A stretch of DNA of 62,677 bases from IMG/VR virus record IMGVR_UViG_3300021962_000101, positions 1-62,677 of that record; one strand, given 5' to 3'. The position numbers and the translations under genes are program-made. This stretch comes from a virus. Below the pieces are notes generated by a model, which worked only from the letters and a program-made list of their open reading frames with translations, made no database searches and was not told where the DNA came from. Position 1 is the first letter of the stretch. Every line of letters starts with the position of its first letter. This document shows, one piece after another, positions 1-62,677 of this stretch.

Positions 1-1057
1 ATTCTTTTGGTATACTCATCTTAGAGTAAGTGAAATTTAAAGAACGATTCTTATGGTCACGTTTATGTGGTTGACCACTTGCTTTCTTTGCAACATACCA
101 TTCGAAATATTTACGGGTATGATTTGTTTTCAACCATTCACGGATTTTATATCGTGTATCTCTGTTTGGTTCAAACGATACAGAACCAGAGGAGAAGCCC
201 ATAGGATTCCAATGGTCAAGGTTATCATATTGTGATAGACCACCCGCTTTAGTTTTACCATACAATGATGTTGTTGTTACACCAATCAAGGTATCACCAT
301 ACTGTTTCTTCCACAATCTTTGCACTTCATCTGATAGGCAAAGCAATGCAAGTAACTTACCACCAACATAGTTGTAACCAAGTGGTTGAAACGGAACAAT
401 TGTAGAACCAATTGCAGTATGATTAATCATACCACCTTGTGTCTTTAACTCACGAGGCCAACCAATCGCATTATCTCTTGGTGTTAAATCAAGAAAGTCT
501 GATGATATACAAATAACACCAAGATACTTACCTGTCTTATTGTCTGCAACAAGAAAGTTAAGATTGCGACCAATGTTACTATTGTTCTTCATTGTCGAGA
601 TAAAGTTTCGTGCCGTGTTCCATCTTTCAGGTAAATCACTACGTTTAATTTTATCTTCAACAACTGTACCATCAACACCTTTGCGTGATACAGAACCAGA
701 ATCATCGGTGTAAATCAATACAGGTTCAAGATTCAAATAGTCATCAGGACTTTCAGGCAACCAAATGTTATTCTTAACTTCATCTACCAACACTTGTTGT
801 TTTGGGTCAACCAATTGTACTTCTTCACCGAATAATGTATTGTTCACAAATGTGGGATACTTGTCTTTGATTTCACACCATTTCTGATATAGTGTATATT
901 CACGGACATCCATAGCCGACACATAGGTAAGGTCTTTGATGGTTTGCTCACGCAACTCATCTTCATTAATATCCATAAAAGAATCTGGCGGATTGGCTTC
1001 TTGCCATTTACGCCATTGTTCTTCTACATCATCTTTTGGGTCAAATGAGTATGCCAT
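1..1057 (-). CDS. DruA/DUF4338-like protein, C-terminus cut by window edge
   Basis: An open frame starts at ATG 1057 and runs off the left edge with no stop, giving 352 visible residues. Residues about 163-270 look like the core of the DUF4338 (Druantia DruA) family: a GRNLNFLV strand, a segment with RDNAIGW (residues 194-200), then GSTIVPFQPLGYNYVGGKLL and a conserved SLYGK near 264. The N-terminal 160 residues are acidic and have no family I recognise. The family's biochemistry is unknown; in bacteria one member belongs to the Druantia anti-phage system, but standalone members are common. The start overlaps the deformylase gene by 17 bases, so it is the last visible gene of the same transcript. 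The family call rests on remembered motif order, not on an alignment. Confidence 0.5.
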   Translation of the reverse strand, partial: MAYSFDPKDDVEEQWRKWQEANPPDSFMDINEDELREQTIKDLTYVSAMDVREYTLYQKWCEIKDKYPTFVNNTLFGEEVQLVDPKQQVLVDEVKNNIWLPESPDDYLNLEPVLIYTDDSGSVSRKGVDGTVVEDKIKRSDLPERWNTARNFISTMKNNSNIGRNLNFLVADNKTGKYLGVICISSDFLDLTPRDNAIGWPRELKTQGGMINHTAIGSTIVPFQPLGYNYVGGKLLALLCLSDEVQRLWKKQYGDTLIGVTTTSLYGKTKAGGLSQYDNLDHWNPMGFSSGSVSFEPNRDTRYKIREWLKTNHTRKYFEWYVAKKASGQPHKRDHKNRSLNFTYSKMSIPKE

Positions 1058-1631
1058 TATTTTTCTGAGTTCTTTTCACTTTTTTAATTAACTTCTGTTG
1101 TTTTTGTCTTGCCATTTGTAGTGCTAATGGCTTTGTGTGTTCAATCATACGAATACCATTCATGTGGTCTAATTCATGCAGAAAACATCTTGCAGTAAGA
1201 CCTTCAAATGTTGTATTAACCAACTTGCCGTTTTCATTATGAAATTCCACATCAACAGATATGGGTCTTTCAATTTTCAAAAACAAACCAGGAAACGATA
1301 AACACCCTTCGTTGTTTTTGTCTGTCTTTTCAGATACTCTGATTACTTTGGGATTAATACACGGAATAATCATATCTTCATTGCCAATCACAAATACTCT
1401 TTCGAATACACCACATTGATTTGCTGATAGTCCCAAACCACTATACATCTTCATCGTCATCTTTAATCGTTTGACTAATTTAGTCATAACAGGATTAGGT
1501 AGAGTTCTCAAGTCATATTCTGGAATAGGTTGTTGTAACATCGGGTGATGTTCATTATATAACGGCAACGGTTCAATCGTTTCTTCTTTGAATAGACCCG
1601 CTTCTGTATTGATGGTTAAAATTTCACTCAT
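1041..1631 (-). CDS. def: Peptide deformylase
   Basis: This enzyme removes the N-terminal formyl group from new proteins, using a bound metal ion. All three deformylase motifs are present in order: GLGLSANQ (residues 65-72), EGCLS (108-112, metal-binding Cys) and HELDH (152-156, two metal-binding His and the catalytic Glu). At 196 residues it is longer than minimal phage deformylases: it keeps an extra N-terminal stretch of about 25 residues and a lysine-rich C-terminal tail. It overlaps the gene before it by 8 bases and the gene after it by 17, so all three are probably translated together. Phage deformylases are known from marine T4-like phages, where they are thought to sustain translation of phage or photosystem proteins. 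No photosystem gene is visible here. Confidence 0.96.
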   Translation of the reverse strand: MSEILTINTEAGLFKEETIEPLPLYNEHHPMLQQPIPEYDLRTLPNPVMTKLVKRLKMTMKMYSGLGLSANQCGVFERVFVIGNEDMIIPCINPKVIRVSEKTDKNNEGCLSFPGLFLKIERPISVDVEFHNENGKLVNTTFEGLTARCFLHELDHMNGIRMIEHTKPLALQMARQKQQKLIKKVKRTQKNNGILI

Positions 1632-1815
1632 ATATTGGTACCCAATTCATTGCACATTTTTTAGATTCTTCTTCATTAGTGAAGATTCTCATCTCATTAT
1701 AATCTAAGTCCGCTTCAAAAAGCAAGACCATGTAGTTATCTTTGCCTGTATAGAATACCTGACCAGTTCGATTTCGACCATCGGTAAACTCATGTAATTT
1801 TTTAAAATCACCCAT
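1624..1815 (-). CDS. Small protein of unknown function (63 aa)
   Basis: I do not recognise this protein. It is acidic in its C-terminal half, with a short run rich in Tyr, Phe and Leu (YMVLLFEADLDYNEMRIF) that could form a small beta-alpha fold. It has no signal peptide or membrane segment. It sits three bases after the methyltransferase gene and overlaps the deformylase start by 8 bases, so it is almost certainly a translated member of this tightly packed run rather than a chance frame. Confidence 0.6.
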   Translation of the reverse strand: MGDFKKLHEFTDGRNRTGQVFYTGKDNYMVLLFEADLDYNEMRIFTNEEESKKCAMNWVPIYE

Positions 1816-1818
1816 AAA

Positions 1819-2586
1819 TCACCCTATAATTGGTTTATCAAATAAAGATTCTTTAATGACATTTGGATCCCATGAAGTTCTAGAATCACACATAAGAACA
1901 TTCATGTCTAACACTTCACGCAAACCCAAGTGCATTTCAAACGGCACATTATATCTTTCTTTTGCCTTAACAATATAGTCAACTAAAGATTTTTGGTATA
2001 GTTCAGCGTATTTCTTTTGGCACATATATGCTTTGTTGTCACCTATGGCAAATACTCTCCAATTTTTATAATTACCATTCGACAATGAAAATTGAAATGC
2101 TGCACTATTAACACCTGGATATTCTTGGTCTTGAAAATCATCAATCGCAATAACACCATCATCTCTCATCTTACTACTGAACAATATTAAATCACTCAAT
2201 ACGGCAGAATGTTCATGGCAACCATCGATGTGGAGAAATCTCAAATCATCTTTAAAAACAACATCATCATATTTTAATTGTGTTGTATCTTGTAACCGCC
2301 AATTCAAATTCAAATTGTTACCAAACTTTGATATGTTATTTTCAGCAACAAGTCTGGCTTCTTCACTAAAGATATCATACAAATAAAAATTGCTATCATC
2401 TTTGAATTGTGAAATCATAATGGCACTTTTACCATATGCGACACCAATCTCACACACATCACCTTTAGGTCTTTGTAACTCTTTCAGTATGCCGTATGTG
2501 ATAATGATATCTTTGGGATAAAACCATCCCTCGACTTCTTTATCGATTACCTGTTTGTAGTGTGATAGATATTCTTGAAAGTTCAT
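1819..2586 (-). CDS. Class I SAM-dependent methyltransferase (Methyltransf_24-like)
   Basis: The 255-residue protein carries a Rossmann-type SAM site: motif I is VCEIGVAYGKSA (residues 44-55), followed by an acidic residue after strand 2 (YLYDIF, about 69-73). Later come FLHIDGCHEHSAVLSDL and a VIAIDDF strand, a pattern typical of the Methyltransf_24 / macrocin O-methyltransferase-like group, in which these acidic residues often bind a metal. The substrate cannot be read from the sequence; such phage enzymes could act on a small molecule, sugar or protein. It overlaps gp46 by 4 bases (ATGA type) and is followed at once by the 63-residue gene. It is probably an accessory gene attached to the conserved recombination operon. 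Confidence 0.82.
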   Translation of the reverse strand: MNFQEYLSHYKQVIDKEVEGWFYPKDIIITYGILKELQRPKGDVCEIGVAYGKSAIMISQFKDDSNFYLYDIFSEEARLVAENNISKFGNNLNLNWRLQDTTQLKYDDVVFKDDLRFLHIDGCHEHSAVLSDLILFSSKMRDDGVIAIDDFQDQEYPGVNSAAFQFSLSNGNYKNWRVFAIGDNKAYMCQKKYAELYQKSLVDYIVKAKERYNVPFEMHLGLREVLDMNVLMCDSRTSWDPNVIKESLFDKPIIG

Positions 2587-4295
2587 TTCATAATCCTACT
2601 AAAGTTTTTTACCTTTTCAAACTTAATGACATTACGGAACTTATCTTGTAGAATATCTCCTTTGTGAGATATTACAAACACATTAGTGCCTTCAAGCATC
2701 TGAAGTATAGTCATCAAATATTCTGTGCCGTTGGCATCTAAACTAGAATCAAACACCTCATCAAGTATTAACAGATTGGTGTTGGCAGAGTTCTTCAATT
2801 TGGCAACGGCACGCCAACTAAATAAAAGTGCCAAATCAATCTTCTGTTTCTCACCTTCAGAAAAACTGGCATATGTAAACTCATCACGGTGCCTAGATTT
2901 AATTGTTTCTTTGAATGATTCATCTAGGTTAAAGTTAACAAAAAAGTCAAATGATGCCAAGTATTTGTTCACCAACTTATTGATGATTGGTAAATATTGT
3001 TTAATAATCTTGGTCTTGATACCTGTATCTTTCAACAAACCAGAGGCAACTTCGTAATATGTTTTTTCTTCTATTAATTGCTTTAACTCTACTTGTAGTT
3101 TCAACAGACAATCCTCTAATTCTTTTAGCTGTTTCGATTCTTTCTCTGTTGATGATTTATTCTCCGTTAACTCTTTAATTTGCTTTTCCAATTTCTTAAT
3201 GTACTTCTGTGTTTCAGTAATAGAAGTATTATTGGTAGCAATCTTAATTTGTAATTGTTGAATTTGTTTCTGTTTCTCATTGATGAGATTCAGTTTAGTT
3301 TGTTCCTGTATCAGTTTACTTTCCAACTTTTTCAAGCCGTGTTCACACTCAGTTTTTTTGGTGTGTAGTGCCGCAACTTCTTTCTCTTTAAAATCTAATT
3401 GAATAGTTTGTCTACAAGTAGGACAATTATCATTATCTTGGAAGAAGTTAATATCTTTTCGGTACTTCGACAGATTGCTTTCTATTTGTGATTCAAGTTT
3501 GGTAATAGTTTTAAGTCTTGCCTCTGTATCAAGTTTATCAGAAACTTCTTTGGTATACTCACCAACTCTTGTAAGAAATAAATCACTATTTGCAGTAAGT
3601 TCTTCTATGATAACTTGATTGTTGGCAATCTCTTTCTCATATTCTCTAACTTTATCATCGTTGTTTTGTTTCAGTTCTTCGATATGTTTTTTATGCATAT
3701 CATGTTTTTGCTGAGTGAGTTCAATCTCATGTTTTCTGGTTGCCATTGTTTCTTTATTGACAGACATTTTTTCTTTGATGATATTATTCATTGCAGAGAA
3801 TATCTGAATGTCCAATAATTCTTCAATGATAGACCGTCTATCAGCGGCAGATAACTGCATGAACGGAGTGAACGATGCACTACCTAAAATAACAATTTGA
3901 GTAAATGATTTATAGTTTAATTTTAAAACAAACTTTTCCAAATACTCCTGGTAATCACGCACAGCAGCATCTTGATTGACTAGTTCACCATCACAATAGA
4001 TTTCAAATATGTTTGGTTTAATACCACGAATGATTCGATAGGCTTTATTACCAACATTAAACTCGACCTCAACCACACAATCTTTGCCATTGATTGAGTT
4101 GAGTAGTTGAGGTTTATTTACAGAACGGAATGGTTTACTGAACAAAACAAAACACAGAGCATCCAACATAGTTGATTTGCCTGCACCATTCTCACCTACA
4201 ACTAATGTATTGGGTGATGTATCAAACTCAATTTCAGTAAAGTAGTTACCTGTTGAAAGAAAGTTTTTCCATTTAATCTTACGAAATAATATCAT
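2583..4295 (-). CDS. 46: Recombination endonuclease subunit gp46 (Rad50/SbcC-like ATPase)
   Basis: gp46 pairs with gp47 to resect DNA ends for recombination-dependent replication and to degrade host DNA. The frame has the expected split-ATPase layout: Walker A GENGAGKST (residues 34-42), a long coiled coil interrupted by a CPTC zinc hook (291-294), then the ABC signature FSEGEKQK (478-485) and Walker B LILDE (509-513) with the D-loop SSLD. At 570 residues it is close to T4 gp46 (560). It overlaps gp47 by 4 bases upstream and the methyltransferase by 4 bases downstream, so expression of the complex is likely coupled. Confidence 0.97.
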   Translation of the reverse strand: MILFRKIKWKNFLSTGNYFTEIEFDTSPNTLVVGENGAGKSTMLDALCFVLFSKPFRSVNKPQLLNSINGKDCVVEVEFNVGNKAYRIIRGIKPNIFEIYCDGELVNQDAAVRDYQEYLEKFVLKLNYKSFTQIVILGSASFTPFMQLSAADRRSIIEELLDIQIFSAMNNIIKEKMSVNKETMATRKHEIELTQQKHDMHKKHIEELKQNNDDKVREYEKEIANNQVIIEELTANSDLFLTRVGEYTKEVSDKLDTEARLKTITKLESQIESNLSKYRKDINFFQDNDNCPTCRQTIQLDFKEKEVAALHTKKTECEHGLKKLESKLIQEQTKLNLINEKQKQIQQLQIKIATNNTSITETQKYIKKLEKQIKELTENKSSTEKESKQLKELEDCLLKLQVELKQLIEEKTYYEVASGLLKDTGIKTKIIKQYLPIINKLVNKYLASFDFFVNFNLDESFKETIKSRHRDEFTYASFSEGEKQKIDLALLFSWRAVAKLKNSANTNLLILDEVFDSSLDANGTEYLMTILQMLEGTNVFVISHKGDILQDKFRNVIKFEKVKNFSRIMK

Positions 4296-5359
4296 TCAGT
4301 TTCAGTTGTCAATGCTTCGACATAGACTTCTCTCATCAAAGCTTTCAGTTTATCATTATCAACATTGAGTGTTAAATTATCAATATACTTTCCAAGAATT
4401 GTCATTGTATCTTCTGCCTGATTGACCAATTCATCATCGTTTTCAACCGAGTTGTCGGTAAAATCTTCAACGATTGATATATCTGACACACCTGCCTTAT
4501 ACAAGTTATCAATCACATTATCAAATAGATATGGGTTTTGTTTGTTAACAACAATCACCTTTACATATGTTTCTTTCAGTGCATTGTAATCAAACGATTT
4601 CCAAAATTCAAAGTCAGATACGGTGTCATCATATGATATTTTATGAAACATACGATATGGATTCTGTATAAACTCCATCTCTCTAGTTTCGGTATCAAAC
4701 ACATGAAAACCTCTTGGGTCATTGTAGTCAGTCCATGTCATTTCACCTGGCGTACCAACATAGGTAATTTGGCCATCAGAAGATTTATGGTGAAAGTGGC
4801 CACTCAACACTATATCATATCTCTTTAATATGCTTTTGTCAAGCCCTTCATGGCATACATTGCCTTTGTCCATTTCGAACCCAGCAATTTCAAAGTGCCC
4901 AAAACAAATTTGTGAAGTGGAGTTTTCAATAAACTTTTTAATCTCCATTTCATTGTCGGCACAAATCCAAGGTATCACATCAACATCAACACCATCAAAC
5001 ACCACTTTGTTCGGTTCATCATAAACAATAATGTTATCATAATCTTTAAGTAACATCTGTGATGAATTAACCTCAAGAACATTCTTATAATAAATGTCGT
5101 GGTTACCAAGTATGGTATGAAATTGAATACCAAGTTCTTTTATTGTATTGAAGAAATATTGTCTTGAGAGATATAGTGTATTAAAATTAATAAACTTTCT
5201 GCGGTCAAACAAATCACCCATCTGAAAGATAGTTGTGATGTTATTCTTTACAACATATGGGAACAATACTTCTTGATAGAATCGTTTGTAATAATTGTGA
5301 AACTCTAAAGAATCACCTCTCATACCAAAATGAGTGTCACCTAAAATAATCAATTTCAT
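4292..5359 (-). CDS. 47: Recombination endonuclease subunit gp47 (Mre11/SbcD-like nuclease)
   Basis: This is the metal-dependent nuclease partner of gp46. The five calcineurin-type phosphoesterase motifs appear in order: GDTHFG (Asp8, His10), GDLFDRR (Asp49), GNHDIY (Asn86, His87), GHFEIAG (His155) and SGHFHH (His188, His190). The remaining C-terminal part is the expected cap and Rad50-binding region. The length of 355 residues is similar to T4 gp47 (339). Four-base overlaps join it to gp55 upstream and gp46 downstream. Confidence 0.97.
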   Translation of the reverse strand: MKLIILGDTHFGMRGDSLEFHNYYKRFYQEVLFPYVVKNNITTIFQMGDLFDRRKFINFNTLYLSRQYFFNTIKELGIQFHTILGNHDIYYKNVLEVNSSQMLLKDYDNIIVYDEPNKVVFDGVDVDVIPWICADNEMEIKKFIENSTSQICFGHFEIAGFEMDKGNVCHEGLDKSILKRYDIVLSGHFHHKSSDGQITYVGTPGEMTWTDYNDPRGFHVFDTETREMEFIQNPYRMFHKISYDDTVSDFEFWKSFDYNALKETYVKVIVVNKQNPYLFDNVIDNLYKAGVSDISIVEDFTDNSVENDDELVNQAEDTMTILGKYIDNLTLNVDNDKLKALMREVYVEALTTETE

Positions 5360-5910
5360 AGTTCTTTGGGTATTTCTAAATCAGATGGTTCAATAAACTT
5401 TTCTAGTCCTTTTACCTTAATCTTCTTTTTCTTTTCTCGGTTTTCTTCAAAGGTTTCAATAAACTCAGCAATGTTATCATACAGTTCAAACTGTTTCATA
5501 TTGCCGTCTGTATCTTCATACATTTCACCTTCATCTAAAATACCGAATTGTTGTGTTGCCTTGTACTTAACATACAATTGTTTTTTCTCTTTCATAATCC
5601 TACGGAGAAAGGCAAAGTAAATAATTTGGGTGAAGTATGCGAATGGGTTCTTTGACTTTGCTGGGTCAAAGTTTCGGAAATACATCAGACAGTTTTCTAT
5701 GCCGTCAGCAATCATTTCATCTCGGAAAGAATATGAGATGAAGTTTGGCTTCCTTGATAGGTGTTCTGCAATCTTTAGAAAGCATTCACCAATATAGTCT
5801 GGTATTCTAGGGTCTTCCTTACCTTCCGTCTTGGCAATATCGCATCTAGCACGATAGTCTATAAGTGCTGTAAGAAAGTCAGCATTGTTTACATAATGTT
5901 TTTTTGTCAT
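5356..5910 (-). CDS. 55: Late-transcription sigma factor gp55
   Basis: gp55 replaces the host sigma factor on RNA polymerase and recognises the T4-type late promoter TATAAATA together with the sliding clamp. The 184-residue length matches T4 gp55 (185). The central part (residues about 64-112) carries the sigma region 2-like helices, including FRDEMIADGIENCLMYFRNF and the AYFTQIIYFAFLRRI stretch expected to contact core polymerase and the -10 DNA. The C-terminal tail is Lys- and Glu-rich. The matching late octamers elsewhere in this window (for example before gp22, gp67 and gp48) fit its presence. It follows the longest non-coding gap of the window and begins the gp55-gp47-gp46 run. Confidence 0.93.
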   Translation of the reverse strand: MTKKHYVNNADFLTALIDYRARCDIAKTEGKEDPRIPDYIGECFLKIAEHLSRKPNFISYSFRDEMIADGIENCLMYFRNFDPAKSKNPFAYFTQIIYFAFLRRIMKEKKQLYVKYKATQQFGILDEGEMYEDTDGNMKQFELYDNIAEFIETFEENREKKKKIKVKGLEKFIEPSDLEIPKEL

Positions 5911-5946
5911 AATATTTCCATTCTATCATAGTCACCTCAAATAAGC

Positions 5947-5970
5947 AAGGTATATTTTTATATTTACCTT
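5947..5970. other. Imperfect inverted repeat upstream of gp55
   Basis: Nine-base arms (AAGGTATAT and ATTTACCTT) pair with one mismatch around a 6-base AT loop. It lies about 40 bases before the gp55 start in the only gap of more than 100 bases in the window. It could be an operator, a leader hairpin or a weak terminator of the uvsY-uvsW transcript; there is no long T-run for a classical terminator. Confidence 0.35.
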
Positions 5971-5979
5971 AGATAACGC

Positions 5980-6008
5980 TTGACAGTAAAACTTGACAGT
6001 GTTATCAT
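5980..6008 (+). promoter_or_regulatory. Candidate sigma70 promoter and tandem 9-base repeat, pointing away from gp55
   Basis: On the plus strand TTGACA (5980-5985) is followed after exactly 17 bases by TATCAT (6003-6008). The TTGACA lies in one of two direct copies of CTTGACAGT (5979-5987 and 5992-6000, 13 bases apart). No plus-strand gene follows, so a transcript would be antisense to the 142-residue gene and uvsW. The repeat could instead be a paired protein-binding site controlling gp55. Confidence 0.4.
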
Positions 6009-6022
6009 AGCGGTGTTCCGTT

Positions 6023-6451
6023 TCAATGTATAGTTCTACCTTTAGATGTTGCCATTATCTCCGATATATCAAAACCATCATCATCTTCATCTTCTTCCTC
6101 CTCCTCACCATTCATAGACCTCTGAAGTGATTGCTCAATTTCTTCATCTTGGTCACTCAACAGGAGTTCTGCCTGATTGGCAGCATCATTATAATAATTA
6201 ACTAATGCTTGTTTCGGTGAAATAACAGTTAAGATATCTTGTACATACAAACAGGCGGAGTTACTTTGTATCAATTCAACTGGTAACCAAGGTCCCATCA
6301 TCATAACAGATTTACCTGTAGGCAGTCGTTTAAAAAACAAACTCATAGGCCTGTTGACATGAACAATGCCTGATTCTTCATCTTCATTGTAATTTCCAAT
6401 TATGTCCTCACCCGATTGTAATCTTATAATTTTTACGTTTACGTTATCCAT
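6023..6451 (-). CDS. Conserved unknown, possible Sm-like N-terminal domain with acidic tail
   Basis: No firm family can be assigned. The first 80 residues (VKIIRLQSGEDIIGNY, then VHVNRPMSLFF) read like a small beta barrel of the Sm/LSm type, in which a conserved SGE-x-I-G turn is common. The C-terminal third is strongly acidic, with a run of Glu and Asp around residues 115-126 and a DISEIMA helix after it. The start overlaps the end of uvsW by 8 bases, so it is translated from the uvsY-uvsW transcript. By position between uvsW and gp55 it could have a role in transcription or RNA handling, but that is inference from context only. Confidence 0.6.
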   Translation of the reverse strand: MDNVNVKIIRLQSGEDIIGNYNEDEESGIVHVNRPMSLFFKRLPTGKSVMMMGPWLPVELIQSNSACLYVQDILTVISPKQALVNYYNDAANQAELLLSDQDEEIEQSLQRSMNGEEEEEDEDDDGFDISEIMATSKGRTIH

Positions 6452-7907
6452 TTTTGAGGTCTATGTTATAAAACTTGTAACTGAACTTTTCTTCATCGTA
6501 TATTTTAACACGTTCAACAAAATGTTTCAAGGTGTAATTGGTATGTTTGCCTATTCTAAAATCATCTGCGATATCAAATAATGTTGCTTCTTGTTTGTTA
6601 TCACCAATTCTGAGTCCTCTACCTATTGATTGAAGATTGCGTATTCTTGACTTGCTAGGTGAGGCAAATACAATATTGTGGAGATTGCGAATATTAACGC
6701 CAGTAGAGAAAGTACCATATGAAGCAACAATGATAGCATCACTTTCTTTTTCAGTAATCGCACGAATCGATTCACGAACCTCAACATCAGTTCCTCCGTA
6801 TACAAAAAACACATGACGATTTTTTGTATGTTCTTTTATCAATGAATGTAAATCTTTACCGTGTTTTTCTACAAATTGAAACAGTATCAGAGTATTACCT
6901 TCAAGTGATAAAACAAGATTTTTAATAAACTCATTTCTTGCTTTATTTAGTACGATGTAATCCACTTCCGTATTGTAGTCCCAATCTCTAGATTGTTTAC
7001 ATACGGTATCAGGATACTTTAATATCAGACACTTAATTTTAAACTCTGCAAGATGTTTATTGTCCATCAATTCTTTGGTTGTCGTTGCTTGATAAACAGG
7101 ACCAAACAAACCTTCTAAAACCAAACGATGTGTTTGTGTACCATCAAGTGTACCTGTACACCCAATGCGATATCCTGCATTAGTGCAACCAGACATAATT
7201 GTTGCAAGTGATTTGGCTTTAAATTGATGTGCCTCATCACCGACAACAAAATCAAATTGTTCGAAGTATTCTGGTGGGTTTTTATAAATTGATTGCCAAG
7301 TGGTAATTGTAAGAAATTTATTTGTTACTTTTTCTTTACCAGAATATTGTCGATGGCAATATTGTTCTGAATCATAACCATAATCTGCAAAGTCTTTGTA
7401 CATTTGTTCAACCAAAGAAGTGGTTGGAACAATTAACAAACCTTTTTTATTCTCTATTTGCAAATAACGAATGATACAATATAATATGAGAGATTTACCT
7501 GATGCCGTTGGAGATAACAACATCAACCTTTTGTTTCGTATAGAATGAACAAAAGAATTTAATTGATACTCTCTGATTTCATGTGGTAGATTTAATGACT
7601 CTACAAATTCTTTAGCTTCAACTAGTGAGAAAATCTTAGTTGTTCTAAGTTCTATATCAATGTCAAGAGTGTATTTTCTTTCTTCACAAAACTTTTCAAT
7701 GTATGCAATTAGACCACGATATATTAGCATGGTTCTTAGGTCTAATAACCTTATCTTACCATCCCAATATCGTGATTTATATGCAGGTGTGAATTGATAA
7801 CCTGGTACATAAAATGTGAAGTAATCTGAAAGTTCTTGAGATATATTTCTTTCGCAAGTAACACGAATGTATGCCTCATTAACTTTCTCTAGTCTTATAT
7901 CAAACAC
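6444..7907 (-). CDS. uvsW: RNA-DNA and DNA helicase UvsW
   Basis: UvsW is a superfamily 2 helicase that unwinds R-loops and branched DNA and helps switch the phage from origin-dependent to recombination-dependent replication. The frame shows the small N-terminal domain (residues 1-95), then Walker A SPTASGKS (132-139), DEAH (224-227), motif III TGT (251-253), and motif VI QSIGRGLRIGD near 430. It is 487 residues, against 503 in T4. It overlaps uvsY by 8 bases and the next gene by 8 bases, so the three are co-translated. Confidence 0.96.
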   Translation of the reverse strand: MFDIRLEKVNEAYIRVTCERNISQELSDYFTFYVPGYQFTPAYKSRYWDGKIRLLDLRTMLIYRGLIAYIEKFCEERKYTLDIDIELRTTKIFSLVEAKEFVESLNLPHEIREYQLNSFVHSIRNKRLMLLSPTASGKSLILYCIIRYLQIENKKGLLIVPTTSLVEQMYKDFADYGYDSEQYCHRQYSGKEKVTNKFLTITTWQSIYKNPPEYFEQFDFVVGDEAHQFKAKSLATIMSGCTNAGYRIGCTGTLDGTQTHRLVLEGLFGPVYQATTTKELMDNKHLAEFKIKCLILKYPDTVCKQSRDWDYNTEVDYIVLNKARNEFIKNLVLSLEGNTLILFQFVEKHGKDLHSLIKEHTKNRHVFFVYGGTDVEVRESIRAITEKESDAIIVASYGTFSTGVNIRNLHNIVFASPSKSRIRNLQSIGRGLRIGDNKQEATLFDIADDFRIGKHTNYTLKHFVERVKIYDEEKFSYKFYNIDLKNG

Positions 7908-8334
7908 CTTGAATGAATCTTTCCCATGCTATAAAATCACGCAATTGGAATGTGCGTGAGTTCAATTCTTTGAGTATGCTTTGACAGACTTCAACAATTT
8001 CTTCATGCATCATTTTTTGTGCAGTTAGTCTGTTCAAATCTTCATCACTGTCAAAGTATGTATTAATCTCGGATTTCAATACAAATGGAAATGGTTCCCA
8101 ACCGTGGTGTTTAAGTTGGTCATCATCCAGTTTACCTGTATAATATTCCCATTTAATCTTTTTCATCCTACTATATTTAAAGTCGGCTTCTTTTGCGAGC
8201 AAGCGATGCCGTGAAAGTATATTCAAATACTTACTGTGTAGTTGTGGTATGTTAATTAGTGCTTTGCCTGGTTCTGTTCTATCAATAACAGAATCGGTTG
8301 CCCACATATTCAATAATTCATCAAGTTTAGTCAT
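7900..8334 (-). CDS. uvsY: Recombination mediator UvsY
   Basis: UvsY loads the UvsX recombinase on gp32-coated single-stranded DNA. The protein is 144 residues (T4: 137) and shares the family layout: an N-terminal segment with paired Leu residues and a basic helix (RMKKIKWEYYTGK, about residues 56-68), matching the basic YYSG-type motif of T4 UvsY, then an acidic middle and a helical C-terminus. It has an excellent ribosome-binding site (AAGGAGG, 7 bases before ATG). It is the first gene of the left-hand block and lies directly after a strong sigma70-type promoter. uvsX itself is not in this window. Confidence 0.85.
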   Translation of the reverse strand: MTKLDELLNMWATDSVIDRTEPGKALINIPQLHSKYLNILSRHRLLAKEADFKYSRMKKIKWEYYTGKLDDDQLKHHGWEPFPFVLKSEINTYFDSDEDLNRLTAQKMMHEEIVEVCQSILKELNSRTFQLRDFIAWERFIQGV

Positions 8335-8353
8335 GCCAAATCCTCCTTAACGG

Positions 8354-8382
8354 AGTATAACAGAATTAATTTACTTTGTCAA
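8354..8382 (-). promoter_or_regulatory. Near-consensus sigma70 promoter for uvsY-uvsW block
   Basis: On the minus strand TTGACA (8382-8377) is followed after 17 bases by TATACT (8359-8354), one mismatch from consensus at -10. The -35 box lies inside the last codons of gp3. Transcription would start near 8347, leaving a short leader with the AAGGAGG site of uvsY. This fits early or middle expression of recombination genes by host polymerase, separate from late transcription of the head genes upstream. Confidence 0.75.
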
Positions 8383-8911
8383 CATCAAAATAGGAATATC
8401 TGAAAGTTGCATCAGCTGTAATTGCCGTGTCTGGACTATCAGTAGTGGACATGACAAAGGTAGATAATGATGTTGGGAATACATCATAAAATTTAAATGT
8501 AAATGTTGGATTATTTGCCGATGATAAAATGGTAAGTGTTGCATCAGAATATTGTGGTGCCAATCCCACAGATTGTCTTATGCCGGCAGTTTTACTTAGT
8601 AAACCTAAATTCTGGTATTCTTTAAAGTCAGTAGGAAAAGTCATACCACGAATCCAATCGTGTACTTCTAACCAAGACTTTAAAGCTTCATCAACCAAAA
8701 AAGTAACATTCAACAAATCGTAAATTGCTTTTTCACCTGGTTTATACAAGTCTACAAAAGGAGTATTTTGTGGAATCTCAGATAAAGAAATACCAGGAAC
8801 AGTTACAGTCTGACAAAAATACTGTATGTTTGGCAACCTAGAAAAGTTTAATTGAAACTTATTAGGATGTAAGTAATTTGGATTTTTAGGGTTTCTATTG
8901 AGTGCGCTCAT
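8366..8911 (-). CDS. 3: Tail terminator / tail completion protein gp3
   Basis: gp3 caps the tail tube at the head-proximal end and stops its growth; it has the tube-protein fold. Characteristic pieces are VTVPGISLSEIP near residue 36, the FLVDEALKSWLEVHDWIRGM helix near 70-90, which matches the VDEELKSWIGMYEWM region I recall in T4 gp3, and a C-terminal TFRYSYFDV strand. The length is 181 residues (T4: 176). It has no Shine-Dalgarno site; a late-promoter-like octamer lies 7 bases before the ATG. It is separated from gp23 by a strong terminator. A paralogous fold is seen in gp19 further on. Confidence 0.85.
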   Translation of the reverse strand: MSALNRNPKNPNYLHPNKFQLNFSRLPNIQYFCQTVTVPGISLSEIPQNTPFVDLYKPGEKAIYDLLNVTFLVDEALKSWLEVHDWIRGMTFPTDFKEYQNLGLLSKTAGIRQSVGLAPQYSDATLTILSSANNPTFTFKFYDVFPTSLSTFVMSTTDSPDTAITADATFRYSYFDVDKVN

Positions 8912-8918
8912 AATGGAT

Positions 8919-8926
8919 TATTTAGG
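8919..8926 (-). promoter_or_regulatory. Late-promoter-like octamer CCTAAATA, 7 bases before gp3
   Basis: The minus strand reads CCTAAATA, then ATCCATT, then the gp3 ATG. It lies in a non-coding gap just past the gp23 terminator, where gp3 needs its own promoter. If used with T4 spacing, the transcript would begin one to two bases before the ATG. Confidence 0.5.
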
Positions 8927-8928
8927 CG

Positions 8929-8958
8929 AAAAAAAAGACCACCCGAAGGTGGTCTTTT
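8929..8958 (-). terminator. Strong intrinsic terminator after gp23
   Basis: A perfect 11-base stem (AAAAGACCACC with GGTGGTCTTTT) encloses a four-base loop. On the transcribed strand the loop is UUCG closed by C-G, the extra-stable tetraloop, followed by eight T. It lies between the stop of the major capsid gene and the start of gp3 and would limit read-through from the capsid gene. Confidence 0.93.
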
Positions 8959-8983
8959 AATAACTCTCTTAACGGAGTTTCAA

Positions 8984-10330
8984 TTACATGATGTTAGCAA
9001 TACGGAAGCTACGATAGTAGTTGTTTGCTTGTACATTCAATGCGCCAAGACCTTGTGTAGTGCCTTCAGCGAATGGGTTGGCAACTAGACCATAACGAGT
9101 CTTGAAACCAATCTTTGGCTGGAAGGTACCTGTGTCAACGGCACGAACCATTTGTAATGGTACATATGGGCAGTAGAAAATACCTGCGTCATATGCATTA
9201 GTACCTTTGTAACCAACAACAGCGAATTCGTTGGTTGAAGATGTTTGTGCATATGGGTCGATATAAACTTTGATACGACCGAACATTGTACCAGCAAATG
9301 TGTTACCAGTGTCGTCAACTGTTAAGTTAACTTGACCTTGTAATGCTGAGTTGTAATCAAGGATACCAGCCATCGCAAATGCAGATGCAACATCTGAAGA
9401 AACGATGATGATATTACCTTTACCACGACGGGTTGTCTTAGCGATGGTATTAGCTTCACGTTCAATTTGGAACGCAAGACCTTTAATCTTTTCAACCATC
9501 CAACGACCGTTAGAGTCTGTGTCAAGGTCGAAAGTACCACGAGTAGTTGTACCTGCTTGGCAACCTAGTTTAGCAACGCCGTAGATTGTACGGATAACTT
9601 CACGGTTGATTTCAGCAAGAATCTCTGTTGAGAGAATGTTTGCTAATTCTGTTTCTGCATCTAGACCGTGAACTGCTTTCAAGTCTTGTGCAAGTTCCAT
9701 TGAGTATTCTGCCTTCAAAGCACGAGTCTTTGCAGTAACAGTAACTTTCTCAATAGAGAATGCCATTTCTTGGAATGTGTTGCCAGAAGCGCCATCACCC
9801 AAAGCTTCAGCAGAACCAGTTGTCATTGCAGCGATTGCAGCAGCGTTACCAGCAAATGTGTTGTTAGCAGCAGTATCAGTTGGAACTGACAATGCAACTT
9901 GTGCGCCACCACCGTTTGCGCCTGCGAAACCAGTGTTTGCTTCGTTGTAGAAAGCTTCTGTACCGCCTTGTGATGAATAACGTGTACGCATTGCAAAGAT
10001 AAGACCTGTAGGTCCTGTCATTGGCTGAACGCCAGCAATGTCATATGCAATCAAGTTAGGTAGTGAACGGCGAACCAAACTGATTAAGATTGGGTCAAAA
10101 CCGGCAACTGGACCTGCAGCAGCTGCACTACCACCATAACCGCCTGTACCAGCAAAGTTTGTTGGTGAACCGGCTTCGTTAAGGTATTGAGCGGCTTTAC
10201 CCATCTCAACAGCTTGGTTTTCAAGAATAACGGCTGTAACAGCCTTACGGTATGGGTCTTTAATAGCTGGCATATCTGGATGATCCAGAACGCCTTCCCA
10301 TTTCTTTTGTAGTTGTTCGGACAAATACAT
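8984..10330 (-). CDS. 23: Major capsid protein gp23
   Basis: gp23 (HK97 fold) forms the hexamers of the head. The 448-residue frame has the N-terminal delta-like region, a probable gp21 cleavage site after Glu52 (LNE then AG, matching the Leu/Ile-x-Glu rule), the conserved FDPILISLVRRSLPNLIAYD and GVQPMTGPTGLIFAMR segments, and the C-terminal GFKTRYGLVANPFA. It is shorter than T4 gp23 (521), as is usual in marine T4-like phages. A good ribosome-binding site (AGGAGATAGTAT) precedes the ATG. gp22 lies directly upstream and a strong terminator downstream, so high, isolated expression is expected. Confidence 0.98.
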   Translation of the reverse strand: MYLSEQLQKKWEGVLDHPDMPAIKDPYRKAVTAVILENQAVEMGKAAQYLNEAGSPTNFAGTGGYGGSAAAAGPVAGFDPILISLVRRSLPNLIAYDIAGVQPMTGPTGLIFAMRTRYSSQGGTEAFYNEANTGFAGANGGGAQVALSVPTDTAANNTFAGNAAAIAAMTTGSAEALGDGASGNTFQEMAFSIEKVTVTAKTRALKAEYSMELAQDLKAVHGLDAETELANILSTEILAEINREVIRTIYGVAKLGCQAGTTTRGTFDLDTDSNGRWMVEKIKGLAFQIEREANTIAKTTRRGKGNIIIVSSDVASAFAMAGILDYNSALQGQVNLTVDDTGNTFAGTMFGRIKVYIDPYAQTSSTNEFAVVGYKGTNAYDAGIFYCPYVPLQMVRAVDTGTFQPKIGFKTRYGLVANPFAEGTTQGLGALNVQANNYYRSFRIANIM

Positions 10331-10347
10331 ATACTATCTCCTAATTT

Positions 10348-11415
10348 TTAGAGTTTTGTTTTAGAAATTGCGTTTGCGACTGCATTGACAAATGGGTCAG
10401 ATGACACCTTTTTATCTTCTGCATCGCCTAATTCCTCATGTAACTGTTTTTCATCAGCACGCTTGGTACCAGATGGGAAATAGTTCTCACGAATTGTTTC
10501 AAGTTTTTCTTTGTATTCGTCCTCTGTGGAGAATTCAACACTCTCTGCGAGTGATTTGATTTTTTCAACTTGAGTTGCTGTGAGACCTTCGCAAACAACA
10601 TGAGTGATTTCATTTTTGCGGGCTTCTACTAAAGCTTTTTTAGTTTGAATACCACGCTCGATTTCTTCATTGAGAGAAGCTTCAAGTTCTTCAACTTTAC
10701 CAGCTAACTCACCAACAAGGTCGACTTTTTCAGCAGGAACATCAATGTAATGTTCTGCAAACAGGTTACGCAAACCTGAAATAAATTCTTCTGTAATTTC
10801 AGAACGCAAACCAGATTCAATAGCAATTTGGTTGTCATCCATCCATTGTTCAACAACATACGATAGGTAGTCATCAACTTTTTCTGTCAAATCATTTTTA
10901 ATTGATTCAACAGCTTCTTCGAGCATACCAGCGTAACGTGTTTCTGTTTCTTCTTCAATTTGTGCAACTCGGTCAGAAACACGAGCTTCAAAAATTGTGG
11001 CAACTTTGCCTTTAAATTCTTCTGAAATGGTAGAATCATCTGCAAAGAGAGCATCAATGTCCTCTTTCATTTTTTCTTTCATTTTCATTTTCTTCATCAT
11101 TGCTTTATCTTCTGCTGCATCATCGTGCATTTCAACAATTTCTTCTTCTTTCATAGTCGTCTTGCCCTTGCCAAGCATTTCTTGCTTGTCAGGAGAAGCG
11201 TCTGAAGGCTTTGTTGTTGGTGCTTGAGCATTACCTGGTGCACCATCTGATGGATTAATTTTCGCAGAATTATCATCATTCTTATAATTCTGTGGTGTTG
11301 GACCACCAGCGTCAACGACTTGACCTGGAAGTTTTTCTGGAGGCATAGCTGATGCTGATTTCTTGCTTCCTGCAAGAATGTCTGCGGCTGCCTCAAATAG
11401 TTTGTTTGATGCCAT
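10348..11415 (-). CDS. 22: Prohead scaffolding core protein gp22
   Basis: gp22 forms the scaffold inside the prohead and is later cut up by gp21. The 355-residue protein is very rich in Glu and Lys, with a disordered Pro/Ala/Asn-rich N-terminal region (residues about 20-80), a Met/Lys stretch near 100-118, then long helices with several Leu/Ile-x-Glu sequences that could be gp21 sites. It is longer than T4 gp22 (269). It lies between the protease gene and gp23 as in T4, with a late promoter just upstream and an AAGGAGATTCC ribosome-binding site. Confidence 0.93.
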   Translation of the reverse strand: MASNKLFEAAADILAGSKKSASAMPPEKLPGQVVDAGGPTPQNYKNDDNSAKINPSDGAPGNAQAPTTKPSDASPDKQEMLGKGKTTMKEEEIVEMHDDAAEDKAMMKKMKMKEKMKEDIDALFADDSTISEEFKGKVATIFEARVSDRVAQIEEETETRYAGMLEEAVESIKNDLTEKVDDYLSYVVEQWMDDNQIAIESGLRSEITEEFISGLRNLFAEHYIDVPAEKVDLVGELAGKVEELEASLNEEIERGIQTKKALVEARKNEITHVVCEGLTATQVEKIKSLAESVEFSTEDEYKEKLETIRENYFPSGTKRADEKQLHEELGDAEDKKVSSDPFVNAVANAISKTKL

Positions 11416-11437
11416 TAGGAATCTCCTTATGATTTCT

Positions 11438-11445
11438 TATTTATA
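11438..11445 (-). promoter_or_regulatory. T4-type late promoter TATAAATA for gp22-gp23
   Basis: The exact late octamer lies in the 33-base gap between gp21 and gp22, with a leader of about 20 bases before the gp22 start that includes the AAGGAG site. It fits gp55-dependent late expression of scaffold and capsid. Confidence 0.85.
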
Positions 11446-11448
11446 AAA

Positions 11449-12099
11449 TTAAAGTTTTCTGATGAAATTTTCAAACAAGTTGAGGGCAACCTGTTCAATA
11501 TCTTTTCGTGATGCTTGTCTAATTTGTCTTTTTGCGTTATCTATATCAACTTCAACAAAACGACCTTCGACAAACAACCATTCTTTATTCTCCATGATAC
11601 CGTTAACGAAAGCTCCTGGTGCAGATGGATCCGCAACGATATCAGCAGCTGTAGCTAAACGAAAATCATCTTGAACAATGTTGTAACCTTCTTTGGTTGG
11701 TTGTAATGAACCCATACCACGAGAAGATACTCCAAGGTTTACACCAGAATCCATAAAGTTTTTAACAATTTGACCATATGGTGTATCAAGAATCAACGCC
11801 TTACCAATGAACGCTTCCCCGTTGTCTGTTAATTCGACAATCTTATGTGAAACTCTTTCAAGGTTAATAGATGGTGTGTCTGGATGTCCAAGTTCTCCAA
11901 GCGCACGGTTAGTTTTTACATATTCTTCGTTGTACCTTTTAACTTCATTACTTAGAATGTCTTTGGTGTACATACGATTATTTTTATTTGGCTTATCATA
12001 TACGAGAAAAGGACCTGTAATATACAAGTTCTTTTTGCCATTTTCTGTGGCTTCAGTTAAGAATTTTACTTCTTCAATGTTTTCTCTAATTAGTTTCAT
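11449..12099 (-). CDS. 21: Prohead maturation protease gp21
   Basis: gp21 cuts the scaffold, gp23 and core proteins during head maturation; it is a serine protease with a herpes-assemblin-like fold. The expected catalytic elements are visible: GELGHP with His72, and GVSSRGMG (residues 123-130) with the probable nucleophile Ser, followed by a VADPSAPGAFVNG stretch. The length of 216 residues equals the T4 protein to within a few residues. The start overlaps the upstream unknown gene by 4 bases. Confidence 0.95.
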   Translation of the reverse strand: MKLIRENIEEVKFLTEATENGKKNLYITGPFLVYDKPNKNNRMYTKDILSNEVKRYNEEYVKTNRALGELGHPDTPSINLERVSHKIVELTDNGEAFIGKALILDTPYGQIVKNFMDSGVNLGVSSRGMGSLQPTKEGYNIVQDDFRLATAADIVADPSAPGAFVNGIMENKEWLFVEGRFVEVDIDNAKRQIRQASRKDIEQVALNLFENFIRKL

Positions 12100-12458
12100 A
12101 CGGATTGTCCTGTATATGGGTCTACATTATATGTAGCTGTTTTTGAAACTTCCATAACAATACATCCACCAGTAAAAATTTGGACTGAAAGATTGCCCGA
12201 TGCTGTATTAGCAACTGCGCCACCGTAATCATCAAGGCGCATCTCACCTGAACCTGATAATTTAAATAATTGAGCACCATCACGAGTTACTTCAATACTA
12301 CCATTAGTTGACCAATTCAATTTACGAATAGTAAGGCCACTAACTGTTTCAGTTGTTGGATTACCTCTGAATTGAGTGAGTGCAAGATTGGCTGTGCTAG
12401 CATCCACAACTCGAACAATCGAGCTGCCTCTTGTAGTGTTTATAATTTCGTATGCCAT
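12096..12458 (-). CDS. Unknown small virion-type protein (120 aa), beta-rich
   Basis: I do not recognise a named family. The sequence is predicted mostly beta (alternating hydrophobic residues: SIVRVVDASTANLAL, NLSVQIFTGGCIVMEV), acidic to neutral, with no signal or membrane segment. It sits between the core protein gene and the prohead protease, overlapping the latter by 4 bases, so it is made with the head genes. A small head protein, such as a decoration protein, is a reasonable guess from the position and beta content only. Confidence 0.6.
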   Translation of the reverse strand: MAYEIINTTRGSSIVRVVDASTANLALTQFRGNPTTETVSGLTIRKLNWSTNGSIEVTRDGAQLFKLSGSGEMRLDDYGGAVANTASGNLSVQIFTGGCIVMEVSKTATYNVDPYTGQSV

Positions 12459-12459
12459 G

Positions 12460-12894
12460 TTATCTTATTCCCATTGATTTGCGGCGCTTCAAAGAAATGC
12501 TGCGCTTCATTAATGTTCTACGCAACTTTGCTTTTCCTTTTGTTTTCCAGTACCGCTTAAGTTTTCTAGATTTCTGTAATCTCTGTATGGTTGGTATACG
12601 AACAACTCGGTTACCAGCCAACTTATATCCTTTAATGGCAGACTTTCGTACATTCTTTTGAACAACTATTCTACCTTTTGCATTTCTTCTAATTCTACGG
12701 CGAATCTTAGTGATTCTACCCATTCTCATCACATTTGCTTCATCTAATTCTTCTTCAACCCATTCATATGTATCATTTACTATGGCAACTTTTTCTGCCT
12801 CTAATCTTGCAGCAATCATTTGCTCAAGACGCTCAAATATAAATGCTTTGGCTTCTGTTAGTTTATTCTCTGCAATAAGTTCTACAAATTTCAT
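12460..12894 (-). CDS. 68: Prohead core protein, gp68-like, with very basic C-terminus
   Basis: The N-terminal 50 residues (MKFVELIAENKLTEAKAFIF) resemble the start of prohead core proteins such as T4 gp68 (141 residues, near-identical length). From residue 57 onward the protein is extraordinarily rich in Arg and Lys (IRRRIRRNAKGR and later clusters), with almost no acidic residue, suggesting binding to DNA or to the acidic scaffold. It overlaps the 368-residue core gene by 4 bases and precedes the head genes. The 68 assignment is based on order and size; the two parts may be separated by the protease. Confidence 0.7.
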   Translation of the reverse strand: MKFVELIAENKLTEAKAFIFERLEQMIAARLEAEKVAIVNDTYEWVEEELDEANVMRMGRITKIRRRIRRNAKGRIVVQKNVRKSAIKGYKLAGNRVVRIPTIQRLQKSRKLKRYWKTKGKAKLRRTLMKRSISLKRRKSMGIR

Positions 12895-13997
12895 TTTGCA
12901 CGTTTGAAAGCAAAATCAGATGCTTTCATAAAATGTTCTGGTGATTTATGAACCATATCAGCAAATTTTTTCTTGTTCTCATCATTCAATGCTTTATGCA
13001 CTTGAGTGATTGCAGATGCAGTAAAGTGGTCTACCTTACGAGTATGACCAGATGCAAACTTAACAGACTGTGCCGATTTATTATCTACTATCTTATGTAG
13101 TGTGTCCATTACCGCTTCATCTATTGTTTCTTCCATTATGCGACCTTTATGCTCAATAGAAACAATCTTAGAACCAGGAGCATGATTAGTTACCAGTTTG
13201 TGTGCATGGTCTTCATTATCTGCTTTAACATTATATGACTTAGTATCAGTCTTAACATGATATTTTTGTTTGATTATTTTAGTTGGACCAAAATGTTTAT
13301 CTTTCCAAGGATCGTTAGAAGCTTCTTCTAATTCAACTTCTTCTTTGTTTAAATGTTTACGGATATTAGCAGTAGTTTTTTCAATCTGCTTACCCGTTGC
13401 TTTCATAACATTTAATGTTCTATCATTAGCTTGTTTATATTTACCTTGAGAAGCTAAACTATCAGAAGATTTTTTTGCTTTTTCTTTGTAACGGTCTAAT
13501 AAATTTGAAGATAGTTCATCAATCTGTTCAACTTCTTCAGATTGTATTGGTGCATCCATACCTGAACCATATTGGTAAGGTACGGAAAAATATTTTTGTA
13601 ATCGTTCATTATAATATAAAGCAATTCTTGTACCATCTGGATACATACGAATTGCTTTACGCTTTATAACCAACACTAATGGTGGGTCTTTATCTTCTTG
13701 AAGAATAATTGGTTCTTCAATTTCTTCTTCAATATTTTCTCTAACAACTTGTCGAGTCTTTTGATAAATCTGTTTGTTATTGGTAATAACATCTACCATC
13801 TTGTTAAACAAATTTTGAATAATCATTCTATCTGCATTGTTGAATGTTGGTTTTTCTTCACCCATCTTATCTAAGATTTTGTGAATACGTTGCATCTGTG
13901 CCTTATTGGCAAGACCAGCACGAACCAAAACATCAAACTTAGAATAGTCTGATTTTTCTTCTTCTAAAAGAGTCTTAAAGTCTTGTAGAGATTTCAT
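12891..13997 (-). CDS. Prohead core-region protein of unknown function (368 aa)
   Basis: There is no direct T4 counterpart that I can name. The protein is charged and helical at the start (residues 1-95), followed by two short acidic linkers, EEVEQIDELS near 154-163 and EEVELEEAS near 220-228. These have the Leu/Ile-x-Glu pattern cut by gp21 and may divide the protein into pieces. A KYHVKTDTKSYNVKADNEDHA segment (two similar strands) lies near 245-265. It sits between gp67 and the gp68-like gene and touches both, so a role as scaffold or an internal head protein is the likeliest reading. Confidence 0.6.
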   Translation of the reverse strand: MKSLQDFKTLLEEEKSDYSKFDVLVRAGLANKAQMQRIHKILDKMGEEKPTFNNADRMIIQNLFNKMVDVITNNKQIYQKTRQVVRENIEEEIEEPIILQEDKDPPLVLVIKRKAIRMYPDGTRIALYYNERLQKYFSVPYQYGSGMDAPIQSEEVEQIDELSSNLLDRYKEKAKKSSDSLASQGKYKQANDRTLNVMKATGKQIEKTTANIRKHLNKEEVELEEASNDPWKDKHFGPTKIIKQKYHVKTDTKSYNVKADNEDHAHKLVTNHAPGSKIVSIEHKGRIMEETIDEAVMDTLHKIVDNKSAQSVKFASGHTRKVDHFTASAITQVHKALNDENKKKFADMVHKSPEHFMKASDFAFKRAK

Positions 13998-14167
13998 TAT
14001 TGTTCTGAAGTTTCTTCTTCTTTTTTCTCACCACCAAATAGTGATGCAGCTAATTCTTGTTTACGAGCATCTAATGCTTCAAAAGCCTTGGCTGATAACA
14101 TATCAGACATGGTGTTTTTTGCACCAAGCGCATCGCCTGTTGCAATCTGGTCAATAAAACTTGTCAT
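13997..14167 (-). CDS. 67: Prohead core protein gp67-like (56 aa)
   Basis: This small acidic protein lies directly after the portal gene, as gene 67 does in T4, where it shapes the prohead core. The start is placed at ATG 14167 (MTSFIDQ) rather than the in-frame ATG at 14179, because GGAG lies 7 bases before the inner ATG and because the outer start would leave no ribosome-binding site. The mature frame has a helical LSAKAFEALDARKQELAASLF core and a Lys/Glu-rich tail. T4 gp67 is 80 residues. A late promoter lies just upstream, inside the end of the portal gene. Confidence 0.75.
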   Translation of the reverse strand: MTSFIDQIATGDALGAKNTMSDMLSAKAFEALDARKQELAASLFGGEKKEEETSEQ

Positions 14168-14178
14168 ATTGTTCTCCA

Positions 14179-15813
14179 TTATTTCCTATTTATATTAAGT
14201 GCAGACTTCTCTACCTCTGCATCTAATTCTGGTGTTGCAGATTCAGAAGGTGTTCTTTCCATGGTATTATCTTCTGGTGGAACTTGCCCTTGTTGTGCTT
14301 GTTCATCACCTGGTTGTACAACTGGACCTTCTTCTTCAATTTCTTTTTCCATTTGTTCAATTTCTTCATCAGTCATTTGCAACACATTCTTACGAACCCA
14401 TGCTGCTGAATAATAACGACCAATGAATGGGTCTAACATTGTTGCTGTATTTACTCTTTCACGGAGCAATTCTGCATCACGCATTTCGGTAAAGTTATTA
14501 TCTTTGATGAAATCATAATAGATTTCTTCTCTGAATTCTTCCCATTCTTCACTGGTACAAACACCTTTTAGTACAAGTTGAATTCTCAATGCATGGTCAA
14601 AAATCTGTGAAAACTTATTACGAAGTCTGTTAACAAACTTAGCAAACTTAACTTCATCACGGGTAACTTCAGTTGTGCGACCAAGACCCATAACTCCACC
14701 ATCATTTGGTTCTAAACGAGATACAGGTACATTTAATGCATTTAATAATTTCTTTTGGAAGTATTTCACATCTTCCATTTCACCAAGGTTTTGTCCGCCT
14801 GGTAGTGTAGTAATCTCTGTACCTTTACCACCTTCACGCCGTGGTAACCAGAAATCTTCAAGCATAGACATATGTTTACGCTCATCTCTAATCTCGCCAG
14901 TGCTTGCATCATAAACTAATTTGTTACGATACTGAATCATAATAGAACGGATATATTGTTCAGCTTTACCTTTTGGTAAATTACCAACATCAATATAGAA
15001 TATGCGGCGTTCAGGTGCTCTTGATATACGATAGATAACTACCGCATCTTCAATCATTCGTAATTGATTAAGTGCCTTAATTGCTTTGTGTAGATAAGAA
15101 ATGACGAACACATTCTTTGCATCCATCAAACCTGAGTTTACATTAATGATTGCTTCAGGTGCAATACGCAAACCTTGTGTTACGTTTGCACTAAATGTTT
15201 GTGTCGTTGTACCACGGTCATTGTAAACATAGTATTCAGCCAACGATTTAATAATGTTGGCACCAGTTTTTGGGTCACGTTCTTTTTGAACCTCACGCAC
15301 TTTACGAATCTTGCGTGGGTCAATATATCGTAATTCTTGAATGCCTTGTTTTGGGTCTTTTTCATTGACGATGACATGATAATAGATACGACCATCAATG
15401 TACCAACGCTTGAATAAATCATCGGCAAGATTACTGAAGTTCAACATCTTTTGAATGTTGTTGAATTCTTCAATAATTTTTTTCTTAATTGTTTCAGGTT
15501 GTTTTAAATTGTCTAAAACAATTTTTAAAACTTCACCTTTTTCTGTATGACTAATTGCTTCATTAACAATTTCATCAATTGCCATATCACACTCAGGGTG
15601 ATTTGACATTTCACGATAACGGGTAATAAGTTCAATCTCATTACGAACAGCACCATCTAAGTCAACATAGGTACCGTAATGAGCATTTTGAGTGATGGTG
15701 ACTGCACCATCATCGATTGCTTCTGTCGGAAGCGCAAAAGAAGCTTGCTCAGGTTTTTCAACCTGAACAATGTCCTTTTTACCGAGTGTGAAACCGAATA
15801 GTTTTATTGCCAT
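14179..15813 (-). CDS. 20: Portal protein gp20
   Basis: gp20 is the dodecameric portal that starts prohead assembly and through which DNA enters. The 544-residue frame (T4: 524) has typical portal segments: NHPECDMAIDEIVNEAI near residue 72, FKRWYIDGRIYYHVIV near 125, the ELRYIDPRKIRKVREV strand, and a conserved PGGQNLGEMEDVKYFQKKL stretch with NVPVSRLE in the C-terminal half. The last 60 residues are acidic and Gln/Pro-rich, probably disordered. It follows gp19 after a terminator; no late octamer is seen in the 50 bases before it, so its own promoter is unclear. Confidence 0.97.
   Translation of the reverse strand: MAIKLFGFTLGKKDIVQVEKPEQASFALPTEAIDDGAVTITQNAHYGTYVDLDGAVRNEIELITRYREMSNHPECDMAIDEIVNEAISHTEKGEVLKIVLDNLKQPETIKKKIIEEFNNIQKMLNFSNLADDLFKRWYIDGRIYYHVIVNEKDPKQGIQELRYIDPRKIRKVREVQKERDPKTGANIIKSLAEYYVYNDRGTTTQTFSANVTQGLRIAPEAIINVNSGLMDAKNVFVISYLHKAIKALNQLRMIEDAVVIYRISRAPERRIFYIDVGNLPKGKAEQYIRSIMIQYRNKLVYDASTGEIRDERKHMSMLEDFWLPRREGGKGTEITTLPGGQNLGEMEDVKYFQKKLLNALNVPVSRLEPNDGGVMGLGRTTEVTRDEVKFAKFVNRLRNKFSQIFDHALRIQLVLKGVCTSEEWEEFREEIYYDFIKDNNFTEMRDAELLRERVNTATMLDPFIGRYYSAAWVRKNVLQMTDEEIEQMEKEIEEEGPVVQPGDEQAQQGQVPPEDNTMERTPSESATPELDAEVEKSALNINRK
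14187..14194 (-). promoter_or_regulatory. T4-type late promoter TATAAATA for gp67 and the core genes
   Basis: The exact octamer overlaps the last codons of the portal gene, 20 bases before the chosen gp67 start, leaving room for the GGAGAAC ribosome-binding site. Confidence 0.8.
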
Positions 15814-15833
15814 TAAAAATTCATCCTAAAAAA

Positions 15834-15863
15834 GTAAAAAGGGAGGTCGTAGGACCCCCCTTT
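15834..15863 (-). terminator. Intrinsic terminator after gp19 tail tube gene
   Basis: On the minus strand GGGGGGTC pairs with GACCTCCC (one G-U pair) around a CTAC loop, followed by TTTTT. It lies between the gp19 stop and the gp20 start and would reduce read-through from the abundant tail tube gene. Confidence 0.85.
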
Positions 15864-15865
15864 CA

Positions 15866-16411
15866 TCAAGCCACTTGGTCTGCTGTTGCTTCCCACCATT
15901 GGTAGGAAAGCGTGATGGTGAATTCTTCAATAGTATCGTTAGAACCCCAATCAACATCAATTGGTGCAATATCTTGAGGAAATAAACCAAGAAAACGATA
16001 TTTCTTTAGTGTATCACCTTGTTTGCCAAATTGAGTTACATCTGCATCAACGGTGTAACCACCTGGTGCTGATGCTAATGGGTTACGAATATTAAGACTA
16101 TGACTATTGATGCCATTCATCCAACGCTCGAAAGCATTGCGAATCACAAAATCTTCATCATTGATAACTGTAATTGTCCAATCTGTGAATGTTCTATTAC
16201 CCGCAAATTTTAATTCACGGCCAAAGTATTGAACAGGTACAACACCAATGGTTGAACCGGGTAGTTGAGCCGTTTTACACATGAAAGTTAATTTTCTCTG
16301 TGCATCTCCAGGCTGTGAAAAGCCAGGAAACGGCATACTCACCTCAAATAAATTTGGGCGAGCACCGTCTCCTACCATCTGAGAGCGGAATTCGTTTACA
16401 TTAAATGCCAT
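15866..16411 (-). CDS. 19: Tail tube protein gp19
   Basis: gp19 stacks in hexameric rings to form the tail tube. The 181-residue protein (T4: 163) shows the expected pieces: NVNEFRSQMVGDGARPNLFE at the start, MCKTAQLPGST near residue 44, the FVIRNAFERWMNGINSH helix near 87-103, and a C-terminal TITLSYQWWE strand. The same fold recurs here in gp3 and the gp54-like protein. It has a late promoter and a GATAGGAG ribosome-binding site upstream, and a terminator directly after the stop. Confidence 0.96.
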   Translation of the reverse strand: MAFNVNEFRSQMVGDGARPNLFEVSMPFPGFSQPGDAQRKLTFMCKTAQLPGSTIGVVPVQYFGRELKFAGNRTFTDWTITVINDEDFVIRNAFERWMNGINSHSLNIRNPLASAPGGYTVDADVTQFGKQGDTLKKYRFLGLFPQDIAPIDVDWGSNDTIEEFTITLSYQWWEATADQVA

Positions 16412-16429
16412 TTTTTTCTCCTATCTCTC

Positions 16430-16437
16430 TATTTATT
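16430..16437 (-). promoter_or_regulatory. Late promoter AATAAATA for gp19
   Basis: The octamer overlaps the gp18 stop and lies 18 bases before the gp19 ATG, leaving a short leader with an AGGAG site. Confidence 0.75.
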
Positions 16438-18340
16438 AGAACCGACCAACAATTTCTTCAAATGTAACGCCTGTGCGAACTGCCACAAAGTTAAGTTGAA
16501 TGAAGTTGACTGAACGGGCTGGTTTAATGTAAATGTCACCAACAAATTGGTTAGCATCAATTACATTGGCTGTGTTGTTAGACTCATCGCAAACAACACG
16601 GTAATCAGTTAGACCACGGCGACCTTGAACATCACGCAAGAATGGTTCAACTAAGTTAACGAATTGAGCACGAGTAAACTGGTCGTTAAATTCAAACAAT
16701 GAACTACGAGCAGCACGAGCAATCGTCTTTTCAAGTACAATGAATAGACGGCGAACATTGACACGGTCAAACACAGATGGTTTGCTTAACAATGTTTTGT
16801 CACCAAATAGAATTGTACCTTCACCAGCAAATGTAACAACAGGATTAACACCTTGTACATACAAGTTATCACGTTCTGCTTTAGTTGGGTTGTATGCTAG
16901 TTTAATTGAATTCTTAACGATACCACGATTTAAACCACCTGGAGAGAACCATGGGTCACGTTCTTGGTCTGTACGAGCACAAATACCAGCAATATCACCA
17001 TTCAACGGTACCCAACGGTACACATCGTTATAGCGGTCGTATTGATATTTGTAACCAGAATCCATAAATGCATATGAAGAACTTGTCAATCCTGAACGGA
17101 ATGAAAGAATAGATGTTGCTTCAGAACCAGCATTGTTTACAACAGAAGATTTTGTTGGTGATAAAAACAGAACAGTATCTTTACGACTTTCTACTTTAGA
17201 AATTAAGTCAGCTGCAACAGTTGCATTACCTGGACCAGAAATTAACAATGAAACATCCACAACATCGGCATTTGCAAAGAATCCGTATGCAGTAATAATT
17301 TCTGAGTTACCAATTGTACCATCAGCACCCGCACTCATTGATGCAGAAAATGGTGTATTAATGTTGGTAAATGTTTTAGAAACAGCAGTTGTTCCCCAAT
17401 TAGAACCACCTGGTTGATGTGTTAACCACCAAACATATCTTGATTGGTTATTGATAATTGTCTTATAGTAGTTTGAAGAACCATCATTGTTCTGTGCATC
17501 AGATGCTTTAGATACAAACGCATATTTTTCAAGAACTGTATTAGCAACACCATTTGAGAATTGACCATCTTCGTCAACAACAATAACGTGCATTTCATCA
17601 CCAGAACCACCTAAACCAGAAGTATATGATGATGTGCCTGGTGCAACACCAAACTGGTCAGCATATTGCCATCTACGGAGAATTGCTGTACCAACATTGA
17701 CAGTACCTGGTGCAGTTGCAGTAATAATTGCAGTTGCGTTAACAGAGGCAACACGAATATATGTTGTTCCACCATCAACAGAGATTAAATCTCCAGCAAA
17801 AATGTTAGCGGCAGCATTAGCATTACCATTAACATTGATTGTGGTGTCACCACTTGTAACAGCATTACATCTTAGAGTATCTGTAACAGTTAAGTTGGCA
17901 GAATATGCTTGTGCTGATGGGCAAATTGAAATACGCAAACTGTTACCTAAAGCACCAGCACAACGAGCACCAAAAGGTCCGTAAGTAGTATTAGATGCAG
18001 TTTCACGATTAGCAATATAATCGTCAGAGTTTTTAATCAAAACACCAGAGCCATTGGCTGTAGCGTTAAGAGTGGAAGTCGTGTTTGCGGCACGAACAAC
18101 TTTTAGGTTATTTGAATAAGCTAAGAAATTTGCTGCTGAGAACCAGTATTCATAATTTGTATTGTCAGGTTTACCAAATGCAGAGGCAAGGCGAACCTCG
18201 TCTGATACGGTAACAACTTCACTAACTGGACCCCAGTTAAAATTTCCAGCGATGCCGCCAATTGAAGTAGCGACTGAGGGTACGATTGTAGTCAGGTCAA
18301 TTTCTGATACATTTACCCCAGGTGATAGCTGAAATGCCAT
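16436..18340 (-). CDS. 18: Tail sheath protein gp18 with an inserted beta module
   Basis: gp18 forms the contractile sheath around the tube. The 634-residue frame (T4: 659) starts with FQLSPGVNVSEIDLTTIVP, typical of the sheath handle, and ends with the conserved C-terminal core: FVNLVEPFLRDVQGRRGLTDYRVVCD and NFIQLNFVAVRTG. Residues about 150-222 form a beta-rich insertion (SGDTTINVNG, FAGDLISVDGGTTYIRV) that resembles modules in other virion proteins here, and probably sits on the sheath exterior. A late promoter and AAGGAGAAATCC ribosome-binding site precede it. Confidence 0.97.
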   Translation of the reverse strand: MAFQLSPGVNVSEIDLTTIVPSVATSIGGIAGNFNWGPVSEVVTVSDEVRLASAFGKPDNTNYEYWFSAANFLAYSNNLKVVRAANTTSTLNATANGSGVLIKNSDDYIANRETASNTTYGPFGARCAGALGNSLRISICPSAQAYSANLTVTDTLRCNAVTSGDTTINVNGNANAAANIFAGDLISVDGGTTYIRVASVNATAIITATAPGTVNVGTAILRRWQYADQFGVAPGTSSYTSGLGGSGDEMHVIVVDEDGQFSNGVANTVLEKYAFVSKASDAQNNDGSSNYYKTIINNQSRYVWWLTHQPGGSNWGTTAVSKTFTNINTPFSASMSAGADGTIGNSEIITAYGFFANADVVDVSLLISGPGNATVAADLISKVESRKDTVLFLSPTKSSVVNNAGSEATSILSFRSGLTSSSYAFMDSGYKYQYDRYNDVYRWVPLNGDIAGICARTDQERDPWFSPGGLNRGIVKNSIKLAYNPTKAERDNLYVQGVNPVVTFAGEGTILFGDKTLLSKPSVFDRVNVRRLFIVLEKTIARAARSSLFEFNDQFTRAQFVNLVEPFLRDVQGRRGLTDYRVVCDESNNTANVIDANQFVGDIYIKPARSVNFIQLNFVAVRTGVTFEEIVGRF

Positions 18341-18380
18341 GGATTTCTCCTTAGTTATGGGTCAATTTTTCTTTATACAC

Positions 18381-18388
18381 TATTTAGT
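18381..18388 (-). promoter_or_regulatory. Late promoter variant ACTAAATA for gp18
   Basis: The octamer lies in the gap between gp17 and gp18, 40 bases before the sheath start, with a strong AAGGAG site in the leader. The same CTAAATA core occurs before the 110-residue gene at 29393 and before gp3. Confidence 0.65.
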
Positions 18389-18391
18389 TTT

Positions 18392-20074
18392 TTACAAACT
18401 TGAAGATAAGTAACCTGGTGGTAAAGGCTTGGAATCTTCTTTTGTCCAAGCATCTCCGCTATCCACCTCATATTCCATATCTTGGCCATCACTCAAAAAA
18501 CCAAAGGGTATAACATCTTCTTCTATTTGTTTAATTCTCTCTTGATACATTGCCTCACGAATATTAACATCGTTTAAGTCTTTGAAGTAAGGATTAGTTG
18601 TCAACCAACTAAACAAGACTAAAGGCATCACCAAATCATCGTGATAACCATCATCCGCTTGATATGAACCACGATATTCAATAAAAGTCGATAGTTCCGA
18701 TATCACATCGGCATCAGGAATCAGTAATTTCTTTTCTTCAATTAATGATTTAAACGTAAAACAACCAATGCGTTTTACTCTTTTGTCAGTAACAACGCCA
18801 AAACTTGTTCTACCCGCACCACCAAAACCACCAGTTACTTTCTGACCTTTACCAGTTTTGGTGACATATAGAATATTTTCATATTCCAATTCTGATTGTA
18901 AAATATATGCAACCTGTTCACTTGTGTTAACCTCAAGTAAAACATATGCATTGTTAAAATCTTTCGCTACCTTATGTATAACCGAAGGATATAGCATAGG
19001 TGCAATCTTATTATCTCTGTATTTACCCACTAACTTATAGGGTACTTCTGCGATATCAATAATTACAAAAGCTGAATAGTCTCCGCCAACACCTTGAGCC
19101 GTATCTGCAACGATAACATAAGTGTGTGGTTTCTTGACCAAAACTTCTTCATCATCTCTTTCGGCTTTGACTGGATACTCATACAAATCTAAACCATCTT
19201 TAGAGTATACAGTCGGTAATGTTGACATATACTCAATCGTTGCAGCATCAATCAAAGTCAAAGATGAACCAAGGAACTTACACAGAACCTCTTGGTTGTA
19301 TTTCAACTCACCAAGTTGGCGTTTCTGTTCTAGTGCCCACTTCTCATCACGACCTGGAATTCTGTTGTATGGAATAAACAATGGCACAAAGTCATTGTTT
19401 TTATTCATTGCATCATTCCAAAACTTCCAAAAGTGATTGTAACCTAGTGGAGTGGATGTGATAAGAATCTTAGTTGTTTGACCAGCAGAAATAACAGGAT
19501 AGACAGCAGTAAAAAACGCTTCTGCAATCGTATTAGGAATAATTGCGGCTTCATCAATATACAATAAGTTTACAGATTTACCACGAATACCTGCACCAGT
19601 TGTTGCAGCAGTAAAAACGATTGAACCGTTTTCTAATTCCACATCACCTTTGTTCCAAGTTTTAATACCTTGTTGCATCCACAAAGGAAGATTTTCATAC
19701 ATCAATTGATATCGTGAAATAATTTCACGAGCTGTAGTTGCCTTATTGGCAAGAATTGCGACAGTTTTTGAATCTTGAAATAATGTGTACCAAAGAATGT
19801 AGGCGGCAGATGTGGAAGTTTTACCTTGTTGACGGCCTTCCATAATAATAACTTTTCGATTATCATGTATAACTTTTATCTTTTCTTTTTGGCAATCGTA
19901 TAATTTAAAAGGTTGTAAACCGTGGTCTAGTGTTACTATGTAACAGTAGTTATCAATGAAATAGGTAGGGTCTTCCGCACATTTGGCAAGTTCTAAAACT
20001 TGTTCTTCTGTGTATGAAAGTTGAACCTCAGTTCTTTTTAATGAACTATTTCCCAAATACCCATGATTATTCAT
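18392..20074 (-). CDS. 17: Terminase large subunit gp17
   Basis: gp17 is the packaging motor and headful nuclease. The ATPase half shows Walker A EGRQQGKT (residues 79-86), Walker B LLYIDEA (170-176) and the coupling motif TSTP (206-209). The nuclease half shows the RNase H-like triad: Asp324 in VADTAQG, Glu381 in LLEVN, and Asp479/Asp480 in YHDD. It is 560 residues against 610 in T4. Unlike T4, where gp16 and gp17 overlap, a Dps-family gene lies between them here, 6 bases before this start. Confidence 0.98.
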   Translation of the reverse strand: MNNHGYLGNSSLKRTEVQLSYTEEQVLELAKCAEDPTYFIDNYCYIVTLDHGLQPFKLYDCQKEKIKVIHDNRKVIIMEGRQQGKTSTSAAYILWYTLFQDSKTVAILANKATTAREIISRYQLMYENLPLWMQQGIKTWNKGDVELENGSIVFTAATTGAGIRGKSVNLLYIDEAAIIPNTIAEAFFTAVYPVISAGQTTKILITSTPLGYNHFWKFWNDAMNKNNDFVPLFIPYNRIPGRDEKWALEQKRQLGELKYNQEVLCKFLGSSLTLIDAATIEYMSTLPTVYSKDGLDLYEYPVKAERDDEEVLVKKPHTYVIVADTAQGVGGDYSAFVIIDIAEVPYKLVGKYRDNKIAPMLYPSVIHKVAKDFNNAYVLLEVNTSEQVAYILQSELEYENILYVTKTGKGQKVTGGFGGAGRTSFGVVTDKRVKRIGCFTFKSLIEEKKLLIPDADVISELSTFIEYRGSYQADDGYHDDLVMPLVLFSWLTTNPYFKDLNDVNIREAMYQERIKQIEEDVIPFGFLSDGQDMEYEVDSGDAWTKEDSKPLPPGYLSSSL

Positions 20075-20080
20075 CTTATA

Positions 20081-20518
20081 TTATTTTATAATACTACGCA
20101 ACATCCACGCTTTTTTCTGATGAGCACCAAGAAGGTCTTGTAAAAAATTAGAAATAGCTGGTTCATCTGCTTGATTAGCTGCAACAATACCTGCACGAAT
20201 GTGAACAATAAAACGGTCATTATCTTCTTTTAAATGTTGCATCATAATAATTGCAGATGGAATAGAATCAACTGCTTCTTCAATATCTGACAATTCTAAA
20301 AATCTTTGCATAGAACCAGGTGCATAAACATCTAAACGGCGAATATGTTCAGCGATATCATCTGTTTGAGCCCAAACATCATTATAAAAACCATCAAGAA
20401 ATAAATGATATTGTGGAAAATTTGAACCTTCAATATTCCAATGATAGTTATGACTCTTTAGATACAACGCAAAGTTTGTACCTAAAATTACTTTTAGTTG
20501 TTGAATTAATGTTTCCAT
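20081..20518 (-). CDS. dps: Dps-family ferritin-like protein
   Basis: Dps proteins form 12-subunit shells that oxidise and store iron with hydrogen peroxide and protect DNA. The 145-residue frame carries the complete inter-subunit ferroxidase site with the same spacing as E. coli Dps: His26 in HWN, His38, Asp42, Asp53 and Glu57 (offsets 12, 16, 27 and 31 from the first His). It lacks the long basic N-terminal tail that E. coli Dps uses to bind DNA. It sits between the two terminase genes on the same strand, 6 bases before gp17 and after gp16. No Shine-Dalgarno site is seen, but a late-promoter-like octamer lies 7 bases before the ATG. Expression with late packaging genes is inferred from this position. 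Confidence 0.93.
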   Translation of the reverse strand: METLIQQLKVILGTNFALYLKSHNYHWNIEGSNFPQYHLFLDGFYNDVWAQTDDIAEHIRRLDVYAPGSMQRFLELSDIEEAVDSIPSAIIMMQHLKEDNDRFIVHIRAGIVAANQADEPAISNFLQDLLGAHQKKAWMLRSIIK

Positions 20519-20524
20519 AGTAAC

Positions 20525-20941
20525 CTATTTATTATCTCTAATTTGTTTAAGTAATTCTGCCGTTGAACCAACAAATACTGCTTTCTCTACTGTAATACTT
20601 CCACGATTAGATACACTATCTAGTTGCGGTTGCAAATCTTTTTTGCGTTTTTGTAGTTCAAGCAAATCTTTATTTAAGTCAGCCATTGTTTTCATAAGAC
20701 CAGCAACAACTTCATATGCTCTTGGATGTTCCGATTCTTTTGAAACTTGTAACAGATTGTCTACTGCAACATTACCTTTATCAATTAAGTTTCTGATATT
20801 TTTACGAGCATAATCGGTATCTGTTTCAACTACATCTTCAGATTGAATTGGTACAATTTCTGTATGTGTTACCACCTCAACTTCATTTGAAATTGGGTCA
20901 ACATCAAATATTTCTGATAATTTTTTATCTGTCTTGCTCAT
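20525..20941 (-). CDS. 16: Terminase small subunit gp16
   Basis: gp16 regulates the packaging motor and assembles as a ring. The start is placed at ATG 20941 (MSKTDKKLSEIF), because this ATG overlaps the gp15 stop as ATGA, a coupled start; an in-frame ATG 18 bases earlier lies inside gp15. The 138-residue protein has the family layout: an acidic N-terminus, a YARKNIRNLIDKGNVAVDNLL helix, the HPRAYEVVAGLMKTM helix near residue 75, and a C-terminal VFVGSTAELLKQI matching the VFMGSPTELM region I recall in T4 gp16 (164 residues). Confidence 0.93.
   Translation of the reverse strand: MSKTDKKLSEIFDVDPISNEVEVVTHTEIVPIQSEDVVETDTDYARKNIRNLIDKGNVAVDNLLQVSKESEHPRAYEVVAGLMKTMADLNKDLLELQKRKKDLQPQLDSVSNRGSITVEKAVFVGSTAELLKQIRDNK
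20526..20533 (-). promoter_or_regulatory. Late-promoter-like octamer AATAAATA, 7 bases before dps
   Basis: It overlaps the last two codons and stop of gp16 (Asn-Lys-stop), so coding sequence partly explains it. If used, it would give an almost leaderless dps-gp17 transcript. Confidence 0.45.
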
Positions 20942-21942
20942 ATTAAAGTTTGTGGCCAATCTGTAAATGTTTCTTCAAAACCATACGGACCATTTCCGTT
21001 GGCAGTAGGCGGATTAGGCGTTACAACGATTGCAACAGCTTTTGTTGGAGAAGTATCAATACGGGTAACAGTAAATGTTGAGTTTGAATAAACACCAGTT
21101 ATTTTATCGTTAGCTTGAATCTTCTTATTCAAATCTGTTAAGACAAGAACACCAGTTGATGTGTTACTAAAGTATAAAACTTTACCTGTAACTCCACGAG
21201 TTTCAACAGTTATATTTTCACCTGTTGTATATACACCAGTTCCAGTATTGAAGTTAACATAAACTTTCTGTGAATCAAGATTCGTTGAATCGGTATATAT
21301 GTTGACATTAGCTTGTGTAATTAATTTGCCCGCAGAAGGTGTTTTAACTGGCGGCCAAATGTATGCTTTTGCGGTAAATGAAAGATTCCAAATAATCAAT
21401 CTTGTGTTCATCAATTCACCCTCATAATCAATTTCAGGTGTTACTGAATTCAGAAGCACAGGCATATCGTAAACTTGGTCCATGTCAGCAATAAAATCCA
21501 TGGTGACCGTAAAATCTGGTGTGAAGAATGGCAATATCTGTTCTAAGATTTGTGTACCATCTTCTGTGTTGCGAACATAGATTGACAAACTAAAATCAAA
21601 ATTGTATGGAATAGGAACATATTGAGTTTTAAATGTTCCTGAACTAAACCCAAAATTCTGTAATGTTGTTTGTTGTTTTCTGGTTGTGTCGTATGCCATA
21701 CCGTCTAAGTTAAAACTCATACGAGGTACGGTTGTGGCTATTGATTTTGTTAATGTTGGGTCAGAATTAATACGCACCAAATATTTTTCTTTTGGTCCAT
21801 AGTTTAATGGCACTTTGGTTATTTCATGTGCAGTAAGTCCGTCTTTTGAATAACGAGTCAAAAGAATATCATTAAACATAGAACCAAACGCAACAACAAT
21901 TTTGCGAATGGTACGATTATAGAAATGTGCATTACCTAACAT
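20938..21942 (-). CDS. 15: Tail sheath stabiliser / completion protein gp15
   Basis: gp15 caps the finished tail and joins it to the neck. Family segments include MLGNAHFYNRTIRKIVVAFG at the start, KEKYLVRINSDP near residue 52, and the YVPIPYNFDFSLSIYVRNTEDG strand near 108-130. At 334 residues it is about 60 longer than T4 gp15 (272): the extra piece is a beta-rich insertion at residues about 216-310 (GVYTTGENITVETRGVTG then STGVLVLTDLN) of a type also seen in gp14 and gp8. It overlaps gp14 by one base and gp16 by four. Confidence 0.94.
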   Translation of the reverse strand: MLGNAHFYNRTIRKIVVAFGSMFNDILLTRYSKDGLTAHEITKVPLNYGPKEKYLVRINSDPTLTKSIATTVPRMSFNLDGMAYDTTRKQQTTLQNFGFSSGTFKTQYVPIPYNFDFSLSIYVRNTEDGTQILEQILPFFTPDFTVTMDFIADMDQVYDMPVLLNSVTPEIDYEGELMNTRLIIWNLSFTAKAYIWPPVKTPSAGKLITQANVNIYTDSTNLDSQKVYVNFNTGTGVYTTGENITVETRGVTGKVLYFSNTSTGVLVLTDLNKKIQANDKITGVYSNSTFTVTRIDTSPTKAVAIVVTPNPPTANGNGPYGFEETFTDWPQTLI

Positions 21943-22832
21943 TATGCTTCACCAAATGGGTTATGTTCTGTGAAGTCAATAACAGCATCGGCTTCAGTTT
22001 CAATACGATTATTATCAATAACATCTTCAAATGCATTATCCATTGTAGATGTGTCGGAAGTGGCACTAACATTCCATACTGCACCACTTGTATTGCCTTT
22101 AACCTGAGTAGATGAGGCAAATGTTCCTGTGGTGCGATATATGAATAGTTGAGAACCTGAAACATAATTATGAACAGTTGCAGTAGCTGTTGCTGTTGCA
22201 ACATTCGCACCTTGATAAACTATTTCGTCAGGTACAAATGTTCCTGAACCACCAGCAGCCAAAGAAAGTTTTGTTCTTGGGTATGCATCTCTAATTTGAC
22301 CATCAATCTCTGCGTTACCTGTAAGAACAAGTTCATTAGAGAATACCCATTGTTTCATTTTCAATGCATACACATAAACATTACCGCCACGACCACGGCC
22401 TAATGTGTAATACATTGCTTGATTATTTTCGTGTTCAACAAAAGTAATCTCAAAGAAATTCTGTAACATTGGAATGTAAACCAAATCACCTTCATTTGGT
22501 CGACTTTGATTTACAGTATATAAAAATCTACGGCGAGAAACTAACAGAGTTACTTCATCACGAATCTCAAGTCCAAATTTGGACATAAAATCGCCTTCAC
22601 CTTCCATACCAGTAACATCTTCAAGATACATTTCAAGTGGGTATGCTGATGTATATTGTTTCAGTGTATCTTCACCATAAAGCAAATCTACTTCATCACC
22701 AGATGACCTTGGCATATAATAAACATCCATGCCGTAAATACCCATAGCCTCGATGACGAGGTCTTCCACCAGCAATTGCTCGCTGGTAATTTGATTTATC
22801 GGAAAAGGATTAAAGTAAAAGTTCGTTGCCAT
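21942..22832 (-). CDS. 14: Neck protein gp14
   Basis: gp14 forms part of the connector between head and tail. The first 200 residues match the family: NFYFNPFPINQITSEQLLVEDL, the YYMPRS segment near 39-44, and ALKMKQWVFSNELVLTGN. The C-terminal third (about 197-290) contains a beta-rich module starting GTFVPDEIVYQGANVATATA and ending SGAVWNVSATSD, which resembles the insertions in gp8 and gp15. Total 296 residues against 256 in T4. It lies between gp13 and gp15 as in T4. Confidence 0.94.
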   Translation of the reverse strand: MATNFYFNPFPINQITSEQLLVEDLVIEAMGIYGMDVYYMPRSSGDEVDLLYGEDTLKQYTSAYPLEMYLEDVTGMEGEGDFMSKFGLEIRDEVTLLVSRRRFLYTVNQSRPNEGDLVYIPMLQNFFEITFVEHENNQAMYYTLGRGRGGNVYVYALKMKQWVFSNELVLTGNAEIDGQIRDAYPRTKLSLAAGGSGTFVPDEIVYQGANVATATATATVHNYVSGSQLFIYRTTGTFASSTQVKGNTSGAVWNVSATSDTSTMDNAFEDVIDNNRIETEADAVIDFTEHNPFGEA

Positions 22833-22838
22833 TCATTA

Positions 22839-23795
22839 TCAACCCATCATTATCTCAGTTGGCAAGGCATTAACCACATACATTTCTTCTTCTAGTTCCT
22901 TAATCTCAGCAATGGCTTCATCATATATTTGTTGACCATTTAAAGTTACACCACCTGGCATTTGTATACCAGCAAACTTTTTGAGATTAGCTCCCCATTG
23001 TCTTTTAATTAATGCAGTACCATATTTTTTTAGATATCTATCATTCCAAACATCAGAGTTACCAGCAATTGTTGCAGTTGTATTTGCCGCACTATTTGCA
23101 AATGGACCACGAACAGTAATTGATGTTGGTGAGTTGATTGTAGAAATTTGAATTGTGTCAACACCATTTAAAGTAATGAAATCATTTTCCATGAGTTCTT
23201 GGTCAAATGTTGTACCATAACCTGTAATGGTATTTGAATTGGCCGTATATGTAATTTTGCCAGATATTGTTACTGTATCTGGTACAAGTTTTCGATAACA
23301 TTCAACAATTACATATTGACCAATAAGAACATCTCTTGTCCAATCAATATCAAGAAATACTTTATTTTGATGGCGATTAAATCTAAATTGTGGTGTACCA
23401 GAGAACAATAAATTTAATGTACGAATGTGTTGCATGGTAATTTCATATGACACATACGATACCGATGTGAAGTCATAAAGGTCATGCAAACGCAATTGAT
23501 AACGCAAATCAAACATATTGATAGATGCGTTTGATTGGTCAAATGGAAATATACCAGTTACAAAAGATACGGCATCAGGACAATAAATCCAACGGCGGTT
23601 AATATCTTCTGCCGTAATTTGATGTTTCATATACATTTTTTGTTGACCATCAAAATGATAGTCATTCCAAAATGATAGTGCTTCATCAATACGGTCTTCC
23701 ACTTGGTCATCATCGACATTTATTTCGATAACAGGAAAACCAAGTTCTCTCAAACAGTAAGTTTTAAATTGTGCTCTTGTTGCTGGTTTTGACAT
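22839..23795 (-). CDS. 13: Neck protein gp13
   Basis: gp13 binds the portal and completes the neck with gp14. The frame (318 residues; T4: 309) has the family segments FKTYCLRELGFPVIEINV with VEDRIDEALSFWNDYHFDG near residues 32-50, NMFDLRYQLRLHDLYDF near 93, and a C-terminal DRYLKKYGTALIKRQWGANL with YDEAIAEIKELEEEM. Residues about 174-245 are a beta module (NSNTITGYGTTFDQELMEND, then GVDTIQISTI) also found twice in the gp7-like protein. It is the last of the conserved neck genes before the fibre region. Confidence 0.95.
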   Translation of the reverse strand: MSKPATRAQFKTYCLRELGFPVIEINVDDDQVEDRIDEALSFWNDYHFDGQQKMYMKHQITAEDINRRWIYCPDAVSFVTGIFPFDQSNASINMFDLRYQLRLHDLYDFTSVSYVSYEITMQHIRTLNLLFSGTPQFRFNRHQNKVFLDIDWTRDVLIGQYVIVECYRKLVPDTVTISGKITYTANSNTITGYGTTFDQELMENDFITLNGVDTIQISTINSPTSITVRGPFANSAANTTATIAGNSDVWNDRYLKKYGTALIKRQWGANLKKFAGIQMPGGVTLNGQQIYDEAIAEIKELEEEMYVVNALPTEIMMG

Positions 23796-23798
23796 ATT

Positions 23799-25655
23799 TT
23801 ATCCTAAAGCAATGGCAAATGCGATAGCACTTGGGTCAGTTACTACTTGAGTTGTTACAACATTAACTCTACCATTTGCAGAAACAGTAATAACAGGATA
23901 ATATGTTGAATTACCATATGTGCCATCCGTTATTGAAATATTTGTAAAATCTGTATTAGCTTTTGCAAAAGCACTATTTGCATAAGATGCTGATGAATTA
24001 GCAACAGCAAATGCAGAGTTACCGTAAGAACCGGCAGACGATGAATTGTTTGCTGCTGCGAAAGCGGAGTTAGCATACAAAGCCGCAGAGTTTGCTACAT
24101 TACTAGGAGTATTTGCTGATAAGAAAGCAGAATTAGCATAAATGGCAGCAGAATTAGCAACAGCAAATCCCGAATTAGCATAAGTGCCTGCGTTTGTAAT
24201 ATTGGTATTCTGTGTAACATCAATACCAACACCATTATTAGCAACTAAGAAAGCCGAGTTAGCATATGAACTGCCACTATTCGCTACCGCAAATCCAGAA
24301 TTGGCGTAACTAGCGGCACTATTTGCAACATATGATGGAGTGTTTGCTTGTAAGAAAGCTGCGTTAGCATAAGTGCCTGCATTTGTAATATTGGTATTTT
24401 GTGTTAAGTCAACACCATTAATTAAATTTGCTGAAGCAAAAGCTGCATTAGCATATGATTCTGCTGAATCAGCTGCAATGAATATTGTATTGTTACCATT
24501 GTTTGCCGCCCATTTGCCTGAAGTTTCAATCCATAAGAATGAAGAATTTGGTTGTGCGCCACGGTCAATTTCAATACCAGCATTTACTGCTGGTTGACCT
24601 GATTGACTAATAGCTGCATTAAGTGTGATAATATTATCAGCAATCAATACAGTTGTAGTATTTGTATAAGTTGTTAAACCTGTTACAGTTAAATTACCAG
24701 TAATACTTAAATCACCAGAAATTGTGCCACCAGTATTTGCGTTGATACTATTATTAGCTCTAGTGAACGCAGAGTTAGCATAACTTGCGGCTGAATTTGA
24801 TACATTACTAGGAGTATTTGCTTGTAAGAAAGCAGAGTTAGCATATGAAGCAGCAGAAGAAATGTTGGTATTTTGTGTTAAGTCAACACCATTAATTAAA
24901 TTTGCTGAAGCAAAAGCTGCATTAGCATAACTAGCAGCTGAATTAGCAGTTATGAATCCTGAATTGGCATAACTTGCTGCAGAGTTGGCAGTAGACCAAA
25001 CAATTGCACCATTACTTGAAGTAAAGGCATTATTTGCAATACCAAATGCTGAATTAGCATAACTAGCAGCTGAATTAGCAGTATAGCTTGGTGTGTTTGC
25101 CTGCAAAAAGGCCGCATTTGCATATGATGATGCTGAATTGGCTACTGCAAAACCAGCATTAGCATATGTACCAGCATTTGTAATATTAGTATTTTGTGTT
25201 GCATCGGTAGCAGTAGCTGCATTAGCCGCAGCAAACGCACTATTAGCATATACACCAGCACTATTAGCAGTTATGAATCCTGAATTGGCATAACTTGCTG
25301 ATGAGTTAGCAACGGCAAATCCACTATTTGCATAACTAGCGGCACTATTTGATACAGCAAATGCCGAATTGGCATAGGCAGCACCAGTATTTGCGGCTGA
25401 AGTATCTGAATTAGCAACAGCGAAAGCTGCATTAGCATAACTAGCGGCAGAGTTGGCAGTTGCATATGCGGAGTTGGCATATGAGCCAGCAGTATTACTT
25501 GAATTTTCTCTAGCTAAAGCAAAACCACCAACAGTTGTTCCGTCATGGACAACTATCGTTTTCTTATCGGTATCAACAGTAATCTCAGCCGTAGCACCAG
25601 TGAATGTGCTAGTCTGTGATGTATTGCCCCGTCTAAATTGAACTTGTGTTGACAT
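23799..25655 (-). CDS. Tail fibre-like protein with Mtd_N-type anchor and Ala-Asn-Ser heptad shaft
   Basis: The N-terminal 50 residues (TQVQFRRGNTSQTSTFTGAT then KTIVVHDG) look like the anchor domain shared by phage fibres of the major-tropism-determinant N-terminal type. Residues about 55-560 are a long run of heptads of the form YANSAFA-VANSAAS, interrupted by a non-repetitive domain near 320-400 (GTISGDLSITGNLTV). The end carries the YGNSTYYPVITVSANGRV fibre motif and stops in AIAFAIALG. The heptads with Ala/Phe at regular positions suggest a trimeric helical shaft; that is inference. It is one of several such proteins between gp13 and the adhesin array. Confidence 0.75.
   Translation of the reverse strand: MSTQVQFRRGNTSQTSTFTGATAEITVDTDKKTIVVHDGTTVGGFALARENSSNTAGSYANSAYATANSAASYANAAFAVANSDTSAANTGAAYANSAFAVSNSAASYANSGFAVANSSASYANSGFITANSAGVYANSAFAAANAATATDATQNTNITNAGTYANAGFAVANSASSYANAAFLQANTPSYTANSAASYANSAFGIANNAFTSSNGAIVWSTANSAASYANSGFITANSAASYANAAFASANLINGVDLTQNTNISSAASYANSAFLQANTPSNVSNSAASYANSAFTRANNSINANTGGTISGDLSITGNLTVTGLTTYTNTTTVLIADNIITLNAAISQSGQPAVNAGIEIDRGAQPNSSFLWIETSGKWAANNGNNTIFIAADSAESYANAAFASANLINGVDLTQNTNITNAGTYANAAFLQANTPSYVANSAASYANSGFAVANSGSSYANSAFLVANNGVGIDVTQNTNITNAGTYANSGFAVANSAAIYANSAFLSANTPSNVANSAALYANSAFAAANNSSSAGSYGNSAFAVANSSASYANSAFAKANTDFTNISITDGTYGNSTYYPVITVSANGRVNVVTTQVVTDPSAIAFAIALG
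23950..25490. repeat. Coding tandem repeats (21/42-base units) for Ala-Asn-Ser heptads
   Basis: Dozens of imperfect, in-frame units of 21 bases (usually paired as 42) encode the YANSxxx/xANSxxx heptads. The segments encoding NTNITNAGTYANA and LINGVDLTQNTNI recur as longer blocks, for example near 24370-24440 and 24860-24910. Such arrays can change copy number in frame. Confidence 0.85.
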
Positions 25656-25661
25656 AATAGT

Positions 25662-25669
25662 TATTTATA
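25662..25669 (-). promoter_or_regulatory. Late-promoter octamer TATAAATA, 6 bases before the 618-aa fibre gene
   Basis: The exact T4 octamer overlaps the stop of the upstream gene. The following fibre gene has no Shine-Dalgarno sequence, so if this promoter is active its mRNA would be leaderless or nearly so. Confidence 0.55.
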
Positions 25670-26597
25670 GTGTTCCGTAATCAATGGCATAATATAAAGG
25701 ATCCGCAACAAACCCATAATCAACAGTCAATCCTTGAGCACCTGGAGTACCAGCTATTGCGATTGTTTTAGTCCCAGAATTACCCCAAACTGCAACACCA
25801 GATTCACCAACGATTGTGAACGTATCATTTCTAGCAGATGCCGTAACAGTAACAGAATTATTTGGCGTATATATTGAAGCAAAATCATTGGTGTTATACG
25901 CTGCATCCGCAGTAGATTGAGCAGCTGCGGCCGCACTAGCGGCACTAGATGCGGTTGATTGAGCGGTATTGGCTTTTGCAAATGCGGAATTTGCGTATGA
26001 AGATGCAGCTGCAGCACCTGACGCTGAGTTTGCTTGTGCAAAAGCTGAATTGGCATAACTAGCTGCACTATTAGCAGTTGCAAAAGATGCGTTAGCTTGA
26101 CCTCTTGCCCAACCATCAGTAGATGAATTTGGTGCTAATAAGTTTGTTCCTACTCCAGCAGACGCACCATTCGCTATATCAATATAGACACCACGATTGG
26201 TGCCAGTAGTTTCAAAAATTCTTAATTTATTTTGAAATATATCAATAGCAACTGCACCACTTAGTGATTGGTTTGTTGCAGCTAAAGCTAAATCAATTTG
26301 TCCACCTTCATCACCAGAAGATTGTGTTGATTTTAATAAAGTGGAAGATAGTAATCCGGTTGCTTTATCAAAAGTTAAACCTGAACTGCTACCAAGAGTT
26401 CCCGAATCATTAAATTGAACTTCCTTATTGAGACCTGCTGGTCCCAAATAAGGATAATGAGTGATGATTGCACCGGCGGGAGTGGAATAGAAAAACTTTC
26501 CATCACGACTGTTAATGGAAATTTCACCATTAGCAAGCGATGGCGGAACATTACCTGTTAAGGTTGAATGTTTAAGTTGTATTACTGTGTTTGCCAT
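25665..26597 (-). CDS. Tail fibre-like protein, short heptad region (310 aa)
   Basis: The N-terminus (TVIQLKHSTLTGNVPPSL, NGEISINSRDGKFFY) is the common phage-fibre anchor that begins TVIQLK and contains a GE-x-xIN turn. A PYLGPAGLNKEVQFNDSG motif (about 48-65) is typical of fibre linkers. Heptads of the Ala-Asn-Ser type fill residues about 170-235, changing into an Ala-rich QSTASSAASAAAAAQSTA stretch, followed by a compact beta C-terminal domain. It abuts the 161-residue coiled-coil gene (one shared base). The role in attachment is inferred from composition and neighbours. Confidence 0.7.
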   Translation of the reverse strand: MANTVIQLKHSTLTGNVPPSLANGEISINSRDGKFFYSTPAGAIITHYPYLGPAGLNKEVQFNDSGTLGSSSGLTFDKATGLLSSTLLKSTQSSGDEGGQIDLALAATNQSLSGAVAIDIFQNKLRIFETTGTNRGVYIDIANGASAGVGTNLLAPNSSTDGWARGQANASFATANSAASYANSAFAQANSASGAAAASSYANSAFAKANTAQSTASSAASAAAAAQSTADAAYNTNDFASIYTPNNSVTVTASARNDTFTIVGESGVAVWGNSGTKTIAIAGTPGAQGLTVDYGFVADPLYYAIDYGTL

Positions 26598-27082
26598 TAA
26601 AATGTACCGCCAACCTCAACCTTTATTTTATCGGTTTCAGTAGCAGAAATTTCAACAGGCTTTTCTTCAGTCTTTACAGTAACTTTTTTGACAACTTTAG
26701 GTGCGGGTGGAATTAATTTTTCTAGTTCCGAAATACGAGATTTCATTTCTTCTACTTCTTTTTCTTTTGATTCCAATGAATTTTTTGTTACACCAAGCTC
26801 TCGCATGGTATCATTTAAAGCAGATTGAATTCTAGATTTCTCTTGAACTATTGCATCATTACTTTCCGCTTGTACCTTATAATGTTGTGTTTGGCCAATT
26901 TGTTCCAAAGCCTCTTGGTGTTTTACTGTAAGCTCATCAATTTTTGCCTGCATCTCTGCACGAAAACCAATTTCTCTTTCAAACATTTTTAATTTTGCTT
27001 GAAATAGAAAATTCTGCTTGAGTATTACATCTAAGTTTTCAAGCAGAACCTCTTGATATACATTTGAAAATTCTACACTCAT
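26597..27082 (-). CDS. Coiled-coil protein of unknown function (161 aa)
   Basis: Residues about 5-125 are almost wholly helical with heptad character (IDELTVKHQEALEQIGQ, then SLESKEKEVEEMKSRISELE), and the C-terminus is a Lys/Val/Pro-rich tail (PPAPKVVKKVTVKTEEKP). It sits between two fibre-like genes, with an AAAAGGAATCG ribosome-binding site of its own. Similar coiled-coil proteins accompany fibre genes in marine T4-like phages; it may be a virion component or an assembly helper. No function can be assigned from sequence. Confidence 0.6.
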   Translation of the reverse strand: MSVEFSNVYQEVLLENLDVILKQNFLFQAKLKMFEREIGFRAEMQAKIDELTVKHQEALEQIGQTQHYKVQAESNDAIVQEKSRIQSALNDTMRELGVTKNSLESKEKEVEEMKSRISELEKLIPPAPKVVKKVTVKTEEKPVEISATETDKIKVEVGGTF

Positions 27083-27103
27083 AACGATTCCTTTTCATAA
27101 TAA

Positions 27104-28747
27104 TTAAAATGTTCCACCTTGTAAATGTGAGAATGTCGGAACACCAGAAGCATTGATAGTCAATACATGACCTTCAGTTGAAGATGATGCTGTACTAAAC
27201 GCACTAGTACCTTGACCCAATAAAACACCATTGTTTGTAAATGTACCAGCACCAGTACCGCCTCGTGCAACACCTAATGTACCAGAAGTAATTTGTGAAG
27301 CTGCGATTGCAATTGTAGTTGAGTTAGCAGAACTGATACGACCATTTGCTTCAACTTTAAATGCGGCAACTGCTGAAGCTGAACCATAATCAGCAGCACT
27401 AATACTGATGTTGGTGAAGTCCGTATTTGCTTTAGCAAATCCAGAGTTAGCATAAGATGCGGCCGAGTTAGCAACTGCAAATCCAGAATTAGCATATGAA
27501 GCAGAACTATTAGCAACAGCAAATCCACTATTTGCGTAACTAGCGGCACTATTAGCAACTGCAAATGCAGAGTTGCCTAAACCAAATGCAGAGTTAGCAT
27601 AACTTGCAGAACTATTTGCAACTGCGAATCCACTATTTGCATAACTTGCAGCTGAGTTTGCTACATAACTTGGTGTGTTGGCAGCCAAGAAAGCGGAATT
27701 AGCATAATTGGCTGCACTATTGGCTGTTGCATATGCAGAATTTGCTTGTGTGAAAATTCTATTTTCATTTGTTTCAACATCAACACCATTAATAGAAACG
27801 GCATATGAAGTTAAATTGGCAGTCAATGTGCCTGTGTTAGCAGCAGTTAATGACCCAGGAGCTAATACGTTTGCTGTTGGGTCAGTAGTAATATTTTGGA
27901 ATAAGAAATAATTCGCACCAGCTTGTCTAACAAGACCAGTATATTTTACACCACTACCTGGATTATATGCACCGTAAATACCAATATCAACTGTATCACC
28001 AACAGTATTGTTATTAGCAAGACGAATTAACGAATCTTGTGTGGTGATTGTTTGAGTATTAACATATGTTGTATTACCTTGAACAGTTAAGTTACCAGTA
28101 ATAACCAAATCGGCAGTAATTGTACCGCCTGTGTTTGCATTGATACTATTATTAGCACGAGTGAAAGCACTATTTGCATAAGATGAACCAGAATTGGCTA
28201 CCGCAAATCCTGAGTTAGCATATGATGCAGCTGAGTTAGATACATAACTTGGTGTATTCGCCTGTAAGAAAGCCGCATTTGCATAAGTTGATGCACTATT
28301 GGCAGCAGAAAAACCAGAGTTAGCATATGATGCAGCAGAATTAATAATTCCTGAATGACCATTAGCTAAAATAAATGATGAGTTGGCATAAGAAGCTGCA
28401 CTATTGGCAACTGCAAAACCAGAATTACCATAAGATGCAGCTGAGTTAGCAGTTGCAAAAGCCGCATTTGCATATGCAGCACCTGCACCACCAGTATTAG
28501 CCGCAGTAAAGGCTGCGTTAGCATATGAAGCCGCACTATTGGCAGTATCAAATGCTACGTTGGTTTTTGTAAATATTAGACCTTGTTGGTCTGTAAAATA
28601 CTTACCACCAATAGTTAATACATTACCAGCAGTATCACCGATGTATAACTTATGTGAGGTATTTGAATATGCCGCCTCACCGACATTTAAGCTAGTTGGT
28701 GCTGATGTTACGTCAGACCACTTTAGTTGAATTACTGTATTTGCCAT
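27104..28747 (-). CDS. Tail fibre-like protein with heptad shaft and RGGTGA-type tip
   Basis: The anchor TVIQLKWSDVTSAPTSLNVG and a KLYIGDTAG turn open the protein, as in the 310-residue neighbour. Two blocks of Ala-Asn-Ser heptads (about 67-215 and 335-455) flank a beta domain (GTITADLVITGNLTVQGNTT). The C-terminal 95 residues carry KVEANGRISSANSTTIAI and GVARGGTGAGTFTNNG, a motif very common near the tips of phage tail fibres. A late promoter, leader and AAAGGATATT ribosome-binding site precede it, so it is the first gene of its own late transcript. At 547 residues it is the best candidate for a true fibre among these genes. Confidence 0.75.
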   Translation of the reverse strand: MANTVIQLKWSDVTSAPTSLNVGEAAYSNTSHKLYIGDTAGNVLTIGGKYFTDQQGLIFTKTNVAFDTANSAASYANAAFTAANTGGAGAAYANAAFATANSAASYGNSGFAVANSAASYANSSFILANGHSGIINSAASYANSGFSAANSASTYANAAFLQANTPSYVSNSAASYANSGFAVANSGSSYANSAFTRANNSINANTGGTITADLVITGNLTVQGNTTYVNTQTITTQDSLIRLANNNTVGDTVDIGIYGAYNPGSGVKYTGLVRQAGANYFLFQNITTDPTANVLAPGSLTAANTGTLTANLTSYAVSINGVDVETNENRIFTQANSAYATANSAANYANSAFLAANTPSYVANSAASYANSGFAVANSSASYANSAFGLGNSAFAVANSAASYANSGFAVANSSASYANSGFAVANSAASYANSGFAKANTDFTNISISAADYGSASAVAAFKVEANGRISSANSTTIAIAASQITSGTLGVARGGTGAGTFTNNGVLLGQGTSAFSTASSSTEGHVLTINASGVPTFSHLQGGTF

Positions 28748-28793
28748 TTAATAATATCCTTTTAATTGTAAGGCTTCTATCCGTTTTATAGTC

Positions 28794-28801
28794 TATTTAT
28801 G
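28794..28801 (-). promoter_or_regulatory. Late promoter CATAAATA for the 547-aa fibre gene
   Basis: It lies in the 65-base gap between genes, 46 bases before the fibre ATG, with an AAAAGGAT site in the leader. Confidence 0.7.
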
Positions 28802-28812
28802 TTTTAGGGCAA

Positions 28813-29061
28813 TTAGAAACTACCACCATTAACTGAAACTACTGTGGCGGTAACTGTATTGGCTACAAACTTACCTGTTGCAGAATCAAATTGAAGGACT
28901 TGTTTATCTTGAACACCAGAAACATTAATATCATTCAACTCAGTTAATGATACGTTTGGTTTAGGTGCAAAATTCTGTGCAGCAATCGTTGACCGAGTTT
29001 GCTGAGTTAACTTTACTTGGCCAATAGTACCACTTGAATTTATTCTAGCATTGACTGCCAT
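28813..29061 (-). CDS. Small fibre-associated protein (82 aa)
   Basis: The sequence begins MAVNARINSSGTIGQVKLTQ and contains VSLTELNDINVSGVQDKQVL with VLQFDSATGKFVAN. The LNDINVSGVQDKQVL type of motif is common in short fibre-linking domains of phages, where it usually forms a trimeric beta segment. It overlaps the 110-residue gene by one base and is followed by a late promoter for the next gene. It may be a connector between baseplate and fibre; this is inference. Confidence 0.55.
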   Translation of the reverse strand: MAVNARINSSGTIGQVKLTQQTRSTIAAQNFAPKPNVSLTELNDINVSGVQDKQVLQFDSATGKFVANTVTATVVSVNGGSF

Positions 29062-29393
29062 TATTGCGTAACTCCTGGCGATATTACAATAATTCCTTCA
29101 ACAACTCTTGTTTTTACAGAAGATGGTGAGGTGATAAGCAAATCAAAAACTTGCCGGCCAGGTGTCAAATTAGCAGTATTAGCTGCTGTCATAGAAAGAG
29201 TAATTTCACCATTAGCATTGCCTGTAATGGTTGAAGTAATTATTGTGTTTGATGTAGCGTAATAAGATTTACGCATTTGAGAAGATGCTGAATAACCATA
29301 TAAGTTTATAGCAGCACCAGCGGTATCTTCTACATTAACTGTGGTTGAAAATGTTGCACCTTGTTCAATTAACAATTCTGTGAATGCTGCCAC
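29061..29393 (-). CDS. Small beta-sandwich virion-type protein, GTG start (110 aa)
   Basis: Translation is placed at GTG 29393, preceded by a strong AAGGAG site six bases upstream; no ATG lies nearby in frame. The protein reads as an immunoglobulin-like beta sandwich: LLIEQGATFSTTVNVEDTAG, then MRKSYYATSNTIITSTI and GRQVFDLLITSPS. It resembles N-terminal domains of lactococcal-type BppU baseplate proteins in this strand pattern, which is a weak resemblance. It opens a short late transcript with the 82-residue gene. Confidence 0.6.
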   Translation of the reverse strand: MAAFTELLIEQGATFSTTVNVEDTAGAAINLYGYSASSQMRKSYYATSNTIITSTITGNANGEITLSMTAANTANLTPGRQVFDLLITSPSSVKTRVVEGIIVISPGVTQ

Positions 29394-29416
29394 GTTATCT
29401 CCTTAAATTTACGGTA

Positions 29417-29424
29417 TATTTAGT
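29417..29424 (-). promoter_or_regulatory. Late promoter variant ACTAAATA for the 110-aa gene
   Basis: It lies between a terminator and the GTG start, with a 23-base leader carrying AAGGAG. Its position just after a terminator makes a promoter here necessary. Confidence 0.65.
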
Positions 29425-29445
29425 CCAATTGATTACTATGTTACC

Positions 29446-29473
29446 AATAAAAAACCCCACATTAGTGGGGTTT
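29446..29473 (-). terminator. Intrinsic terminator ending the glycine-rich adhesin array
   Basis: A perfect 9-base stem (AAACCCCAC with GTGGGGTTT) around a TAAT loop is followed on the minus strand by TTTTTTATT. It lies 20 bases after the stop of the last glycine-rich gene. Confidence 0.92.
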
Positions 29474-29492
29474 CTTTAGAATATATTATTGT

Positions 29493-30446
29493 TTAGTTGA
29501 CAAAGTAACCTGTGTTATTAGCACTAAAAGTGCCATCACCAAGAAAGGTATGTATAGAATATCCACCAGACGAGGAGTAATTACCACCACCAGCAGCTTG
29601 AGAACCTGTATAACGAATGATTACGATACCTGAGCCGCCGGCACCACCATTAACACCAGCATTACCATCACCGCCACCGCCACCACCTGTATTTGGAGTT
29701 GCATTTCCTCCAGCGCCTACACCACCAGTACCAGCGCCTCCGCCTCCAGTGCCTCCAGCAAATGGGCCATTGTTTTGTTGACCGCCGCCGCCTCCACCAG
29801 CATATGTTACTGGTGAACCAGAATATGGTGATGCAACACCATTACCACCAGTACCAGCAACCGAGCTTGGATGACTGCCGCTGCCATTTCCTCCAACAGC
29901 ACCTGCGCCGCCACCTCCACCTCCACCATAGGCGGGTGCGGGGTTGCAAACGCCTCCATTGCTACCTTGGCTTGGGCTTGTAGATGGAGTATTTCCTGCG
30001 CCTCCAGAACCGGATGTTGTTCCTGCCGCTGAATCAGCCGCACTGCCCCCACCAGACCCGCCACTTGCGCCACTTAAAATAGCAGAAGATGCAGTTGAAA
30101 TTGATGACCCGCCACCGCCACCACCAGTAGATGTGATGGTAGAAAAAACGGAATCATTGCCGTTTGTGCCTCTCGCTGTTGTAACTGTTGAACCTGGACC
30201 ACCACCACCAACAGTTACAGCGTATGGCGTTCCTTGTGTTATAGAAAATCCTGTGCCTGTTCTAAAACCGCCTGCTCCGCCGCCACCGCCACGCTGTCTA
30301 CCTCCACCTCCGCCACCAGCTACAACAAGATAGTCTACTGAAAGTGATAAAGGAACACCAGTTGTTAATCCCACAGGAAATGCATATCCTTGCGGTCTAA
30401 GAAACGCACCTATTGTTGTTTTACCTGCTGTGTATGAAGCGCCCAT
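29493..30446 (-). CDS. Glycine-rich adhesin-like protein, copy 1 (317 aa)
   Basis: One of seven paralogues in this region. After about 15 variable residues comes the shared signature RPQGYAFPVGL, then DYLVVAGGGGGG and GAGGFRTGTGFSITQGTPYA. The middle (about 70-265) is mostly Gly, Ser and Ala with short variable loops, including the shared block ASPYSGSPVTYAGGGGGG near 203-220. The end is SGIVIIRYTGSQAAGGGNYS with SIHTFLGDGTF. The pattern of glycine runs separated by variable loops recalls the polyglycine-II sandwich of the phage S16 receptor-binding protein gp38; this is an inference from composition. It is the last gene before a terminator. Confidence 0.72.
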   Translation of the reverse strand: MGASYTAGKTTIGAFLRPQGYAFPVGLTTGVPLSLSVDYLVVAGGGGGGRQRGGGGGAGGFRTGTGFSITQGTPYAVTVGGGGPGSTVTTARGTNGNDSVFSTITSTGGGGGGSSISTASSAILSGASGGSGGGSAADSAAGTTSGSGGAGNTPSTSPSQGSNGGVCNPAPAYGGGGGGGAGAVGGNGSGSHPSSVAGTGGNGVASPYSGSPVTYAGGGGGGQQNNGPFAGGTGGGGAGTGGVGAGGNATPNTGGGGGGDGNAGVNGGAGGSGIVIIRYTGSQAAGGGNYSSSGGYSIHTFLGDGTFSANNTGYFVN

Positions 30447-30455
30447 AATTATCTC

Positions 30456-31430
30456 TTAATTAACACTATATGTTCCGTTTGCTCTAAACGTGCCATCACC
30501 AAGGAATGTATGTATAGAATATGCAAAAGGAGATGGATAAGAATAGTTTCCACCAGCTGCAGTTTGAGCACCTGCATATCGAAGAATTACAATACCAGAA
30601 CCACCACCTGCACCATTCCATGATGCAACGAAAGACCCTGAATTTCCATCTGATGCACCACCGCCACCACCGCCGGTGTTAGGAGTTCCAGCACCAGCAA
30701 CTGTACTTGAAAAACTTCCTGCGCCGCCACCACCAAGACCTCCAGGAGTGGCACTTCCACCTGTACTATGACTGCCACCAGAACCACCGCCAGCATAATT
30801 TACTGGTGAACCTGATAAAGGTGACGCACTACCAGCACCACCAGCACCACCAGTAGGTTGCAATGGAGAACCAGTTGGAGGATTACCGCCAGCACCTGCG
30901 CCACCGCCGCCGGCACCACCTCTTCCAGGAGATGGATTACCTGGCATACTACCACCAGCATTTCCTTGACTTGGACTTGTCGATGGAATATTACCTGAAC
31001 CACCTGTGTATGCATTTCCATTTGATTGGCCTGCACCACCCCCACTACCACCATCAAGGCCATTTGCAAGTGTGGGACCATATGAACCACCACCGCCACC
31101 ACCAGCAGAAGATATTGTAGAGAAAGTAGTGTTTGACCCTTGACTGCCTCTGACAAAAGATGGAGTTGATGTTGCTGGACCACCGGCACCTACTGTAACA
31201 GCATATGATGTTCCACCCAACACAACAAAACCTGAACCTGTTCTAAAACCACCTGCACCACCTCCACCACCATTTGCACTTCCACTACTTCCACCGCCAC
31301 CTCCACCACCAACGACAAGATAATCAAGAGATAGTGTTCCTGCTATATTTAATCCTGTTGGGAATGAATATCCCTGCGGCCTTAAAAAATAAGAACCAGT
31401 CGCAGGTTTGTTGATATATTTTATACCCAT
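30456..31430 (-). CDS. Glycine-rich adhesin-like protein, copy 2 (324 aa)
   Basis: Same layout as copy 1: variable N-terminus, RPQGYSFPTGL, DYLVVGGGGGGG, and a long glycine-rich body with its own loops (PPTGSPLQPTGGAGG, SFVASWNGAGG). The middle node has diverged to ASPLSGSPVNYAGGGSGG. The last 60 residues carry YAGAQTAAGGNYSYPSPFAY in place of the SSSGGY ending, a variant shared only with copy 3; the DNA encoding it is identical over 80 bases. It starts 9 bases after copy 3 with little spacing, so the three genes read as one transcript. Confidence 0.72.
   Translation of the reverse strand: MGIKYINKPATGSYFLRPQGYSFPTGLNIAGTLSLDYLVVGGGGGGGSSGSANGGGGGAGGFRTGSGFVVLGGTSYAVTVGAGGPATSTPSFVRGSQGSNTTFSTISSAGGGGGGSYGPTLANGLDGGSGGGAGQSNGNAYTGGSGNIPSTSPSQGNAGGSMPGNPSPGRGGAGGGGAGAGGNPPTGSPLQPTGGAGGAGSASPLSGSPVNYAGGGSGGSHSTGGSATPGGLGGGGAGSFSSTVAGAGTPNTGGGGGGASDGNSGSFVASWNGAGGGSGIVILRYAGAQTAAGGNYSYPSPFAYSIHTFLGDGTFRANGTYSVN
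30504..30583. repeat. 80-base perfect direct repeat, copy A (partner 31491-31570)
   Basis: The 80 bases are identical to 31491-31570, in the same orientation and reading frame, and encode the conserved C-terminal segment of two glycine-rich proteins. Bases on both sides differ at once. Confidence 0.95.
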
Positions 31431-31439
31431 AATTATTTT

Positions 31440-32351
31440 TTAGTTGACAGCGTATAATAAAGTATTACTTGTGAATGTACCATCACCAGTGAATGTATGT
31501 ATAGAATATGCAAAAGGAGATGGATAAGAATAGTTTCCACCAGCTGCAGTTTGAGCACCTGCATATCGAATGATTACAATACCAGAACCACCAGTTCCTC
31601 CAGAGTTTGCACCAAAACCTGATCCTCCAGCTCCACCACCAGAATTTGGTGAACCATTACTACCTCCTGATGGATAACCACCGGCACCTCCAACACCTGA
31701 ACCGCCTGTACCTGGTGTTTGACTTAAATCACTCCTAGCACCACCTCCACCACCACCAGCATATGTTACTGGTGTACCAGAATATGGTGATGCTGTTCCT
31801 GAACCACCGTTACCAGTAGTGGTTCCTGATGCGTTTCCACCAGAACCGCCAGCTCCACCACCACCACCTGCAGCGGCACCTGTTCCGTTTGTACCGCCAT
31901 TATTTCCTTGACTTGGAGTAGCAGAACCACCACTCGCACTTACACTATCGGAAGCAGAACCGGCGCCGCCGCCTGAACCACCATTTAATCCTGCTCTATT
32001 TTGATTTGATCCGCCACCTCCGCCACCAACAGAAGTTATACTAGAAAATATAGAATTTGATCCATTCGAAGCTTTTTGGGAGGTCGACGCTGATCCTGGT
32101 CCACCACCACCAACAGTTACGGTGTATGGTGTTCCCGTTGTTATAGAAAATCCTGTTCCAGTTAAAAATCCACCAGCGCCGCCTCCACCACCATTACCGT
32201 TACCTCCCCCACCACCTCCAGCGACTACAAGATAATCTACTGAAGTTGGACCTGCCGCAACAAGTATAGTTAATCCCACAGGAAATGCATATCCCTGCGG
32301 TCTGAGTAGTCTACCATTTGTTTGTTTGGCATTAAAATATCTTACGCCCAT
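31440..32351 (-). CDS. Glycine-rich adhesin-like protein, copy 3 (303 aa)
   Basis: The protein has RPQGYAFPVGL, DYLVVAGGGGGG and AGGFLTGTGFSITTGTPYTV near the start, and the YAGAQTAAGGNYSYPSPFAY ending near the C-terminus. It is a mosaic: its C-terminal coding DNA matches copy 2 over 80 bases, while the DNA for its FSITTGTPYT region matches copy 4 over 80 bases. The glycine-rich centre includes NQNRAGLNGGSGGGAGSASD, unlike either neighbour. This supports recombination between the paralogues. Confidence 0.72.
   Translation of the reverse strand: MGVRYFNAKQTNGRLLRPQGYAFPVGLTILVAAGPTSVDYLVVAGGGGGGNGNGGGGGAGGFLTGTGFSITTGTPYTVTVGGGGPGSASTSQKASNGSNSIFSSITSVGGGGGGSNQNRAGLNGGSGGGAGSASDSVSASGGSATPSQGNNGGTNGTGAAAGGGGGAGGSGGNASGTTTGNGGSGTASPYSGTPVTYAGGGGGGARSDLSQTPGTGGSGVGGAGGYPSGGSNGSPNSGGGAGGSGFGANSGGTGGSGIVIIRYAGAQTAAGGNYSYPSPFAYSIHTFTGDGTFTSNTLLYAVN
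31491..31570. repeat. 80-base perfect direct repeat, copy B (partner 30504-30583)
   Basis: Partner of the tract at 30504-30583, 987 bases away. Synonymous sites are also identical, which points to recent gene conversion or duplication rather than protein selection alone. Confidence 0.95.
32095..32174. repeat. 80-base perfect direct repeat, copy A (partner 34362-34441)
   Basis: Identical to 34362-34441 with the same frame; encodes the FSITTGTPYTVTVGGGGPG region of copies 3 and 4 of the glycine-rich family. Confidence 0.95.
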
Positions 32352-32361
32352 TTTAATGCCT

Positions 32362-32700
32362 TTAAGAAACTTCTACGCCAAATGCCGATATGGAAATAGA
32401 AGATGTGCTTGCATTGGCAGCAAAGACTGTGCCAGCAGGCAAATTGAGGTTAAGGTCGATGATTGCAGTATCACTTGCAGGAGCTAAACCACCACGAACA
32501 ACGAAATATGTGTTTGCGGCTGGTGAAGCAAAGTTGGCAGCTGGCATCACAATTAAACTGTAAGATGCATTAGTTGTTGATTGATTTGCGATTGTAATAG
32601 TTTCAATAATTCCAGCTGAAGCTGCCGGCACAACATACACATTACCTTGTGTATTAGCTGTTGGATTTAATTGACCTAAAATTTTATATGCGTTTGCCAT
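32362..32700 (-). CDS. Cap-type beta module protein, copy 1 (112 aa)
   Basis: Member of a family of five stand-alone proteins here, all about 108-115 residues. The pattern is: YKILGQLNPTANTQGNVYVV, PAAS-x(4)-IETITIANQST, SYSLIVMPAANF, YFVVRGGLAPASDTAII and an ending SISISAFGVEVS. It is predicted all-beta and without signal sequence. The same module forms the C-terminal domain of the adjacent 311-residue fibre protein, which suggests that the stand-alone copies act with shaft proteins as caps or connectors. It overlaps that gene's stop by one base. Confidence 0.65.
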   Translation of the reverse strand: MANAYKILGQLNPTANTQGNVYVVPAASAGIIETITIANQSTTNASYSLIVMPAANFASPAANTYFVVRGGLAPASDTAIIDLNLNLPAGTVFAANASTSSISISAFGVEVS

Positions 32701-33635
32701 TATACGATTTCAACTCCATATGCGTGAACTGATATGCCTGCAGCAGAAGCGGCTGCATTGCCACCAGTTGTGTTGGCAGCTAAAATAGCACCAGTATTTA
32801 ATGATACACCACTATCTATGATGAGTGTATCCGCAGCTGGCAGTGTGATGCCTTTAACAATATAATGTTTTGCAGCTAAAGCTTCAGTAGATGGTCTTGA
32901 TATCAAATCTAATAGAACATCGTTTGCTGTGCCATTACAAACTGTGATTGTACCGATTGAAGCTGATGTTGCAGCTGGTACAACATATACGTTGGCAATT
33001 GAATTTGCCGTTGTTACAATTTGACCTAAAATTTTGTAACCAGTTATTACTGAACCAGTTAATGAAACTGCTAAGCCTGAACCTGTTACGGCAAAAGAAC
33101 CGTTTGATGTGGCATTGTTTGCCTTAGCAAATGCTGAGTTGGCATATGTACCAACATTCGTAATATTTGTATTTTGTGTAGTATCAATACCATTACTTAA
33201 ATTTGCAGAGATAAAAGCTGCATTGGCATAACTTGCCGCTGAGTTAGCAACCGCAAATCCTGAGTTAGCATATGATGCTGCTGAGCCACCAGTATTAGCC
33301 GCAGTAAATGCAGAATTGATATATGAGTAAGTATCGTTAGATAGTTTGAGTAATGTAACTGAACCGTCCGATGGAACTTGAACAGCAGAACCATTACCTA
33401 GATGTAGAACAACAATGTTACCTGTGCCAGCTGTTGGTGCTGAACTGAATGTAAGAGTAACACCATTTAATGTGTATGCAGAAGGCGGTTGATATACACC
33501 AGCAATGAAAACAGCAATTGATGCAGTACCAGCAGGAGCTCTTGTTAGTGGAGTAAATGCCGTTTGAGCGCCAGTACCAGAAAAGATATCTGTGATAAAC
33601 GGTATTGATGTTACCTGATTTCCAATATATGACAT
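32700..33635 (-). CDS. Fibre protein fusing anchor, heptad shaft and cap module (311 aa)
   Basis: Three parts are visible. Residues 1-100 are a fibre anchor (MSYIGNQVTSIPFITDIF, SIAVFIAGVYQPPSAYTL, LTFSSAPTAGTGNIVVLHLG). Residues about 105-178 are Ala-Asn-Ser heptads. Residues about 195-311 are a complete cap module (YKILGQIVTTANSIANVYVV to ISVHAYGVEIV) that elsewhere in this region is a separate gene. The fusion links shaft and cap functionally. It heads the third adhesin cassette; no Shine-Dalgarno site precedes it, but a late octamer lies 7 bases before the ATG. Confidence 0.75.
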   Translation of the reverse strand: MSYIGNQVTSIPFITDIFSGTGAQTAFTPLTRAPAGTASIAVFIAGVYQPPSAYTLNGVTLTFSSAPTAGTGNIVVLHLGNGSAVQVPSDGSVTLLKLSNDTYSYINSAFTAANTGGSAASYANSGFAVANSAASYANAAFISANLSNGIDTTQNTNITNVGTYANSAFAKANNATSNGSFAVTGSGLAVSLTGSVITGYKILGQIVTTANSIANVYVVPAATSASIGTITVCNGTANDVLLDLISRPSTEALAAKHYIVKGITLPAADTLIIDSGVSLNTGAILAANTTGGNAAASAAGISVHAYGVEIV

Positions 33636-33642
33636 AATTGAT

Positions 33643-33650
33643 TATTTATT
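33643..33650 (-). promoter_or_regulatory. Late-promoter-like octamer AATAAATA, 7 bases before the fusion fibre gene
   Basis: It lies in a short non-coding gap with no ribosome-binding site, so the octamer is not explained by coding constraint. Confidence 0.55.
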
Positions 33651-33655
33651 CTGTT

Positions 33656-34636
33656 TTAATTGATGTTATAAGTGGCAGCTATGAATGTATTGGATGTAAA
33701 TGATCCACTACCAGTGAATGTATGTATTGAATAACCACCAGATGATGAATAGTTTCCACCAGCAGCACCTTGACTACCAGTATAACGAATGATTACAATA
33801 CCAGAACCGCCGGCACCGCCAGTTTTTCCTATACTACCATCAAAATTTCCACCGCCACCTCCACCACCCGTGTTAGTAGTTCCTGCAACACCAGTTGCGC
33901 TACCGCCGGATCCGTTACCACCACTTACCCCTGGAGTTCCTGGACCACCAAGACAAACACCACCACCAGTTCCATTTCCTGCACCACCGCCACCAGCATA
34001 TGTTACTGGTGAACCAGAATAAGGTGATGCAGTACCAAGGCCGCCAGTGCCCGTTGCTGGATATCCAGAACTATATGCTCCTCCAGAACTACCAGCTCCA
34101 CCGGCACCGCCACCACCACCGCCTGTTGCATTAGATCCTAAACCTGGAGATGAAGCTGAACCGCCATTATTTCCTTGACCTGGAGTTCCTGATCCGCCTG
34201 CGCCCGAGTTAGCACCGCCACCAGAACCCCCAGCACGACCAGTGCCCACACTTGAAGGTGGAGTTTCACCGCCGCCACCACCGCCACCAGTGGCTGTTAT
34301 AGATGGACCAAATATTGAATTACCTCCATCGCCACCTTGACCTGGACTAACATAAGCATTACCTGGTCCACCACCACCAACAGTTACGGTGTATGGTGTT
34401 CCCGTTGTTATAGAAAATCCTGTTCCAGTTAAAAATCCACCGGCACCGCCGCCGCCAGCATATCGACTACCTCCACCGCCACCACCAGCGACTACAAGAT
34501 AATCTACTGAAGTTGGTCCTGCAGCTTGGCCAGCAACAGTTTGTGTTAGTCCAACTGGAAAAGCATAACCATCTGGTCTAACACCTTTTTTATTGACTGA
34601 TGTAAAAGTTAATAAATTTGCTGAACGAACTGCCAT
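33656..34636 (-). CDS. Glycine-rich adhesin-like protein, copy 4 (326 aa)
   Basis: It has a longer N-terminus (MAVRSANLLTFTSVNKKG) before RPDGYAFPVGL, then DYLVVAGGGGGG, FSITTGTPYTVTVGGGGPG and the ASPYSGSPVTYAGGGG node. The C-terminus is SGIVIIRYTGSQGAAGGNYS with SIHTFTGSGSF. Its loops include ETPPSSVGTGRAGG and GGVCLGGPGTPG. It is the only glycine-rich gene in the middle cassette. The start overlaps the stop of the cap gene by one base, indicating coupled translation. Confidence 0.72.
   Translation of the reverse strand: MAVRSANLLTFTSVNKKGVRPDGYAFPVGLTQTVAGQAAGPTSVDYLVVAGGGGGGSRYAGGGGAGGFLTGTGFSITTGTPYTVTVGGGGPGNAYVSPGQGGDGGNSIFGPSITATGGGGGGGETPPSSVGTGRAGGSGGGANSGAGGSGTPGQGNNGGSASSPGLGSNATGGGGGGAGGAGSSGGAYSSGYPATGTGGLGTASPYSGSPVTYAGGGGAGNGTGGGVCLGGPGTPGVSGGNGSGGSATGVAGTTNTGGGGGGGNFDGSIGKTGGAGGSGIVIIRYTGSQGAAGGNYSSSGGYSIHTFTGSGSFTSNTFIAATYNIN
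34362..34441. repeat. 80-base perfect direct repeat, copy B (partner 32095-32174)
   Basis: Partner of 32095-32174, 2267 bases away, with two unrelated fibre genes in between. Confidence 0.95.
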
Positions 34637-34974
34637 TATGTAATCTCTGAACCAAAAGCTGCGATTGAAATTGATGCTGAACTTGCATTTGCTGCAAGCA
34701 CCATACCTGCATTAGCGGTCAGACCTAATGTAAGAACAATTGTGTCTGCGGCAGGTACAGTTGCACCACGAACAATAAATGTTGCTGCTGGTGCTGAAGC
34801 ATTAAATTCTGAATTGTTCATCAAAGCTAAACTGTAAGAAGCATTAGATGCTGTTTGATTACAAATTGTAATTGATGAAAATACTGTTGAAGTTGCTGCT
34901 GGCACAACATACACATTTGTCTGCGTATTTGCAGATGGGTTGATTGCGCCTAATCGTTTATATGTTTGTGCCAT
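34636..34974 (-). CDS. Cap-type beta module protein, copy 2 (112 aa)
   Basis: Same pattern as the other cap proteins: YKRLGAINPSANTQTNVYVV, PAATSTVFSSITICNQTAS, SYSLALMNNSEF, FIVRGATVPAADTIVLTLGL and the ending SISIAAFGSEIT. It lies between a 99-residue shaft protein and glycine-rich copy 4, sharing one base with the latter. The repeated order shaft, cap, glycine-rich protein supports a common complex. Confidence 0.65.
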   Translation of the reverse strand: MAQTYKRLGAINPSANTQTNVYVVPAATSTVFSSITICNQTASNASYSLALMNNSEFNASAPAATFIVRGATVPAADTIVLTLGLTANAGMVLAANASSASISIAAFGSEIT

Positions 34975-34980
34975 ATGTTT

Positions 34981-35280
34981 TTACATTCCTGATAACATGA
35001 AAATGTTTGGTATTGAAGTTGTTGCCGTGTTAGCGGTTGAAAATCCTGAGTTAGCATAACTTGCCGCTGAGTTAGCTACTGCAAAACCTGAGTTAGCATA
35101 AGATGCTGATGAATTGGCAACTGCAAATCCTGAGTTAGCATATGCAGCTGCTGAATTTGCGATTGCAGTAGGCAACAGACCACTTTGCAACTTTGCTAAG
35201 GTAATTGTATTGTCTGCAATGTCAGCAGCAACAACTGTGCCGTCTGCGATTGAATCTGCGTTTACTTTATTGAGTGCCAT
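34981..35280 (-). CDS. Short heptad shaft protein (99 aa)
   Basis: The first 40 residues (NADSIADGTVVAADIADNTI, LAKLQSG) are a common fibre linker with a TI-x-LAKL turn, followed by six Ala-Asn-Ser heptads (about 43-88) and a hydrophobic end (IPNIFMLSGM). It is much shorter than the other shafts and has no cap of its own, but the cap gene follows 6 bases later. It has no Shine-Dalgarno site; a late octamer lies 7 bases upstream in non-coding DNA. Confidence 0.65.
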   Translation of the reverse strand: MALNKVNADSIADGTVVAADIADNTITLAKLQSGLLPTAIANSAAAYANSGFAVANSSASYANSGFAVANSAASYANSGFSTANTATTSIPNIFMLSGM

Positions 35281-35287
35281 AGTGGTC

Positions 35288-35295
35288 TATTTATT
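35288..35295 (-). promoter_or_regulatory. Late-promoter-like octamer AATAAATA, 7 bases before the 99-aa shaft gene
   Basis: It is in a 27-base non-coding gap and would start an almost leaderless transcript of the middle cassette. Confidence 0.55.
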
Positions 35296-35307
35296 CTATT
35301 TTTCTAA

Positions 35308-35715
35308 TTAATCTTTTGTTGGTGCTGGGCCTTCAGATTTAGGAAACTTTTCTTTAACTTCTTTAATCGTATTAAACCACTCTGAATTTTTCAATTCAAC
35401 ACCTTCATTGATAGCGTGCCACAACATATCAAGTTGTTCAAACCCATCAGGGTAATGACGGCACCTATCGTATGCATACTGATAATGTTTTGCCAATTTT
35501 TCTTGGAAAACAATTTCTTCATCAATCTCAGCTTTTGTTGGTGCTGATAAACCATCAGGGTGATACCACTTATGATAAGTAACAACACCACCAGACATTG
35601 CAATTTCAAAAGTGCAACCAGGTCTTAAAGCCTTAATTGCAGTATCAATTCCTACCGGCATTCCATTCTCAGCTGAAAAGTTTTTCATCACATCACTTGC
35701 GTTATTTAAATCCAT
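35308..35715 (-). CDS. XkdW-like or fibre-assembly-type protein (135 aa)
   Basis: The middle has VTYHKWYHPDGLSAPTKAEI and the C-terminal half has YAYDRCRHYPDGFEQLDMLW followed by EWFNTIKEVKEKFPK. The R-x(2)-YP-x(3)-EQLDMLW pattern is typical of small proteins encoded beside phage fibres (XkdW or fibre-assembly type). It may help fold or attach the surrounding fibre proteins. It is soluble, with no signal or membrane segment, and lies 16 bases after the 131-residue gene. Confidence 0.6.
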   Translation of the reverse strand: MDLNNASDVMKNFSAENGMPVGIDTAIKALRPGCTFEIAMSGGVVTYHKWYHPDGLSAPTKAEIDEEIVFQEKLAKHYQYAYDRCRHYPDGFEQLDMLWHAINEGVELKNSEWFNTIKEVKEKFPKSEGPAPTKD

Positions 35716-35731
35716 TTTATACTCCTAATAA

Positions 35732-36127
35732 TTAAATTGTCATTTCAACATGACTTAATGTTGCTTCATCCCAACGATACATCTTAGGTGGATTTCCTGT
35801 GCCAGCATCAGCTGGCATATCAACGGGTGCTTTCCATTGGCAAGTTTCTTCAACTAATACCCATGATGGATATGGTTTAGGTGCAATGAAAGCATCACGA
35901 CCCGCATCGTATGTCATACCAATACCGGCATAATTTTTACGAATGTTATTGTTGTAACTTGTTTGTTTCCAATAAACATCATCATGCACACCATGAACAC
36001 CTTCAAGGTATGTGATGCCTATTGCTTCTACTTCTTTGCCTGTGCCATCAACGCAGTTCCAGTTATCAACAACGGATACATGAAGAACTTCGTTTGTAGC
36101 TTTATTAATTTTTGCGAAATGTGCCAT
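35732..36127 (-). CDS. Conserved fibre-region protein of aquatic T4-like phages (131 aa)
   Basis: The start is placed at ATG 36127 (MAHFAKINKATNEVL) because GGAGG lies nine bases upstream; an in-frame ATG 15 bases earlier has no site. The body has YWKQTSYNNNIRKNYAGIGM, TYDAGRDAFIAPKPYPSWVL and a CQWKAPVDMP ending region, a pattern I recognise from many marine myoviruses in which the RKN(Y/F)AGIG and PYPSW motifs are conserved. No function is known to me. Its place next to an XkdW-like gene inside the fibre cluster suggests an assembly or structural role. Confidence 0.65.
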   Translation of the reverse strand: MAHFAKINKATNEVLHVSVVDNWNCVDGTGKEVEAIGITYLEGVHGVHDDVYWKQTSYNNNIRKNYAGIGMTYDAGRDAFIAPKPYPSWVLVEETCQWKAPVDMPADAGTGNPPKMYRWDEATLSHVEMTI

Positions 36128-36163
36128 TTTTTTAACCTCCAAAATAGTATAAAATGATACTTA

Positions 36164-36171
36164 TATTTATG
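36164..36171 (-). promoter_or_regulatory. Late promoter CATAAATA for the 131-aa and 135-aa genes
   Basis: It lies in the gap after glycine-rich copy 5, 36 bases before the chosen start, with GGAGG in the leader. Confidence 0.75.
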
Positions 36172-36204
36172 CTATTCTTATTGTGATATTATTTTTTTTA
36201 CCTA

Positions 36205-37113
36205 TTAATCTATGATGTAACCCGTTGTGTTAGCACTAAAGGCTGAATCACCGGTGAATCTATGTATAGAGTATCCACCTGATGATGAATAATTTCCACC
36301 AGCAGCTGCTTGAGCACCAAGATAACGAATGATTACAACACCTGAACCACCTGAACCAGAAGAACCAGTAACGCCAGAAGCATCACTACCACAACCACCA
36401 CCTCCACTTCCAGTATTATTTGGAGCTGAACCTGCATTTCCAGTTTGAGCACTACCTGCACCTCCACCGCCCGATCCACCAGGAGCTTGCACAGGAGTAT
36501 TGTATCCCCCACCACCACCGCCGCCAGCATATGTTACTGGTGAACCTGAATATGGTGATGCAGTACCATTACCACCAGCGCCACCTTGATATGGAGTCCC
36601 CGCAGGACCGTCTTGACCTACTGCACCAGAACCTCCGCCGCCACCCGAGCGAAATCCACCAGCAGTACCACCAGCATTACCTTGACCTGGAGTTCCTGGC
36701 CCACCAGCATTAGTTGACGCTGAACCTCCACCACCTGAACCACCAGAAAATCCTACACCGTTATTACGACCGCCGCCACCACCAACAGCTGTTAATGATG
36801 AAAAAACTGAATTTGATCCATTACTACCGCTACTGCTTGCAGCACCACCTGGACCTCCAGCACCTACTGTAATAGAATAAGATGTTCCTTGTGTTACAGA
36901 AAACCCTGCACCAGTTAAGAAACCACCTGCACCGCCACCACCGGCAGCTTGATTTGCTCCAGCAGCTAAATCTCTTCCACCACCACCTCCACCAGCGACA
37001 ACAAGATAATCAACCAATAAATTACCACCACTAGTTAGTCCTGTTGGAAACGTGTATCCACTTGGTCTCACAAGAGCAAAATTCTTAGAAGCTTTTAAAA
37101 ATTCAATTCCCAT
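36205..37113 (-). CDS. Glycine-rich adhesin-like protein, copy 5 (302 aa)
   Basis: It carries RPSGYTFPTGL, DYLVVAGGGGGG, AGGFLTGAGFSVTQGTSYSI and the ASPYSGSPVTYAGGGGGG node; the end reads SGVVIIRYLGAQAAAGGNYS with SIHRFTGDSAF and finishes in Asp rather than Asn. Loops such as LAAGANQAAGG and QDGPAGTPYQGG are private to this copy. It is the last glycine-rich gene of the first cassette, followed by a 60-base gap with a late promoter for the next genes. Confidence 0.72.
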   Translation of the reverse strand: MGIEFLKASKNFALVRPSGYTFPTGLTSGGNLLVDYLVVAGGGGGGRDLAAGANQAAGGGGAGGFLTGAGFSVTQGTSYSITVGAGGPGGAASSSGSNGSNSVFSSLTAVGGGGGRNNGVGFSGGSGGGGSASTNAGGPGTPGQGNAGGTAGGFRSGGGGGSGAVGQDGPAGTPYQGGAGGNGTASPYSGSPVTYAGGGGGGGYNTPVQAPGGSGGGGAGSAQTGNAGSAPNNTGSGGGGCGSDASGVTGSSGSGGSGVVIIRYLGAQAAAGGNYSSSGGYSIHRFTGDSAFSANTTGYIID

Positions 37114-37121
37114 TTTGTTCT

Positions 37122-38045
37122 TTAATTTACGATGTACGTTGTTGGGCCAGAGTTAGCACTAAAAGTACCATCACCATTGAATGTATGTATAGAGTAACCA
37201 CCACTTGAACTATAATTTCCACCTGCAGCTGCTTGAGTTCCAAGATAGCGAATGATTACAATTCCTGAACCACCAGCAGCAGCACCAGTATTAACACCGC
37301 CGCCTCCAGCACCACCGCCAGTATTGGTTGAACCACCACCACCATTACCAGGACCGCCACCACCTGGAGCAGTTGCTGGAGATGATACTTGAAAATTTCC
37401 ACCCGTACCAGCTGGTGTGCCAGTAACAGGATAACCGCCACCGCCACCGCCACCAGCATATGTTACTGGTGTACCACTCAATGGTGATGCTAAACCAGAA
37501 CCACCGTCACCTCCTCTATTTTGACCTGGTGTTCCACCACTACCAACAGAGCCAGCCCCACCGCCACCTCCGCCACCAACAGCAGGATTAAGTGGAGATA
37601 TTTGAGCACCATTATTTCCTTGACCTGGAGTTCCAAGTCCAAAACCATTTTGTTGTCTTGCGCCACCACCAGAACCACCGTCTGCATATGGAGTTACAGA
37701 ACCACCGCCACCACGGCCACCACCAATAGCAACTATAGCTGGACCGAATATTGAATTTGATCCATTAGCAGCAGGTGTACCAGGATATCCACCACCTGAA
37801 CCACCACCACCTACTGTAACAGTTCTAGATGTTCCTGTTGTCATCGTGGCACCAGATGCAGTTAAAAAACCACCAGCACCAGCACCGCCACCCAAATTTT
37901 CACCGCCACCACCACCACCTGCAACTACAAGATAATCAATTGTTAAATCAGCAGGAAAACCACCTAAACCGGTTGGAAAATTATATCCACTCGGCCTAAT
38001 TAATTTGCCAACTTTATTTGCTTTTATAAATTTAATTGCTGACAT
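37122..38045 (-). CDS. Glycine-rich adhesin-like protein, copy 6 (307 aa)
   Basis: The order is RPSGYNFPTGL, DYLVVAGGGGGG, AGGFLTASGATMTTGTSRTV, the node ASPLSGTPVTYAGGGGGG, and SGIVIIRYLGTQAAAGGNYS with SIHTFNGDGTF. The AGATMTTGTSR segment replaces the TGFSIT strand of most copies. It is packed 2 bases from copy 7 and 8 from copy 5, so the three are probably translated from one message. Confidence 0.72.
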   Translation of the reverse strand: MSAIKFIKANKVGKLIRPSGYNFPTGLGGFPADLTIDYLVVAGGGGGGENLGGGAGAGGFLTASGATMTTGTSRTVTVGGGGSGGGYPGTPAANGSNSIFGPAIVAIGGGRGGGGSVTPYADGGSGGGARQQNGFGLGTPGQGNNGAQISPLNPAVGGGGGGGAGSVGSGGTPGQNRGGDGGSGLASPLSGTPVTYAGGGGGGGYPVTGTPAGTGGNFQVSSPATAPGGGGPGNGGGGSTNTGGGAGGGGVNTGAAAGGSGIVIIRYLGTQAAAGGNYSSSGGYSIHTFNGDGTFSANSGPTTYIVN

Positions 38046-38047
38046 TT

Positions 38048-38983
38048 TTAATTGATAAGATAATTCGTTAAGTTGGAACGGAAAGTTCCATCACCAGTAA
38101 AAGTATGTATTGATGTTGCACCAGGAGCTGGATTAGAATAATTACCACCAGCAGCTGCTTGAGCACCAGAATAACGAATGATTACAATACCTGAGCCACC
38201 GTTACCACCTGAACCTGTTTGGCCACCACCTTGACCGCCAGCGTCACCACCAGTGCCAGTATTAGCTGGGCCTGCACCACCGTCAGAACCACCTGGAGGT
38301 CTTGCTACGTTTTCTCCGCCATTTCCACCAGTTGAATATGTTACTGGACTACCTGAGTATGGCGATGCAGTACCTGATCCTGCGCCACCTTTACCACCAG
38401 GATTTCCACCTCTACTAGCACCTGCACCACCAGAACCTCCACCACCAGCACCAAGTGTTTGTCCTGCACCACCATCAGTTCCTTGACCTGGTGTTCCAAG
38501 TCCACCAGAACCACCCACTGCACCGCCGCCACCTGAACCACCGTTATAACCACCCGGTGTTGCAGGTGTTGCTGTTGGTCCTGAAGGATTTCCTGAACCA
38601 CCTCCACCACCAGCAATTGCAGTCAATGAAGAAAATACACTATTAAATCCGTTAGCACCATGTGTTCCAGGAGCTGGAGAACCAGATAAACTTCCCACAT
38701 TAGGACCACCTGCGCCACCTGCACCTACTGTAATAGAATAAGAAGTGCCTCTTGCAATTGCAAATGATGTACCAGTTAAAAATCCACCTGCACCTCCACC
38801 GCCGCCACCACCAGCATTATATACACCGCTGCCGGCACCACCAGCGCCAGCGATTACAAGATAATCAACAGATGTTGGGCCATTATCATTATCTCCAGCA
38901 TTAGTGATTCCGGTTGGAAATGCGTATCCACTAGGTCTTACAAAAGAACCAGTTGGAGAAGTTTTTAGAAATAGTATCGACAT
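38048..38983 (-). CDS. Glycine-rich adhesin-like protein, copy 7 (311 aa)
   Basis: It has RPSGYAFPTGI, then SVDYLVIAGAGGAG with an unusual SGVYNAGGGGGGGAGG run, FAIARGTSYSITVGAGGAGG, and a node that has changed to ASPYSGSPVTYSTGGNGG. The end is SGIVIIRYSGAQAAAGGNYS with PAPGATSIHTF. It is the most divergent of the seven. It follows two cap genes and starts the glycine-rich run of the first cassette. Confidence 0.72.
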   Translation of the reverse strand: MSILFLKTSPTGSFVRPSGYAFPTGITNAGDNDNGPTSVDYLVIAGAGGAGSGVYNAGGGGGGGAGGFLTGTSFAIARGTSYSITVGAGGAGGPNVGSLSGSPAPGTHGANGFNSVFSSLTAIAGGGGGSGNPSGPTATPATPGGYNGGSGGGGAVGGSGGLGTPGQGTDGGAGQTLGAGGGGSGGAGASRGGNPGGKGGAGSGTASPYSGSPVTYSTGGNGGENVARPPGGSDGGAGPANTGTGGDAGGQGGGQTGSGGNGGSGIVIIRYSGAQAAAGGNYSNPAPGATSIHTFTGDGTFRSNLTNYLIN

Positions 38984-38999
38984 ATCACCTCAGATAAAC

Positions 39000-39341
39000 T
39001 TAGGTGATTTCAACACCGAACGCTTGAAAAGAGATACTCGCTGAGTTTGTGTTTGCGGCTAATACTGCACCAGCAGGTAATGATAAACTCAAAGTAAGTG
39101 TCGCAGCGTCTGATGCTGGTATCGTGCTACCACGAATAATAAAATACATTCCATTAGAAGCTGGACTTGCAAAGTTAGCAGATGGCATCACAATCAAACT
39201 ATATGAAGCATTTGATGCTGATTGATTTGCAATCTGAACTGAATTAATTACTGACGAAGTTGCAGCAGGAACCACATACACATTACTTTGTGTATTTGCG
39301 GATGGGTTTACTTGACCAAGAATTTTATAGGTATTAGGCAT
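39000..39341 (-). CDS. Cap-type beta module protein, copy 3 (113 aa)
   Basis: It reads YKILGQVNPSANTQSNVYVV, PAATSSVINSVQIANQSAS, SYSLIVMPSANF, YFIIRGSTIPASDAATLTLS and ends SISFQAFGVEIT. It is closest in sequence to cap copies 1 and 2. It shares one base with the next cap gene (copy 4), giving a tandem pair unique to the first cassette. Confidence 0.65.
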   Translation of the reverse strand: MPNTYKILGQVNPSANTQSNVYVVPAATSSVINSVQIANQSASNASYSLIVMPSANFASPASNGMYFIIRGSTIPASDAATLTLSLSLPAGAVLAANTNSASISFQAFGVEIT

Positions 39342-39688
39342 TATGTTAACTCTACTCCAAATACGTTGAACGATACGTTAGCAGCAGTTTCACCTGAAAC
39401 AACAGCATTATTTACTGCAACAATGACCGATGCATTTAATGTAACACCTGGTGACAAAATCATTGTGTCTGCTCTAGGAATCGTAACACCTTTTATCATA
39501 TAATGTTTGTTTGCTAATGTTTCATTGATTGGTCTAATCATAATATCTACGTTAGCATTAGCTGAACTTTGATTACAAATAGTAATTGTGCTAATGATTG
39601 CAGATGTTGCTGCAGGAACCACATACACATTACTTAGTGTGTTTGCAGTTGGTAATGTTTGACCTAAAATTTTATATGCTGTTGGCAT
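39341..39688 (-). CDS. Cap-type beta module protein, copy 4 (115 aa)
   Basis: It reads YKILGQTLPTANTLSNVYVV, PAATSAIISTITICNQSSA, IMIRPINETLANKHYMIKGV, TIPRADTMILSPGV and ends NVSFNVFGVELT. The RPINETLANKHYMIKGVTIP stretch is closest to the fused cap domain of the 311-residue fibre protein (RPSTEALAAKHYIVKGITLP), so two subtypes of the module exist and both occur in this cluster. Confidence 0.65.
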   Translation of the reverse strand: MPTAYKILGQTLPTANTLSNVYVVPAATSAIISTITICNQSSANANVDIMIRPINETLANKHYMIKGVTIPRADTMILSPGVTLNASVIVAVNNAVVSGETAANVSFNVFGVELT

Positions 39689-40389
39689 TATGACCCCATT
39701 GCTGTAAAGAAAAACGGATGAGCATCCACACCCGTTACCACTTGTGTTGTTACTGTATTAATTCTACCATTTGCAGAAACAGTAATGATTGGATAATAGG
39801 CTGAATTGCCGTATGTACCAGTAGTAATGTTTATATTAGTAACATCGGTGTTTGCTTGAGCAAAAGCACCGTTAGCATAAACTGCAGCAGAACCACCAGT
39901 ATTAGCAGCTGCAAAAGCAGAGTTTGCATACGATGCGGCACCGATGACGTTGTTTGCTTGACCGAAAGCCGCATTGGCATAACTTGCCGCTGAGTTGGCT
40001 ACTGCAAAAGAACTGTTAGCATAAGTTGCCGCTGAATTAGCTGCAGCAGAAGGTAAAACACCAGAAGCTAACTTAGATGCAGTAATTGTACCATCTGGTA
40101 TTTGTGAATTCAGTAAATTGTTATATGTAATTATCGTTGTTGCACGATATGTAACAATAATGTTATTTGCGCCAGAAGAAGGTGCCTCAGTAAATGTGAT
40201 TACACCATTGGCAACAGAATATGAATTTATTGGATCCTGTTGAATACTATTAACAAGAACCTCAATCGCATTTGGGTCTTGAATGCCTGTTTGTGTTAAC
40301 GAAAATTGTGTGCAAGAACCCGTACCGTTGAACCTTTCGGTTGAAACAATAAAAGAACCTACACCAGGCTGGTTGCCAAGGTATGACAT
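39688..40389 (-). CDS. Fibre shaft protein with anchor and heptads (233 aa)
   Basis: The start is placed at ATG 40389 (MSYLGNQPGVGSF), which follows GGAG by eleven bases and lies two bases past the upstream stop; an earlier in-frame ATG lies inside the upstream gene. Residues 1-100 are a fibre anchor similar to that of the 311-residue protein (NGTGSCTQFSLTQTG, AIEVLVNSIQQDP, VITFTEAPSSGANNIIVTY). Ala-Asn-Ser heptads span about 120-185. The C-terminus carries YGNSAYYPIITVSANGRI. It heads the first adhesin cassette; its cap is a separate gene just after. Confidence 0.72.
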   Translation of the reverse strand: MSYLGNQPGVGSFIVSTERFNGTGSCTQFSLTQTGIQDPNAIEVLVNSIQQDPINSYSVANGVITFTEAPSSGANNIIVTYRATTIITYNNLLNSQIPDGTITASKLASGVLPSAAANSAATYANSSFAVANSAASYANAAFGQANNVIGAASYANSAFAAANTGGSAAVYANGAFAQANTDVTNINITTGTYGNSAYYPIITVSANGRINTVTTQVVTGVDAHPFFFTAMGS

Positions 40390-40390
40390 A

Positions 40391-40717
40391 TTATGTAATC
40401 TCCAAAACCGATACAATCACATCAGCAGAATTTGTTGCAGATGTTTGTACTTGCATATAATCTCCAGCTTCCATAACAAGTTTTTGGTCACCACCAATTG
40501 GTACTAATGCGCCACCATTAGAGATAGTCGCATTTTGTAGCATGAAATATGTTGTACCACCAGAAACAACAGTTACATTACAACTAATTGGTGATGAAGT
40601 TGTGTTACCAATCGTCATACCAATAATTGTGGACTGTGTTGCTGTTGGGCCAACATACGCATTAGCTGCAGTAGTGCTAGCGTTTTTCAAAAAATAATTT
40701 TTAAAATTGTTTGCCAT
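40391..40717 (-). CDS. Cap-type beta module protein, divergent copy 5 (108 aa)
   Basis: It is a distant member of the cap family, with YFLKNASTTAANAYVGPTAT, STIIGMTIGNTTSSPISCNV, YFMLQNATISNGGALVPIGG and an ending VIVSVLEIT. The size and strand order match but most family residues are changed. It is the first gene of a late transcript (TATAAATA 28 bases upstream and an AAGGAA site), directly ahead of the first adhesin cassette. Confidence 0.6.
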   Translation of the reverse strand: MANNFKNYFLKNASTTAANAYVGPTATQSTIIGMTIGNTTSSPISCNVTVVSGGTTYFMLQNATISNGGALVPIGGDQKLVMEAGDYMQVQTSATNSADVIVSVLEIT

Positions 40718-40744
40718 TGAATAAATTCCTTAGTATTAATTCAC

Positions 40745-40752
40745 TATTTATA
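40745..40752 (-). promoter_or_regulatory. Late promoter TATAAATA at the head of the adhesin array
   Basis: The exact octamer lies in non-coding DNA, with a 27-base leader and an AAGGAA site before the 108-residue gene. It is the first promoter of the array that I can see in the direction of transcription. Confidence 0.8.
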
Positions 40753-41283
40753 TTAACCTAATGCAATAGAAAAGGCCAAAGCCGATGCCTCAGCACTTTC
40801 GATTCTAGTGTATATTGCAGTATTTGAACTACCCACTAAAGAAGAAACATTAGCGGTTCCAAAATTGCCGTAATTTGTGGTAGAATTACTTAGTGTTGTA
40901 TTTCCAGTAACAGATAGTGTGTTGGCTACGGTTATAGAACCGTTGACCATCATATCATCAAAACCAATGGAATCTAAAGTAATGTTTCCAGAAACAGTCA
41001 AGTTTCCAGAGATAAGAACGTCACCACCAAAATATCCATTCGAAGTAACATTTAGAGTTGAAATGTTACCACTTACATTAATGTTATTTGCATAGAGAGT
41101 ATTAATGCCCGCACTATTACGGACATTTAATTGAGAACCAGTACCAGAAACATCTAGTTTTGTATTGGCAACAAATACAGCACCGTTACCATCAGTTAAT
41201 GTGTTGGCAGTTGAAATTAAAGCTTGAGTGGCCGTTAACCAATGTTGGAACGTATTAGCGGTTGTTAATTGATTAATTGCCAT
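40753..41283 (-). CDS. Short tail-fibre-like protein, beta-repeat (176 aa)
   Basis: The body is a series of beta turns with alternating pattern (NVSGNISTLNVTSNGYFGGD, VLISGNLTVSGNITLDSIGF, SITVANTLSVTGNTTLSNS), typical of a trimeric triple-beta shaft. The N-terminus is polar and the end (SAEASALAFSIALG) resembles the AIAFAIALG end of the 618-residue fibre protein. It overlaps the coiled-coil gene by 11 bases. It is probably a short fibre or spike attached near the baseplate. Confidence 0.65.
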   Translation of the reverse strand: MAINQLTTANTFQHWLTATQALISTANTLTDGNGAVFVANTKLDVSGTGSQLNVRNSAGINTLYANNINVSGNISTLNVTSNGYFGGDVLISGNLTVSGNITLDSIGFDDMMVNGSITVANTLSVTGNTTLSNSTTNYGNFGTANVSSLVGSSNTAIYTRIESAEASALAFSIALG

Positions 41284-41509
41284 CTCTGAACCTTGAGTTT
41301 GCTATGTTTTGCAATAAATTTTTAATTTCTGACATATCTTGTTCTATTTTTGCCAATCGATTTTGAGTTTCAGATTGTTCTTCTTTTTGCTTTTTGGCAA
41401 TCTCTCTCTTACGAAGATAATCTTGCAAACCTTCTTTATCTGTATTTAGAACAGCTTTAGAATTCATATCCCTAACTAGATTATCATGTTCTTTTACTTT
41501 TGCATACAT
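41273..41509 (-). CDS. Small coiled-coil protein (78 aa)
   Basis: The protein is almost wholly helical and charged (LQDYLRKREIAKKQKEEQ, RLAKIEQDMSEIKNLLQNIA), with a clear heptad pattern in the second half. It lies between the giant baseplate-region gene and the short fibre gene, overlapping the latter by 11 bases. An AGGA site lies within the end of the upstream gene. The role is unknown; a trimerising connector is possible. Confidence 0.6.
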   Translation of the reverse strand: MYAKVKEHDNLVRDMNSKAVLNTDKEGLQDYLRKREIAKKQKEEQSETQNRLAKIEQDMSEIKNLLQNIANSRFRDGN

Positions 41510-41511
41510 GA

Positions 41512-44500
41512 TTATGTTCCAGCAGGCAATGCAATTGCACGGAAATCACGAACTTTTGGTACATCAACAGTAGACGTTCCAGTCATCACAATCTTAATTG
41601 CGAATGTTCTAAAGTTACTAAATGCAGTTGAACCAGAAGTGTATGATACAGAATTGTTTGCTGAACCATTTACACCTGGAGCATATGAAATTTCACGATA
41701 ATCGTTATAATTGTTTGACACAAAATTAGTGTTATTCAATTGTGTCATTAACTGATAATTTTTATCTTCAAATGCATCAGCATCAGAAATAGAAAGCATT
41801 TTGTAATAAACACGAATATCAGAGAGTGCTGGTTTATATGCGGTCACATAAACACGCAAATCACCAGAATCAAATCCATCAGCTAAATTAACCTTGCGGG
41901 TAATATAACGAACATTTGAATTACCACCAGATTTCTTATCTTCACCATTGTAAGTGATTGTTGCACCTGTACCAGGTGTAGTGTTTGCATCAGTAATTGT
42001 GATTGTTGGTGATGTTTCGTAACCAGAACCAGCAGCTGTTAAATATACTGATGTAATAACATTATTAGTTACAACAGCAGCTGCCGTAGCACCTGAGCCA
42101 CCACCACCGCTGATTGTTACAACAGCATTGGCATTAGTAGAGTAACCTGTGCCACCATTTGTAATTATAATACCAGAATTACTTAGTGGTAAATCATTAA
42201 TGATGTTTTCAACCGCAATCATACTCATACGAGAAGTATCAATAAATGGTGCAATATCTGGATTGCTGGTAGCCATTGTAGCTTTAACTGTTAATGTTGT
42301 GTTAGCAGTTGTTGTTAATACACGGCGTCCATAACCATCAGTCATTGGGTAATCAGTTAATGGTGTAAATGGTAATAGTCCAGTTTTACCACCAGTAGCC
42401 TTTTCAGAATTGAATTGATATGAAATTGAAGTGTTTTCAACAGATATTCCATTTGCAATTAAATGCATTAAATCATATGCTGTGTTAGCAGAAGGATAAT
42501 CCACATTGAATTGTGCTTCAGTTGTACCGGTACTAAATGTATATCTAAACAATCTAAACATCAAGTCTGAGTTTTGCTCAGCGGTCCATGTAGAACCGTT
42601 TTGTGATAAGAACAATGAACCTTGATATGGTTGTTCTGAAATCTGTCTTGCAGATACAGTATCTAATTTTCCAATCTCAGCCGCATAAGTTTCATATTTG
42701 TTAGAGTTAGATAACAACACAAAACAATGTTCACCAGGTTGTAAGAACAATGGAGAATCAAATACAAATTCTGTATACTTTGTTGCGTCATCCAAATCAG
42801 GTGAAGTTGTTGTTTTAACTTTATCTGGTGTCAATGTAACTGTTGAATATGGATAAACTAAAGATGTTGAAGGATATCCATTTACAACAGAACGAACTTG
42901 TAAAGTAATAGGTACAGTTGAATCTTTTGACTTGAAACAGAAACGAGCCTTAGACAAGAAAATACCTTGTGGGTAATTTGATGGTGACACTAAGAATGTT
43001 TGTGCTAATGGGTCATACCAACCAATTTGACGTTGAGAGATAGCTGTTGTTGTTACAACACGACTATCTTTAACGGAAACCCGTTGAGTTGTTGGAACAG
43101 TTGCAGAAATAATTGTGTTTTCTGTTTTTTGTAAAATACCTTGTGCAAAAAATGTAGCATCTCCATTTGTAGAAGATGAACCAATATCACCACTTGAAGT
43201 ATCAATCAATCGGAAGTTTTTCTCACCAATACGGAATATTCCATTTGGTATATTGAATACACCAGCAACATCACCTGCAGCTGTTGTTGTTAAATTACCA
43301 ATCGAATAAACAGAGTTAGAAGTTGGTGTAGTTGCCCATGTTCCAGTGATTGTTAATGTTCTTGTACCATCTGTATAAGAAGAAACAGTTGCAGACTGAC
43401 CAGCACCGGTTCCAGATACAATATAAACTGTTTTTCCAGTATAATCACCAGTATTATTTGCACTTGTTACATCTACACTCAATACAATCGTATTAGATGT
43501 AGCAGAACTTACAAATCCAGAGTAGTGTTCATAACCATCAATTTTAATTGATGTGCCACTTGTTTGTCCAACTAAATTCATAGTTGCAGAATTCAACAAT
43601 GTTGAAGGACTTAAATTAACTATAAATGCTTCTTTATTTGATGTGCGAACAACAAATGCTGTTGCATTAACTGTGCTTGTTGTAGTATTAGTAACATTTA
43701 CAGCTTCTGGATTACCAGATTGTGTGATATATCCTAAGTTATTAGAACTTAATATAAATTTATTTGCTCGAGCAATGTATTTGTTTACACTAATGTTATC
43801 AAAGAATCCATAAAGTTCTGTGGTTGGTTTAAAATCAGAACAAGTAAATAATATACCACGTTCACGCATATATGGGATAATTGATACATCGATAACACGG
43901 TCACCTAATGATTCGGTAATTGATGATGGAAAAACTTGAGTTAATACACCAGCACGAGTATCTTTATTAGTAACAGTTGTTGTAGTGGTTTGAATAACAG
44001 CTTGGCGGCCGCCAGTATGTCCATTGACAGATGAAGATGTTGATGTGCCAGACCAATAAGTTTCCCAATTACCCCATTCGTAACTGAAAGCGTTTTGAGT
44101 AATTAAAGCCCATGCGTCTTTATCGCCTTCAAGATTTACAAGAACATCTGGTTGTTTATCAGTATCAATCCAAACATCTGATGGTGGATCCAACTGAATT
44201 TTACCAATGTAATTTACAATATTAAATGGATTAATGTTGTATACTTTTGAAGATTTATTTTGGTCAACAAAAACAGTATGTGTTGCTGTTGGCATCACGA
44301 TTGGACCAGCTTGTAAATAATTAGATGAATTAGCTGAATCGAATGTCAATAGATGTGATGTAATATTAAATGTTGGTCTGATTTCTTTCTTTTTAGGGTC
44401 AACAGAAACAGAGTAATCAGCATTTGTTACATCAGCAACAGATGTACCATCAAATGAATCCACAACAATACCATTCTTAAATCGTGGTAAGTTTGTAGAA

Positions 44501-47454
44501 TCCAAAATGGTCAAATCTTGTTTATTCAATGCATTTTGTTCAAGCAAAGAAAGTGAAGTGTAATACTCTAAATTACCAATACGTTTATCAATGTTGGCAA
44601 TATCACGCATTGTATAACGTCTGTTATCAATGTATTGAACTTCAATTTCAGATGTATTGGCAACATAAGCCGGTTCACGGAGAATATACATTGTCATTGC
44701 ACCTTCTTTATCAAGAGGCACAATTGGCGTCAAAGAAGGATTGCCTTGGACAACTTCAAAGGTACGATTTTTGTTCAATATTACCTTGTCTGTTCTTGGT
44801 AGATAATATTGATAATCTAAAATCACATCGGAACCATTCTCTGGAATCTTAGGACCAGTCGTGGTTGAATCAACATCGAAGCTGACAGTATTTGCTGTAA
44901 CTGATGTTGTCGGTATTGTCCTAACTGGTCTATAATCAAGGCAATCTCTTAGTGGGTAAACTTGCCCTGTTGCCTGAGAGGTATAAACAGGAATAGCTCC
45001 GTAATTGTATCCAACATATGAATCTACGGTAAATAATCCTGCACCAGATGAACTAAAACGATTAAACTTAACAACTAAAGGACCAACAGGTGCAGCTACA
45101 TCAGCTTTTAATCTAATAGATGAGTGGTCATAGAACGAATCACGTTGACCACTATCTAATGTGTAACGTGTTGTAACATTAGTTGCAGTAGATGCATTAG
45201 AAGTGGTAATCTGATTTCCATTGAAATCTAAAACAGAAACCAATTCAATTACATCAGGAACAAATAAAGATTGAATGGAATCTGGAGTTTTAAGAACTGT
45301 ATTGGCCATAATATGAACTTGGCCATTTGCAGTATAGAGCATCACTCCATTATTTGCAAAAATGCTGGTGCCACCAGACGTTTGAATTGTTGAATTGGCA
45401 CCAACATATGTTTTTCCTTTTGAACCAGGATTACTTGCATCTATCGTTGCAGTAATATTTGCAACCATGTTGTTACCAGAAGTAACAGTAATTTTACGAG
45501 TGCCTGTATCAACAGTAAATAAATTGGTAGGAATAATTTGACCAACAGTATATGGTGATGTACCAGAAGATGTTACAACAATTTGATAATTCTCAGCTTT
45601 AGCGGTAGAACTTGTTGCACTTGAAATTGTTTCACCTGTACCAACAGTTAATGCTGGAGATTGTGAAGATGAAAATGATTGTGATTCATACAAACGCTTG
45701 TAAGAATAATCAAAATTAGCAATTGTATTTTGTGCAACATAATTTTGACCAAGATTAAATAATAATGGTTCAAGATTACTATCTGAAATGAATGTGTCGT
45801 TATATGTTGAAGCTGGGTCTTTAGATGAAATATCAATATCAGCTGCAGCAAGACGAGTTGTGCTACTAACTACTGATAATGATTTAACATCATTAAATTC
45901 AAAATCAATAGACCAATTAGACAATGAATTTGGTGTGTTAACAAAAGGCTCAGAAAGTTGAATTGTCTGAGTTGCACCATTATAGTTTGTAATTGTTCTT
46001 GGTTTTTCACCAGCACCAGGACCGGTCAGAATTCTAAATTTAGCACCTGTATATGCATTATTGGCTGTAGAATATATTTGTGAACCAGTTATACTGTTTG
46101 CAATTTGAACGTAACCAGTATTTGTTCCCAATACAACAACATTACCACCAGTGATTGAACCAACATTCACATCAAACAGATATGTGCGATAGGTATATGT
46201 TGCAGAATTTTGTGTATTTGCAGATGTTTCAAATGCAATAGATTTAACACGAGCTGTACCAACCTTAGTGTTAGTAATTGTGCTAGAAGTTGTTACATTA
46301 ATTACACTATTTGATACACAATGCAAATCTACTGTTTGTAAACTGTTAATTGGTAAAGAACCAAAATGTGTATTTGAATACACATAGTAACCATAGTCAG
46401 CAGTTAATCGTTTATCTGAAACTGAATCTGTTGTGCGTGGTTTATCAAATGTAATTGTTGTTGGTGAAATTGTTTCATATTCATAACCATAAACATATGC
46501 TTTACCTGGAGATAAAATAACATTAGCTTTTGCTGTATTAGCAGAACTTGTTTCTAATGCAAGTTTAAATGGTCGAACAGTATAGTTACCAGATTCATCA
46601 TATGTTCTTCTGGCTAAAGTATCTTCAAGAACAGCATACTGTGGGTAAATTAATGCATAAGATAAAGTTCCATTTACAACTCGAGCCAATTCAATAAATT
46701 GTGAGTCATCAGTAGAATCAAGTGCTCTTCTAGAAAGAATTAAATCAATTTTAAATCTATCAGCACCTGGAGCTTGGAAGTTTGAAGCGTCTTGTGCTGG
46801 ATCCAACAAAGATGTATCTTGTGTGGATTCAATAATAGATTCTGTAATTTCAAAACCAACTCTTACGTTAGATGATGTATTATATTTACTAATTGCAATT
46901 GTTTGTTCACTATTTTTAAGAAAAAATCCATCATAAAAATAAACACCATCAGTTACAGAAAATGTTTGTCCGGTTCCAACACCACCTGTTGCGACATTGG
47001 CAAAAACTGGACTATTTTCAACTGTGGTAATTGTATCACCAGCAGCAAATGGTGCACCTGAAATTTGTTTTACATAAACTGTTTTTGGTTCATTTGGTGT
47101 TACGCCAGTATTTGTATCATAAACAACAACCACTTCACCAACTTTTGTTCCTGCCACATTGGTGATTGTTTTACCATTAAAATTATTAATGTTAACAGCT
47201 GTACCGGCGTAATCTGTACTTACATTTAAATATGTGGTATCGTGAATGAATAATTGACCACCCGAAACAACGGAGCCATTTTTAAAGATATGTTGGCCAA
47301 AACGCTCTACTTGTTTTTGTAGAAGTGTTTGAGCTTGTGTCAATTCACGAGCTTGAACCGCATAACCTGGTTTGAACAATAGACGAAGAAATTTCTTATC
47401 TTCATCATAATCGTCATAATACGGATTGACATTAAAATTAGTATTTAACGACAT
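41512..47454 (-). CDS. Giant DUF4815-type baseplate/fibre structural protein (1980 aa)
   Basis: The first 60 residues (FNVNPYYDDYDEDKKFLRLL, FKPGYAVQARELTQAQTLLQ) are the hallmark of DUF4815 proteins, large virion proteins near the baseplate of marine T4-like phages. The middle is beta-rich with a PLRDCLDYRPVR segment near 850 and a MRDIANIDKRIGNLEYYTSLSLLEQ helix near 955. The C-terminal third includes GGTGYSTNANAVVTISGGGG and GSGYETSPTITIT repeats shared with gp6, gp7-like and gp8. No T4 gp9-gp12 genes are visible, so it may do the job of wedge-to-fibre connectors. It is the largest gene of the window. Confidence 0.8.
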   Translation of the reverse strand: MSLNTNFNVNPYYDDYDEDKKFLRLLFKPGYAVQARELTQAQTLLQKQVERFGQHIFKNGSVVSGGQLFIHDTTYLNVSTDYAGTAVNINNFNGKTITNVAGTKVGEVVVVYDTNTGVTPNEPKTVYVKQISGAPFAAGDTITTVENSPVFANVATGGVGTGQTFSVTDGVYFYDGFFLKNSEQTIAISKYNTSSNVRVGFEITESIIESTQDTSLLDPAQDASNFQAPGADRFKIDLILSRRALDSTDDSQFIELARVVNGTLSYALIYPQYAVLEDTLARRTYDESGNYTVRPFKLALETSSANTAKANVILSPGKAYVYGYEYETISPTTITFDKPRTTDSVSDKRLTADYGYYVYSNTHFGSLPINSLQTVDLHCVSNSVINVTTSSTITNTKVGTARVKSIAFETSANTQNSATYTYRTYLFDVNVGSITGGNVVVLGTNTGYVQIANSITGSQIYSTANNAYTGAKFRILTGPGAGEKPRTITNYNGATQTIQLSEPFVNTPNSLSNWSIDFEFNDVKSLSVVSSTTRLAAADIDISSKDPASTYNDTFISDSNLEPLLFNLGQNYVAQNTIANFDYSYKRLYESQSFSSSQSPALTVGTGETISSATSSTAKAENYQIVVTSSGTSPYTVGQIIPTNLFTVDTGTRKITVTSGNNMVANITATIDASNPGSKGKTYVGANSTIQTSGGTSIFANNGVMLYTANGQVHIMANTVLKTPDSIQSLFVPDVIELVSVLDFNGNQITTSNASTATNVTTRYTLDSGQRDSFYDHSSIRLKADVAAPVGPLVVKFNRFSSSGAGLFTVDSYVGYNYGAIPVYTSQATGQVYPLRDCLDYRPVRTIPTTSVTANTVSFDVDSTTTGPKIPENGSDVILDYQYYLPRTDKVILNKNRTFEVVQGNPSLTPIVPLDKEGAMTMYILREPAYVANTSEIEVQYIDNRRYTMRDIANIDKRIGNLEYYTSLSLLEQNALNKQDLTILDSTNLPRFKNGIVVDSFDGTSVADVTNADYSVSVDPKKKEIRPTFNITSHLLTFDSANSSNYLQAGPIVMPTATHTVFVDQNKSSKVYNINPFNIVNYIGKIQLDPPSDVWIDTDKQPDVLVNLEGDKDAWALITQNAFSYEWGNWETYWSGTSTSSSVNGHTGGRQAVIQTTTTTVTNKDTRAGVLTQVFPSSITESLGDRVIDVSIIPYMRERGILFTCSDFKPTTELYGFFDNISVNKYIARANKFILSSNNLGYITQSGNPEAVNVTNTTTSTVNATAFVVRTSNKEAFIVNLSPSTLLNSATMNLVGQTSGTSIKIDGYEHYSGFVSSATSNTIVLSVDVTSANNTGDYTGKTVYIVSGTGAGQSATVSSYTDGTRTLTITGTWATTPTSNSVYSIGNLTTTAAGDVAGVFNIPNGIFRIGEKNFRLIDTSSGDIGSSSTNGDATFFAQGILQKTENTIISATVPTTQRVSVKDSRVVTTTAISQRQIGWYDPLAQTFLVSPSNYPQGIFLSKARFCFKSKDSTVPITLQVRSVVNGYPSTSLVYPYSTVTLTPDKVKTTTSPDLDDATKYTEFVFDSPLFLQPGEHCFVLLSNSNKYETYAAEIGKLDTVSARQISEQPYQGSLFLSQNGSTWTAEQNSDLMFRLFRYTFSTGTTEAQFNVDYPSANTAYDLMHLIANGISVENTSISYQFNSEKATGGKTGLLPFTPLTDYPMTDGYGRRVLTTTANTTLTVKATMATSNPDIAPFIDTSRMSMIAVENIINDLPLSNSGIIITNGGTGYSTNANAVVTISGGGGSGATAAAVVTNNVITSVYLTAAGSGYETSPTITITDANTTPGTGATITYNGEDKKSGGNSNVRYITRKVNLADGFDSGDLRVYVTAYKPALSDIRVYYKMLSISDADAFEDKNYQLMTQLNNTNFVSNNYNDYREISYAPGVNGSANNSVSYTSGSTAFSNFRTFAIKIVMTGTSTVDVPKVRDFRAIALPAGT

Positions 47455-47466
47455 TAAATAATTTCC

Positions 47467-49020
47467 TTAAAATCTGATAACAAATTTAATATTTTCGGCT
47501 TGACCATCTGCTCTTTGAATCTTTGTAACATTTTCGACATACTCAATATCACCCGTATATGGTTCGAACTCGGGGTCGTATCTTTTAACGACCGTTCTAG
47601 TAACACCTGATGTGGCACCAATTAATGTACCACCAACCGAAACATCACCTCTTACCTTAATTAGGCGAACCTCATTTGATGATTGTGAATTAACAAAACC
47701 ATAAAAATAAGCGTTATTTGCCGCACCACCTTGATAAACAAATTCATTTAAAGTAAAAGGAGAACCAGCAACCAAAGTCAAATTAACGGTTTGAGAAATA
47801 ACAGTATTTGCGTTAGATGTTGATACAGCTGCGGTTGCACCATATTTATACGGGTCTCTCAGTAAACCATACTGTCTTATTGAAGTTGAAGTGGAAATTA
47901 ATCCATTTTCTGTTGCATCAACTTGACCAATTCTCTCAGAAACCATAACATTTGAACCATCCAACTCTTTGGCTGGGTTGAATCCATGGCCAGATTTTGG
48001 TGGTATAACGACCCTTGCGTTTGCACCAGTACCAGAACCATAGATTATGGCATTAGCATATGAATAACCAGTGCCCGTTACATCAATCGTAACCTTAGAA
48101 ATTGAACTGTTTACGATGTTTGCAGTAGCTACTGCACCAGAACCATCACCTGGAATATAAACTCTGGTGCTAAATGTATAGTTATTACCTGTGCCACCAC
48201 CATTTGCTGTGTTCGCAGACGAAATTGTAATGATATTCAATATTGTATTAACAGTAGAAACCAATGTTCCGACAGCAATACCTGTTCCACTTACAGACAT
48301 ATTGGCTGCAACATTATTGGTACTTCCTAAAGCTAGAGTTGTAACTCCAGTACCAAATGCCGTGGCAGTAGTTGTTGGATTTGCATATCCTGTACCACCA
48401 TTTGTAACCATGATAGTGGTAATTTCACCTTCAACTACACTTGTTGAACTGACATTATAATCTAATTTTGATGTGGAAGTTGGAGCTGGTATCCAAGCGG
48501 ATGTTAAAAACTTATTTGAAGCCTTAACATTATAAAGATACTTCCAAACATAACCATCTGCGGTAAAAATTGTACCGTTTGCAGTATTGTAGTCACCTGA
48601 AGGTTCTACTGTGGAAACGACATTTGCATTATTTGATAAACACTTATATACATTTCTTTGACTTGTCAACACATACATTGGTTGACTATTACCACCAGAA
48701 CCAGTATCGGCAGTCAATAAATCACTAGTTGAGATTTTGTCATCAAATTGTTTATATCGTTTATTGGTAGACCAATTGATTCGTGGAACAACCAATTCAA
48801 CATCATTACCAGTAATCTTTTTAGCCGCAAACATATTATCCCACACCGTTTTCTCATCGGATGTAGAATCTACAATTGAATTTGGTGATAATTCGTTTGC
48901 ATAGGGAACATTATTGCCAATGAACAAATAACCAACCGTAGGTTGTGGTTCGGCAAAAGATTCTTTAAATTGCTCTGCGTTATTGAACGAGAGTTTTCTG
49001 GATGTGTATGAGGTAGCCAT
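47467..49020 (-). CDS. 8: Baseplate wedge protein gp8 with beta insertions
   Basis: gp8 is a dimeric wedge component. The first 180 residues match the family: TVWDNMFAAKKITGNDVELV, VPRINWSTNKRYKQFDD, NVYKCLSNN and ADGYVWKYLYNV, in the order of T4 gp8. The C-terminus ends ENIKFVIRF. At 517 residues it is far longer than T4 gp8 (334): insertions at about 200-345 carry GGTGYANPTTTATAFGTG and GTGYSYANAIIYGSGTGANA units, and a module starting SPFTLNEFVYQGGAANNAYF lies near 420, as in gp14 and gp15. Confidence 0.93.
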   Translation of the reverse strand: MATSYTSRKLSFNNAEQFKESFAEPQPTVGYLFIGNNVPYANELSPNSIVDSTSDEKTVWDNMFAAKKITGNDVELVVPRINWSTNKRYKQFDDKISTSDLLTADTGSGGNSQPMYVLTSQRNVYKCLSNNANVVSTVEPSGDYNTANGTIFTADGYVWKYLYNVKASNKFLTSAWIPAPTSTSKLDYNVSSTSVVEGEITTIMVTNGGTGYANPTTTATAFGTGVTTLALGSTNNVAANMSVSGTGIAVGTLVSTVNTILNIITISSANTANGGGTGNNYTFSTRVYIPGDGSGAVATANIVNSSISKVTIDVTGTGYSYANAIIYGSGTGANARVVIPPKSGHGFNPAKELDGSNVMVSERIGQVDATENGLISTSTSIRQYGLLRDPYKYGATAAVSTSNANTVISQTVNLTLVAGSPFTLNEFVYQGGAANNAYFYGFVNSQSSNEVRLIKVRGDVSVGGTLIGATSGVTRTVVKRYDPEFEPYTGDIEYVENVTKIQRADGQAENIKFVIRF

Positions 49021-49030
49021 AGTAATTCTT

Positions 49031-49038
49031 TATTTATG
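49031..49038 (-). promoter_or_regulatory. Late-promoter-like octamer CATAAATA, 10 bases before gp8
   Basis: It overlaps the stop of the gp7-like gene (Ala-stop), so it may be partly a by-product of TAA stop codons. Confidence 0.4.
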
Positions 49039-51574
49039 CAATAATTATAAGTTCTTGGTTGTTTGCGGTCTGAGTAAACGCAGAAGAAACTCTCAATGTG
49101 GTATTACTCAAAATACTACTGATTGTTCGAATTTCAGAATTAACCGCAATCTGTGTTCCAATCGTAATAACATTATTAGTGTTGGCAACATTAAATAAGG
49201 TATTCGTACCAGTTACATATATGCTACTGTTAACATTAACGGATCCAGAAATGACATTACTTGAATAACTGAGAGTTGATATGTTGTTTGCCAGAATTGT
49301 TTCATCAACTCTAAAATCAGCATATTGTTTGAAACCAGCTGGATGAATTAAATTTTTGAACAACTCTTTGAATTTTGAAAATTCAACTTTTGAAGATAAA
49401 ACATATGCATAATCAACATAATAATCTCTACCTTGAATTACACGTTCTGATGCGGAAAGAATACTGTCTGAAGTTGTCCAACGACCAGGAAAAGTAACAT
49501 AACTTGGTTCAACCAATGAATTTGCGGTTGCAGTACCATCACCTTTTTGTGTCAAATTAATTGTTGGAGGTGTTTGATATCCCGCACCAGCATTTACAAC
49601 CCTAATTTTTAAAATTGCACCTGGATCCTGGTCTGCCGTTGCAAATAAATTTTCACCATCACCCATCAATGCAATGACTGATAAATTGGCATTAGCACCG
49701 TTAACAGAAGAAACTGTAATCAATGGTAACTTGGTAGATTCATAATTCACACCACCAACAGGCAGCAAACCGTACAAACCAATTTTCTTTCCACCACCAG
49801 TTGTTGCAGAATTAAAATTGACATTCACATTAAGTGATGTGTTTGAAGTAATCGTGTTGATATATCGTGATTCATTATTAATCATAATTCTATCACCAAC
49901 ACGCAACTCATCTAAAAAGTATGTGTTTGTTCCAGTAACAGTTACGTTTGTGTTGCCATAAACATTTGATGTACCCGTAATTCTTGGTGGTTGTAATTCA
50001 ACTTTAGTGATTGCACCAGTTGAAGATACATTAGTAATTGCCGCTGCAGCACCAAAACCAAAATTCATGTTACCCGTATTTGTGAAAATTAATTCGTCAC
50101 CAATTTTATAACCATCACCCCCGTTATTGATATTAATTCGTCCTAAAGAACGAGTATAAAGAACGTGTTGTTCTTCTGTTGCACCATTAATGAAAGGTGC
50201 AGAATCAGCATCAAGTGTTGGAACAGATGCAAAAATTGCGTTAGCAAACAAAATTGCCACATTAGTAATTGGACCAATACTTGTTACATTTGAAAATGCC
50301 AAAGCATCTATGATTCGTGAATTAACATTTTCTGAAATTGAAGTGTTAGGAAACCCATAATTAGCATCACTAATATTAATTGAAGCATAGTTAGCAATTC
50401 TTGTTGTATCGACAACAAAAGTATTTGCACTATTTGCACCAGAAACATCTACCGCATCAATAGCAAGAACAAGAGATGCATTTGCTGTAGCACCAACAAG
50501 ATTGACATTTGAACCTGTTTTAAAACCTGCACCACCAGCAAGAACACGAATTTGGTTAATGTATCCAGAAAAAACTTCTGAAACGATTGCTTCAGCTGTT
50601 TCTGTTTCACCACCACCTGTAATGATAACAGGGTCACCAACATTATAACTTGCACCACCATCAATCACATTAATTGTGGCAAGTGTGGATAGTCCAGAAA
50701 CACGAATGTTTATTAATTCATCGTTGTCACCAATAACACTAAGTGTAGCATATTCACCATTATCAAAATTGCCAACAAGTGTTTTATCATTTACATATAA
50801 TTCAAATGCTGATTTGGCATTAACTGTTTTTTGTGCAACTCTCTCAACGATAGCTGTTGCACCAGATGATGCACCAATAATTTGTCTATTTTCTAGTAAC
50901 GCATAATTAAAATCATTATATAATATTTTAATTGTTGAATTGGCTGAAGGTGCAGTATTAAATATAACTTTCTTTGATTCACGGCGAACATTGTAACCAG
51001 AAGTTTGTTTAACATCGTTCACATAAACTTCAATTTCATTACTTGCTGCAATTTGTGCCATTTTAAATACAGTATTACCAGATGCAGTAGCACTAGACGA
51101 TGTGTTGCCATTTGCAGTATAAGTGCTATACACATCTTGAGAAATTCTAAAAGCTTTTTCAATTAACCATTTACCGTCAGATGTTCGTAGAACATTTGAT
51201 TTTGGTTTGATAACTTCAACTTCTTCATTAAAAATTAATTTAAAAAGAAGTTTAAAAGATTTTTCGTTACCTTTTGCAAGATACAAAGGCAACATTTGTT
51301 TAATTAAAAAGGCTTTATCTACCTGAACATCTTTAGGTAAGAAAGCAGCAAAAGTGTTAAGAAAATTATCTTCAAATTGGTCTATTGAGTAATCAACGTC
51401 TGAAAGATATCGAAGGTCTTTTGACTTATTCATTAAGTCATTTTTTTGGCCTGTTTGTTTATTTTCCAAAAACTCATAATAAGCTTCCAAAAAATGCACA
51501 AATGTTGGGTAATCGTCCCGAACAAATTCAGGTACCTGACGATTAATCAGTAATGAAACTTTTTGTTCAGACAT
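49034..51574 (-). CDS. 7: Baseplate wedge protein, gp7-like
   Basis: The N-terminal region (INRQVPEFVRDDYPTFVHFL, EAYYEFLENKQTG, then LPLYLAKGNEKSFKLLFKLI) is a conserved domain of a large baseplate protein found between gp6 and gp8 in aquatic T4-like phages, the place of T4 gene 7. The rest is beta-rich with GGASYNVGDPVIITGGG and GAGYQTPPTINLTQKGDG units and two GTNTxF...GD/T modules (about 560-625 and near the C-terminus). T4 gp7 has 1032 residues; this has 846. The 7 assignment is mainly by position. Confidence 0.75.
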   Translation of the reverse strand: MSEQKVSLLINRQVPEFVRDDYPTFVHFLEAYYEFLENKQTGQKNDLMNKSKDLRYLSDVDYSIDQFEDNFLNTFAAFLPKDVQVDKAFLIKQMLPLYLAKGNEKSFKLLFKLIFNEEVEVIKPKSNVLRTSDGKWLIEKAFRISQDVYSTYTANGNTSSSATASGNTVFKMAQIAASNEIEVYVNDVKQTSGYNVRRESKKVIFNTAPSANSTIKILYNDFNYALLENRQIIGASSGATAIVERVAQKTVNAKSAFELYVNDKTLVGNFDNGEYATLSVIGDNDELINIRVSGLSTLATINVIDGGASYNVGDPVIITGGGETETAEAIVSEVFSGYINQIRVLAGGAGFKTGSNVNLVGATANASLVLAIDAVDVSGANSANTFVVDTTRIANYASINISDANYGFPNTSISENVNSRIIDALAFSNVTSIGPITNVAILFANAIFASVPTLDADSAPFINGATEEQHVLYTRSLGRININNGGDGYKIGDELIFTNTGNMNFGFGAAAAITNVSSTGAITKVELQPPRITGTSNVYGNTNVTVTGTNTYFLDELRVGDRIMINNESRYINTITSNTSLNVNVNFNSATTGGGKKIGLYGLLPVGGVNYESTKLPLITVSSVNGANANLSVIALMGDGENLFATADQDPGAILKIRVVNAGAGYQTPPTINLTQKGDGTATANSLVEPSYVTFPGRWTTSDSILSASERVIQGRDYYVDYAYVLSSKVEFSKFKELFKNLIHPAGFKQYADFRVDETILANNISTLSYSSNVISGSVNVNSSIYVTGTNTLFNVANTNNVITIGTQIAVNSEIRTISSILSNTTLRVSSAFTQTANNQELIIIA

Positions 51575-53628
51575 TATTGTTTATTATTTTTTGTTAATGT
51601 GGTAACGATTGCTGTTGGGTCTGTTGAATCAATTGTGATAATAGTATTTCTCTTTGATTGAATAATACCTTTTTCAGCCTCAATTGTCATGCGAATCAAA
51701 TTATCTGTTGAACTAACAGCTAAAAATCTTATATCGTTAACAACCACAAGGCCATCATCAAAGTAAATTGTACCTGCATTAGCATTAATAATTTGTCTTT
51801 GTGCCAATGAATCATAATAAATGGTTCTTAAAGTACCAATTTTTGCATCAACAACAGCAAGTGCGGCCGCACCAAATCCATTACCACCGGAGATGGTTAC
51901 AGTTGCTCTAGTATATTCGATACCACGATTTGTAACTGTAATTTTTTGAATACGGCCATTTACAATAGTTGCTTCTGCTGTTGCATTAGAACCATCACCA
52001 TTAATTGTAACTGTTGGTGCAGTTGTATATCCAGAACCTGGGTCAACAACTTGTATTTCAGAAATACCTGTATATGACTGTGGTGATTCATCGAACTGTG
52101 CAGTTCTTAATGTACCAGTATTATCATATACATTAAATTCGGTCGATGTTAATTTATTTGTAATCGTACCACGATGTAAAGGTACATTAAAATAAATGTT
52201 ATAACTTGCCGATTGATTTAATAAAGGTTCAAAACGGCGTTGAACACGAACAGTTGATTCTGAACCTAATATAGAATTAATATCAGTTGAATCAATGCTC
52301 TCTTGAAGTTTTGATAAAATAAAACTTGCACCAAATTTATTTAAGAATGTATTACGATAAGATATGATTGCATTTCTAATATTTGTTTTAATTGCATCTT
52401 CTGTTAAAACAGTTTTTCTTGGGTCATATTGCACAGAAGATTCAACAGACAAATACAAATATTCGGGGTCACGAATTTCTGCTTGAACAGTTACGATAGA
52501 TTTTGGGTCAACAATTTCAGAAATAATACGAGCTTTCTCTAACTCTGAAATATAAAAATTTGTTTTTGGTTTTAGTGCAATAAAAACTTTACCATATACA
52601 GGTGTGGGTTCATCTTCACCACCCCAAACAGATAATGAATCTATACTGGTATATTTCGATTGAATATATGTTTCATAATCTTTAAGTGTCACCAATCTAT
52701 TTTGATTAGCATATTGTGCGGCCGCAGAATATTTGATTGAATCAACAGATTCACGAATCGCACCACCACTGGCGGCTGCTACAACATCGATTGTAACATC
52801 GGTAAATCCACCAACTGAAGAATCAGCAATAAATCCATCAACAGAATTGGCTGGTATACCTGATGTTACAAGATAACTAACAGTAACAGTAGAACCATCG
52901 GTAAGAGCTTTGCCAATTACACCGTCACCAAAATATATTTCATAGTTACCTTTTTTAGATTCTTGTAAAAAATAAACTAATGATGTGGAATCAACATCTA
53001 AAATTTCTGTAACTTTATTATAAACTTGTGTTGCTGAATTTCCACTCACATCAGCTACAGTTACATACAATGTATTTGTGTCAATATTAGAATCAGGTAA
53101 AGTAAAAATTGATTTTGGATTTGAATTTCTATTAAATGTATAAACGTAATCAACCAATCTACCTTCATAGATTTCTAAATTTTCAAAATAATATGATGTG
53201 TTTGATTTAGTTACAGTTGTGTCTTTAAGAGTAACAAAATTATATGAAATGTTATCAATTAAATTTGAACTAAAACTAAAGCCTTTAGGAAGTGTTAAAG
53301 TTCCTGGTGTATCGTTTAAAGACGTTACCGTCATGTTGATAATTGCTTTAGGTGCAGAATAAGAAAACGGAACATAATTTAAAGTCTTAGCATGAGAAAC
53401 AACCGAATCACGCAATAAAGCGGTATCCATGAATGCCTCATTGGCAACCATGTTTAAGTAGTAAGCATTATAATGAGTGTTATAAGCCAGAATATCCAAC
53501 AGAATATTTAAACTAGAACCTTCAAAATCATAATCTGTAAATTCAGATTGTTGTTGTAGGTACGATTTTAAATTATTCTTGATTGTGTCAAAATCAAGGT
53601 CAGAAATTTGTAAACGTGCGTTTGCCAT
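51574..53628 (-). CDS. 6: Baseplate wedge protein gp6
   Basis: gp6 forms the central ring of the wedge. The first 100 residues (RLQISDLDFDTIKNNLKSYL, FTDYDFEGSSLNILLDILAY, NTHYNAYYLNMVANEAFMDT) are the strongly conserved family start, and a baseplate-J-like region with GIPANSVDGFIADSSVGG near 255 and YSAAAQYANQNRLVTLKDYE near 295 follows. It is 684 residues against 660 in T4; a GSGYTTAPTVTINGDG and GIEYTRATVTISGGNG pair near 525-580 accounts for the extra length. It is one base from gp25 and shares one base with the gp7-like gene. Confidence 0.96.
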   Translation of the reverse strand: MANARLQISDLDFDTIKNNLKSYLQQQSEFTDYDFEGSSLNILLDILAYNTHYNAYYLNMVANEAFMDTALLRDSVVSHAKTLNYVPFSYSAPKAIINMTVTSLNDTPGTLTLPKGFSFSSNLIDNISYNFVTLKDTTVTKSNTSYYFENLEIYEGRLVDYVYTFNRNSNPKSIFTLPDSNIDTNTLYVTVADVSGNSATQVYNKVTEILDVDSTSLVYFLQESKKGNYEIYFGDGVIGKALTDGSTVTVSYLVTSGIPANSVDGFIADSSVGGFTDVTIDVVAAASGGAIRESVDSIKYSAAAQYANQNRLVTLKDYETYIQSKYTSIDSLSVWGGEDEPTPVYGKVFIALKPKTNFYISELEKARIISEIVDPKSIVTVQAEIRDPEYLYLSVESSVQYDPRKTVLTEDAIKTNIRNAIISYRNTFLNKFGASFILSKLQESIDSTDINSILGSESTVRVQRRFEPLLNQSASYNIYFNVPLHRGTITNKLTSTEFNVYDNTGTLRTAQFDESPQSYTGISEIQVVDPGSGYTTAPTVTINGDGSNATAEATIVNGRIQKITVTNRGIEYTRATVTISGGNGFGAAALAVVDAKIGTLRTIYYDSLAQRQIINANAGTIYFDDGLVVVNDIRFLAVSSTDNLIRMTIEAEKGIIQSKRNTIITIDSTDPTAIVTTLTKNNKQ

Positions 53629-54033
53629 TTATCGAATCCGTTCAAGAAGGAAATTAATTATAATGGGTTGTGTCTGGTTTACAATGAAAAATTCCAAGTA
53701 AACTTTAAACCCATTATTGTCGAAATCGGCGGTCACATTTATATCTTTAACAGCCGCTCTAGGCTCATAGTTCACAATAGTCCGCTCTATTTCATTTTTT
53801 AAAGTGGTTGCCGTAATATTATCAAGATTTTCAAACAATAATCTACGAACATTTGAACCGATATCTGGTTGAAATGGTCTCTCATAGTAGTTTGTGAGTA
53901 TTAGATTTTTGATGGAATTGACAACAGCCATCGGTCCGATGACTCTATTAATGTCTTTCCGAACTGGATGAATGGTAAAATTCAAATCCAGGTCTTTAAA
54001 ATCTCTAACGATATCTGTGGTTACGGTTGCCAT
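53629..54033 (-). CDS. 25: Baseplate wedge protein gp25
   Basis: gp25 is a small wedge protein that triggers sheath contraction through contact with gp18. The frame is 134 residues (T4: 132) and shows the conserved pieces: DLDLNFTIHPVRKDINRV, VNSIKNLILTNYYERPFQPD, IGSNVRRLLFE, the NYEPRAAV motif near 92 (Glu-Pro-Arg conserved in gp25 and in type VI secretion TssE), and a C-terminal FLLERIR. It lies directly before gp6, as in T4-like phages generally. Confidence 0.97.
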   Translation of the reverse strand: MATVTTDIVRDFKDLDLNFTIHPVRKDINRVIGPMAVVNSIKNLILTNYYERPFQPDIGSNVRRLLFENLDNITATTLKNEIERTIVNYEPRAAVKDINVTADFDNNGFKVYLEFFIVNQTQPIIINFLLERIR

Positions 54034-54037
54034 ATTC

Positions 54038-54045
54038 TATTTATG
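54038..54045 (-). promoter_or_regulatory. Late-promoter-like octamer CATAAATA, 4 bases before gp25
   Basis: It overlaps the stop of the 268-residue gene. The spacing is too short for T4-like initiation at this ATG, so it may be coincidental. Confidence 0.3.
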
Positions 54046-54847
54046 GGTTAATTCTGGAAAGTAATTTGTCGGAACCAATATAATTATTGGCCATATTGTA
54101 GTCAACTTCTCCCATATTTGAGAATTCCGACACAACTCCGAAGTCTTTAATAACTTCATTACTGTTACGGAAAAACTGAACATCATGGTTCTTTCTAACA
54201 CTAATTAAATTATTTGCGGTTTCAATATGTGAAATGATTAAATTTACCGCATCACCAGACAAACTGGAATTACCAGATGTTATTGAATTATTCAAAGTAA
54301 TGAAATCATTATAAAGAATGGTATTATTTGATTCTAGTTGGTCGTTCACAAACAAACTGGTAAAACTACCTAGTGCAGCCGAAGCGTTTGAAACTCCATC
54401 GGTCTGAAAGGTCAAATAAATTAAAAACTTACCAAAACCCATGGCACTTTGTCTGTATGGAAATTGATTGGCGTCCACACCACCATCTTCAACAGCGGTT
54501 ACAGAAAGATTATCTGTGTGAGATTTAAATCCATTTACAGATATCATAAAGTTATTGGCAGTATTAGCTAAGATTTGTTTTGTATTAGCAGTACCAAAAG
54601 GAAAACCAATATTCATTGTTGTTTTAAAAATAGAATTTGCATTTTCATACAATGATATACAAAGGTTTGCAGTTGGATTTTTATAGTATCCATCAGTATC
54701 ACTATTTGCAAGGTCAGTTACTTGCCATTCGTGTGGTAAAAAATTTGGAGCTGTATTTAAATGTTCTATTGCATTGTTTGATAGTGCCATCATGCCAACA
54801 TTGTTAGCATCAAAATCGAATCCTAATCTTCCATATACACTTGCCAT
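54041..54847 (-). CDS. Unknown baseplate-region protein (268 aa)
   Basis: I do not recognise a family. The protein is Asn- and Ser-rich with mixed alpha/beta character (MALSNNAIEHLNTAPNFLPH, HEWQVTDLANSDTDGYYKNP, FMISVNGFKSHTDNLSVTAV, GKFLIYLTFQTDGVSNASA). No signal peptide or membrane segment is seen. It lies between the spike gene and gp25 in the conserved baseplate block, with a GAAAAGGAAAT-type ribosome-binding site, so a structural role is likely. Confidence 0.6.
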   Translation of the reverse strand: MASVYGRLGFDFDANNVGMMALSNNAIEHLNTAPNFLPHEWQVTDLANSDTDGYYKNPTANLCISLYENANSIFKTTMNIGFPFGTANTKQILANTANNFMISVNGFKSHTDNLSVTAVEDGGVDANQFPYRQSAMGFGKFLIYLTFQTDGVSNASAALGSFTSLFVNDQLESNNTILYNDFITLNNSITSGNSSLSGDAVNLIISHIETANNLISVRKNHDVQFFRNSNEVIKDFGVVSEFSNMGEVDYNMANNYIGSDKLLSRINP

Positions 54848-54869
54848 TTTATTTCCTTTTCATAATAAA

Positions 54870-55727
54870 TTAAGTTGAAACTTTAGCTTCACCAGTACCT
54901 GATGGTCTGTGTATCAGACGTTTAACATAGTTGAGTACATCAGACTGCCAAATTGCGCCGCCAATAATCGTTGAACTATACAACGAAGAAATATAAGGTG
55001 CAAAAACAGATATACCAAATGTTCCCGAACCTACAGCATAAACAGAACCAGGAACAGCTACAGGTACACCCAAAGATAAACCTCCTGATATTGAAACGAA
55101 ACCAAAACTACCGGCAAAAACACCACCACCTAATTCGTTACCGGCAGTAAGACTATCACAAGTAACGATACCATCAGAAGTCATTGAACCTTTAACATAA
55201 AGGTGTGAATCCAAATACAAATGGTCGGCAGCAGCCATTCTAATTGCACCACCAAAATTTTCATTTGCAGTAATTGAAATATCTTCATCACCAGAAAAAC
55301 TTATGTCACCTTTAGCTCGAGTGTTCATTCTACCAGCAACTTGTAGATTATAATCACCTTTAACATCTAGATTATAATCACCACGAACTTCCATATTGCA
55401 ATCACCTATAACGGTCACACTACAACGACCTTGAATTAAAACATTTTTATTTTTAATTGTAATCTCATAATCATCACCAAATACTTTATGTACTTGGTCA
55501 CCATTGGGGTGCATTTCAATAAAGGTTAAACTTTTACCGTGTTGCAAACGAATTCGTTCACGGGTGGGTGTGTCATCCATTTCAAATAGATGACCACTTT
55601 CCGTTTGCTTTGCATCATTATAAGGATACAAAGGTTGATATGATGTGTTCGCAGCTGATTCTGGTTCTGTCCAACCCGTATCACTTGGAATTCCAGGTAC
55701 GTTTCCTAATTCTGGTAATGTTGCCAT
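54870..55727 (-). CDS. 5: Tail spike beta-helix protein (gp5 C-terminal part)
   Basis: The segment YPYNDAKQTESGHLFEMDDT, RIRLQHGKSLTFIEMHPNGD and then short repeating strands (VLIQGRCSVTVIGDCNMEVR, GDYNLDVKGDYNLQVAG) is the triple-stranded beta-helix of the T4 cell-puncturing needle. The N-terminal 40 residues are a linker and the C-terminal third is a different Gly/Ser-rich beta domain ending in RLIHRPSGTGEAKVST. In T4 this helix is the C-terminal part of gp5, joined to an OB domain and lysozyme; here it is a separate gene, with the OB part two genes upstream. Confidence 0.88.
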   Translation of the reverse strand: MATLPELGNVPGIPSDTGWTEPESAANTSYQPLYPYNDAKQTESGHLFEMDDTPTRERIRLQHGKSLTFIEMHPNGDQVHKVFGDDYEITIKNKNVLIQGRCSVTVIGDCNMEVRGDYNLDVKGDYNLQVAGRMNTRAKGDISFSGDEDISITANENFGGAIRMAAADHLYLDSHLYVKGSMTSDGIVTCDSLTAGNELGGGVFAGSFGFVSISGGLSLGVPVAVPGSVYAVGSGTFGISVFAPYISSLYSSTIIGGAIWQSDVLNYVKRLIHRPSGTGEAKVST

Positions 55728-55728
55728 A

Positions 55729-56631
55729 TTATAAAGCCGGTTTTGTTATAGTTAAAAGTTTTTCATTCAAATCAGTTTTATCTGGAAATCCAAACTGTGC
55801 CAATTTATTTTGTCCAGCATTTGTTAAATCGGATGCAGTAGGATTTTCAGAAGTATATTTTTGTATTGTATTATTAGCTGCATCTAATTCGGCTTGATTG
55901 ACAGGAACTAAAATACCAGCTGTTGCCGCAACTGGAATTTGAACTGCTAAAAGAGCCGCCTCTGTCACCTTACTTATCGTTTCTCCAGTCGCCTTAGCCG
56001 CATCTTTTGCAGCCGCAATCAAGTCTGAAAATCCATTTTCACCTTTACCACCTAAATCTTTTGTTGCTTCTGATATTATATCACTAAAAATACTTTTAAT
56101 CAACTTTAATAATCTAGCTAAACAATCAGCAAGTAGTTTCAACAAAGCAGCAGGCAAACTTAAAATCCATTGTATAAGAGCACGAAGTTTTGTGATATAA
56201 GCCAAAACATATTTTTCAAAATCAATAATTGGTTGTATAATTTCTTTATTGATTCTTCTCAATTCAGCCGCAAATGCTTTCAGTTTGTTTATGATATATG
56301 AAAATTTGCCTGTTCTATCACTTAAACCCAAAAGTTTCATTATTTTTTGAATGGCTTCTCTTATGAATCTACCAATGGCTTTAGTATATTTTTTCAAAGC
56401 AATATTCTTCTGCATTTCAGAAATGAAATCGCAAACGTGGGCTCTTTTTTTATTTGTTGCATCGATGATTGTACCCTCAACTCTACCATAACAAGTACCT
56501 GGAGTATTTGATGGAGTTCCAGATTGTGGTGCATCACCTGTGCGAACACATTGTGGTGGTGAATTTTCTTTTGCTAATCCATTAACAACAATTACACCTC
56601 CACGATTTACTGGAAAGGTCTCAACTGGCAT
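55729..56631 (-). CDS. Spike-region protein with helical, partly hydrophobic middle (300 aa)
   Basis: The N-terminus (VNRGGVIVVNGLAKENSPPQ, then SNTPGTCYGRVEGTIID) is a small beta domain with three Cys. The middle (about 75-190) is helical: a basic stretch (KKYTKAIGRFIREAIQKIM) and an amphipathic or membrane-active candidate (ALIQWILSLPAALLKLLADC, LARLLKLIKSIFSDII). The end is Ala-rich and polar. The T4 lysozyme catalytic residues are not seen. It lies between the OB-fold gene and the beta-helix gene, so it may replace the missing central part of gp5, possibly acting on the inner membrane; that is inference. Confidence 0.55.
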   Translation of the reverse strand: MPVETFPVNRGGVIVVNGLAKENSPPQCVRTGDAPQSGTPSNTPGTCYGRVEGTIIDATNKKRAHVCDFISEMQKNIALKKYTKAIGRFIREAIQKIMKLLGLSDRTGKFSYIINKLKAFAAELRRINKEIIQPIIDFEKYVLAYITKLRALIQWILSLPAALLKLLADCLARLLKLIKSIFSDIISEATKDLGGKGENGFSDLIAAAKDAAKATGETISKVTEAALLAVQIPVAATAGILVPVNQAELDAANNTIQKYTSENPTASDLTNAGQNKLAQFGFPDKTDLNEKLLTITKPAL

Positions 56632-56643
56632 TTAAATTATTCC

Positions 56644-56940
56644 TCATGGTTTTAGTCCTGGTAAAACACCCATCATAACGGGAATTTGAGCTTGCTCACC
56701 ATCCATAAAAAATCCAAGAACCCAATCACCAACTCTTGGTGCAGAGAAATTCTTTGAATTGTTAAGTGGTATTAAGGCTTGAGCCCAAGGTAAATTTGCT
56801 GTAGGTAATATGGTAGGATTCTCATTATGCCACCCAAATATACGAACTTGGCATCGACCAACAGCCATTGGGTCAACACGATTTTCTACAACACCAACCC
56901 ACCATATAAATCCATTTTTACCTGCAAAATTAGTATTCAT
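56644..56940 (-). CDS. 5: Hub spike OB-fold protein (gp5 N-terminal part, 98 aa)
   Basis: The sequence NRVDPMAVGRCQVRIFGWHN, LPWAQALIPLNNS, RVGDWVLGFFMDGEQAQIPV, MMGVLPGL is the typical OB-fold domain of gp5 and VgrG-type spikes (GR-x-VRI-x-G, then PW, then GDWV-x-GFF). It lacks lysozyme and beta-helix, which follow as separate genes. The start is taken as ATG 56940, overlapping the gp27 stop as TGATG; an in-frame GTG three bases earlier is also possible. It is coupled to gp27, the ring that holds gp5 in T4. Confidence 0.9.
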   Translation of the reverse strand: MNTNFAGKNGFIWWVGVVENRVDPMAVGRCQVRIFGWHNENPTILPTANLPWAQALIPLNNSKNFSAPRVGDWVLGFFMDGEQAQIPVMMGVLPGLKP

Positions 56941-58268
56941 CACATTAATGTTGCTGTTAACAACTCACCCGTTAATTTTTTAAAGAAAGGTCTATTCGTA
57001 GAATCTGTTGCTACTTCAATAATAGTTTCATGCATATCACCTTTAATCATTTGTCTTGTTGCAGTAACTATATATTTACCACTTAAAGTTTCATCCAAAG
57101 CTTCACCTGCATCCGGTTTGGTTGATTTAACTGGCATACTTAAATTAATTATAGTACCAGAAGTTAAACCAAAATTACCTGGAAGATTTAAGTGTATTGT
57201 TGACTGCAACAAATTTGCAAATATAGGAGCTCTCTGAAACACATATGCGTGAGTATCATCAATGATTGTTCCAGTTTTTGGGTCATTTGTTTTTACCCAA
57301 GGTGTTGCGCCACGAAAAGATTGAAATGCATACAATGAAACTTTAGAATCAAACATCTGTGCAGAATCTTTACCTTGTCTATTAACAGCACCCGTAAAAT
57401 TTGGATATTTGTTCAAGTGAGCTTCTGTTTTGCCATATGTTTGTTGAAAATCGATTCTGTTGATACTAACTTTTCTTGTTAGTGGGTCAATACCGATAAA
57501 TTTACCAGCATAAACACCATTTTTAATATTTTCAATTAAGTCAGTAGAACTAACCACTTTAGCTTCACGAGCACCATAAAATTCTTGTCCACCAGAATCA
57601 GCAAGATTTTTTGGTTCAAAATTAACATTCATTATTGGTGGAGTTTGAATCAATGTAGATAATGAAACGAAATTGTAACCATACTTGTTTTCAAAAAATA
57701 AAAAATTAGGCAAAGATTCTGAATTGATAGCTTTTTTTGTTAACCAATCCATTGTGTCAAAAGGTGTTAAACCAGGAATAATTACTTCATGCACACCTTT
57801 GGTTTGTTCTATTTGTTTTATTTTATTACTTGAAACATCAAGATATTTTTTTAAAACAACACTCACAATATCACTATATGTACCAGTAAATGGTTGAGTA
57901 AGTTTCTGTTGTTCTGAATATATCAATTCATCTGAGGCAAAATATAAAATATAAAGCTCAGAGTTTTGATTTACGTTTTCTCTTTCACTTTGTTTATAAA
58001 TTCTAAAAGTTTTTTTGAATGTGGTTGGTCCAGATTCTTCACCCTTTAAAATTTCCATTGAAAGATATTCACTACCATCAAATAGAAGTTTGTTCGATAA
58101 ACCAATCGCATCTTGAATTAAAATATCACCACGAACACAAGGCATAAACATACTGTCATATATGTTTATTTCTTGATAAATGCCTGTAATGTTAACACTA
58201 CCCAATTTTGTGATAAGTGTTAAGTCCTTTATCTTAAATTGAGTTGATTGAGATAAATTAAGACTCAT
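56940..58268 (-). CDS. 27: Baseplate hub protein gp27
   Basis: gp27 forms the trimeric hub ring that joins the spike to the tube. The protein has the family start (FKIKDLTLITKLGSVNITGI, YQEINIYDSMFMPCVRGDIL, IQDAIGLSNKLLFDGSEYL) and tube-like domain, then LYILYFASDELIYSEQQK and VIPGLTPFDTMDWLTKKAIN near 165-190. The length is 442 residues (T4: 391). It overlaps gp53 by 4 bases and the OB-fold gene by one. Confidence 0.92.
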   Translation of the reverse strand: MSLNLSQSTQFKIKDLTLITKLGSVNITGIYQEINIYDSMFMPCVRGDILIQDAIGLSNKLLFDGSEYLSMEILKGEESGPTTFKKTFRIYKQSERENVNQNSELYILYFASDELIYSEQQKLTQPFTGTYSDIVSVVLKKYLDVSSNKIKQIEQTKGVHEVIIPGLTPFDTMDWLTKKAINSESLPNFLFFENKYGYNFVSLSTLIQTPPIMNVNFEPKNLADSGGQEFYGAREAKVVSSTDLIENIKNGVYAGKFIGIDPLTRKVSINRIDFQQTYGKTEAHLNKYPNFTGAVNRQGKDSAQMFDSKVSLYAFQSFRGATPWVKTNDPKTGTIIDDTHAYVFQRAPIFANLLQSTIHLNLPGNFGLTSGTIINLSMPVKSTKPDAGEALDETLSGKYIVTATRQMIKGDMHETIIEVATDSTNRPFFKKLTGELLTATLM

Positions 58269-58909
58269 TGGCTAAAAACATTCTTTAATTCTTGTTCAAG
58301 TGAATAAGCAAATTCTGGTTTCAAAATTTTAATTTGTCTTTTCTTTTCATTCTCATCAATTTCATAATCATAATATGATTTTGTTTCTTTAGATGTATCA
58401 ATTTTTATTTCGTTACCATCACTAAGTGTTTTATTGGTTGATGTTGTAACAACATTTGCATATGTGTTGGCATCAACACGAACTTTACTTTCGGAATAAT
58501 CACCCGTTCTTATTGATGTTCGTTTTTCAACAGAATAATATGAATGAGTGTTCTGTTGTGACCACATTAATCCAGTTTGACCAGCAGAAGTATTTGCATT
58601 TGCCGTATATTTGTCATTGATAAATGCTGTTAATGTTCTATATTCTAAAGGCCAATCATATTGTGCATCAACAATATCATTCATCATCAAAACAATCCAA
58701 TGACGTTCTGGTGAATCATACATTTTTGATGCTATAATTTCTGGTGTATCATTTTCTTGCACATTATATTTTTCATAAATTGATGTATTATCTTTAAACG
58801 ATTGTTCAATAGAAAATCTAGATATGATGTTTGTAACAATATCTAAACTATAAGGAGTATTTTCTAAACTATAATAAGTTTTAGGAAATTTACTAAAATA
58901 TTTTGCCAT
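58265..58909 (-). CDS. 53: Baseplate wedge protein gp53
   Basis: gp53 is the wedge component that clamps to the hub. The signature is the LysM-like piece DTPEIIASKMYDSPERHWIV with LMMNDIVDAQYDWPL near residues 55-88, matching the IYGNPQLYWVLLMCNDNYDPYYGW region I recall in T4 gp53. The central region is variable, and the C-terminal helix ends YSLEQELKNVFSQ after a Lys-rich KKRQIKILKPEFA. It is 214 residues (T4: 196). Confidence 0.9.
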   Translation of the reverse strand: MAKYFSKFPKTYYSLENTPYSLDIVTNIISRFSIEQSFKDNTSIYEKYNVQENDTPEIIASKMYDSPERHWIVLMMNDIVDAQYDWPLEYRTLTAFINDKYTANANTSAGQTGLMWSQQNTHSYYSVEKRTSIRTGDYSESKVRVDANTYANVVTTSTNKTLSDGNEIKIDTSKETKSYYDYEIDENEKKRQIKILKPEFAYSLEQELKNVFSQ

Positions 58910-58920
58910 TATTTTTCCTA

Positions 58921-60153
58921 TTACATTTTTACGCCAGAAGGAACACCTTGGAAAGGCGTTGTATTAGTTCCAGCACGAATATTAGGCAATAGAGGACTAC
59001 CTTTAACAAGGTATTCTGTTTCTTTAAATGACAAACTCAATCTGATACCAACAGGCATACCTGTTCTACCCATTCGAGGTAGTGATTCACCTTCAACTTC
59101 ATAAGTAGCAAAACCTCCTGGTGCATAGTCAGTTTCAATACTAGTTAAAACGCAAGTTGAAATTTTTGGTATGTTTGGATTAACCAAACCATTATAGTAA
59201 AATGCAATATCAAATTCAGATGGTGGATATAAAAAGTAACCACCACTATTTTTAACCAATTCTGGTGCTTGGTGAAATCTGAGTAAATCAATAATCTTTT
59301 GAACTTCCAATGCTTCAACTTCAGACCTTGCAAACATCAAAAAGTCAAATCTAAATGTTCTAAATTCTGGTGAAGAATATAAAATTTCCAACATCGGATT
59401 TTGAACTTTACCACCACTACCAGCGGTAAACATAATTTGGCCAACACCACCAGGAACTTGTTGTGCTAAGTAATTAAACAAAAATGGAGATAGATTTTTT
59501 GTGATTGCGGCCGCATCAGCTTTATTGCCACTATTTCTATATGTTTCAGTAGCAGAATTTAACATCGAAAGACCAGTTTGTGCCGCACTACCACCTGGTG
59601 ATACCTGAGAATATCCCTGATTGTATGAAAAATTTAAAGTGCTTGGCATATAAAGAGCAACCGTATCTGTGATTCTTCTAATTGTTCGTACACCAATATT
59701 TTCATCTATGTTAGAAGCAATCGCTTTAATTGCATCTAAACCAGCACCAGTAACATCTTTAACTCCTTCTGGTGCAATTGAACCAACAAAATTTACAGCA
59801 GATTTGACAACTTGTCCAACAGAAGTTGAAAGTAACGCATCGGTTGCCGCCTGTGCAAGTTTTGATGCATTAGCTAATCCTGCGGCCGTATCGTAACCAC
59901 CAAATTGACTAGATACTAATTGTTTATTGGCCAACACGGACGGTAAAGCTGACTCAACTTTAGTACCTGGAAACGATGTATTAATTTGTTCATTAATGTT
60001 TATAAGTATATAATGACCTTTGTCGGCCGCACCTAAATCAATTGGATATCTGAATAATCCAGTTTTGTATTTTGAATCAGCCAAAGCACTAGTGCCAGTT
60101 CTAGCATCGGTGCCAAAACTGATACCACCACCTAAAAGGTTAAAAAGTCCCAT
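58921..60153 (-). CDS. 48: Baseplate tail tube cap gp48
   Basis: gp48 is a tube-like protein that sits on the hub and starts the tube. The family core is in the C-terminal half: EILYSSPEFRTFRFDFLMFA, RSEVEALEVQKIIDLLRFHQ and GYFLYPPSEFDIAFYYNG, followed by a tube-type beta hairpin near the end (MPVGIRLSLSFKETEYL). The N-terminal 180 residues are Ala/Gly-rich with helices. The length is 410 residues (T4: 364). It is the first gene of the long minus-strand baseplate transcript, with a late promoter and TTTAGGAATTT site. Confidence 0.9.
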   Translation of the reverse strand: MGLFNLLGGGISFGTDARTGTSALADSKYKTGLFRYPIDLGAADKGHYILININEQINTSFPGTKVESALPSVLANKQLVSSQFGGYDTAAGLANASKLAQAATDALLSTSVGQVVKSAVNFVGSIAPEGVKDVTGAGLDAIKAIASNIDENIGVRTIRRITDTVALYMPSTLNFSYNQGYSQVSPGGSAAQTGLSMLNSATETYRNSGNKADAAAITKNLSPFLFNYLAQQVPGGVGQIMFTAGSGGKVQNPMLEILYSSPEFRTFRFDFLMFARSEVEALEVQKIIDLLRFHQAPELVKNSGGYFLYPPSEFDIAFYYNGLVNPNIPKISTCVLTSIETDYAPGGFATYEVEGESLPRMGRTGMPVGIRLSLSFKETEYLVKGSPLLPNIRAGTNTTPFQGVPSGVKM

Positions 60154-60179
60154 TGAAATTCCTAAAAGAGTTTACTAGA

Positions 60180-60187
60180 TATTTATA
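60180..60187 (-). promoter_or_regulatory. Late promoter TATAAATA for the gp48 baseplate transcript
   Basis: The exact octamer lies in the divergent 33-base gap between gp48 and gp4, with a 26-base leader containing TTTAGG before the gp48 ATG. The opposite strand of the same octamer touches the gp4 start. Confidence 0.85.
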
Positions 60188-60633
60188 TGACATTCGGTAA
60201 GAAAACCTATAAGGGTCGGTTCCAACCCAAAAATCCAAAGAAATACAATGGTGATGCCAACAACATCATCTATCGGTCTACATGGGAATTGCGTGTTATG
60301 AAATGGCTGGATGAACACACCAGCGTTATTTGGTGGGCATCTGAAGAACTGCCTATACCATATAAATCACCTCTGGATAACAGAATACATCGTTATTTTC
60401 CAGACTTTATTGCCAAAATCAAACAAAAAGACGGTTCCGTAATGACTTATATTATTGAAGTGAAACCGTTAGAACAAACTAAAATGCCCGTTCAAAAGAA
60501 GAAAACCAAACGATATATTCGTGAGGCTGCGACTTATGTGGTGAATCAAGAAAAATGGAAAGCTGCGGATATCTTCTGTCAGGAACATGGTTGGAAATTC
60601 ATGGTGATGACTGAGAAGGAGCTAGGTATCTAA
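60187..60633 (+). CDS. 4: Head completion protein gp4
   Basis: gp4 (also called 50 in T4) completes the head before tail attachment. The frame is 148 residues (T4: 150) with the conserved pieces KKTYKGRFQPKNPKKYNGDA, STWELRVMKWLDEHTSVIWW, HRYFPDFIAKI and YIIEVKPLEQTKMP, which together give a PD-(D/E)xK nuclease-like pattern (Asp in PDF, Glu-x-Lys in EVKP). It is the first plus-strand gene; it has no clear Shine-Dalgarno site and its promoter is not obvious. Confidence 0.95.
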   Translation: MTFGKKTYKGRFQPKNPKKYNGDANNIIYRSTWELRVMKWLDEHTSVIWWASEELPIPYKSPLDNRIHRYFPDFIAKIKQKDGSVMTYIIEVKPLEQTKMPVQKKKTKRYIREAATYVVNQEKWKAADIFCQEHGWKFMVMTEKELGI

Positions 60634-60705
60634 TTTCAAAGCGGACACCGATACTTATAAGAAATCCTCAAGTTTCTAAGGTAATAATGAGGTTTAATTT
60701 ATTGA

Positions 60706-60713
60706 CATAAATA
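60706..60713 (+). promoter_or_regulatory. Late-promoter-like octamer CATAAATA, 4 bases before the 192-aa gene
   Basis: It is the only late octamer seen on the plus strand and lies in an 84-base gap after gp4. The close spacing to the ATG is a reason for doubt. Confidence 0.4.
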
Positions 60714-60717
60714 AAGA

Positions 60718-61296
60718 ATGGCATATTTAATAGAACGAATAAAAGAACAACTTGCGGCATCGGGTTATAAACCCAGAACTACTGCCGCAAGAGATTGGCT
60801 AAGGTCTAAGATACAAGACTTGAAACCAACTCGCCAATCGGTCCTAAACGACAAGGAACGACTTAAATCGAATACTATAATCGGTCGTATGTATTTCTAT
60901 TACTACGACCCAAAATTGAAAGATGAGTTGCCATATTACGACAGGTTCCCATTGGTTATACCGATAGAACGATACCATGATGGTTTTTTAGGGTTAAATT
61001 TGCATTACATAAGCCCAAGGCAACGCATCGAACTTTTGGATGCCCTAAGTGATTTTGCCAATAATTCGAAATATGATGAAACAACAAAATTGAGATTAAG
61101 TTGGGCAAAATTAAAAAATGTGGGCAGAGCTTTTAAAGCAAAACCTTGTGTGAAAAGATATCTTTTTAAACACGTTGATAGTAGATTTCTTGAAATTACC
61201 GCAGATGAATGGGATATCGCTGCACTATTGCCATTTCAAGATTTCAAAGGTTCAACAGCAAATAAAGTATACAACGATTCTAGGAATAAATTCTAA
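60718..61296 (+). CDS. Conserved structural-module protein of unknown function (192 aa)
   Basis: The protein opens MAYLIERIKEQLAASGYKPR, followed by ARDWLRSKIQDLKPTRQSVL, then MYFYYYDPKLKDELPYYDRF, PLVIPIERYHDGFLGLNLHY and CVKRYLFKHVDSRFLEITAD. I recognise this arrangement from aquatic T4-like phages, where it lies between gp4 and a tube-like gene, but I know of no assigned function. It has no signal or membrane segment. It is likely a virion or assembly protein. Its stop and the next start overlap (TAATG). Confidence 0.75.
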   Translation: MAYLIERIKEQLAASGYKPRTTAARDWLRSKIQDLKPTRQSVLNDKERLKSNTIIGRMYFYYYDPKLKDELPYYDRFPLVIPIERYHDGFLGLNLHYISPRQRIELLDALSDFANNSKYDETTKLRLSWAKLKNVGRAFKAKPCVKRYLFKHVDSRFLEITADEWDIAALLPFQDFKGSTANKVYNDSRNKF

Positions 61297-62081
61297 TGCC
61301 TTTTTCACCACAACTATTTTTATCAAACATTAAAGCAAAAGATGGATTAGCTAAACCATCTAGGTTTGAGGTGATTGTTCCTATACCACCTTACATTAAC
61401 AATTTTATATCTCAATCATTTTTTGAACAGTTATTAAATTTACCTAATGTCTTGATTGCTGATATTACGAGTGCTATAAATGATGCGTTGGGAAATTCAC
61501 CAACCGCTGAACAATCTAAAACATCAAATGCTTCAATTAGTAGATACTTAGCACTTCAATGTGAATCAGCTGAGTTGCCTGGTAAAACATTGATGACACA
61601 AGAAGGTAAGATTTATGGACCTACTTTTAAGGTTCCATATCAAACACAATATAGTGATGCTTCTTTAAGTTTTCTCTGTACAAATGAATTCTATGAAAGA
61701 AAGTTATTTGAACGATGGATAGAAGCTATCAATCCTACTGACACTAACAATTTAAGATTTGCAAAAGGTGCAAAGAGTAGATATCTAACAAATATAAAAA
61801 TTATTCAGTATGATGATTTCATCAAACGAATTTATGCGGTCGAATTGATTGATGCTTTTCCCATTGGAATTGGACCGCAAGCATTGAATTGGTCAGAAGA
61901 TAACTTTCATAGACTGCCGGTTCAATTTGCTTATCAGAAATACAAAGTTATTTACGAAGGCAGTTATGACCTTGTTGGTGCTGCTGTTGAATATTTTGGT
62001 GCTAAAGGCGCAAGAATATTTGATAATGCTGGTCAAAGTGTAAATAATAGTATAGGGAATGTTTTGAATAAAATATTTTAA
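61296..62081 (+). CDS. 54: Tail tube initiator, gp54-like
   Basis: This 261-residue protein has the tail-tube fold. The segment LALQCESAELPGKTL near residues 88-102 matches the CKTAQLPGST strand of gp19, FYERKLFERWIEAINPT near 135-151 matches its FERWMNGIN helix, and a late LPVQFAYQKYKV strand follows. The first 75 residues are an additional helical part. T4 has two such baseplate proteins, gp48 and gp54; since gp48 is already present, gp54 (T4: 320 residues) is the best fit. An AGGAATAAATTCTA stretch precedes the ATG. Confidence 0.7.
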   Translation: MPFSPQLFLSNIKAKDGLAKPSRFEVIVPIPPYINNFISQSFFEQLLNLPNVLIADITSAINDALGNSPTAEQSKTSNASISRYLALQCESAELPGKTLMTQEGKIYGPTFKVPYQTQYSDASLSFLCTNEFYERKLFERWIEAINPTDTNNLRFAKGAKSRYLTNIKIIQYDDFIKRIYAVELIDAFPIGIGPQALNWSEDNFHRLPVQFAYQKYKVIYEGSYDLVGAAVEYFGAKGARIFDNAGQSVNNSIGNVLNKIF

Positions 62082-62098
62082 TTTAGTGGAGATACAAT

Positions 62099-62677
62099 AT
62101 GTTACCAAAAATTGATGTGCCTGTTTTTAGTATTAATTTATTATCAACTGGTAAAGAAATTAAGTTTAGACCTTTTACGGTCAAAGAAGAAAAATTGTTT
62201 TTGATGGCTAACGAAAGTAGTGATTTAAAAACAGTTGTTGATACAACAAAACAAGTTCTGAATAATTGTATTATTTCGGAAGTTGATGTTGATAAATTGC
62301 CGGTGTTCGACATTGAATATTTGTTTTTGAATATTCGTGCAAGGTCGGTAAGTGAAGTTGTTAATTTGAATTACAAATGTAATAATGAAATCAAAAATGA
62401 AAATGATGAGGGCACACATAAGTGTGGTCATACTGTTCAAATTGATGTAAACATTTTAGATATCAAACCAAAGAGTGATAAGAAACAAGATAATAAGATT
62501 CAAATTACCGATAAAGTTGGTATTGTGATGAAGTATCCTACTTTTGACACCATAAAGAAATATGATGGTCAAAATGAAAGTGATATCATTATGAAATTGA
62601 CAGCGGATTGTGTTGATTATGTTTATGATGATGACCAACTTTATTATGCGAAAGATACACCAGAAGAAGAATTGATT
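62099..62677 (+). CDS. 26: Baseplate hub subunit gp26-type, cut by window edge
   Basis: The frame starts at ATG 62099, eight bases after GGAG, and runs off the right edge, giving 193 residues. It reads LPKIDVPVFSINLLSTGKEI, KFRPFTVKEEKLFLMANES, then NIRARSVSEVVNLNYKC with a later CGHTVQIDVNI. The FRPFTVKEEK-x-L and VRARSV-like segments with a Cys pair on each side of a loop (YKC and KCGH) are typical of the T4 base plate protein family of gp26/gp51 type. T4 gp26 has 208 residues, so little is missing. Confidence 0.8.
   Translation, partial: MLPKIDVPVFSINLLSTGKEIKFRPFTVKEEKLFLMANESSDLKTVVDTTKQVLNNCIISEVDVDKLPVFDIEYLFLNIRARSVSEVVNLNYKCNNEIKNENDEGTHKCGHTVQIDVNILDIKPKSDKKQDNKIQITDKVGIVMKYPTFDTIKKYDGQNESDIIMKLTADCVDYVYDDDQLYYAKDTPEEELI

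What the first reader, a model, noticed from the sequence alone, without database searches (positions are those of the whole stretch)
29493..40717. Three successive shaft-cap-adhesin cassettes form a modular adhesin array
Read in the direction of transcription, the genes repeat one order three times. Cassette 1: shaft (40389), two caps (39688, 39341), three glycine-rich proteins. Cassette 2: short shaft (35280), cap (34974), one glycine-rich protein. Cassette 3: shaft fused to cap (33635), cap (32700), three glycine-rich proteins. The families are recognisable by eye, with seven glycine-rich paralogues and five stand-alone cap modules plus one fused. Established: T4-like phages normally carry one adhesin (gp38 type) per long fibre. 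Inference: here a set of interchangeable receptor-binding parts is displayed at once or exchanged by recombination. I do not know of such a cassette array being described.
Basis: partly seen in the sequence, partly recalled or inferred. Interest (0 to 1): 0.88.

Follow-up and report, generated by a model that had tools for sequence, protein, structure and literature searches.

The report
Modular phage fibre array, swappable tips
A T4-like phage carries three successive sets of fibre parts (shaft, one or two small caps, one to three glycine-rich tips), and related phages show that the tips are replaced wholesale while the caps and the short starting ends of the tips stay recognisable.

Summary
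Genes 40389 to 29493 (minus strand) repeat shaft > cap(s) > glycine-rich protein three times, and relatives use the same order with other cassette numbers. The array lies in the known 'host recognition cluster' between VrlC and the neck genes of pelagi-/cyanomyophage relatives. (2) Predicted folds: the cap is a jelly roll; the tip matches the receptor-binding end of the Pam3 fibre, with a disordered N-terminal head. (3) A head tag (RPxGYxFPxGL) marks 28 of 32 glycine-rich genes directly behind a cap. (4) Heads and caps are conserved between phages while tip bodies are not: in contigs L022/L025, DNA identity falls from 97-100% before the tips to 42-78% across both. (5) Cultured phages Melnitz and Melnitz-3 share one shaft end but carry unrelated tips on it. 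(6) Cassette types sit in different slots in different phages. Exchange is well supported; display together in one virion, and cap-tip binding, are untested. The best structural comparison is Pam3 gp24 rather than gp38. New variant of a known kind.

The parts
41512..47454 (-). VrlC-like baseplate protein bordering the cluster (anchor used to collect relatives)
   Evidence: phrog_358/877, Pfam DUF4815; tblastn hits annotated VrlC in cyano- and pelagiphages
41273..41509 (-). small conserved virion protein N41
   Evidence: phrog_473; follows the anchor in most relatives printed
40753..41283 (-). N40, fibre-like protein upstream of c0
   Evidence: no PHROG match, weak Pfam only; upstream neighbour of c0-typed caps in 53 of 59 junctions
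40391..40717 (-). c0, remote cap paralogue, conserved in place
   Evidence: phrog_1276 E 4e-7; its own part of the cap tree; a cap lies within 2.2 kb of the anchor's end in 55 of 60 loci
39688..40389 (-). shaft 1 (starts MSYLGN; connector domain; YAN-type repeats)
   Evidence: phrog_18673 tail fiber, E 4e-4
39341..39688 (-). cap alpha, cassette 1
   Evidence: cap tree; one-base overlap with the next cap
39000..39341 (-). cap beta, cassette 1
   Evidence: AF2 model pLDDT 90.3; cap tree
38048..38983 (-). G1 glycine-rich tip
   Evidence: head 78% to L007 G1, body 33%, glycine pairs left out
37122..38045 (-). G2 glycine-rich tip
   Evidence: head 92% to L007 G2, body 37%
36205..37113 (-). G3 glycine-rich tip
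   Evidence: Gly_rich_2 E 5e-26; AF2 pLDDT 89.2, first 26 residues low confidence; head 87% to L007 G3, body 33%
35732..36142 (-). small protein of phrog_7759 (ATG at 36127 more likely than TTG 36142); function unknown
   Evidence: this family or that of 35308 follows a tagged tip in 13 of 44 junctions, 19 of the rest being another tip (the label pools both families)
35308..35715 (-). small protein of phrog_9114; possible assembly factor (inference only)
   Evidence: no convincing solved relative
34981..35280 (-). shaft 2, short, starts MALNKVNADS and lacks the MSYLGN start
   Evidence: similar starts precede alpha caps in L007 and L016-L018
34636..34974 (-). cap beta, cassette 2 (beta-C type)
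   Evidence: groups with first-slot caps of other phages
33656..34636 (-). G4 glycine-rich tip
   Evidence: shares 149 of 164 bases with G5 across cassettes
32700..33635 (-). shaft 3 fused to cap alpha
   Evidence: phrog_18673 E 1e-10; cap part found; clade of fused alpha caps, support 0.979
32362..32700 (-). cap beta, cassette 3
31440..32351 (-). G5 glycine-rich tip
30456..31430 (-). G6 glycine-rich tip
   Evidence: 3' part 95% identical to G5 over 120 nt
29493..30446 (-). G7 glycine-rich tip
   Evidence: Gly_rich_2 E 7.5e-18
29061..29393 (-). small protein beyond the array, related to L-shaped-fibre assembly proteins
   Evidence: phrog_1084 (unknown) E 3e-25 and phrog_3304 E 2e-20
21942..23795 (-). 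neck genes (head closure Hc2, adaptor Ad2), other border of the cluster

Best explanation
The array encodes several short trimeric receptor-binding fibres, built from parts. Each cassette gives a shaft (most begin with a Y-I/L-G end that may be a common dock), one or two jelly-roll caps (alpha next to the shaft, beta beyond it), and one to three Pam3-type glycine-rich receptor-binding tips. A tip attaches to the cap through its short disordered head (slot-specific residues plus RPxGYxFPxGL). Caps and heads are the conserved holder; the tip body with its variable loops is the exchangeable bit. Phages swap tip bodies, shaft, alpha and beta-tip units and cassettes with each other, and copy stretches between their own tips, by ordinary recombination. 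Shown: gene order, cap types, head-body split, replacement, slot changes. Inferred: trimers, cap-to-head docking, receptor binding, presence in virions.
For: Junctions: alpha to beta overlap by one base in 8 of 8, beta to first tagged tip median overlap one base, n 26. Alpha is fused behind three kinds of shaft start: shaft-3 type (window), shaft-1 type (L009, L011, L014) and shaft-2 type (L007, L016-L018); a glycine-rich tip is fused directly to a shaft in cultured Melnitz. Such fusions put cap and tip at the distal end of shafts. Folds. Head-body split: window vs L007 slot-matched heads 78/92/87%, mismatched 43-62%; bodies 33/37/33% matched, 29-47% mismatched. Cap and head identity correlate, 0.30, 0 of 2000 shuffles; body 0.09, 488 of 2000; tail 0.13, 320 of 2000. 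Replacement. Slot changes. In ten-residue bins of the body, six with entropy 2.2 or more (from 91, 131, 171, 201, 221, 241) alternate with more conserved bins, which recalls the six loops of Pam3 gp24 (PMC9608196, passages).
Against: Within-genome shuffles support cap-head matching only moderately (59 of 2000). The tag is not universal: of 32 glycine-rich genes directly behind a cap, 28 have it, L016 and L023 have variants, L060 and Melnitz L030 lack it. On new contigs, caps 36-47% identical to the query are followed by untagged genes in L135, L148, L150, L151, L153, L155, and several remote caps have no glycine-rich gene next to them. So tag and cap may simply be inherited together. Melnitz variants that differ in this region had identical host ranges on a small panel (PMC9004378, passages). 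Pam3 gp24 needs a chaperone; none was identified here. The shared shaft start is partly by construction, as the shaft profile was built from two window shafts.
Confidence: 0.6

Rival explanations
1. Alternatives, not partners: the two or three tips of a cassette compete for the same cap, so one genotype makes virions with mixed tips (bet-hedging), or one is used and the rest are a reservoir for recombination.
For: One to three complete tagged tips per cassette; bodies and 3' parts of tips are more alike within a genome than between genomes (0 of 1000 shuffles each), as expected for a pool that exchanges stretches.
Against: Heads are not homogenised within a genome (152 of 1000), and same-position heads are slightly more alike across genomes (53 and 48 of 2000 shuffles), which suggests that heads are kept different for a reason such as different docking sites.
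Confidence: 0.35
2. Expendable accretion: a hypervariable island collects fibre genes, many of them cryptic; the order is a trace of shared ancestry and the tag a family signature without a docking role.
For: 17 of 27 loci with at least 9 kb beyond the anchor show no tagged cassette there; host ranges of the Melnitz variants were the same (PMC9004378, passages); tag absent beside remote caps.
Against: All seven tips and all caps of the window are open and tightly packed, several overlapping the next gene by one base; the two cassette-1 caps stay about 82-97% identical in DNA between window and L007 while the tips do not.
Confidence: 0.15
3. Programmed diversification: an invertase or a diversity-generating reverse transcriptase switches the tips.
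For: Tandem tip paralogues resemble switchable fibre loci; an Mtd-like N-terminal domain in a nearby fibre gene.
Against: No inverted repeat pair of 24 nt or more in 28700-41600; no RVT_1, resolvase or integrase match in the 135.9 kb contig with the same array, though each control rang in some named genomes. That contig may be incomplete and shorter repeats were not examined.
Confidence: 0.03

Closest known systems
Host recognition cluster of pelagimyophages and cyanomyophages (PMC7029224)
   Same: Same place, between VrlC and the neck gene; hypervariable; carries tail-fibre genes (passages).
   Different: In the passages seen no shaft-cap-tip order, cap family or head-body split is described; 'glycine' occurs 0 times in the main text.
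Pam3 gp24 tail fibre (PDB 7YPX, 7YFW; PMC9608196)
   Different: gp24 is a one-protein trimeric fibre with its own helical baseplate dock; G has a short disordered head instead and seven copies.
Mycobacteriophage Bxb1 tail-tip protein (PDB 9D93, chain Q)
   Same: Best Z of all, 14.2, rmsd 3.2 over 175 residues.
   Different: Its paper was not found in the library search (listing only), so role and arrangement were not compared.
gp38 adhesins of T2/S16/PP01-type phages
   Same: Separate glycine-rich tip protein with hypervariable loops; the gp38 N-terminus must match gp37, as a T2-PP01 chimera showed (PMC12892980, passages).
   Different: One tip protein on the gp37 trimer; in S16 ten glycine-rich motifs in three layers on a beta-helix domain, against twelve in four layers in Pam3 (PMC9608196, passages); no caps in series that I know of (recalled); no gp38 entry among the fold matches.
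Hafunavirus glycine-rich adhesins (PMC8651126)
   Same: Glycine-rich adhesin in a hypervariable region, linked to host range (passages).
   Different: One adhesin gene plus one small gene; no cassettes in the passages seen.
Methylophilales phages Melnitz and Melnitz-3 (MZ577097, MZ577098)
   Same: Same position; in Melnitz, shafts, cap and glycine-rich tips recur, the first two tips each followed by a small gene labelled with the 35732/35308 families.
   Different: These tips lack the tag; one tip is fused to its shaft; mostly annotated hypothetical.

Membership tests
[quoted passage not shown]
   VrlC-like 41512-47454 and Hc2/Ad2 neck genes 21942-23795; the array lies between
Host recognition cluster (pelagi-/cyanomyophage) | Hypervariable between relatives, with fibre genes | tested here: met
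   Gene strings differ between loci; PHROG tail-fiber matches
Pam3 gp24-type fibre tip | TNF-like plus glycine-rich receptor-binding fold | tested here: met
   Predicted model: Z 13.9, 171 residues aligned; next unrelated rows Z 5.5 (20 chains compared)
Pam3 gp24-type fibre tip | N-terminal helical domain docking to the baseplate | tested here: not met
   First 26 residues of low confidence; no helix of 4 or more residues listed in the model
Pam3 gp24-type fibre tip | Homotrimer assembled by a TFA-type chaperone | not testable with these tools
   No complex prediction offered; neighbours 35308 and 35732 have no convincing solved relative
gp38 adhesin (T2/S16/PP01) | Polyglycine sandwich with hypervariable loops | tested here: inconclusive
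   Variable and more conserved blocks alternate, but no gp38 entry among the 20 chains compared and no PDB sequence match at E 0.01
gp38 adhesin (T2/S16/PP01) | Binds the gp37 trimer tip through its N-terminus | not testable with these tools
   Analogy only: head covaries with cap
Diversity-generating retroelement | Reverse transcriptase | tested here: inconclusive
   No RVT_1 match in the 135.9 kb contig of L006, which may be incomplete
Invertase-switched fibre locus | Site-specific recombinase and inverted repeats | tested here: inconclusive
   No resolvase or integrase match in that contig; 0 inverted repeat pairs of 24 nt or more in 28700-41600

The most novel reading that the evidence does not exclude
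Heads are addresses: each glycine-rich tip carries a short N-terminal code that sends it to its own site on the cap stack, so one fibre displays two or three different receptor-binding tips at once. Bodies are exchanged between phages and slots while the address stays, giving the virus a plug-in system with several sockets per fibre and several fibres per virion.
Probability: 0.28. Interest if true: 0.85.

Novelty: new variant of a known kind. Interest (0 to 1): 0.64.

Why it matters
Phage host range is usually pictured as one adhesin per fibre that mutates or is swapped. Here holder and tip are separate genes, the joints stay recognisable and the tips are exchanged, in relatives of cultured phages of streamlined aquatic bacteria. 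If the docking rule is right, it shows how a hypervariable host recognition cluster can turn over without breaking the fibre, offers a natural standard joint between holder and tip, and makes it testable whether one virion shows several tips.

Tried and rejected
DGR or invertase switching: no enzyme or long inverted repeat found. Recent tandem duplication of one cassette: unlikely, since each window beta cap is closer to a cap of another phage (93, 82 and 77%) than to its siblings (54-65%). Tag fused to other folds: not found; all 69 unique tag-bearing proteins in the loci then held are glycine-rich. Long near-identical stretches between tips of different phages: none among the 44 tagged tips; the 3 matches of at least 100 nt and 86% are all inside one genome, and that search did not list the G4-G5 stretch. 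Solved relatives by sequence: none convincing for caps, tips or the two small genes. Annotated phages: no megablast match; cap tblastn hit 2 unannotated records of one name at 41%; a tip gave nothing, perhaps because of the low-complexity filter. Cap relatives in bacterial and archaeal genomes: none for one cap, so no host hint. TATAAATA lies at 40745-40752 before c0, but 6 copies in the window equal chance (6.35). gp38 is absent from the fold lists; that is no evidence against kinship.

Limits: duplicate or near-identical contigs were dropped by hand (lists in the scripts); some close relatives remain. Cap typing is a rough pattern that mistyped at least two caps as c0 and fused alpha caps as beta; the tree is the better guide. 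Searches used only complete stand-alone tips of 230-420 aa (74, of which 66 unique). Glycine above 22% defined a tip. Cap and shaft profiles were grown from window sequences. Most loci end 9-12 kb beyond the anchor, so cassette counts in relatives are lower bounds. On recount I changed: 66 unique tips (not 65); the identity course in L022/L025; the shaft type in L009, L011 and L014; membership rows for DGR and invertase from not met to inconclusive. Confidence went from 0.62 to 0.60 because the L022/L025 flank behind the tips is less clean than I first wrote.
Full report
What was checked. The window is a fragment of a T4-like myovirus: portal, major head protein, sheath, terminase, baseplate wedge genes. 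In the direction of transcription the order is N41, N40, c0 | shaft, cap, cap, G, G, G | two small genes | shaft, cap, G | shaft-cap, cap, G, G, G | small assembly-like genes and long fibre genes | neck genes. A 20 kb stretch (L006) of a 135.9 kb contig has the same gene string and lengths.

Position. The gene upstream is VrlC-like and the genes downstream are head-closure and adaptor proteins. This is the 'host recognition cluster' described for pelagimyophages and cyanomyophages as a hypervariable island between VrlC and gp14 (PMC7029224, passages). The location is known; the inner grammar needed work. Literature: in ten searches of the open-access library I saw no listed title or abstract start that describes a shaft-cap-glycine-rich cassette array. 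Some lists were cut (one search listed 12 of 500, 15 of 19, 12 of 16), one search found no paper, and most subscription papers are not held. So absence from print is not established.

Relatives. One cap gave 24 loci; the C-terminal part of the VrlC-like protein gave the best 80 of 132 relatives, chosen without regard to the array. Of 60 loci (hand de-duplicated) with at least 1.5 kb beyond that gene, 55 have a cap within 2.2 kb. Of 27 with at least 9 kb beyond it, runs of tagged tips number 0 in 17, 1 in 5, 2 in 2 and 3 in 3 (window, L015, L077); 19 of 27 have some glycine-rich gene. Most of these loci end 9-12 kb beyond the anchor, so the counts are lower bounds. Other loci carry different fibre modules at the same site.

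Grammar. In 81 loci the upstream neighbour of a tagged tip is a cap in 28, another tagged tip in 19, something else in 1 of 48 cases. Alpha caps overlap the following beta cap by one base in 8 of 8; beta caps and first tips have a median overlap of one base (n 26). Of 83 shaft-labelled genes, 76 have a Y-I/L-G motif in the first 45 residues, a candidate common dock; but the shaft profile was built from two window shafts, so this is partly by construction, and shaft 2 of the window lacks it.

Cap types. A tree of 110 cap domains separates c0, alpha and several beta types. The fused cap of cassette 3 is an alpha cap; it falls in one clade (0.979) with other alpha caps that are part of longer ORFs. 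Those have different starts: shaft-1 type in L009, L011, L014 and shaft-2 type in L007, L016-L018. Cassettes 1 and 3 thus share the plan shaft-alpha-beta-tips. Types move between slots: the beta type of window cassette 2 sits in the first slot of L055, L053, L025, L041, L015, L024 and L019 and in a third cap-tip unit of L077; another beta type is first in L077, L073 and L046 but second in L015. In L009, L011 and L014 a cassette-1 type shaft start is followed by the cassette-3 type alpha cap and a cassette-1 type beta cap, so units also separate within a cassette. One alpha and one beta type travel together in L015, L019 and L077.

Folds. Cap beta: AlphaFold2 mean pLDDT 90.3, pTM 0.79, eight strands. 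Foldseek puts jelly-roll capsid proteins on top (a metagenomic phage capsid protein 4E27/4DMI, satellite tobacco mosaic virus; E about 0.001) and lists a Bdellovibrio fibre end (8OK3, E 0.01, rank 36); the aligner's best rows are a nucleoplasmin-like domain (7VMF, Z 9.6) and the trimeric cement protein of phage KHP40 (7DOU, Z 9.6). These only slightly exceed what unrelated small folds reach, so the class is clear and the relative is not. Tip G3: mean pLDDT 89.2, pTM 0.85; the first 26 residues are of low confidence. Matches: Bxb1 tail tip (Z 14.2) and Pam3 fibre (Z 13.9), next the ALK/LTK glycine-rich domain (Z 5.5); among viral models, many glycine-rich proteins of uncultured tailed phages, Synechococcus phage Bellamy, HTVC025P and S-TIM4. 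In Pam3 this part is the proposed receptor-binding end of a trimeric fibre (PMC9608196, passages).

Head, body, tail. Of 66 unique complete stand-alone tips, 44 come after a cap and carry the tag, 1 comes after a cap without it (L060), 21 have neither, 0 have the tag without a cap; tagged tips end in hydrophobic-N/D in 43 of 44, untagged in 0 of 22. Counting every glycine-rich gene directly behind a cap, 28 of 32 have the tag; L016 and L023 have variants of it, L060 and the shaft-tip fusion of Melnitz lack it. Out of sample, 23 loci on contigs not used before (identities): tips behind caps 45-65% identical to the query carry the tag in L124, L125, L127, L131, L133, L134 (same sequence as L133), L136 and L138 (two of three in L125 deviate at the last tag residue), but not in L135 (47%); L126 is cut off. 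More remote caps (36-41%) have an untagged glycine-rich gene next in L148, L150, L151, L153, L155, and none directly next in L137, L149, L152, L154, L156-L159. So the tag belongs to the closer clade and cap-tip adjacency reaches further, but not everywhere.

Conserved heads, replaced bodies. With glycine pairs left out, heads of window G1, G2, G3 match L007 G1, G2, G3 at 78, 92, 87% (mismatched 43-62%), bodies 33, 37, 33% (mismatched 29-47%), tails 65, 62, 68% (mismatched 58-87%); L010 has the same three heads, the second and third in swapped order. Across 25 cassettes of 17 genomes, cap identity correlates with head identity (0.30; 0 of 2000 shuffles) but not with body (488 of 2000) or tail (320 of 2000); shuffling only within genomes leaves 59 of 2000. 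Bodies (0.33 vs 0.30) and tails (0.64 vs 0.53) are more alike within a genome than between, 0 of 1000 shuffles each; heads are not (152 of 1000); same-position heads are slightly more alike across genomes (53 and 48 of 2000). Near-identical 120-127 nt 3' stretches are shared by tips of one genome, twice across cassettes (L019, L007) and once within one (window); G4 and G5 of the window share 149 of 164 bases across cassettes 2 and 3.

Replacement. L022 and L025 are mostly 97-100% identical in DNA over the baseplate gene, late shaft and cap (N40 to early shaft 73-98%, single 60-nt windows down to 85% in the cap and 80% at its end), then 42-78% through G1 and G2; about 60 nt behind G2 are again near-identical, after which the next genes vary (54-98%) and diverge. 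The drop starts within the first tens of bases of G1. Window against L007: cap genes about 82-97%, tips mostly 45-85%, and the genes behind cassette 1 again 82-98%. In the cultured pair Melnitz and Melnitz-3, first shaft, first tip, small gene, second shaft and second cap are identical proteins; the next gene keeps its first ~90 residues nearly unchanged and then switches from a glycine-rich tip to an unrelated one, and a glycine-rich protein appears further downstream in Melnitz-3; further on two stretches of 1.2-1.4 kb are again 98.6 and 100% identical. The Melnitz paper reports a variant differing in this part of the genome, and identical host ranges for all four on a small panel (PMC9004378, passages); whether that variant is the record compared here was not verified.

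Judgement. Exchange of modular receptor-binding-type parts is well supported by sequence. That the tips bind receptors rests on fold, position and variability. Docking of heads to caps is an inference with moderate statistical support and a precedent in gp38-gp37 matching (PMC12892980, passages). Simultaneous display is open: distinct heads against homogenised tails leans towards different docking sites, but competition for one site is not excluded.

Noticed in passing
window 23799-25655: A 618-aa fibre gene has an Mtd N-terminal domain (Pfam Mtd_N) and many of the YAN-type repeats of the array shafts; 27104-28747 (547 aa) has 13 more.
   Followed up: no
window 35732-36142 and 35308-35715: Two small families (phrog_7759, phrog_9114) recur behind tips in relatives, for example in L015 and Melnitz. 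Candidate assembly factors; no convincing solved relative.
   Followed up: partly
L030 31127-32341 vs L160 26127-27002: Cultured Melnitz and Melnitz-3 share a shaft end but carry unrelated tips, a natural tip swap in phages recorded from the same host strain.
   Followed up: yes
L124 6339 and 9996; L138 6339 and 9985: Tagged tips of 566-617 aa, about twice the usual length, with a different stretch right after the tag.
   Followed up: no
L036, L040, L087, L070 just after c0: Phages with related baseplate genes have a long shaft (425-622 aa) and other proteins instead of cap-tip cassettes at the same site.
   Followed up: no
window 40745-40752: The T4-type late promoter sequence TATAAATA (motif recalled) sits just before c0 on the coding strand; all six copies in the window are on that strand, though their number equals chance.
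   Followed up: partly
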